Shown here one piece after another: positions 1 to 22,799 of a stretch of 22,799 nucleotides of DNA. Source of the DNA: a virus; the IMG/VR virus record IMGVR_UViG_3300009183_000383, positions 1-22,799 of that record. The stretch is one strand, 5' to 3'. A program made the translations under genes and the position numbers. A model generated the notes under the pieces. The model ran no database searches. It saw only the letters and a list, made by a program, of their open reading frames with translations, and had not been told where the DNA came from. Each line of letters opens with the position of its first letter. The first letter of the stretch is position 1.

Positions 1-761
1 GTATTTGAGCCAAGTGAGATTGACTTGTTTGTTAAAGTTTCTGTTCCTGCAAGTGAGGCAAAGTCTGCATCAGTAACTGCTGTATTAAATTGTGCAAGTG
101 TTCCTGATACTGTGTTTGAGCCAAGAGCAACTGTCTTATTTGTTAAGGTTTCTGAACCTGCGAGAGAGGCTACATCTGCATCAGATACTGCAGTATTTAG
201 TTGAGCAAGAGTTGATGTAACTGTATTTGTAGCAAGTGAGATTGACTTGTTTGTAAGGGTCTGTGTTCCAGTTGTTGTTGCAAGGATACTAGTATCTGCA
301 ATACCGTGAATATTTGTAGTATCCGATTCATGATTTGATAAATTGGTTGCTATTGTAGTAAAGAATGTTGGATCATCGTTAATTGCTGCAGCTATTTCAT
401 TTAAAGTATCTAAAGCTGGTGGTGCTAAATCAATTAAATTAGAGATAGATGTGTCTACATAAGATTTACTTGCAATTGTGGAAGAGTCTACTGATATTGT
501 TATAGTGTTAGCACTATCATTATAAGACTTAGTAATTCCAGTTCCCGCTGTTAATGCAGAGTTTACAGCATCTTGAGATAACTCTGATAAATCAGATGGT
601 AATACAGAAGAATATGAAAGACTTGTCCATGCAGATGAACCTGTTCCAATTTTAAATTTTCCAGTATCTGTTTCAAAGCCAAACTCTCCAGCAGATAATG
701 TAGGATTATTTGAAGTCCAATTACTAGCAGAATCTCTTCTTATTTGTATTTTCGTTGCCAT
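1..761 (-). CDS. phage tail fibre protein, N-terminal part (3' end outside window)
   Basis: An open frame runs leftward from an ATG at 759..761 to the window edge without a stop, so at least 253 residues are present and the C-terminus is missing. The first ~50 residues (MATKIQIRRDSASNWTSNNP, then AGEFGFETDTGKFKIGTGSSAW) are the short N-terminal module common at the head of phage tail fibres and receptor-binding proteins. Further on it has the typical wording NLIDLAPPALDTLNEIAAAI, and then tandem 37-residue repeats built on ETLTNKS(I/V)SL...TLAQ.NTAV.DAD.ASLAG. It is the most downstream visible gene of the leftward structural block. The receptor-binding role is inferred from family resemblance. 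Confidence 0.85.
   Translation of the reverse strand, partial: MATKIQIRRDSASNWTSNNPTLSAGEFGFETDTGKFKIGTGSSAWTSLSYSSVLPSDLSELSQDAVNSALTAGTGITKSYNDSANTITISVDSSTIASKSYVDTSISNLIDLAPPALDTLNEIAAAINDDPTFFTTIATNLSNHESDTTNIHGIADTSILATTTGTQTLTNKSISLATNTVTSTLAQLNTAVSDADVASLAGSETLTNKTVALGSNTVSGTLAQFNTAVTDADFASLAGTETLTNKSISLGSN
7..340 (-). repeat. 111-bp in-frame tandem repeats in the tail fibre gene
   Basis: Copies start near 7, 118 and 229, giving an exact 111-bp (37-codon) period, and continue off the left edge. Each unit encodes TLTNK, then a ..LAQ.NTAV.DAD. segment, then ASLAG. Because the repeat keeps the reading frame, it is a protein-level shaft repeat and not a regulatory array. Confidence 0.8.
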
Positions 762-785
762 TTTTACCCCCAGAACATATCTTCA

Positions 786-1190
786 TTATACATTATAGTA
801 TGTATTAACAAAAGTAGTGTCTGAGGACTCCCCTCCGTCTAAAATTAAATCGAAGGAGATGGTCGAAGAACTTCCACCATCTACTGGACTATCCGCTTCT
901 GATTTATATGCAATTTCATTCCAAATATTATTATAGGCTATAACAAATCTTCCAGTTGATGTGTTATATGCTATTGTCCCATTGGTAGGATTTGAAGAAT
1001 ATGAGTTTATTGTTTGAACTGTTGTGGCAGTTGAGCCTTCACCAGAATTTCCAATTTCTTCCCATGTTGTTCCATTATAAAACTTTAAAGAATTAACTGC
1101 CGTATTATAGTATATTGCACCCGCCACTGCACCAGAAGGATCTGATGACAGTGAAGGCGGGACAACGGGAGTTAAAAACTTTTTTGGCAT
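786..1190 (-). CDS. short tail-fibre-like protein
   Basis: 134 residues. Residues ~22-45 (VAGAIYYNTAVNSLKFYNGTTW) match a module also seen near the N-termini of the neighbouring fibre genes: G-x-[IF]-Y-[FY]-[DN]-T, a spacer, then LKFY-[ND]-G..W. The rest is low complexity, rich in S, T, N and G, and ends in DGGESSDTTFVNTYYNV. The start sits 1 bp beyond the stop of the upstream 624-residue gene, with an AGGA-type ribosome site inside that gene's last codons, so the two are probably translationally coupled. It is likely a virion appendage or fibre-tip subunit. No enzymatic motif is visible. Confidence 0.75.
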   Translation of the reverse strand: MPKKFLTPVVPPSLSSDPSGAVAGAIYYNTAVNSLKFYNGTTWEEIGNSGEGSTATTVQTINSYSSNPTNGTIAYNTSTGRFVIAYNNIWNEIAYKSEADSPVDGGSSSTISFDLILDGGESSDTTFVNTYYNV

Positions 1191-1191
1191 T

Positions 1192-3066
1192 TTATCCTAC
1201 TACTACCACTCTATATTGATTTGTTGTAGGAGCTACTGCAAACTTAATTGTTGCAGTATTTGAATCTGTATGCTCTACATCTGCCTCAACTTGAGCATAT
1301 GGAGATGAATTATCAAAAATTTGAATTGTTACATCTCTAGTTGCAAGTCCATGCGATACTGTATATGAAGTTGCAGATCCATCTCCTACTGAAGATGATA
1401 TCTTTCTTACTCCGTATCCATTTGCTGTATCAAATACTAGGGCTCCTGAAGAGAATGTAAACCCAGTTCCATTATTAATTCCAACACCATTGGCTGTTAC
1501 TTCAAGTCCGTCTGATGTATTTAATTTTACTTCTACTGCTCCACCTGTATTTATAAGCGATGCATTTGTAGAAGATGGGGTTACATCTACGCTAAATTCA
1601 GTTCCATTTAAAGTTAATCCAGAACCTGCGGTAAATGTTCCAGTTCCAGAGAACTGTGTAAATGTTAGTGGTGTTGTTCCTAAAGTGATTGGATTATCTG
1701 TTGTTAAAACCCAGCCAGTGTTTCCGTATAAAGTTCCTTCTTCTACGAATGTGAACAACCCTGCAGTTACTTCTGAGCTAATATTTGCGTCATCGGCTCT
1801 TACTGCTGCTCCTGAAGACTGAACTACATAAAGACCATTGTCTGCACCAGTTGTTTGGTGCTTAACCAATACTCTGTTACCAGCTACAAGTGTGACTCCA
1901 TCGATTACGTCTCCAGCTTCTAAAGCTGTAGACAAATCTACGTTTGTTGTAGTAGAAACTCTAACTGATTGTTTTACGTCTAATCCTTGTGATACAGAAT
2001 CTACGTATGCTTTGTTTGCCGCATCTGTTGATGATGTAGGAGTTGAAAGATTAATAATCTTATTGCTATTTGCATCTAGGTTAGCAGATAAAGATGTTCC
2101 TGAACCTAATGTTTTGTTAGTTAATGTTTGTGTCCCTGAATTTGTAGTAACAGTTGAATCAATATCAATTGATAATGTTCCTGCTCCATCAGTATATGTT
2201 GCATCAATTCCTGTTCCGCCTAAAACAAGATTTCCAACGATATCTTCTACTCTTTCAGCATTTAATATTACATTGCCTGATGTTACTGTAAAATCTGTTG
2301 AATTAAAGCTTGCAACACCCTTATTGGATGAACTTGCATCTTCTGCAGCCACTGTAATCGATGCTCCAGAATGTGTTACATCAACGCCTTCACCACCAAG
2401 AATTGAGATTCCGTGTGTTGAGGGAGTAAGAGCTCCAGAATCAGTTGTAATTGTTTTAACAACTGTATCTTCTAGCTCTACGTGTCCGCTTGTTGTATTG
2501 AAATCATCTGAATTAAATGATGCAACACCTTTATTGCTAGTAGAAGCATCTTCTGCTGATACAGTGTATGTATTTGCTGTATCATCATATGTAACATCAA
2601 TACCTTCGCCTGCGGCTACTACTGTATTAATAGAATCTTCAATAAATTCTTGAAGTCCTGTAACTTGACTTGTAGCAATCTGAATATTTTGTTCAGATGC
2701 TGCTGTTAAACGACCTTGCTGATCTACTGTAAATGATACAGTCTTTGCAGCGGTTGAACCATATGTTCCCGCTGTTACTGCTGTATTGTCTAAATCAAGT
2801 GTTGTTGTTCCAGCTGTGTCATCATATGTTGATGTTAGTGCTACTCCGCCAACTAAGGAAGAGCCAATTAAATCTTGAATTACTTCTGTTGATCCAGATG
2901 CTGGAACCCAGTTAGCTCCATCATAAAACTTTAATACATTTGAAACTGTATCAAAGTAGATCTGACCTGCCACTGGGCTGGACGGGGCAGAGCTTAAGTT
3001 TTGAACTCTGGCATTTTGGAGTTCATTTTTGTTTAGGTTAATTCCCGTTACAAATAATCTTGCCAT
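1192..3066 (-). CDS. large tail fibre protein
   Basis: 624 residues, preceded by a good AGGAG site. Residues ~28-54 carry the shared SSPVAGQIYFDTVSNVLKFY...W module. The middle holds two copies of a AEDAS(T/S)SNKGVASFNS.DF..TSG unit, followed by TLTNKTL and a DAANKAYVDSV segment, both widely seen in phage fibres. The C-terminal ~70 residues (SYTVSHGLATRDVTIQIFDN...) resemble the end of the next upstream gene, suggesting an exchangeable C-terminal domain. The composition is very rich in T, S, G and V, as in beta-structured fibres. It lies in a leftward operon with the genes on either side. It probably forms a host-contact fibre; the exact structural position is unknown. Confidence 0.85.
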   Translation of the reverse strand: MARLFVTGINLNKNELQNARVQNLSSAPSSPVAGQIYFDTVSNVLKFYDGANWVPASGSTEVIQDLIGSSLVGGVALTSTYDDTAGTTTLDLDNTAVTAGTYGSTAAKTVSFTVDQQGRLTAASEQNIQIATSQVTGLQEFIEDSINTVVAAGEGIDVTYDDTANTYTVSAEDASTSNKGVASFNSDDFNTTSGHVELEDTVVKTITTDSGALTPSTHGISILGGEGVDVTHSGASITVAAEDASSSNKGVASFNSTDFTVTSGNVILNAERVEDIVGNLVLGGTGIDATYTDGAGTLSIDIDSTVTTNSGTQTLTNKTLGSGTSLSANLDANSNKIINLSTPTSSTDAANKAYVDSVSQGLDVKQSVRVSTTTNVDLSTALEAGDVIDGVTLVAGNRVLVKHQTTGADNGLYVVQSSGAAVRADDANISSEVTAGLFTFVEEGTLYGNTGWVLTTDNPITLGTTPLTFTQFSGTGTFTAGSGLTLNGTEFSVDVTPSSTNASLINTGGAVEVKLNTSDGLEVTANGVGINNGTGFTFSSGALVFDTANGYGVRKISSSVGDGSATSYTVSHGLATRDVTIQIFDNSSPYAQVEADVEHTDSNTATIKFAVAPTTNQYRVVVVG

Positions 3067-3079
3067 TTTTTATTCTCCT

Positions 3080-3514
3080 TTATGACAGGTATGCTGTCCC
3101 TGCAAATGGTTGGGCCATTGTCAGTGTAATTTGATTAATACTATTATAATCTATTCCAGTCTCCAATACATCTCCAGCGCTAGTCTTGACTGTGACATTT
3201 GGATAGAACCCTAAATTGTGAGTAATCGATATAGAGTATATGCCTGAAACTGGGCCAGTAACTTGGCCTATCTCCCAGGAATTTGTTGTTGATATCTGCT
3301 TATTTAATATAAAGCTGTTTGCAATAAGCCAGATATTGTTTATTGGTTTTGGTCCCCAAAATCTTGTTGATACTGTATCAAAGTAGAAGTCTCCTGGAAC
3401 CCCAGTATCATTTGATGGATTTCCAGATCCACTAATAATTGTTCTTCCAGGTGCTCCAGCCGCCCTTACGATTATCTGTGGATTTGTTTCATTAATAACT
3501 AAACGTGTTGCCAT
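3080..3514 (-). CDS. tail appendage protein
   Basis: 144 residues. It contains the same GDFYFDT...W module (residues ~41-63) found in the other fibre genes. Its C-terminal domain (SISITHNLGFYPNVTVKTSA...GTAYLS) parallels the C-terminus of the 624-residue fibre. Its ATG overlaps the stop of the upstream gene by one base (TAATG), implying coupled translation. It is probably a fibre or baseplate-proximal subunit that shares an attachment or trimerisation module with its neighbours. Function is inferred from these shared modules only. Confidence 0.75.
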   Translation of the reverse strand: MATRLVINETNPQIIVRAAGAPGRTIISGSGNPSNDTGVPGDFYFDTVSTRFWGPKPINNIWLIANSFILNKQISTTNSWEIGQVTGPVSGIYSISITHNLGFYPNVTVKTSAGDVLETGIDYNSINQITLTMAQPFAGTAYLS

Positions 3515-3855
3515 TAAATTGTTACCGCCCTATTTAAAGTCATAAAACCTTCAAGCAGTCTATATTTATTTTGGCTTGAATCTATAATAACAAGGTCGTA
3601 TGCGGATTTTGGATAAAACATTTTATTTGTTCTGTCTGCTGAAATTGAAACATTAATTTTTCCTTGAGTTGGATTAATAGTTAGTCCGTCTACATTTGTA
3701 AGCGTAAATGCTAATTTATCTCCAGAAACATTTCTAACTTGCATTTTTGCAGTATATGTTTGTAATTGAATAGGGGTATCACTTTCATCTAAATATTGAA
3801 CTTCAAATGAAAATGTAGCGTTTTGATCCACTTTAAAATTTTTCTGGGCTGCCAT
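3514..3855 (-). CDS. baseplate-type phage protein with Ig-like fold features
   Basis: 113 residues starting MAAQKNFKVDQ. I chose the internal ATG at 3855 because an AGGAG sits four bases upstream; the longer reading frame back to 3888 has no such site and overlaps a terminator hairpin. The pattern 'ATFSFEVQYLDESDTPIQLQTYTAKMQVR' (positions ~12-40) matches the widespread phage family whose N-terminal domain reads like 'T..l.v.y.D..G.pidLtGytakmqiR'. That family is found in baseplate or neck-appendage proteins. It is coupled to the downstream appendage gene by a one-base overlap. Confidence 0.75.
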   Translation of the reverse strand: MAAQKNFKVDQNATFSFEVQYLDESDTPIQLQTYTAKMQVRNVSGDKLAFTLTNVDGLTINPTQGKINVSISADRTNKMFYPKSAYDLVIIDSSQNKYRLLEGFMTLNRAVTI

Positions 3856-3865
3856 ATTACTCCTA

Positions 3866-3902
3866 AAAAGGAAAACTCCTATGCCCATTTTAGCATAGGA
3901 GG
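3866..3902 (-). terminator. terminator between the holin and the tail genes
   Basis: Inverted repeat CTCCTATGC/GCATAGGAG (3876..3884 with 3893..3901), a perfect 9-bp stem with an 8-nt loop. Read leftward it is followed by TTTTCC and further Ts. It would end the transcript coming from the holin and ribonucleotide reductase before the tail operon. Confidence 0.65.
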
Positions 3903-3927
3903 AATCCTAATCTGTTGATAAATTATA

Positions 3928-4155
3928 TTACTTTGTTGACTTAAAACCAAACTCTTTATTGCTTGGTGATAGGGCCTTAAGAATAACTGGAGCTACGGCT
4001 GCAACTCCACCCATCAAAAGGTCTCTTGGATTTGTATTGCCAGTCATATATAGAGCAATTGCTGCTGATAGGAATGCTCTTGCATATGTTCCCAGTGCTG
4101 CTAAAATTTCCTCTGTCATTGTTACTTTCCCGTCCTTGTTTAGATCTGCATTCAT
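3928..4155 (-). CDS. holin (r1t-like) with an EF-hand-like N-terminus
   Basis: 75 residues when started at MNADLNKDG, which has a GGAG seven bases upstream; the longer start at 4179 lacks one. Two hydrophobic segments (about residues 22-37 and 46-62) are separated by a short polar turn (TGNTNPRD), and the tail reads ALSPSNKEFG. This layout and wording are typical of small phage holins of the r1t type. Residues 4-15 form a textbook EF-hand calcium loop with D4, N6, D8, G9, V11 and E15 in place. Such dockerin/EF-hand heads occur on some actinophage holins. It would permeabilise the membrane to release the endolysin, although the lysozyme here (7323..7868) is secreted and on the other strand. 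Confidence 0.75.
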   Translation of the reverse strand: MNADLNKDGKVTMTEEILAALGTYARAFLSAAIALYMTGNTNPRDLLMGGVAAVAPVILKALSPSNKEFGFKSTK

Positions 4156-4162
4156 TTGATCA

Positions 4163-4180
4163 TCTCCAATTTTGAGCATT
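4163..4180 (-). promoter_or_regulatory. small hairpin just upstream of the holin ribosome site
   Basis: Perfect inverted repeat TGAGCA-N3-TGCTCA lying a few bases upstream of the GGAG used by the holin. It could modulate holin translation or stabilise the messenger 5' end. This is inference from position only. Confidence 0.35.
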
Positions 4181-4217
4181 GTGCTCAGAATTTTGAGGCC
4201 TAGACCCCAATACTACT

Positions 4218-4247
4218 ATTCTACCATTAAGAGGTAATATCCACAAT
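4218..4247 (-). promoter_or_regulatory. candidate leftward promoter for the holin
   Basis: Read leftward: TTGTGG, 17 bases, then TAGAAT preceded by TG (extended -10, TGGTAGAAT, 4218..4226). The same TGGTAGAAT string occurs upstream of the ribonucleotide reductase gene at 6216..6224. Confidence 0.45.
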
Positions 4248-6161
4248 CTCGCAATTTCCGTCCGATGTGCATGCAAGGGTTTGTGTTCCAGAAGTTCCAT
4301 CTTCTGTTTCATAAAATGATAGGTCTTCCCAGCGAATTTCTTTTGGCATTCTAGAAAGTAAATCTTCATATTCTTCTTTTGATACTTCCTGATATGGTGC
4401 CTGCTTATAAGTGTGGTCTGAATGAGGTAGGAATGAAATACCTGATACCTCATCAAAATACTTATATACCCAAGCGCCAACCTCCATCCATTCATCTTCC
4501 TTTACAGAAACAGTAATTGATGGCTTATGCTCACACCATGCACGCTGATACACCAACCAAATATTTAAATGTTCAATTGCTGTAATATCAGATCTAGTGA
4601 TTGCACCTTCAGGTGCTTTTACTGGAAATGAAAATACATAAGTATCGTTTGGCTTCATTACGTCATCTTCTACAGGAATTCCGACTTCCTTTAAAAATGT
4701 AGAAATTGGATCTCCTTTTGAACCACGAACTGTTCTAATGTAATATGGAGAATGCCAAGCATGCATACCTGAAGAAACTCCTACTAGTTGCGAAACTGTT
4801 CCAGATGGCTTTACACATGTAATCGCTGCAGATTCTGCAATACCAAGCTTACCTGCTTCTTCTTTATTTACTTCTCTAGCTTTGTCTCTCATAGACATTA
4901 AGAACGCCTCTAGTGCAACAATATCTTCTTTGCCAGACATAAATTTATGCCCAAACTGTCCAGTTAAAGATACTCCAAGCAGTCGTTCTTCTTCTGTGTT
5001 GTCTTTCCAAATTTTACGAAGATACTTAAAGTCTGTAAGTGTGGACTGCCATGTTCCTAGGATAGTTGCCAATTCTATTTTTCTTTGAATATCTTTCTTT
5101 GTATCGTTTTCACGTAATACGACTTCTGAAAGATTACAAAACTGATAAGGACGTAGAATAATCTCCGAACACGGGTTTGTTCCATAATGAATTTCTGGGC
5201 TTCTTCTTCCAAATTTTGCCGCTTGAGCTTGCGCTGCTGCAACATTGTAGATACCACGTTCTCCAGACTTTGAATCATATAGAGACTTCCATTCTGCAAT
5301 AAACTGCTCCATCTCTGGCTTGCGTGAATATGCAACAGAGTTATTTGATAATGCTCTTTGTGAATTTGCTTCCCACCAGTTTCCTGATTTTGCCTGAGCC
5401 ATCTCAATATCATTAATATTTGAAAGGGAAATCATTGCTGATCTACGAACTCCGCCAACAACTACAATCTCTCCGATCTTACACATAATATCATGCGCTT
5501 CAATTGGCTTCAGTTGACGACCTGCTGCTGATTTAAACTTTGCAATAGTAAAATCAAAAAGATTGATGAGGGGTTGTGGTCCAGAAGAACGTCCGCCCAT
5601 TGTCTTAAGACGTGCACCTGCTGGACGCAATCTACTTACATCAATTGCTGGAACTTGTCCAGCCCAAAGCATAGCAAGCAACTCACGGTATGCTTTTGCC
5701 CAACCCTGTTTAGAATCTTCAACAACAATTACTGTAGTAGACTTTTCAAATGACTCTGGGACGGCAGGAAGCTTATTAACATACTTATACTCAACAGAGA
5801 ATCCTACACCAGTTCCACACATAAGAATATACATGGTCTCATCAAATGAACGTGGATTATCTACTGGAACAAATGAGCAGTTATATCCTGCTACATGATC
5901 ACGATCTAATGCTGCACCAGCAGTCATAACTGATCTCATTGATGGCATTACATTTCTATCATACACAAACTGCTTTAATTCTTTAACTAACTTACTATCT
6001 GGAGTATAGTCATGATTTTTATCTAGATGATTTAACATAAAGTCAAAATAACGATCTACTGTCTCTCCCCATGTTTCTCTGCGATTATCTTCTTGAATCC
6101 ACCTTGCATAACGAGATAACGCAATAAAGTTTTCATAAGGATTTTCAATAGCTCTTGACAT
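4227..6161 (-). CDS. nrdJ: adenosylcobalamin-dependent (class II) ribonucleoside-triphosphate reductase
   Basis: 644 residues. It reduces ribonucleotides to deoxyribonucleotides using a coenzyme-B12 radical, supplying DNA precursors during infection. Visible catalytic features are C95 in YNCSF (one partner of the active-site disulfide) and N329-P-C331-S-E333 followed by C342 (thiyl-radical cysteine, catalytic Glu and second disulfide cysteine). The C-terminal pair C631/C637 (ACTSDGNC) would relay electrons from thioredoxin. The spacing matches the monomeric Lactobacillus-type enzyme (C119, C408, E410, C419, C731, C736), but the protein is about 95 residues shorter. No separate small subunit is expected or seen. 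The start has an AAGG-type site upstream. It probably forms a leftward unit upstream of the holin. Confidence 0.95.
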   Translation of the reverse strand: MSRAIENPYENFIALSRYARWIQEDNRRETWGETVDRYFDFMLNHLDKNHDYTPDSKLVKELKQFVYDRNVMPSMRSVMTAGAALDRDHVAGYNCSFVPVDNPRSFDETMYILMCGTGVGFSVEYKYVNKLPAVPESFEKSTTVIVVEDSKQGWAKAYRELLAMLWAGQVPAIDVSRLRPAGARLKTMGGRSSGPQPLINLFDFTIAKFKSAAGRQLKPIEAHDIMCKIGEIVVVGGVRRSAMISLSNINDIEMAQAKSGNWWEANSQRALSNNSVAYSRKPEMEQFIAEWKSLYDSKSGERGIYNVAAAQAQAAKFGRRSPEIHYGTNPCSEIILRPYQFCNLSEVVLRENDTKKDIQRKIELATILGTWQSTLTDFKYLRKIWKDNTEEERLLGVSLTGQFGHKFMSGKEDIVALEAFLMSMRDKAREVNKEEAGKLGIAESAAITCVKPSGTVSQLVGVSSGMHAWHSPYYIRTVRGSKGDPISTFLKEVGIPVEDDVMKPNDTYVFSFPVKAPEGAITRSDITAIEHLNIWLVYQRAWCEHKPSITVSVKEDEWMEVGAWVYKYFDEVSGISFLPHSDHTYKQAPYQEVSKEEYEDLLSRMPKEIRWEDLSFYETEDGTSGTQTLACTSDGNCEIVDITS

Positions 6162-6215
6162 TTATAGACACCTTTTCTTCCGCCTAACGGATTGATTAAA
6201 TTTGAATAGGTTCTA

Positions 6216-6224
6216 ATTCTACCA
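6216..6224 (-). promoter_or_regulatory. extended -10 element upstream of nrdJ
   Basis: TGGTAGAAT on the minus strand, identical to the element in front of the holin. No clear -35 hexamer is visible. It lies in the 87-bp gap between the glycosyltransferase and nrdJ. Confidence 0.35.
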
Positions 6225-6248
6225 AAAGAAGTTTAGCGGGGGAAGGGC

Positions 6249-7238
6249 TTAGGAAAACTTTTTAAAGATGTCTTCAAAAGCATTATTGGTCAACTGCAAC
6301 CAATCATAGTCTTCATGAATCTTAGTTGACTGAGCATAATAGTATCCAGAATATGCTTTAAAATTATTTGAAACATCTTTCATAGTCTCAACTAGGTGTT
6401 GATAGATTGGTTCAAAAACTTTTCCAGAATGAGGAAATGGCCAAGGTGAATCAATTAGTTCTGATTTAAGTTTTAATGGACCTAAATAGTTTTTATAATG
6501 TGCCCACGCCTCTGTGCACATTGTTGGCATCCCGCTTGCTAATGCTTGAAGCGGAATAAACCCAAAACCTTCACCATAACTAGGATAAACCAAAACATCG
6601 TGATTATAATATAAATTTAAAAGTTGTTGATCATTATAATCACTAGTAATAATTTTTACATTATCATATATTTCGTTTGGCAATCCAATTATATTTTTAT
6701 CTATAAAGTTATTATACACACGAGTTGTATTATGATTAAATGCTTTTATTGTTAATTGATACTTAGGGTTATTCCCATATAAGAATACAAATGCGTCTAC
6801 TACCATTTGTCCCGCTTTTCTTGGGGCGGGTTCTCCTAAATGAAGAAACTTAATTACACCATCATCTTCACGTTTTTTAGGCTTCCACATATGATCAATT
6901 CCATGTGCAAACACTTTAACATTCTTGTATCCATTATCTTCAAATACATTTGCACACCAATCAGATGTTGTCCACACTTCATCGCAATGCTTTAAATTTT
7001 CGTGCCATTTATCTGGAATTTCTGTAGACTCCCAGGGAGTATAACTAATCTGATACTGATTCCTATGTAGCTTATAAAACTCAGGCTGAGAAAAATTTAA
7101 TTGAACTGGTGCTTTAGCATCTTGGAATGGTGTTTCGTGACCTAAATCATTTAAAGACTTTACAATATTCTTTGCGGCATAACCATATCCATTATTACTT
7201 CTAAGGTTAACAATAGGCGTAGATATAGATATTTTCAT
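6249..7238 (-). CDS. GT-B glycosyltransferase (GT4-like)
   Basis: 329 residues from MKISISTPIV. I prefer this start over the frame's upstream codon at 7280 because the family normally begins with such a first beta strand; the ribosome site is weak. The N-terminal half has SNNGYGYAAKNIVKSLNDLG, typical of the acceptor-binding Rossmann fold. The C-terminal half has FLHLGEPAPRKAGQ (donor-phosphate loop) and YPSYGEGFGFIPLQALASGMP at residues ~218-238. This is the EX7E region with E223 present but the second Glu replaced by Q231. It would transfer a sugar from a nucleotide donor to a glycan, virion protein or modified base. It sits between phage housekeeping genes and the tailoring island, so a role in the same surface or DNA modification pathway is possible. 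Confidence 0.85.
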   Translation of the reverse strand: MKISISTPIVNLRSNNGYGYAAKNIVKSLNDLGHETPFQDAKAPVQLNFSQPEFYKLHRNQYQISYTPWESTEIPDKWHENLKHCDEVWTTSDWCANVFEDNGYKNVKVFAHGIDHMWKPKKREDDGVIKFLHLGEPAPRKAGQMVVDAFVFLYGNNPKYQLTIKAFNHNTTRVYNNFIDKNIIGLPNEIYDNVKIITSDYNDQQLLNLYYNHDVLVYPSYGEGFGFIPLQALASGMPTMCTEAWAHYKNYLGPLKLKSELIDSPWPFPHSGKVFEPIYQHLVETMKDVSNNFKAYSGYYYAQSTKIHEDYDWLQLTNNAFEDIFKKFS

Positions 7239-7259
7239 GGTATTTTCTGGTTGACCGAC

Positions 7260-7289
7260 TTGACAGTAACTTACCGCCAATGTTATGAT
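7260..7289 (+). promoter_or_regulatory. sigma70-type promoter for the lysozyme gene
   Basis: TTGACA (7260..7265), an 18-bp spacer and TATGAT (7284..7289). It is near consensus, unlike the promoters of the right-hand array, and faces the lysozyme gene 34 bases downstream. Confidence 0.7.
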
Positions 7290-7322
7290 TGTAGTTCGTT
7301 ATCTCTAAAGGAGGAAATGCCA

Positions 7323-7868
7323 ATGGAGAATATCAAACAAAAGTTGAGTGATTTTGTTCATAGTTCAACTGTAATAGTAATGATAACATTGTTTCTATTT
7401 ACAAACAATACTGTGATCCCCGCTCAAGCTTTAAAGGTAGAAATACCAAAGACAGAAATACAACTGAAGAAGCAAACGCTGGAAAAGTTCAGCACTACTG
7501 TATACAAGCCTTCACAGGCTCTTACAGACAAAGAGCTAGTTCGACTACTCAAGTCTGTAGGCTTTGAAGGAAACGCCCTTAAAATGGCGTGGGCCGTAGC
7601 CAAAAAGGAATCCAATGGACGACCAATGGCTTATAACGGTAACAGGAAAACTGGAGACAGTTCCTACGGAATTTTTCAGATCAATATGCTAGGTAACCTT
7701 GGCCCTGATCGTAAAGAAAAATTTGACCTGGATTCTTACTACACATTGTTTGATCCAGTAATTAACGCAGAGATAACGTATCATATGACTAATGGCGGTA
7801 AAAATTGGTCAGCCTGGAATGGCTTAACTGCTAAAACAAAGCAGTGGTTAAGTAAATTTCCATACTAG
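7323..7868 (+). CDS. secreted lysozyme/transglycosylase-like endolysin
   Basis: 181 residues from the ATG at 7323, which lies eight bases after a perfect AAAGGAGG; the in-frame ATG at 7317 is too close to it. Residues ~14-36 form a signal peptide (hydrophobic VIVMITLFLF, ending AQA with likely cleavage after A36). The C-terminal domain begins near residue 68. It carries a catalytic-type Glu (E96 in AKKESNG), SYGIFQINM (114-122) and NWSAWNG (162-168), the hallmarks of the lysozyme-like (SLT/GEWL) fold. It would cleave peptidoglycan glycan strands outside the membrane. Its own promoter and strand separate it from the leftward holin. Confidence 0.85.
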   Translation: MENIKQKLSDFVHSSTVIVMITLFLFTNNTVIPAQALKVEIPKTEIQLKKQTLEKFSTTVYKPSQALTDKELVRLLKSVGFEGNALKMAWAVAKKESNGRPMAYNGNRKTGDSSYGIFQINMLGNLGPDRKEKFDLDSYYTLFDPVINAEITYHMTNGGKNWSAWNGLTAKTKQWLSKFPY

Positions 7869-7881
7869 CAGAAGGAAATAG

Positions 7882-8106
7882 ATGAAGATACAATATGTAT
7901 CTAAATATATAAATCTAGCAGATGAAGGTCTTGCTCCTAAATTGGAATGCCCAATGGATCAAGGCCTTCTTCTGTGCAACCAGGATCATGAAGAAAATAT
8001 ATTCTTATACTGCCTTTCTTGTGAATACAAGAAAACAATTGGACTAGACCTTTACGATAAGATGAAGGCGGAGGTAATTAAAAATGACAGAACAACAATC
8101 AAGTAA
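7882..8106 (+). CDS. small zinc-ribbon-like phage protein
   Basis: 74 residues, preceded by AGAAGGAAATAG. Cysteines C23, C32, C44 and C47 (CPMDQGLLLC ... YCLSC) form a C-x8-C-x11-C-x2-C pattern suggestive of a zinc ribbon. It is located 13 bp after the lysozyme stop and overlaps the next gene by 23 bp, so it is co-transcribed with both. I do not recognise a function. Confidence 0.7.
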   Translation: MKIQYVSKYINLADEGLAPKLECPMDQGLLLCNQDHEENIFLYCLSCEYKKTIGLDLYDKMKAEVIKNDRTTIK

Positions 8107-8281
8107 CCTTGAAGATAATCTACCAATGGTCAATTATATTATGCTTCACCGCATATATGACCTATTGACAATAATTGCAAATAAACTGGAGCCAGAAAAG
8201 ACATCTAAAATGGTTGAATATCATGATGCTGGATATCTATTAGGACCCTCACCATCATATACCCCAGAAGATAATGAATAA
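8084..8281 (+). CDS. small hypothetical protein
   Basis: 65 residues. A strong GGAGG (about 8070) sits upstream within the preceding gene. The protein has a short amphipathic helix (YIMLHRIYDLLTIIANKL) and a proline/aspartate-rich tail (LGPSPSYTPEDNE). It overlaps the start of the sulfotransferase by 8 bp. The function is unknown, but the overlaps on both sides and the good ribosome site argue that it is expressed. Confidence 0.7.
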   Translation: MTEQQSSNLEDNLPMVNYIMLHRIYDLLTIIANKLEPEKTSKMVEYHDAGYLLGPSPSYTPEDNE

Positions 8282-8975
8282 ATATATTTTGATTGGAACA
8301 CACCACAAAAGTGGAACTGTGTGGATGGAAAACATGTTTTCAATATTTGCAAAATTTAATGGGTATGATTTTAAAAATATACACATAGAAAAAATAAAAG
8401 ATTTGAATAAGCCTCATATTTTTTTTTCATATAATTCAGATTTTGATTATTTAAAAAATAGCTTTGATATATCTGAAAAAGCAATTCAAATAGTAAGAGA
8501 TCCTAGAGATTTAGCAATATCTGGAGTTAAATATCATTCTAAAAAAAATCTTAATGAAGAATGGCTATATTTAGAAAAAAATGGGATGCCTTCATATTAT
8601 GAAAATTTAAAATCAAAGGAAAGTTTTGAAGAAAAGGTTTTATTTGAATCAGAAAACATTACAATGTATACTGTTAAAGAAATGATTAAATGCAAAAATA
8701 AAACAAATATATTAACAATAAAATATGAAGATCTATTTAATGATTTTGAAAAATTTGATACATTAAAAAAAATAGCAAAATACTTTAACATGAGTATTAA
8801 AGAGTTTAATTTATTAAAAAAATCATACATTGAAACACATATATTTTATGTTGGTAAGAACGATCATGTTTCTAATGGTCAATCTGAGCAATATAAATCC
8901 TTGAACAAGGATACTCAAAAAAAATTAATAGATTTTTTTAAAAAAGAAATTGCTGCCTTGGAATATAAAGAGTAA
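8274..8975 (+). CDS. PAPS-dependent sulfotransferase
   Basis: 233 residues. It should move a sulfuryl group from 3'-phosphoadenosine 5'-phosphosulfate to a hydroxyl or amine acceptor. The 5'-phosphosulfate loop is H11-KSGT-V-W17, with K12 in the catalytic lysine position. The 3'-phosphate-binding motif is IVRDPRDLAISGVKYH (73-88, with R75 and S83). The length is at the short end for the sulfotransferase fold. Its start overlaps the previous gene and its stop abuts the next ATG (TAAATG), so it is co-translated with the carbamoyltransferase. Codon use is extremely AT-rich (many ATA, AAA, TTT), unlike the lysozyme upstream, suggesting recent acquisition. The acceptor is unknown. Confidence 0.85.
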   Translation: MNKYILIGTHHKSGTVWMENMFSIFAKFNGYDFKNIHIEKIKDLNKPHIFFSYNSDFDYLKNSFDISEKAIQIVRDPRDLAISGVKYHSKKNLNEEWLYLEKNGMPSYYENLKSKESFEEKVLFESENITMYTVKEMIKCKNKTNILTIKYEDLFNDFEKFDTLKKIAKYFNMSIKEFNLLKKSYIETHIFYVGKNDHVSNGQSEQYKSLNKDTQKKLIDFFKKEIAALEYKE

Positions 8976-10619
8976 ATGACAAAAAACATAAACATTGTTG
9001 GAATAAGTGTGGCCCATGATAGCTCTGCTGCTTTATATACAAATGGCAAACTTTCTTTATTCTTTAAAGAAGAAAGACTAACTAGAAAAAAAAGAGATAG
9101 GCCACCATTCTTATCTATACTTGAAATATCTAAAAACTTTAAAGAACCAATTGATGCAATTATTATTTCTTCACCCACTAATGGAGATCCTGGTAATTCT
9201 TTGATTGCCGACTATGCCTCTAGAATCTTAAAATGTAATAATATTATAGATCTTTCTGATAAACATCATCTTTGCCATGCATCTTTAGCTTTTTATAATA
9301 GTGGGTTTGATAAGGCAAATGTGATAGTTATAGATAGAAATGGATCTATTGTTGGTGGTGTTGCCAGAGAAGCTGAAACAATATACTCTGTATCGTATCC
9401 CAATAGCTTTACAGAAATTTATAAAAATTATTGGAATTTAACGGAAGATAAGGATTATTTAAATAAAGTTTTTTCTAATGTCCGTAACGAAAAACCAAAC
9501 TGCGAAATAAATTATTTAAGTTCTTTTAGCATAACTAAAGTATATGAAACTGCAACAACTTTAATTGGACAGCATATGCTTGAAAATGGAAAGACAATGG
9601 GTCTTTCTGCCTATGGTAAAACGGTGTCTGGGCCAAATATGTTTCTGGAAAATGGGCTGGCACACGATTTATTTTTTTCACATACAGATAGCTGGGAAGC
9701 AATAAACAAGAATCACTTAGATAAAATAAATAATAATATTACAGAATCAAATCATGAATTTTACTCTAACTATGCATATACTGTTCAAAAATATACTGAG
9801 GATCAAGTTGCCTGGTTAGTTGAAAAATCAATAAAGAAAACTGGTATAAAAAAAATATGTATAACTGGTGGATATGCACTAAATGTTGTATGTAATGGAT
9901 TTTTATTAAATAAATTTCCAGATGTTGAGTTTTATTTTGAACCTATTGCAGATGATAACGGAAACAGTATTGGGGCGGCAATGCTACATTACAGAATGCA
10001 AACAAACGACATATCAATAAATAAAATAGAGACAACCTTTACTCATGGAATAAACCACGATCTATCTAAAATAGAGGGGATAGACTGCTCTGTTTCTGAT
10101 ATTGCAAATCTAATTGTCAATAATAAAAGTGTTGCTATATACAATGGGTTAGCTGAGTCTGGCCCACGTGCACTAGGAAATAGATCAATTTTATATAACG
10201 CATTAAACAAAAATGCAAAAACAAATGTAAACATAATAAAAAAGAGGGAATGGTATAGACCATTTGCAGCGGCAGTTTTACAGGAAGACGCAAAGATTTA
10301 TTTCAAAATGCCTATAGAGTCAAGCCCTTACATGACGGCATCATTTAATATAAATTATGAGCACAAAGAACTATTAACGGGTGTCATGCACGTAGATGGC
10401 TCATGTAGAATACAGACTCTTGATAGGTCTAGTGAACCAATCAGATTACTGCTTGAAGAAATAAAGAATATATCTGGTCATGGAATTGTATTAAATACAA
10501 GCTTTAATTTAGCTGGAGAGCCTTTAGTTGAAACTCCAGAAGAAGCTATATCTGTTTTAAAATCTTCAGACCTAGACTACATATGGTTTCCAGAAATACA
10601 AAAACTAGTTTCTAAATAA
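8976..10619 (+). CDS. O-carbamoyltransferase of the NodU/CmcH/TobZ family
   Basis: 547 residues, close to family length. The family makes carbamoyl-adenylate from carbamoyl phosphate and ATP, then transfers the carbamoyl group to a hydroxyl. Visible signatures are VAHDSSAAL (12-20), H97-x3-H101 with D120 (spacing as in the TobZ metal site H114/H118/D137), ITGGYALNVVCNG, ADDNGNSIGAA, AESGPRALGNRSI and REWYRPFAAAVL. The C-terminal NTSFNLAGEPLVETPEEA is also present. Both the Kae1-like and YrdC-like halves are intact. It follows the sulfotransferase with no gap. Candidate acceptors are a surface glycan, a small molecule or 5-hydroxymethylcytosine in phage DNA (a known phage carbamoyltransferase activity). 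The sequence alone does not decide. It ends convergently, overlapping the membrane-protein gene by 8 bp. Confidence 0.92.
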   Translation: MTKNINIVGISVAHDSSAALYTNGKLSLFFKEERLTRKKRDRPPFLSILEISKNFKEPIDAIIISSPTNGDPGNSLIADYASRILKCNNIIDLSDKHHLCHASLAFYNSGFDKANVIVIDRNGSIVGGVAREAETIYSVSYPNSFTEIYKNYWNLTEDKDYLNKVFSNVRNEKPNCEINYLSSFSITKVYETATTLIGQHMLENGKTMGLSAYGKTVSGPNMFLENGLAHDLFFSHTDSWEAINKNHLDKINNNITESNHEFYSNYAYTVQKYTEDQVAWLVEKSIKKTGIKKICITGGYALNVVCNGFLLNKFPDVEFYFEPIADDNGNSIGAAMLHYRMQTNDISINKIETTFTHGINHDLSKIEGIDCSVSDIANLIVNNKSVAIYNGLAESGPRALGNRSILYNALNKNAKTNVNIIKKREWYRPFAAAVLQEDAKIYFKMPIESSPYMTASFNINYEHKELLTGVMHVDGSCRIQTLDRSSEPIRLLLEEIKNISGHGIVLNTSFNLAGEPLVETPEEAISVLKSSDLDYIWFPEIQKLVSK

Positions 10620-10893
10620 AATGTTTTAATATTGCAGTAGTTGCTAATAGACACCATACGATATTAAAATAAATAATTGTTGGCAGAGTTTTTATCGTCG
10701 ATGTAACTATTAAAGCAAGACTGGAAATTAATGCAAATATAAAAAGCCACCACCATTGTTTACCGAATAGCAGGCCTGGAATAATAATAGCTAATTTAGT
10801 TGAAAATGCCCAAAACTCAATTATGTTAACCTTAGTCCAGTATGACTTTGTTATTAAATTTTTGCTGACATGTTTTATTTCATTAAGATTCAT
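10612..10893 (-). CDS. small three-helix membrane protein
   Basis: 93 residues with three hydrophobic segments: about 27-43 (WAFSTKLAIIIPGLLF), 45-62 (QWWWLFIFALISSLALIV) and 68-90 (TLPTIIYFNIVWCLLATTA). Its start overlaps the 3' end of the halogenase gene by 11 bp, so it belongs to the same leftward unit. No catalytic motif is visible. It could anchor or export the product of the tailoring enzymes; this rests on context only. Confidence 0.7.
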   Translation of the reverse strand: MNLNEIKHVSKNLITKSYWTKVNIIEFWAFSTKLAIIIPGLLFGKQWWWLFIFALISSLALIVTSTIKTLPTIIYFNIVWCLLATTAILKHFI

Positions 10894-12376
10894 TATAATT
10901 TTTAATTCTTTCTAAAACAACATTATGAGAATCATAAGATTTTACTGCATCCATATATTCTTTATGCTTTAAAAAGAATAAATCAGATTTTTCAAGAAAT
11001 AATTTTTGTATAACTTCACTATTTTTAAAAACATTCAAATCCAATATATTATTTCCATACGCTATATCAAGAAAGTCTTCCAGTGAAAATATGGCACCCA
11101 CTTCATGTATATCTTTTTTTTGCGGAGTGTTTTGTTTCCATTTTAAAATCAATAATTTAATTTCTTCTGGATAGCTTTCTATATTTTCAAATTTTTTCCA
11201 AAACTCTGTGTCTTTTCTATTAGTTATATAATGATAAAAAATAAAATTAAAAACTGAATTATTTATTTTTTTTATCAAAGCATTATACTCTTCTTTTTTA
11301 TTTTCAGAAAATATAGAATCAAAAGTATTTTCACTATAAAGTGTTTTTAGTGAATGAACTGATACTGCAATTGATGTTGCTTCAAGTGGCTCAATAAACC
11401 CAGAGGATAGACCTATTGCTATACAATTTGAAACCCATGTGTCCTCGTAGCATCCAGACTTAAACTTAAAAGATCCTTTGTCTTTTCTTGGCCATTCTGG
11501 TTCAAATCCTAAGTGCTCTATGATCTCATTTATGACATCATCTTCAGAAACTAAAGAAGAGTCGAAAACATAACCGCAACCATATCTATTTTGTAAAGGT
11601 ATCTTCCACATCCATCCATACTTCATTGCTATTGCCTCTGTATAGATTGGAACAGTTTCATCTTGATCTATAAAAAATGGGATAGCAGAGTCTACTGGTA
11701 AAAATTCTGAATAGTCTATCCACTTAGATTTAAAATGTTTTCCAATTATTAGCCTAGAAAATCCAGTGCAGTCGAATACAAAGTCACAGTCTATATGTCC
11801 ACCGTCTGAAAAAATAATTTTGTCTATATTACCATTTAATTGACTAAATGTTTCTACCTCACCATTAATTAAATTAATTCCTCTATCTATAGCCTTTTGC
11901 TTTAAATAACTTGCGACCTTTATGGCATCGAAATGCAATGCGACGTTCATGCTTTTATTTTCTTCTAATGCCATATGATCATGATGAAAATATTTTTTAT
12001 CAATTCCTGAATAAATTGCTAAATCATACCAAGGGTTTCCTTCGTAACCTATTTCATTTAGAAATGAATTTAATGATACGCTTTCATGACTAGCATAAAA
12101 CGGATGATAATAATAATCCCCATCATTGCTCCAGTTTGTAAATTTAATTCCGCATTTTACTGTTCCGCCAGTTTTCTTTAATAAATCCATTACATCTATT
12201 TCAATTAAGGACAATAGGTTTATAATGCTTGGAGTAGTTCCTTCTCCAGCACCCAATATTCCTATTTTATCTGACTCTATTACAGTTATATTACAATCTG
12301 GAAGTGCATACTTTGAAGTTAATGCTGTTAGCCAGCCAGCTGTTCCACCACCTACAACTACTATATTTTTATTCAT
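10883..12376 (-). CDS. FAD-dependent halogenase (tryptophan-halogenase family)
   Basis: 497 residues from the ATG at 12376; the frame also opens at a TTG nine bases upstream, which lacks a ribosome site. The flavin-binding GGGTAGW is at 9-15. The signature WxWxIP is W255-M-W257-K-I259-P260. K78, in GTVKCGIKFTNW, aligns with the catalytic lysine (K79 of PrnA). GLSSGFIEPLEATSI (322-336) is the conserved segment carrying the active-site glutamate. The enzyme would use reduced flavin and oxygen to make HOCl, HOBr or HOI, passed via the lysine to an electron-rich substrate. A separate flavin reductase, possibly host-encoded, is needed; none is visible here. All key motifs are intact, so it is probably active. 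Viral homologues of this family are known (a cyanophage halogenase). It shares the AT-rich composition of the island. Confidence 0.92.
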   Translation of the reverse strand: MNKNIVVVGGGTAGWLTALTSKYALPDCNITVIESDKIGILGAGEGTTPSIINLLSLIEIDVMDLLKKTGGTVKCGIKFTNWSNDGDYYYHPFYASHESVSLNSFLNEIGYEGNPWYDLAIYSGIDKKYFHHDHMALEENKSMNVALHFDAIKVASYLKQKAIDRGINLINGEVETFSQLNGNIDKIIFSDGGHIDCDFVFDCTGFSRLIIGKHFKSKWIDYSEFLPVDSAIPFFIDQDETVPIYTEAIAMKYGWMWKIPLQNRYGCGYVFDSSLVSEDDVINEIIEHLGFEPEWPRKDKGSFKFKSGCYEDTWVSNCIAIGLSSGFIEPLEATSIAVSVHSLKTLYSENTFDSIFSENKKEEYNALIKKINNSVFNFIFYHYITNRKDTEFWKKFENIESYPEEIKLLILKWKQNTPQKKDIHEVGAIFSLEDFLDIAYGNNILDLNVFKNSEVIQKLFLEKSDLFFLKHKEYMDAVKSYDSHNVVLERIKNYNES

Positions 12377-12396
12377 ATTTCCCAATCTATATATTT

Positions 12397-12402
12397 CAAG
12401 TA
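12397..12402 (-). promoter_or_regulatory. extended -10 for the halogenase operon
   Basis: Minus strand TGCTATACT: TATACT with TGn directly upstream, about 20 bp before the halogenase ATG. The -35 region (CAACTG at 17 bp) is poor, as expected for an extended -10 promoter. Confidence 0.5.
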
Positions 12403-12424
12403 TAGCATTTTTTATTTAAAACAG

Positions 12425-12453
12425 TTGACTTAAAACAAATAGTATTTTATACT
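12425..12453 (+). promoter_or_regulatory. sigma70-type promoter for a small RNA
   Basis: TTGACT (12425..12430), exactly 17 bp, TATACT (12448..12453). No coding frame follows on this strand; a run of three hairpins does. Confidence 0.6.
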
Positions 12454-12459
12454 AAAGAA

Positions 12460-12555
12460 GTATCGGTTGTAGCATCCCACTATGCTCCCGATGCTTAGTT
12501 CGTAAGAACTAGCAAATCCCAATCGGATCCGCCTCTGATTGGGATTTGTCCTTTA
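12460..12555 (+). ncRNA. candidate structured small RNA
   Basis: The predicted transcript from the promoter at 12425 folds into three consecutive helices. (i) ATCGG/CCGAT stacked on AGCAT/ATGCT with a CCCACT loop (12462..12493). (ii) TAGTTC-GTAA-GAACTA (12496..12511), closed by a GNRA-type tetraloop. (iii) A perfect 12-bp stem CAAATCCCAATC/GATTGGGATTTG (12513..12524 with 12537..12548) with a 12-nt CCGCCTCT-containing loop, followed by TCCTTTATT. The GNRA loop exists only on the plus strand, which favours this orientation. No ORF is present. Alternative: the last hairpin simply ends the leftward tRNA transcript, but there is no T-run on that side. Confidence 0.5.
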
Positions 12556-12562
12556 TTAAAGG

Positions 12563-12635
12563 TGCCCCTGACAAGATTCGAACTTGTGCTTTACAGATTT
12601 TAAGTCTGCCTCCTCTACCGCTGGGATACAAGGGC
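12563..12635 (-). tRNA. tRNA with UAA anticodon (Leu codon UUA), short variable loop
   Basis: Acceptor stem GCCCTTG/CAGGGGC is fully paired, with discriminator A. The anticodon stem is GCAGA/TCTGT with loop CTTAAAA (anticodon TAA), and the T arm is ACAAG-TTCGAAT-CTTGT. The variable loop is only five bases (AAAGC), whereas bacterial leucine tRNAs normally have a long variable arm. The D stem is weak with one extra loop base. CCA is not encoded. Confidence 0.8.
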
Positions 12636-12637
12636 AG

Positions 12638-12709
12638 TAGCTGTAATTGGAATCGAACCAATACACTCCTTCTTATGAGGAAGGCGCACAACCATTATGC
12701 TATACAGCT
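12638..12709 (-). tRNA. tRNA with CAU anticodon (Met or lysidine-type Ile)
   Basis: Acceptor stem AGCTGTA/TACAGCT is a perfect 7 bp. The anticodon stem is CCTTC/GAAGG with loop CTCATAA (anticodon CAT), and the T arm is ATTGG-TTCGATT-CCAAT. A fully paired first base pair argues against an initiator tRNA. Elongator Met and Ile2 cannot be separated by eye. CCA is not encoded. It lies 2 bp from the UAA tRNA and was probably co-transcribed with it. Confidence 0.88.
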
Positions 12710-12720
12710 TTGGAGCGGCG

Positions 12721-12793
12721 CTGGACCACCAGGGATCGAACCTGGGACCTAGAAGTTAACAGCTTCCCGCTCTGCCGTCTGAGCTATGGTCCA
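12721..12793 (-). tRNA. tRNA-Asn(GUU)
   Basis: Acceptor stem TGGACCA/TGGTCCA, D arm GCTC/GAGC, anticodon stem GGAAG/CTTCT with loop CTGTTAA (anticodon GTT). The T arm is CCAGG-TTCGATC-CCTGG, with discriminator G as usual for Asn. CCA is not encoded. It is the first gene of a three-tRNA leftward cluster. Confidence 0.92.
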
Positions 12794-12871
12794 TTATGTG
12801 TAAATAATACTAAATAAAGTGCGATTTAAAAAGTGCGCCCGAAAAAAGTGTCGGCGGAAGAGAGAACCCTT

Positions 12872-13186
12872 TTAATTAAATGAATCTCCGCATGCACATG
12901 TTCCATTTGCGGCGGGATTATCAATGGTAAATCCTTGCTTATCTATCTTATCAACATAATCCATAGTAGCATCTGTAAGATATGGAAAAGACATACTGTC
13001 TAAATGTAGGTTAAATGAGTCAAATGGAATTATATGATCTGAATCAAGAGGCGTATGGTCAAAATAGATTTGATATCTTAAACCTGAACAACCTCCTGGA
13101 GATACAGATAGTCTTAGAAATAGGTCATCTTGCTCTATTGCCAAGAGTTGTTCTACTTTGTCTATAGCTTTGGAAGTTAATATCAT
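12872..13186 (-). CDS. A-type iron-sulfur cluster carrier (IscA/ErpA/HesB family)
   Basis: 104 residues from MILTSKAIDK. I prefer the ATG at 13186 over a TTG nine bases upstream. The three conserved ligands are present: C33 in SPGGCSG and C97-A-C99 in GTCACGDSF. The length is standard for the family. It would carry an Fe-S cluster to apoproteins and may boost a host or phage Fe-S enzyme during infection; such genes are known from cyanophages and other aquatic phages. It lies 13 bp downstream of a tiny zinc-finger-like gene, probably in one operon. No FeS-dependent phage enzyme is visible in this window. Confidence 0.92.
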   Translation of the reverse strand: MILTSKAIDKVEQLLAIEQDDLFLRLSVSPGGCSGLRYQIYFDHTPLDSDHIIPFDSFNLHLDSMSFPYLTDATMDYVDKIDKQGFTIDNPAANGTCACGDSFN

Positions 13187-13199
13187 TTTGACCAATCTT

Positions 13200-13334
13200 T
13201 CATTTTATGGCTCCCGCCCGATTTATAGTTAATTCTAGTCTTTGATAGATATGATAAATGCAATATGAGTGATAGGTGCCATCTACATGTAATACATTTA
13301 CATAATGGCTATTGTCACAAAATTCGCATCTCAT
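13200..13334 (-). CDS. tiny zinc-finger-like protein (44 aa), probably leaderless
   Basis: ATG at 13332..13334, stop at 13200..13202. The sequence starts MRCEFCDNSHYVNVLHVDGT, then YHSYCIYHIY. C3, C6, C25 and H28 make a C-x2-C...C-x2-H pattern like other small proteins in this window. A TATAAT on the minus strand ends seven bases before the ATG (TATAATTAGATACATG), so the transcript would begin at or next to the start codon, with no ribosome site. It lies just upstream of the Fe-S carrier gene. Support is the Cys/His pattern, promoter and spacing; its small size keeps this uncertain. Confidence 0.55.
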   Translation of the reverse strand: MRCEFCDNSHYVNVLHVDGTYHSYCIYHIYQRLELTINRAGAIK

Positions 13335-13600
13335 GTATCTAATTATACTCTTATATTATTCTAGTTGACTGCTTTTTAAATTCTATTAAATGTTAATAAA
13401 ATTTTATTTTTATATCCTATATATCTATATAATATTTAAATTGATACTTAGGTATTTAGATTTTTAGGAAAGCCCCCCTACCCCCCATAAAAAGAAAAAT
13501 CTTTTTAGGAGATAGAGAAGCAAGACACTTAGTATATTTGAGTAATTAGTGTAAGCCCCCACAAACCAGTCTTTAGTATAACATTGTTAATTTTGACAAG
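13335..13600. other. AT-rich gene-less stretch with G/C tracts
   Basis: No convincing ORF on either strand. It contains a very AT-rich core (about 13380..13460), a CCCCCCTACCCCCC tract (13475..13488), a weak AT hairpin TAAAAAGA/TCTTTTTA (about 13488..13507) and a leftward promoter-like pair at its right edge. It lies where transcription switches from leftward to rightward, but I see no iterons or DnaA boxes inside it. Confidence 0.5.
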
Positions 13601-13604
13601 TCAA
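13575..13604 (-). promoter_or_regulatory. leftward promoter-like element
   Basis: Minus strand TTGACT (13599..13604), 18-bp spacer, TATACT (13575..13580). TTGACTTGTCAA is itself a palindrome around the -35. It could feed the tiny 13334 gene and the Fe-S carrier, or a short RNA. Confidence 0.45.
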
Positions 13605-13705
13605 GACTTTTCACAAACTTTGTTGTGATTTAGTAGAGTAATAAATGCAAAGCTAGATCTTACTTGTATTTCCGCCCCGCATTTTTCGCAGATAACAATT
13701 CTCAT
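13601..13705 (-). CDS. tiny zinc-finger-like protein (34 aa)
   Basis: MRIVICEKCGAEIQVRSS, ending LLNHNKVCEKS; ATG at 13703..13705, stop at 13601..13603. C6, C9, H27 and C31 form a C-x2-C...H-x3-C finger. CATAAT ends six bases upstream of the ATG, suggesting a leaderless start, with TTGACT further upstream. Very short; support is the ligand pattern plus promoter placement. Confidence 0.5.
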   Translation of the reverse strand: MRIVICEKCGAEIQVRSSFAFITLLNHNKVCEKS

Positions 13706-13798
13706 ATGCAGATTATGATAGCATGATTTCTAGTCAACTACAATATCAGATTTCATAAAATGTTAATAGGGATTTATTTTGTATGATCCAGTGTTTTA

Positions 13799-13894
13799 TA
13801 ATGTCCGAATTGTCCAGATAGAGCGACCATACGACTAGTCATTGTGACCCTTATCACATACCTTTTTTTAGAAATGTCTTTAATGTCCGAATTG
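13799..13894. repeat. 14-bp direct repeat flanking the divergent control region
   Basis: TAATGTCCGAATTG occurs at 13799..13812 and 13881..13894. Each copy is followed by CGACTAG[TA]CATT, so a larger operator/promoter unit seems duplicated. The second copy leads directly into the promoter at 13899. Confidence 0.6.
13843..13858. promoter_or_regulatory. CRP/GlxR-like palindrome TGTGA-N6-TCACA
   Basis: An exact match to the TGTGA-N6-TCACA consensus of CRP-family regulators, about 80 bp upstream of the -10 of the first gene in the rightward array. It also overlaps a degenerate promoter-like copy (TTGTGA, 11 bp, TACCTT). Confidence 0.5.
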
Positions 13895-13898
13895 CGAC

Positions 13899-13928
13899 TA
13901 GACATTTGTCAGACCCCTCATGTAGTCT
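13899..13928 (+). promoter_or_regulatory. array promoter, TGTCAG type (for 13975)
   Basis: TAGACA (13899..13904), 18 bp, TAGTCT (13923..13928). TTGTCAG begins at 13906, 11 bp before the -10. GACATTTGTC (13901..13910) is an inverted repeat overlapping the -35. Confidence 0.55.
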
Positions 13929-13939
13929 TAAGACATAAG

Positions 13940-13958
13940 GTTAATCAAGGTGATTAAC
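13940..13958 (+). promoter_or_regulatory. leader inverted repeat
   Basis: GTTAATC-N5-GATTAAC, a perfect 7-bp inverted repeat between the -10 and the ribosome site of the 13975 gene. It is either an operator or a leader hairpin. Confidence 0.45.
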
Positions 13959-13974
13959 AGAAAGGAGTTACATA

Positions 13975-14121
13975 ATGAGTAACTCAATGTTCGAAAGAGC
14001 GAGAGGGTTCGCTACTGTATCCGATTACCCTAAAGGTCTAATGAACCTATGTCCATGCGGTCAGGTTGTCTTAGCACCTGCCCTATACCATGAAAGGTGT
14101 GAGGCAACTCACACCGCATAG
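13975..14121 (+). CDS. small zinc-finger-like protein (48 aa)
   Basis: MSNSMFERARGFATVSDYPK, then GLMNLCPCGQVV and LYHERCEATHTA. C27, C29, H39 and C42 form a compact C-x-C...H-x2-C cluster. AAAGGAG stands eight bases upstream. It is the first gene of the rightward array, with its own promoter. Function unknown; small DNA- or RNA-binding zinc proteins of this kind are common in phage early regions. Confidence 0.7.
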   Translation: MSNSMFERARGFATVSDYPKGLMNLCPCGQVVLAPALYHERCEATHTA

Positions 14122-14150
14122 GCTATACGCTACGGCGTGTCGTCTTGCTA

Positions 14151-14173
14151 ATGTCTTACCTATCCGCTACAAT
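14151..14173 (+). promoter_or_regulatory. array promoter (for 14208)
   Basis: ATGTCT (14151..14156), 11 bp, TACAAT (14168..14173), a slightly degenerate TGTCAG box. TTGCTA lies 17 bp upstream of the -10. The leader has the usual ACCAACTAACGAAAG wording. Confidence 0.55.
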
Positions 14174-14207
14174 TCCAACTATACCAACTAACGAAAGAGA
14201 TAACGAA

Positions 14208-14360
14208 ATGACTATAACATACTCACTATGGGACGGCGCACAACTACTAGGCGCAGGCTTCACCGCTAATAGCGCAGACGAGATGAATAAGGTAGTAGCA
14301 GACCTACAAAAGGTTTCTAAAAATGTTGTTGCACACATGAGAAAGGTAGAACAGAACTAA
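14208..14360 (+). CDS. small hypothetical protein (50 aa)
   Basis: MTITYSLWDGAQLLGAGFTA, then NSADEMNKVVADLQKVSKNV. I chose the ATG at 14208 because AACGAAAGAG precedes it; the longer frame would start inside the promoter. It has a beta hairpin-like start, then an amphipathic helix. It is first gene of a five-gene operon in which each stop overlaps or touches the next start. Confidence 0.7.
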   Translation: MTITYSLWDGAQLLGAGFTANSADEMNKVVADLQKVSKNVVAHMRKVEQN

Positions 14361-14539
14361 TGACTAAATGGGACACAATACAGGCAGACGTAGCAGACGC
14401 ATACATTCACCTTGATGAGGTAGAAGATGTAGAGCAAGAAGATGAGCAAGATTTCTTCGGTTTCTCTAAGGCTATCCAACTAGACCACTTAACAGATGAA
14501 GAACTAGACGAGGTCTTTAACATGTTCGGAGATAAGTAA
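14360..14539 (+). CDS. small acidic hypothetical protein (59 aa)
   Basis: MTKWDTIQADVADAYIHLDE, then a strongly acidic stretch (VEDVEQEDEQDFF) and LTDEELDEVFNMFGDK. Starts on the TAATG overlap with the previous gene. The acidic character would suit a nucleic-acid mimic or inhibitor, but there is no direct evidence. Confidence 0.65.
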   Translation: MTKWDTIQADVADAYIHLDEVEDVEQEDEQDFFGFSKAIQLDHLTDEELDEVFNMFGDK

Positions 14540-14680
14540 ATGACTATTGAACTAAATGACTACGGCTTCATGTTTGACATGGGAGACTTTATCTATGTAT
14601 CCCTATCATGGGCGTTTATTATCTTGACCGCCCTATCTATAACCGCCTATAAGATTTATAAGAGAAAGAAGAATAAGTAA
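14540..14680 (+). CDS. small single-helix membrane protein (46 aa)
   Basis: Starts MTIELNDYGFMFDMGDF. It has one hydrophobic segment at residues ~18-36 (IYVSLSWAFIILTALSITA) and a basic tail (KIYKRKKNK), so the N-terminus would lie outside and the C-terminus inside. Starts directly after the stop of the acidic gene. Function unknown. Confidence 0.65.
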   Translation: MTIELNDYGFMFDMGDFIYVSLSWAFIILTALSITAYKIYKRKKNK

Positions 14681-14790
14681 TGACTACTAATCGCCTACTT
14701 ACTACCGCCGTCCAACTACTACTAGCGGGAGTAACTATTCCGCTACTAATCGCCGTAATAAAAGACCTAAAAGAGAATGGACTAAACTAA
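14680..14790 (+). CDS. tiny membrane peptide (36 aa)
   Basis: MTTNRLLTTAVQLLLAGVTI, then PLLIAVIKDLKENGLN: essentially one hydrophobic helix with a charged tail. Starts on a TAATG overlap and ends on another, so translation is coupled on both sides. Function unknown; a second small membrane peptide follows a similar plan at 16810. Confidence 0.6.
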   Translation: MTTNRLLTTAVQLLLAGVTIPLLIAVIKDLKENGLN

Positions 14791-14981
14791 TGAAATCAGA
14801 ATTAGAAAGAGATTTAGAAATCAAGGAAAGTTTTATTGATTTACTAAATGACGTTTATCCTACTGTAAAAATCGGCTACTCAACTTTTACACCCGCCGAA
14901 ATACTAGAGTGCTGTGATCCTATTGCGTTTAGTATTGGACTTATAGAGCACGAGGATTATCTAGCAGAATTAGAGGAGTAG
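14790..14981 (+). CDS. small hypothetical protein (63 aa)
   Basis: MKSELERDLEIKESFIDLLN, then DVYPTVKIGYSTFTPAEILE and CCDPIAFSIGLIEHEDYLAE. The wording resembles small actinophage proteins with a 'DPIAF..G..dh.D' tail. Last gene of the coupled operon begun at 14208, starting on a TAATG overlap. Function not recognised. Confidence 0.7.
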   Translation: MKSELERDLEIKESFIDLLNDVYPTVKIGYSTFTPAEILECCDPIAFSIGLIEHEDYLAELEE

Positions 14982-14986
14982 GTAAC

Positions 14987-14995
14987 GGCGTGTCG
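14987..14995 (+). repeat. GGCGTGTCG motif, one of four exact copies
   Basis: Exact copies at 14134..14142, 14987..14995 and 16391..16399, and on the minus strand at 17002..17010; a near copy (GGCGTGTTG) is at 16434. All lie in intergenic gaps of the small-gene array. Confidence 0.5.
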
Positions 14996-15016
14996 ACTTG
15001 ACAATGTAGGCAGCTG

Positions 15017-15036
15017 GCCCCCAAAGATGGGGGGGC
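15017..15036 (+). terminator. GC hairpin ending the 14208 operon
   Basis: GCCCCC-N8-GGGGGC. There is no T-run after it; the DnaA-like box follows immediately. It is probably a terminator or part of the repeated intergenic element. Confidence 0.4.
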
Positions 15037-15066
15037 TGTGGATAACTTAAGAGAGCCTGTGGAAAA
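15037..15066 (-). promoter_or_regulatory. pair of DnaA-box-like 9-mers, copy 1
   Basis: TGTGGATAA (15037..15045, minus-strand TTATCCACA, a perfect DnaA box) and TGTGGAAAA (15058..15066, minus-strand TTTTCCACA, fitting TTWTNCACA). Both point the same way, 21 bp apart. Confidence 0.5.
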
Positions 15067-15078
15067 CCCCTGAAATTT

Positions 15079-15094
15079 TGTGAGATTTATCACA
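15079..15094. promoter_or_regulatory. CRP/GlxR-like palindrome
   Basis: TGTGA-GATTTA-TCACA, an exact half-site match, lying 64 bp upstream of the -10 of the 15196 gene. Confidence 0.55.
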
Positions 15095-15118
15095 CGGCTT
15101 GAGCGTCTCAGTATTTGG

Positions 15119-15136
15119 AATTACTGGCCAGTAATT
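15119..15136. promoter_or_regulatory. 18-bp perfect palindrome (operator candidate)
   Basis: AATTACTGGCCAGTAATT reads the same on both strands and abuts the -35 region of the promoter at 15142. It is seen once in the window. Confidence 0.5.
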
Positions 15137-15141
15137 AGTTT

Positions 15142-15164
15142 ATGTCAGTGGGTTCGTGTATAAT
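15142..15164 (+). promoter_or_regulatory. array promoter (for 15196)
   Basis: ATGTCAG box at 15142, 11 bp after ATGTCA, then TATAAT (15159..15164). The leader ends in AACCAAACGAAAGG. Confidence 0.7.
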
Positions 15165-15195
15165 TCCATACATAACCAAACGAAAGGCGGACACC

Positions 15196-15390
15196 ATGTC
15201 AGCAAATGTCTATACAATCGAAAGCCTACTTATAGGAAAACTCTATCGCTCAAAGACTTTAACGGGCGAGATTATCTCAGCAGAAAAACACCCTGCACCA
15301 GTATGGTATGAAAACGCAGAGGCGTATTTAGTCGAGGTGCGTAATCATAACGGGGGCTATGCTCACCGAACCATTGCGGTCACTAACTAA
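15196..15390 (+). CDS. small hypothetical protein (64 aa)
   Basis: MSANVYTIESLLIGKLYRSK, then TLTGEIISAEKHP and AYLVEVRNHNGGYAHRTIAV. Start chosen at the ATG after AACGAAAGGCGGACACC; the frame upstream runs back through the promoter. The layout (IGK....LTGEII.A..HP....LVEV..) resembles the 49-aa protein at 18208, suggesting distant paralogues with a small beta-barrel fold. Single-gene transcription unit with the richest upstream control region in the array. Confidence 0.7.
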   Translation: MSANVYTIESLLIGKLYRSKTLTGEIISAEKHPAPVWYENAEAYLVEVRNHNGGYAHRTIAVTN

Positions 15391-15391
15391 T

Positions 15392-15414
15392 TTGTCAGTG
15401 GCACCTGATACAAT
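15392..15414 (+). promoter_or_regulatory. array promoter (for 15445)
   Basis: TTGTCAG box (15392), 11 bp, TACAAT (15409..15414) with TGA before it (extended -10). Starts two bases after the stop of the preceding gene. Confidence 0.7.
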
Positions 15415-15444
15415 TCCATTAACAAACTAACGAAAGGTCAAAAA

Positions 15445-15537
15445 ATGACACTTGATGAATACAAAGAAATGGTAACTGCTCAGCGTGAAGCGAGCAAAGC
15501 CGAAGCCCTAGCAATTCTAACACGAAAGGAAAACTAA
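15445..15537 (+). CDS. tiny helical peptide (30 aa)
   Basis: MTLDEYKEMVTAQREASKAE, then ALAILTRKEN. AACGAAAGG lies seven bases upstream. Charged, probably a single helix. It may also act as a leader cistron whose 3' end supplies the ribosome site (CGAAAGGA) for the next gene. Function unknown. Confidence 0.6.
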   Translation: MTLDEYKEMVTAQREASKAEALAILTRKEN

Positions 15538-15539
15538 TA

Positions 15540-15683
15540 ATGGGAAACATCCTAGATGAATTAACCAACATCATTGCAATAGATTGTTCATGGTGCGGTG
15601 GCGCAGGATTTATATTTTTTGGAAACGAAAATGATTTTGATGTCGAGCCTTGCGATTGCGTAACAGATGAGGAGTTAATTTAA
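15540..15683 (+). CDS. small zinc-finger-like protein (47 aa)
   Basis: MGNILDELTNIIAIDCSWCG, then GAGFIFFGNENDFDVEPCDC. C16, C19, C38 and C40 form a C-x2-C...C-x-C ligand set around a short beta hairpin. The MGN(I/L)...E(L) start resembles the 16500 gene, hinting at duplication. A ribosome site lies in the tail of the preceding cistron and its end overlaps the next gene (TAATG). Confidence 0.7.
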   Translation: MGNILDELTNIIAIDCSWCGGAGFIFFGNENDFDVEPCDCVTDEELI

Positions 15684-15889
15684 TGTATAAACTAACTTGC
15701 GCCTATGACGGCAACGCACCGCATTGGACAGTGGAATACGAAAACGAATACGGGGCTTGGGAAAACTTCTTCCTATTCACCGATTGGGGATTTGCTGACG
15801 AATACTCAACAGTTAATCTTTATACACCAACAGGCAAATGCCACACAAAAGTTTTTTATCGTGCAGGACGAAAGGTCGTAATTAAATAA
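15683..15889 (+). CDS. small hypothetical protein, Trp/Tyr-rich (68 aa)
   Basis: MYKLTCAYDGNAPHWTVEYE, then NEYGAWENFFLFTDWGFADE and YRAGRKVVIK. Mostly beta by appearance, rich in aromatic residues. Coupled by TAATG overlaps at both ends to its neighbours. I do not recognise the family. Confidence 0.7.
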   Translation: MYKLTCAYDGNAPHWTVEYENEYGAWENFFLFTDWGFADEYSTVNLYTPTGKCHTKVFYRAGRKVVIK

Positions 15890-16050
15890 TGAATATCTAT
15901 GAGTTTAACGCTTTCATAAATGTAGAGGCTGAGTCCTATGATGAGGCTATTGATGTATTCCAATTCCAATTAAAATACGGAATAAATAAAGACAATGTTT
16001 ATGTCGCAGACATAAACCAATTAACTAATAACGAAAGCGTTGAGGTATAA
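15889..16050 (+). CDS. small hypothetical protein (53 aa)
   Basis: MNIYEFNAFINVEAESYDEA, then IDVFQFQLKYGINKDNVYVA. The pattern 'f.v.v.AesydeA...' is typical of small phage proteins of unknown role. Coupled to the previous gene by a one-base overlap. Confidence 0.68.
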   Translation: MNIYEFNAFINVEAESYDEAIDVFQFQLKYGINKDNVYVADINQLTNNESVEV

Positions 16051-16052
16051 AG

Positions 16053-16244
16053 ATGATGACACGCAAGGACTATGTCGCAACGGCAGAAATTCTAAAGTAT
16101 GCCAGCGATAAAACTCATCCCGCTTTATTCTCTAAAATGGTAAATGATTTCGCTGAAATGTTTGCGAAAGATAATGACCGATTTGATGTAAGGCGATTTC
16201 ATGAAGCCAGTGGATACAATGTTCCAAACTTCACTTCGAGATAA
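16053..16244 (+). CDS. conserved phage hypothetical protein (62-63 aa)
   Basis: MTRKDYVATAEILKYASDKT, then FSKMVNDFAEMFAKDNDRFD and RRFHEASGY. The MTRKDY...A..L and NDRFD..RF..A.GY signatures belong to a short protein found in very many phages, without known function. Tandem ATG codons at 16053 and 16056 both suit the GAGG upstream. Confidence 0.78.
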   Translation: MMTRKDYVATAEILKYASDKTHPALFSKMVNDFAEMFAKDNDRFDVRRFHEASGYNVPNFTSR

Positions 16245-16350
16245 AGTAAAACGAATTCAGGAATTGCGCCGCAGTAATGCGGCGCAACCTGTTCGTAATA
16301 AAAAAAAATACACACGCAAGATCAAACATAAAAATAAAAATGCAGAATGA
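16219..16350 (+). CDS. small highly basic ORF (43 aa)
   Basis: Starts inside the preceding gene in another frame: MFQTSLRDKVKRIQELRRSN, then 23 more residues, of which about half are K or R. It would suit nucleic-acid binding. Against it: a weak ribosome site and a strong hairpin (16264..16287) in its middle that may instead be the operon's terminator. Confidence 0.4.
   Translation: MFQTSLRDKVKRIQELRRSNAAQPVRNKKKYTRKIKHKNKNAE
16264..16287 (+). terminator. 10-bp perfect hairpin
   Basis: TTGCGCCGCA-GTAA-TGCGGCGCAA, a 10-bp GC-rich stem with a GNRA-type loop, 20 bp after the 16053 gene. No T-run follows. It may be a terminator or a messenger 3'-end stabiliser. Confidence 0.45.
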
Positions 16351-16448
16351 TGCATAACTATGCAGCTGCGCCCACAAGGGTGCGGGGTCGGGCGTGTCGT
16401 TACGGGTGTGATATAAAAGACCCTGGAAATTTGGGCGTGTTGTAGAAT

Positions 16449-16471
16449 TTGTCAGCGGCTAATGATAGTAT
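16449..16471 (+). promoter_or_regulatory. array promoter (for 16500)
   Basis: TTGTCAG box (16449), 11 bp, TAGTAT (16466..16471) with TGA before it. Leader ends CGACGAAAGG. Confidence 0.6.
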
Positions 16472-16499
16472 TCTCTTAAATCGACGAAAGGCTAAAACT

Positions 16500-16658
16500 G
16501 TGGGTAATTTAATTGAAGAACTTTGTGCAGTATGCACAGCAACTACTAATTGCTATTCTATTATTCCTTCTTTACTATGTGATGAACACTATTTTGAGTG
16601 GCAAGAAGAAAAAATGATTTGGGAACTTGACCGCTCAACAGAAGGGATTTACCTATAA
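16500..16658 (+). CDS. small zinc-finger-like protein (52 aa), GTG start
   Basis: A GTG at 16500 is chosen because CGACGAAAGG stands eight bases upstream; the frame open before it covers the promoter. Sequence (M)GNLIEELCAVCTATTNCYSI, then LLCDEHYFEWQEEKM. C9, C12, C33 and H36 form a C-x2-C...C-x2-H finger. Coupled to the next gene by TAATG. Confidence 0.68.
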   Translation: MGNLIEELCAVCTATTNCYSIIPSLLCDEHYFEWQEEKMIWELDRSTEGIYL

Positions 16659-16810
16659 TGAATGATATTAACTCTTGCTATTGCACTAATTATTCTATCT
16701 GCACAATATGCGCTAAAGGCTATTCTTCTTCCGATGCCGTCTTCTATCGTGACCCCGTCGCAGATTACATGGAAACACGTATGGCGGATGCAGAAATGGG
16801 GGACCTATAA
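16658..16810 (+). CDS. small cysteine-rich protein (50 aa)
   Basis: MNDINSCYCTNYSICTICAK, then GYSSSDAVFYRDPVADYMET. C7, C9, C15 and C18 give a tight C-x-C-x5-C-x2-C cluster that could hold one zinc. Coupled by TAATG at both ends. Function unknown. Confidence 0.65.
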   Translation: MNDINSCYCTNYSICTICAKGYSSSDAVFYRDPVADYMETRMADAEMGDL

Positions 16811-16905
16811 TGATTGACATTATTGGATCTGTTATAGGAATTTCATTTATTGCAATTCTTATCTTTCCATTCGCATTAATTATTTGGGCCCTGATGCAAG
16901 ATTAA
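16810..16905 (+). CDS. tiny membrane peptide (31 aa)
   Basis: MIDIIGSVIGISFIAILIFP, then FALIIWALMQD: one continuous transmembrane helix. Starts on a TAATG overlap. Last gene of the 16500 unit. It recalls the membrane peptide at 14680. Confidence 0.6.
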   Translation: MIDIIGSVIGISFIAILIFPFALIIWALMQD

Positions 16906-16919
16906 TCTGCAGCTGCCGC

Positions 16920-16935
16920 CCCCAATACTGTGGGG
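16920..16935 (+). terminator. short GC hairpin of the repeated intergenic element
   Basis: CCCCA-ATACTG-TGGGG, immediately before the DnaA-like box pair, in the same relative position as the hairpins at 15017 and 19211. Confidence 0.35.
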
Positions 16936-16967
16936 TTATCCACAGCCTTACGGATGCCTGTGGATAA
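16936..16967. promoter_or_regulatory. inverted pair of perfect DnaA boxes, copy 2
   Basis: TTATCCACA (16936..16944) and TGTGGATAA (16959..16967) face each other. They form a 10-bp inverted repeat (TTATCCACAG/CTGTGGATAA) with a 12-bp centre, so a plain hairpin is an alternative reading. Confidence 0.5.
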
Positions 16968-16978
16968 TTCCTGGAATT

Positions 16979-16994
16979 TGTGATAAAAATCACA
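16979..16994. promoter_or_regulatory. CRP/GlxR-like palindrome
   Basis: TGTGA-TAAAAA-TCACA, exact half sites, 49 bp upstream of the -10 of the 17080 gene and directly after CCTGGAATT, as in the other copies of this element. Confidence 0.55.
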
Positions 16995-17026
16995 AATGAG
17001 TCGACACGCCGATAGGGTCCTACTAA

Positions 17027-17049
17027 TTGTCAGCGGACCATGCTACAAT
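17027..17049 (+). promoter_or_regulatory. array promoter (for 17080)
   Basis: TTGTCAG box (17027), 11 bp, TACAAT (17044..17049) with TGC before it. Leader ends AAACAAACGAGAGG. Confidence 0.7.
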
Positions 17050-17079
17050 TCCACTAATCAAACAAACGAGAGGTAATAA

Positions 17080-17340
17080 ATGAATACAATGCTAGACACA
17101 ACAAACTGGGCACAATTCCCACTAACAGTTAATGGAGTTAATTTTGTATCTAAGGTAGATACAAATGGCTCAATGTATAATCAGATTAAGGTTTTGCCTA
17201 CTGGTATCTTTGACACAATGAACAAGGCTGCAATTATGGACATTATCGGTGACCCGTCTAAATTGTCTCATGATGAATTGTTATCTGAATTGGTCCGTAT
17301 CAACGAAGGCGCTTCACAGGCCGTAATTGAGTTAGCCTAA
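17080..17340 (+). CDS. small hypothetical protein (86 aa)
   Basis: MNTMLDTTNWAQFPLTVNGV, then NFVSKVDTNGSMYNQIKVLP and KLSHDELLSELVRINEGASQ. A likely beta N-terminal half is followed by a helical C-terminal half. Single-gene unit under one of the best conserved array promoters, with DnaA-like and CRP-like sites upstream. Function not recognised. Confidence 0.72.
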   Translation: MNTMLDTTNWAQFPLTVNGVNFVSKVDTNGSMYNQIKVLPTGIFDTMNKAAIMDIIGDPSKLSHDELLSELVRINEGASQAVIELA

Positions 17341-17350
17341 TCTAATAGTT

Positions 17351-17390
17351 AGGCAGGGTTGGCAAAAATGTCAGCCCTGCCTGCTATAAT
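17351..17390 (+). promoter_or_regulatory. array promoter fused with a terminator hairpin (for 17416)
   Basis: ATGTCAG box (17368), 11 bp, TATAAT (17385..17390) with TGC before it. The inverted repeat AGGCAGGG/CCCTGCCT (17351..17358 with 17375..17382) has the box in its loop and its right arm in the spacer. The same DNA could terminate the upstream gene and start the downstream one. Confidence 0.6.
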
Positions 17391-17415
17391 CTTTATCTAA
17401 ACGAAGGGAAACAAA

Positions 17416-17691
17416 ATGCTATCAACCGCTTTGGAAATCTTAGAGGCAACGAAGGCAAGCGTCTTTGATGATGAAATCATGGGACTTGCTGGTGAATTGC
17501 ACACACGCAGAAATGAATTGCCTGATGAAATGCACGCTAAGTTTTTATTTATGTATTCGTCTGCCCTTGCTAGTAAAGTCGCAGACCTTGTAACTAAGGT
17601 ATTACTATCTGAAACAGAAATGTCAGCCCTTATTGATACAATAACAGAATTAGACGACCTAACCGAAACTATCTTAGAGGAGAATAACTAA
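17416..17691 (+). CDS. small helical hypothetical protein (91 aa)
   Basis: MLSTALEILEATKASVFDDE, then IMGLAGELHTRRNELPDEMH and a C-terminal helix ending in ETILEENN. All-helical, acidic. AAACGAAGGG lies upstream. It abuts the next ATG directly (TAAATG). Function not recognised. Confidence 0.72.
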   Translation: MLSTALEILEATKASVFDDEIMGLAGELHTRRNELPDEMHAKFLFMYSSALASKVADLVTKVLLSETEMSALIDTITELDDLTETILEENN

Positions 17692-17970
17692 ATGGGAAGT
17701 AATCTTGCTTATGACCTTGCGTCAGATGAATTAGGCTTAGACCTGGAAACTGCTATCGGTTATCACTTGCGTGGCAACCACTATCCACCCGTCCCGCTAT
17801 CTATGGTGCAACCATGTATTGATGCTATTGATGCATACTATGATGAGGACTATAACAGAGAGATACAATTACCCTCTGGAGTATTTTGGCGTAATCAAGA
17901 TACTGCACCTGCTTCAGCAATAGTAGATGCACACCACTTAGACTCATGGCTACCACAAGAGGAGTATTAA
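17692..17970 (+). CDS. conserved actinophage-type hypothetical protein (92 aa)
   Basis: DLASDELGLDLETAIGYHLR, then GNHYPPVPLSMVQPCIDAID. The 'L...I.YHL..NHYPPVP..MV' signature matches, as far as I recall, a small protein recurrent in actinobacteriophage genomes; no biochemical role is known to me. A GGAG-type site lies in the end of the preceding gene, to which it is coupled. Confidence 0.78.
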   Translation: MGSNLAYDLASDELGLDLETAIGYHLRGNHYPPVPLSMVQPCIDAIDAYYDEDYNREIQLPSGVFWRNQDTAPASAIVDAHHLDSWLPQEEY

Positions 17971-17971
17971 A

Positions 17972-18112
17972 ATGGATAATCTTTATTCTATCTTATCCGA
18001 ATGGTATCCTGATGGTAACTATTCCGAGCAAGAGCTTTGGGACGCTATCGCCGAGTCACAAGGCGTAGATGTCTATTCGATCATGGACGGCGACCTAACA
18101 GAATACTTGTGA
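17972..18112 (+). CDS. small acidic hypothetical protein (46 aa)
   Basis: MDNLYSILSEWYPDGNYSEQ, then ELWDAIAESQGVDVYSIMDG. GAGGAG lies nine bases upstream, inside the previous gene's last codons. Its TTG-TGA end is part of the CRP-like palindrome at 18108. Function unknown. Confidence 0.65.
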   Translation: MDNLYSILSEWYPDGNYSEQELWDAIAESQGVDVYSIMDGDLTEYL

Positions 18113-18123
18113 TGTAAGTCACA
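18108..18123. promoter_or_regulatory. CRP/GlxR-like palindrome overlapping a stop codon
   Basis: TGTGA-TGTAAG-TCACA within the longer inverted repeat CTTGTGA/TCACAAG (18106..18125). It lies 53 bp upstream of the -10 of the 18208 gene. Confidence 0.55.
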
Positions 18124-18149
18124 AGGTAATAATCTCAAATAATAAGATT

Positions 18150-18182
18150 GGGGTGGAAAATGTCAGACCGCCCCTGTATAAT
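18150..18182 (+). promoter_or_regulatory. array promoter fused with a hairpin (for 18208)
   Basis: ATGTCAG box (18160), 11 bp, TATAAT (18177..18182). GGGGTGG/CCGCCCC (18150..18156 with 18168..18174, one G-T pair) encloses the box. Leader ends CAACCTAACGAAAGG. Confidence 0.65.
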
Positions 18183-18207
18183 AATCAACCTAACGAAAGG
18201 AAACACA

Positions 18208-18357
18208 ATGACAACACTAGAAATCGGACAGACTATCACAACTGCAAAAAGCGGTGTGACAGGAATAATCAAGGCGGTAGATAATCACCCAAGCGGTGTA
18301 AATCGTGTCTTGCTTGATGTCAATGGAACTGAACGCTGGACAAGCGTATCGGCATAA
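18208..18357 (+). CDS. small hypothetical protein (49 aa)
   Basis: MTTLEIGQTITTAKSGVTGI, then IKAVDNHPSGVNRVLLDVNG and TERWTSVSA. Start set by AACGAAAGGAAACACA; the longer frame would include the promoter. It looks like a small SH3-type beta barrel and shares its layout with the 15196 protein. Single-gene unit. Confidence 0.7.
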   Translation: MTTLEIGQTITTAKSGVTGIIKAVDNHPSGVNRVLLDVNGTERWTSVSA

Positions 18358-18439
18358 TTACCATAGGCGGTAAATGTCCTGAGCATGACAATTAAAACTG
18401 CTCAACCCAACCAACCAAACAGAAAAGGAAAATAAACAC

Positions 18440-18862
18440 ATGGCACGACATAAAGCAATTAGCGTTAAAATTGCAACACCAAAGGTAATCAAGGCACTAG
18501 AGGCTTCACTTGCTAAACTAGAAGCAGACTACGCTTCACAAGAAGCAAACGAAGCAAAGTATGAAAAGGCTCGCAAGGCTTGGCAGAAGGAAGTTATTGA
18601 CTATGCAGTAGCAAACATCAAGAAGGCAGAAAACTTCCGCACCAACTATCGTCATTGGTCAAACAATCTTAACATTGACTTTGATTTGACAGTTAATGAA
18701 AAAGACATGCCTAAAGAGCCTGAGAAGGACTTTGTTACAATGCACCAACACTCATACAATGAGCAGAAAGAGGAAATCTCAAATGCTATTCGTATCCTCA
18801 AAATGACAGATGAGGAAGTAGTTAATACCTCAACTTACAATGCGGTTGCTCGTTATCTCTAA
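18440..18862 (+). CDS. coiled-coil hypothetical protein (140 aa)
   Basis: MARHKAISVKIATPKVIKAL, then a lysine/glutamate-rich helix (EASLAKLEADYASQEANEAKYEKARKAW in pieces, ~20-48), a middle loop and a helical end (ISNAIRILKMTDEEVVNTST). Probably a dimeric coiled coil. The AGAAAAGGAAAATAAACAC leader is a degenerate form of the array motif. The promoter is unclear: an ATGTCC box at 18374 is not followed by a good -10. Function unknown. Confidence 0.75.
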   Translation: MARHKAISVKIATPKVIKALEASLAKLEADYASQEANEAKYEKARKAWQKEVIDYAVANIKKAENFRTNYRHWSNNLNIDFDLTVNEKDMPKEPEKDFVTMHQHSYNEQKEEISNAIRILKMTDEEVVNTSTYNAVARYL

Positions 18863-18872
18863 ATAAGTAAAT

Positions 18873-18909
18873 GGGGGGCTAGACAAAATCTAGCCTCCCA
18901 TGTTATACT
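18873..18909 (+). promoter_or_regulatory. promoter fused with a terminator hairpin (for 18937)
   Basis: TAGACA (18880..18885), 18 bp, TATACT (18904..18909) with TGT before it. An 11-bp hairpin (18873..18883 with 18889..18899, loop CAAAA) covers the -35 and much of the spacer, and would also end the 18440 transcript. No TGTCAG box here. Confidence 0.6.
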
Positions 18910-18936
18910 TCGTATCCCTACTAACAAAGGAACAAA

Positions 18937-19170
18937 ATGCGTTATCGTGTAGAAATCTTTGATGAAGTTAAGTCTAATGATTTAACTATTTATTCAGAGC
19001 AAGGCGTTGATAAAGAATACTTAACTGAATTGGTATTCTCTAACATAAGAAACTTTGACGGAAACATAAAGGCTTATGTGTATGATAGTTTAAGAAAAAA
19101 GAAAGTAACCGCTCTATACTTACCAATGGAAATTGTAAGTGGAGTAAAGTCTAAAGTTAATTTAGTTTAA
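18937..19170 (+). CDS. small hypothetical protein (77 aa)
   Basis: MRYRVEIFDEVKSNDLTIYS, then EQGVDKEYLTELVFSNIRNF and ending GVKSKVNLV. Alternating beta/alpha appearance (YRVEIFD ... LTELVFSNI ... AYVYDS). AACAAAGGAACAAA upstream is the array ribosome motif with one change. Single-gene unit closed by the hairpin at 19176. Function unknown. Confidence 0.72.
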   Translation: MRYRVEIFDEVKSNDLTIYSEQGVDKEYLTELVFSNIRNFDGNIKAYVYDSLRKKKVTALYLPMEIVSGVKSKVNLV

Positions 19171-19175
19171 AGCTT

Positions 19176-19200
19176 GGGGCGGGATCCTGCTTCCCGCCCC
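19176..19200 (+). terminator. GC-rich hairpin after the 18937 gene
   Basis: GGGGCGGGA/TCCCGCCCC, a perfect 9-bp stem with a 7-nt loop, five bases after the stop. No T-run, as is common for actinobacterial-type terminators. Confidence 0.6.
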
Positions 19201-19210
19201 ACATCCTGCG

Positions 19211-19226
19211 CCCCCAATATTGGGGG
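19211..19226. repeat. 16-bp palindrome of the repeated intergenic element
   Basis: CCCCCAATATTGGGGG, directly upstream of the third DnaA-like pair. A decayed copy (CCCCCAATATTAGAGG) is at about 20521, before the 20617 gene. Confidence 0.55.
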
Positions 19227-19227
19227 G

Positions 19228-19259
19228 TTATCCACAGCCTTACGACAACCTGTGGAAAA
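19228..19259. promoter_or_regulatory. inverted pair of DnaA-box-like 9-mers, copy 3
   Basis: TTATCCACA (19228..19236, perfect) and TGTGGAAAA (19251..19259, minus TTTTCCACA), 23 bp apart start to start, exactly as in copy 2. Confidence 0.5.
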
Positions 19260-19270
19260 CCCCCAGAATT

Positions 19271-19286
19271 TGTGAGATTGATCACA
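19271..19286. promoter_or_regulatory. CRP/GlxR-like palindrome
   Basis: TGTGA-GATTGA-TCACA, exact half sites, 54 bp upstream of the -10 of the DUF932 gene and right after AGAATT, as in the other copies. Confidence 0.55.
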
Positions 19287-19323
19287 TGGGACAAATGGGA
19301 CAAATCACTAACAAGACTAGTAA

Positions 19324-19346
19324 ATGTCAGACCCTTATGTTATACT
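19324..19346 (+). promoter_or_regulatory. array promoter (for 19380)
   Basis: ATGTCAG box (19324), 11 bp, TATACT (19341..19346) with TGT before it. Leader CAATCAACCAACCGAAAGGAAA. Confidence 0.7.
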
Positions 19347-19379
19347 AAATCAATCAACCAACCGAAAGGAAATAAATTC

Positions 19380-20384
19380 ATGGCTCATAATCTAGAAATG
19401 GAAAATGGCGAAGTTGCATTTGCACTTCGTGGAAAACCTGCTTGGCACAATCTTGCCAATCGCATCTTTAATCAAGATGAAGATGTTACTACTCAAATGA
19501 TGCTTGAAGAAGCAAAGTTAGCAAATTGGAATGTTCGTCTATCTCCAATCGCTGAGCACATTCCAGAATCTTGGAATGATGTATCTACTGCATCTCTCGT
19601 ATTGCGTGACAATCCATTCAATGGCGGAACTGATGTTCTTGCTACTGTTGGAAAGCGTTATAAGCCTGTGCAGAATGAGGAACTGTTTGCATTTGCTGAT
19701 GCAATTCATGATGCCAATGCTGATTGCCGTTGGGAGTCTGCTGGCTCATTGCGTAGCGGTAAAGTTGTATTTGGAACCGTGGACATTCCACGCACAATGG
19801 TATTAGACCCACAAGGTGCTAATGATGAGACTAAACTTTATTTAATTGTTTGGACATCTCATGACGGCTCTGTTGCTGTTCAAGCAGCCGTTACCCCTGT
19901 TCGTGTTGTTTGCCAAAACACATTGAACCTTGCTATGAAAAATGCAAAGCAATCATTCAAAATTCGCCACACACAATCTGTTGAAGGTCGAATCCAAGTT
20001 GCTCGTGAAACTCTAGGGCTTGCTCTAGGATACTTTGATGAATTTGAGAAGGAAGCGCAAGCACTCTATGCTCAATCAATTACTGATGCAGAATTCTCAA
20101 AGTTAATTCGCACAATCTATCCTAAGCCTGAAAAAGATGCTAAGGGTGCATTGACTAAGTGGGAAAACAAAGTTGTCTTAATTGATGATTTGTATCATAA
20201 CTCACCAACCAATGCTAATGTTAAAGGCACTAAGTGGGGTGCGTTTAATGCAATTACTGAGCGACTAGATTACTATCGCACAGGTCGTGGCAATTCTGAA
20301 ACACTAATGGCTGGTGCATCAGGATTTGACCCTGTTCTAACTGCTGAGAAAAATAAAATTCTCAAGTTAGTAAAATCATTTTAA
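19380..20384 (+). CDS. DUF932-type phage/plasmid protein
   Basis: 334 residues from the ATG at 19380, after ACCGAAAGGAAATAAATTC; the frame upstream runs through the promoter. The N-terminus (MAHNLEMENGEVAFALRGKP AWH, in the usual 'ge.pWHg' position), VGKRYKPVQNEELFAFAD, 'VVFGTVDIPR', TPVRVVCQNTLNLAM and FKIRHTQSVEGRI are hallmarks of the DUF932 (phage/plasmid-like TIGR03299) family. Members are abundant in phages and plasmids. They have been linked to DNA handling or recombination by context, but the function is unproven. It is the largest gene of the array and sits behind a full hairpin/DnaA/CRP control element. A strong terminator follows. Confidence 0.9.
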   Translation: MAHNLEMENGEVAFALRGKPAWHNLANRIFNQDEDVTTQMMLEEAKLANWNVRLSPIAEHIPESWNDVSTASLVLRDNPFNGGTDVLATVGKRYKPVQNEELFAFADAIHDANADCRWESAGSLRSGKVVFGTVDIPRTMVLDPQGANDETKLYLIVWTSHDGSVAVQAAVTPVRVVCQNTLNLAMKNAKQSFKIRHTQSVEGRIQVARETLGLALGYFDEFEKEAQALYAQSITDAEFSKLIRTIYPKPEKDAKGALTKWENKVVLIDDLYHNSPTNANVKGTKWGAFNAITERLDYYRTGRGNSETLMAGASGFDPVLTAEKNKILKLVKSF

Positions 20385-20395
20385 CTAAATGATTT

Positions 20396-20430
20396 AGCGG
20401 GGGAGAATAAAATCTCCCCCGCTTTTTATT
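20396..20430 (+). terminator. rho-independent terminator after the DUF932 gene
   Basis: AGCGGGGGAGA/TCTCCCCCGCT, a perfect 11-bp stem (20396..20406 with 20413..20423), loop of six, then TTTTATTT. It is the clearest terminator in the window. Confidence 0.9.
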
Positions 20431-20431
20431 T

Positions 20432-20509
20432 GATGCGTTAGATTAGTTTGGTTAAATCACTACACTGTCACTGTAGAGATCATGGGTTCAAATCCCATAC
20501 GCATCGCCA
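20432..20509 (+). tRNA. tRNA-Asp(GUC), CCA encoded
   Basis: Acceptor GATGCGT/ACGCATC, D arm GATT...AATC, anticodon stem CTACA/TGTAG with loop CTGTCAC (anticodon GTC). T arm ATGGG-TTCAAAT-CCCAT, discriminator G followed by CCA. It starts one base after the terminator and lies on the opposite strand from the other three tRNAs, which lack CCA. Confidence 0.93.
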
Positions 20510-20580
20510 AGCTGCTGGGCCCCCAATATTAGAGGCAGATATTTGTCTATACGGAGACTTAAAAAAATTCCTGGAATCTG

Positions 20581-20610
20581 TAGACATTTGTCAGTTGCGT
20601 CCGCTATAAT
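20581..20610 (+). promoter_or_regulatory. array promoter with full GACA/TGTC palindrome, leaderless start
   Basis: TAGACA (20581..20586), 18 bp, TATAAT (20605..20610); TTGTCAG at 20588 is 11 bp before the -10; GACATTTGTC overlaps the -35. The next ATG is only six bases after the -10, so the messenger should start at the ATG. Confidence 0.7.
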
Positions 20611-20616
20611 ACTCGC

Positions 20617-21264
20617 ATGGACAAGGAATTAATATCAAGCAAATACACATTCATATGTGATCCAAATGAATGTGACTCTTTAATCGAACTAACATCATCT
20701 GATGGATTTGGATTCCCATCAGGTGTGACAGAACTCACATGCCCATGTGGTCGCAAGACAACATTGTTGTCAGTGGAGCATGCTACAATTCAACCAACAG
20801 AAACGAAAGAGGAACAAATGGAAACAACAGTATCACCTGCAGTAGAATACAACCCTGACCTATTGGTTACATATAAAATTGTAAGCAATTATTCTGACCC
20901 TGAATATGCAACCGACAAGGTCCGCAATATTGAATGGGAACTACATAATGCTAGAACTAACTCTAAAGCAGTTAGCGCTATCCAAAATAGAATTGGATTA
21001 GTTAAAGATATTATCACTGAGGCATATAGTGATTCAGATGACCAAGAAACTCTTCGTTCAATTGCTGAAGCGCTTGACATTGAGTTAACACGAGATGTTG
21101 AGTGGTCTGCAACAATTGAAGTTAGCGGAGTTATTCAATTAGATTTACTTGCTGATTCAGATACAGATATTGAATCAGAAATCTACGACAATCTTTATGT
21201 TGAATCACAAAACGGTAATATAGAAATTACTGATACTGAAGTATGTAACGTAAGGGAGAACTAA
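20617..21264 (+). CDS. zinc-ribbon protein, in-frame with a second start (215 aa / 148 aa)
   Basis: 215 residues. The N-terminal ~52 residues (MDKELISSKYTFICDPNECD ... TCPCGRKTTLL) carry C14, C19, C42 and C44, a zinc-ribbon-like set. Residues ~53-67 (VEHATIQPTETKEEQ) are the translation of a complete array promoter and leader. M68 (ATG at 20818) follows AAACGAAAGAGGAAC and begins METTVSPAVEYNPDL, a 148-residue protein with an acidic, repetitive C-terminus (LLADSDTDIESEIYDN). Two products are therefore likely: a full-length protein from the leaderless start and the shorter one from the inner cassette. The first 52 residues may be a former separate gene that lost its stop. Ends on a TAATG overlap. 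Confidence 0.75.
   Translation: MDKELISSKYTFICDPNECDSLIELTSSDGFGFPSGVTELTCPCGRKTTLLSVEHATIQPTETKEEQMETTVSPAVEYNPDLLVTYKIVSNYSDPEYATDKVRNIEWELHNARTNSKAVSAIQNRIGLVKDIITEAYSDSDDQETLRSIAEALDIELTRDVEWSATIEVSGVIQLDLLADSDTDIESEIYDNLYVESQNGNIEITDTEVCNVREN
20767..20789 (+). promoter_or_regulatory. array promoter inside the 20617 reading frame
   Basis: TTGTCAG box (20767), 11 bp, TACAAT (20784..20789) with TGC before it. The leader CAACCAACAGAAACGAAAGAGG runs to the ATG at 20818. Confidence 0.65.
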
Positions 21265-21476
21265 TGTATTTTGAGTTGACTGCTCCTGATAGGCTATCCA
21301 TGGAGATGGCCTATTGGGATGCACAAATTACTGGACTTGACCCACAAGCAATGTCACCATTGACTTTCAACATTGGGACTGGTAGTATTGAGAAAGTTAG
21401 CAGGCTTAGAGATAAGTTTAATTTAATTGAATCTTATGTCTCAGACCACGAGCCTACAGGATACTTAAGGAGTTGA
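21264..21476 (+). CDS. small hypothetical protein (70 aa)
   Basis: MYFELTAPDRLSMEMAYWDA, then QITGLDPQAMSPLTFNIGTG and SRLRDKFNLIESYVSDHEPT. Beta/alpha appearance. Starts on a TAATG overlap after GGGAG and is followed by a GTG-start gene one base after its stop. Function unknown. Confidence 0.7.
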   Translation: MYFELTAPDRLSMEMAYWDAQITGLDPQAMSPLTFNIGTGSIEKVSRLRDKFNLIESYVSDHEPTGYLRS

Positions 21477-21477
21477 A

Positions 21478-21633
21478 GTGGACTATCAAGATGGATTTCA
21501 AGATGGAGTTAAGTTTAGCCGTGAGGTTATAATTAACAACATTCGCAAATGGGCTGAGGACCATGATGAGGGCGCAACCCTTGACTGGGTAGCAGACCGC
21601 ATTGAGTTTGGAACTTTAGATAATGACATCTGA
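21478..21633 (+). CDS. small hypothetical protein with GTG start (51 aa)
   Basis: (M)DYQDGFQDGVKFSREVIINN, then IRKWAEDHDEGATLDWVADR. AAGGAG stands five bases before the GTG, which fixes the start. The 'YqdGf.dG...REvI..ni..W' pattern recalls small proteins of aquatic phages. Overlaps the next gene by 11 bp. Confidence 0.7.
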   Translation: MDYQDGFQDGVKFSREVIINNIRKWAEDHDEGATLDWVADRIEFGTLDNDI

Positions 21634-21832
21634 GGATCTAACTAGATGGATTGGCTGCGACCAATGTGGCACGGCACAAGCTTTATACTTAGTTAAATTA
21701 ATTGACGGGGAATTATATTTCTGCAATCATCATTTAAATAAGAATAAAGGGGCACTTGACAAAGTGGCCTATGAAATTATACAATTGAATAAGACAGAAG
21801 AAATACCACAACTAACAGAAATGGCGGAATAA
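21623..21832 (+). CDS. small zinc-finger-like protein (69 aa)
   Basis: MTSEDLTRWIGCDQCGTAQA, then LYLVKLIDGELYFCNHHLNK. C12, C15, C34 and H36/H37 form a C-x2-C...C-x-H(H) finger, the same plan as 13334 and 16500. The helical tail is acidic. One base separates its stop from the next ATG. Confidence 0.72.
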   Translation: MTSEDLTRWIGCDQCGTAQALYLVKLIDGELYFCNHHLNKNKGALDKVAYEIIQLNKTEEIPQLTEMAE

Positions 21833-21833
21833 A

Positions 21834-22238
21834 ATGGGAGATAGAGCGAACTTCGTATTCGTAGACAGCAAGGGCGATTCAATCGTATTGTATGGACACT
21901 GGGCGGGACACAACATGCTTGCTAATTTAGCAGACGCAGTTGCCAAGGCTCGTTCACGTTGGACGGATACAACATATGCAACACGTATTGCTATTAGCCA
22001 ATTGGTTGGCGACCAGTGGAACATGGAAACAGGCTGGGGATTATCTGTAAATTCAATCTCAGACAATGAGCACCGAATTCCAGTAATCGACTTTAATCAG
22101 CAGACATTCTCTCTTCACGAGGAAGATGACTGGGCTAATACTCAGAACAAGGTCCGAGGAATGAAGAATGAAGCAATCTTTACACAGGACCTATCAACGT
22201 TTTGTGAAAAGTATTCTGACCAACTAGTTTCAGTTTGA
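21834..22238 (+). CDS. conserved phage hypothetical protein (134 aa)
   Basis: MGDRANFVFVDSKGDSIVLY, then GHWAGHNMLANLADAVAKAR and RIAISQLVGD...TGWGLSVN. The opening 'GDRANfvf....g..i.LYgHW.G' is a recurrent signature of a phage protein of unknown role. The ribosome site AATGGCGGAATAAA is weak, and translation is probably coupled to the preceding gene. Its stop codon is part of the -35 of the next promoter. Confidence 0.8.
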   Translation: MGDRANFVFVDSKGDSIVLYGHWAGHNMLANLADAVAKARSRWTDTTYATRIAISQLVGDQWNMETGWGLSVNSISDNEHRIPVIDFNQQTFSLHEEDDWANTQNKVRGMKNEAIFTQDLSTFCEKYSDQLVSV

Positions 22239-22264
22239 CAACGGCGCTCCTGGTCTACTATAAT
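22235..22264 (+). promoter_or_regulatory. sigma70-type promoter with its -10 in a hairpin loop
   Basis: TTGACA (22235..22240, overlapping the preceding TGA stop), 18 bp, TATAAT (22259..22264). CCTGGTCTA/TAGGCCAGG (22249..22257 with 22270..22278, one G-T pair) puts the -10 in its loop. No TGTCAG box, so it belongs to a different class from the array promoters. Confidence 0.65.
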
Positions 22265-22270
22265 TAGTTT

Positions 22271-22412
22271 AGGCCAGGGGCCTTTTGTTAAATCAGGGTG
22301 CGGCTATTAGGTCTTCACCTAGTCGTTAAATAATGCAGTCATTTACTTAATTCCTTTCGTTTAAACTAGCAGCCCTGATCTTAAATACCGTAGCTTTTGC
22401 TGCGGTATTTTT
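22271..22412 (+). ncRNA. candidate small RNA complementary to the AACGAAAGG initiation motif
   Basis: About 140 nt between the promoter at 22235 and a strong terminator, with no ORF above 60 codons starting near the promoter. Visible structure: 5' hairpin AGGCC-AGG-GGCCT; closing stem ATCAGGG/CCCTGAT (22292..22298 with 22373..22379) extended by GCTA/TAGC; inner hairpin TAGGT-CTTC-ACCTA (22308..22321). The remaining single-stranded part contains CCTTTCGTT (22353..22361), the exact complement of AACGAAAGG found before many array genes. Alternative: on the minus strand the same 9-mer precedes a 7-codon ORF (22319..22342), perhaps the remnant of a gene start. Confidence 0.5.
22383..22412 (+). terminator. 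rho-independent terminator
   Basis: AAATACCGTAGC/GCTGCGGTATTT (22383..22394 with 22399..22410), a 12-bp stem with one G-T pair and a TTTT loop, followed by TTGTTTG. Confidence 0.85.
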
Positions 22413-22496
22413 GTTTGCTCCCAAAAGAGTTGAGGGTAAAATATTTGCTTTACGTAAGTCAAATAAATTTCCCAGGAATTCCACTATTTGAGATCA

Positions 22497-22512
22497 TGTG
22501 GCATGTATCACA
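22497..22512. promoter_or_regulatory. imperfect CRP-like palindrome
   Basis: TGTGG-CATGTA-TCACA (one mismatch), within CATGTG/CACATG and a nested GGCATG/CATGCC inverted repeat. It is about 35 bp upstream of the -10 at 22548 and again follows a CCAGGAATT string. Confidence 0.4.
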
Positions 22513-22523
22513 TGCCAATACCA

Positions 22524-22553
22524 TAGACATATGTCAGTGGGGGATGTTACAAT
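22524..22553 (+). promoter_or_regulatory. array promoter with perfect GACATATGTC palindrome (for 22581)
   Basis: TAGACA (22524..22529), 18 bp, TACAAT (22548..22553) with TGT before it. The ATGTCAG box (22531) is 11 bp before the -10. Leader ends ATCAACGAAAGG. Confidence 0.7.
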
Positions 22554-22580
22554 TAAGCCATATCAACGAAAGGATATATT

Positions 22581-22799
22581 ATGCCAAATTGGGTATATAA
22601 CGGTTTAACTATCGAGGGTAATCCTGACCAAGTTAAATCTCTAATCAAGCAGATGAATAAGCCATTTGTTTATTCTATTACTGCAGTAGGTGATTTATCA
22701 TATGATGTCAAGCAGACTAAGTATGTTAATCCTATCTTTGCTTTTCATAATATCTATAACTATAGAGATGCTGGTATTACTGATGAGGTATATCATGGA
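22581..22799 (+). CDS. DUF1281-like phage protein, 5' part
   Basis: 73 codons are visible and the frame is open at the right edge. MPNWVYNGLTIEGNPDQVKS resembles the start of the DUF1281/Api92-like family ('MPNWc.N.ltv.G....v..f'), small phage proteins with a ferredoxin-like fold and unknown role. AACGAAAGG lies seven bases upstream of the ATG, and the unit has its own array promoter. Confidence 0.78.
   Translation, partial: MPNWVYNGLTIEGNPDQVKSLIKQMNKPFVYSITAVGDLSYDVKQTKYVNPIFAFHNIYNYRDAGITDEVYHG

Follow-up and report, generated by a model that had tools for sequence, protein, structure and literature searches.

A flavin-dependent halogenase gene and a small gene encoding a membrane protein, here called MEM, form a two-gene unit that is conserved across divergent phages and across divergent clades of halogenase. 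The unit lies in the window analysed here, the whole 22.8 kb stretch of a single virus record, where it adjoins genes for a sulfotransferase and a carbamoyltransferase in a low-GC island (Table 1). An earlier note on this DNA had described a phage-borne island of plausible, intact tailoring enzymes, a description that is supported, but it overlooked both the 93-aa membrane protein as the constant partner of the halogenase and the nature of the locus, which is an exchangeable cargo site.

Table 1. Features of the window in and around the island
Feature	Position	Strand	Basis or remark
Left backbone border (SLT lysozyme-like protein, w7882 of 74 aa, w8084 of 65 aa)	7251..8281	+	NrdJ-anchored set
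Sulfotransferase, 233 aa, GC 22%	8274..8975	+	PF00685, PAPS-binding motifs intact
NodU/TobZ-type O-carbamoyltransferase, 547 aa	8976..10619	+	PF16861, phrog_1601, TobZ alignment
MEM, three-TM membrane protein, 93 aa	10612..10893	-	Start overlaps halogenase end; no family
Flavin-dependent (tryptophan) halogenase, predicted	10886..12376	-	PF04820, phrog_2928, catalytic Lys and Glu
tRNA-Leu, tRNA-Met, tRNA-Asn, right side of site	12561..12793	-	ARAGORN and Rfam
Right backbone border, small conserved ORFs w14145, w14360, w14790, w15142, w15683, w16053	14145..16244	+	Lineage set

All four open reading frames were found where they had been reported, in the order sulfotransferase, carbamoyltransferase, MEM and halogenase. 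The layout had been worded as two convergent pairs, which does not hold as such: the genes of each pair lie on the same strand, and the two pairs converge on one another, with the stops of the carbamoyltransferase and MEM overlapping by 8 bp. The start of MEM overlaps the end of the halogenase by ~11 bp. The reported AT-richness was borne out, the GC content being 0.292 for the island (8274-12385) versus 0.367 to its left and 0.392 to its right. A chimeric assembly of the island is unlikely, because two further IMG/VR contigs share the left junction at 100% identity, one of them (3300010885_031940) matching window 1-14473 and with it the whole island, the other (3300027759_000719) matching window 1-8671. 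A search around the island returned no convincing repeats or att-like ends, and promoter-like sites were no more frequent than in shuffled sequences. Beyond the island a gene for an ErpA/IscA-type Fe-S carrier (12872-13195) adjoins the three tRNAs and has a counterpart in 0/80 related loci. It is followed by ~950 bp (13196-14144) that contain neither a convincing ORF nor an Rfam family, with a GC content of ~29% over much of the stretch and a 31-nt direct repeat at 13380 and 13750.

The motifs of all three enzymes are intact, as had been claimed. The halogenase begins with an ATG at 12376, with an in-frame TTG at 12385, and its product matches the Pfam Trp_halogenase profile (PF04820) at 1.4e-103 and at near full length (profile positions 1-445 of 458), together with phrog_2928 (7e-110), PrnA (3e-61) and VirX1 (6e-49). 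With GGGTAGW (GxGxxG), WMWKIP (WxWxIP), the Lys in GIKFTNW and the Glu in FIEPLEATS, profile and motifs predict a flavin-dependent tryptophan halogenase. The sulfotransferase matches Sulfotransfer_1 (PF00685) at 3.5e-12 and carries a 5'-PSB-like motif in HKSGTVWMENMF and a 3'-PB-like motif in RDPRDLAISGVKYHS; the profile, HKSGTVW (5'-PSB) and RDPRDLAIS (3'-PB) together mark it as PAPS-dependent. No PHROG, no relative in phage GenBank and no PDB sequence match was found for it, and a single-sequence scan of IMG/VR returned nothing beyond this same phage, as represented by the two identical contigs. The carbamoyltransferase has both domains of the NodU/TobZ type, Carbam_trans_C (PF16861) at 2.7e-50 and Carbam_trans_N at 1.1e-23, and the metal and active-site His and Asp motifs (HDS, HHLCHA and GGYALN) align to those of TobZ, which it matches at 4e-39; the match to phrog_1601 is at 3e-118. 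Its nearest relative in an isolate is that of cyanophage S-SCSM2R (40%), its relatives in IMG/VR reach 53%, and a single-sequence scan of IMG/VR returned this phage only.

MEM had no match in Pfam, PHROG, NCBIfam or PDB sequences. A first AF2 model was weak (pLDDT 70.7) and a second better (84.9), the latter predicting three long helices and a short N-terminal one, and Trp, Lys, Asn, Glu and Pro residues are invariant in the family. A fold search of PDB and BFVD gave no significant match, the best being SemiSWEET at a Foldseek E of 2.3, so that likeness to a SemiSWEET/PQ-loop 3-TM transporter or to PnuC was dropped. Scanning with MEM itself gave relatives in at least 575 viral loci. A search of GenBank phages returned none at the sensitivity applied, and only two bacterial contigs encode MEM. 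One of these, from a gammaproteobacterial MAG (L187:9705-10049), has a MEM homologue (48%) beside a type I PKS, a PIG-L deacetylase and glycosyltransferases, with a SyrP/TauD-like oxygenase on the other side, and MEM may serve natural-product clusters as well. A halogenase partner in the two bacterial MAGs was sought and rejected, the halogenase-related genes there being distant flavoproteins only.

In related halogenase loci a MEM homologue was present in 73/80 (the halogenases dereplicating to 34 clusters at 90%), in nearly all cases immediately downstream of the halogenase and mostly with an overlap. Approached from MEM, the halogenase was adjacent in 37/71 scored loci and within 4 kb in 54/71. 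MEM is not exclusive to halogenation, because 17/71 loci had no halogenase within 4 kb, although some of these are cut by contig ends; in L393 it lies beside a helicase/primase. The pairing extends over a tree of 79 halogenases, in which MEM adjacency changed state at least 12 times and in which MEM-adjacent clades include a VirX1-related, a PrnA-related and a third very divergent one. MEM shares 63-81% identity between phages whose partner halogenases share 27-48%. MEM is a conserved partner that is used with many halogenases, and it can also be carried alone. In five loci without a nearby halogenase (L393, L394, L399, L425, L426) MEM lies between a primase-like gene and a gene of 220 aa, the product of which is ssDNA-binding-like in L393.

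Scanning with the ribonucleotide reductase (NrdJ) gave 80 loci of the same lineage at 87-100% identity, or 81 with the window. The cargo site is the stretch between the genes for SLT (in 78/81 loci), w7882 (62/81) and w8084 (51/81) and the region of tRNAs and small ORFs, each of the latter ORFs being common to 2-13 loci; tRNAs mark the site in the relatives too. Among the loci that reach far enough, five (L163, L169, L172, L173, L183) carry a halogenase and MEM, four (L115, L118, L130, L148) a pair of neighbouring genes, one cytochrome P450-like and the other sulfotransferase-like, and others 2OG-Fe oxygenases, DUF6065-like or methyltransferase-like genes, or just tRNAs and small genes. The site is hypervariable in this lineage of freshwater actinophages. 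Halogenase-MEM pairs probably entered it at least twice, because the five sister halogenases fall in a different clade from that of the window. The predicted hosts are Actinobacteria, because a 113-kb member of the lineage (L167) encodes WhiB, and most likely freshwater ones. The earlier note had also mentioned a glycosyltransferase gene 1 kb away; the gene is real, but a link to the island was rejected, since it is a backbone gene that is present in 52/81 loci and absent from the five halogenase-bearing sister phages.

The association of the three chemistries was assessed in a controlled set from another group of actinophages, fetched via an unrelated backbone gene, in which halogenase-bearing and halogenase-free contigs of 11 kb or more were compared. 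The contigs of this set are related, so that P values are descriptive, and the association counts given here are not independent of phylogeny. ST22, an HMM-defined family of sulfotransferases, was found in 14/17 halogenase contigs versus 0/27 halogenase-free ones, and any sulfotransferase in 16/17 versus 2/27. An Asp/Asn hydroxylase and MEM likewise go with the halogenase, whereas the carbamoyltransferase is negatively associated with it (1/17 versus 16/27). In the lineage of the window a motif-based count gave a sulfotransferase in 4/6 loci with a halogenase versus 6/38 without (p = 0.018). Halogenase-bearing actinophages usually carry a sulfotransferase too. Among loci anchored on the carbamoyltransferase a halogenase lay within 5 kb in 11/80 and a sulfotransferase in 1/80. 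The suspicion that such genes might be scattered and unlinked in related phages is thus answered differently for each partner: linkage holds between halogenase and MEM and between halogenase and sulfotransferase, but the carbamoyltransferase, which lies near a halogenase in some loci, is partly unlinked. Our reading is that the sulfotransferase is a frequent ally of the halogenase and the carbamoyltransferase a separate acquisition.

The full combination nevertheless recurs, all three chemistries and MEM being found within 6 kb in L009, L021 and L036 and, with a weaker case for the sulfotransferase (motifs and a custom HMM, no Pfam match), in L383. It was probably assembled more than once, because the carbamoyltransferases of these phages are less than 30% identical to that of the window and the sulfotransferase of the window has no detectable relative in them. 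APS kinase was considered as a source of PAPS for the sulfotransferase and rejected; PF01583 occurs in 38/50 halogenase contigs, but also in 13/27 of the halogenase-free contigs in the controlled set, and none was found within the window. In a number of halogenase loci (48/80; L005-L077, e.g. L051:5885-6643) a fusion of APS kinase with a nucleotidyltransferase-like domain lies just upstream of the halogenase together with a DUF2061-like small protein.

Each of these enzymes has known counterparts. Flavin-dependent halogenases have been described in phages, including cyanophages and actinophage DSL-LC01 (PMC10611076, PMC10452541), and both a halogenase and a carbamoyltransferase are listed for marine cyanomyoviruses (PMC3037559). 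The halogenase VirX1 (cyanophage Syn10, PDB 6qgm) and those of the cyanophage PrnA-like type, of Pelagibacter phage HTVC008M and of DSL-LC01 resemble that of the window in their Trp_halogenase family, catalytic motifs and aquatic phage origin at ~27-41% identity, but that of the window is paired with MEM and lies beside a sulfotransferase and a carbamoyltransferase. Similarly, the Nol-like carbamoyltransferases of cyanophages (phrog_1601) and TobZ/NodU share both Carbam_trans domains and the aligned catalytic motifs, but the cyanophage genes viewed sit in glycan or heptose clusters, whereas that of the window adjoins the sulfotransferase and the halogenase-MEM pair. Sulfate and carbamoyl groups are placed on one bacterial scaffold by NodH and NodU, which act on Nod factors. 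The window differs from these and from natural-product clusters in having no Nod backbone genes, in its phage context and in the added halogenase-MEM pair. The site itself resembles the moron or AMG sites of other phages, where a variable low-GC cassette lies between conserved phage genes near tRNAs, but what it carries in this lineage is weighted towards tailoring enzymes of the oxidative and group-transfer kinds. A literature search found halogenase, sulfotransferase, carbamoyltransferase and phage nowhere together, in agreement with the statement that no described phage system combines the three. Within the literature searched, neither the MEM family nor its recurrent pairing with halogenases of phages appears to have been described, and the same applies to the cargo site. 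Halogenases are common, unexplained auxiliary genes in aquatic phages; MEM and the recurrent sulfotransferase offer a handle on their role, pointing to membrane- or surface-linked substrates. The two-gene units can be expressed and tested, and the members of the lineage, with different cassettes swapped into a single site, form a ready-made natural series.

The reading that we favour, tentatively and at somewhat less than an even chance, is that the island is a swappable accessory cassette, inserted between late genes on the lysin side and the region of tRNAs and small ORFs, in which the halogenase-MEM pair, the sulfotransferase and the carbamoyltransferase are separately acquired decorators of exposed targets. 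MEM might, as a guess, anchor the halogenase, a soluble FAD enzyme, at the membrane, or move the substrate or product of that enzyme across. The target of the pair would then be a molecule exposed at the membrane or surface of the infected cell, or on the virion, with halogen being added to an electron-rich aromatic group. The sulfotransferase would draw on host PAPS, and the carbamoyltransferase would use carbamoyl phosphate and ATP on a sugar hydroxyl, the two having been acquired separately for the same kind of exposed targets with no single fixed pathway. The likely benefit would be changed adsorption, with receptors hidden from competing phages, or an altered chemistry of virions or debris. 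Exposed surface molecules are favoured because the halogenase has a membrane partner and, in other phages, tail-fibre or lysis-gene neighbours (L078, L354, L383; DSL-LC01), and we infer surface or virion targeting solely from this gene company. A glycan target is likewise favoured for the carbamoyltransferase, since its relative in S-SCSM2R is surrounded by sugar-nucleotide epimerases, GT10 and UGDH and that in P-SSM2 adjoins heptose genes and tail fibres. The wider proposition, that phages of aquatic habitats widely encode a membrane-located halogenase-MEM complex, which recurs in company with phage sulfotransferases and carbamoyltransferases and would represent a new class of phage chemistry remodelling the surface of the infected cell or virion, is on balance doubtful.

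The main rival, a serious possibility though not a probable one, is that the site gathers selfish or individually useful genes acting on separate substrates and that their adjacency is accidental. Such unrelated passengers would fit the free change of content between relatives, the negative association of carbamoyltransferase with halogenase, the single sulfotransferase near carbamoyltransferase-anchored loci and the confinement of the window sulfotransferase to this phage in phage GenBank and IMG/VR, but not the association of the halogenase with MEM and with sulfotransferases, nor the recurrence of the whole combination with divergent genes. It is unlikely that the targets are virion proteins, with Tyr or Trp being halogenated and glycosylated or hydroxylated tail-fibre residues being sulfated or carbamoylated; the tail-fibre and lysis genes that often adjoin the pair, the collagen-like fibre genes and GT beside the halogenase of DSL-LC01 and companion genes for amino-acid-side-chain chemistries (Asp_Arg_Hydrox, 2OG-FeII_Oxy_3) point that way, but a membrane partner is unexpected for soluble fibres and the island showed no gene for a peptide precursor. 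Conversion of a host metabolite into a diffusible signal, toxin or antibiotic-like product exported by MEM is quite unlikely: the enzymes are of kinds typical of natural-product tailoring, and bacterial MEM adjoins the PKS-containing cluster with its SyrP/TauD-like oxygenase, but MEM matches no recognised transporter and neither the window nor the phage neighbourhoods examined contain a core biosynthetic gene. The earlier note had also put forward the phage's own DNA as a target. In a reading of this kind the carbamoyltransferase would make 5-carbamoyloxymethylcytosine-type bases that the other enzymes would extend. To our knowledge neither halogenation nor sulfation of DNA is known. A carbamoyltransferase of the same family, found in the MetaGPA study, does act on 5hmC of modified phage DNA, but DNA-acting carbamoyltransferases occur with thymidylate synthase homologues (PMC8670742), and this reading is very improbable, since the thymidylate synthase/hydroxymethylase family that marks them is present in 0/39 related records (all fragments, up to 120 kb).

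A further protein of 240-255 aa and unknown family, with a motif around KKVVLKRF, recurs beside the halogenase or MEM (L007:3357-4112, L012:439-1206, L354:5283-6008, L409:3016-3765), and in L354 it is adjoined by a DUF6065 protein.
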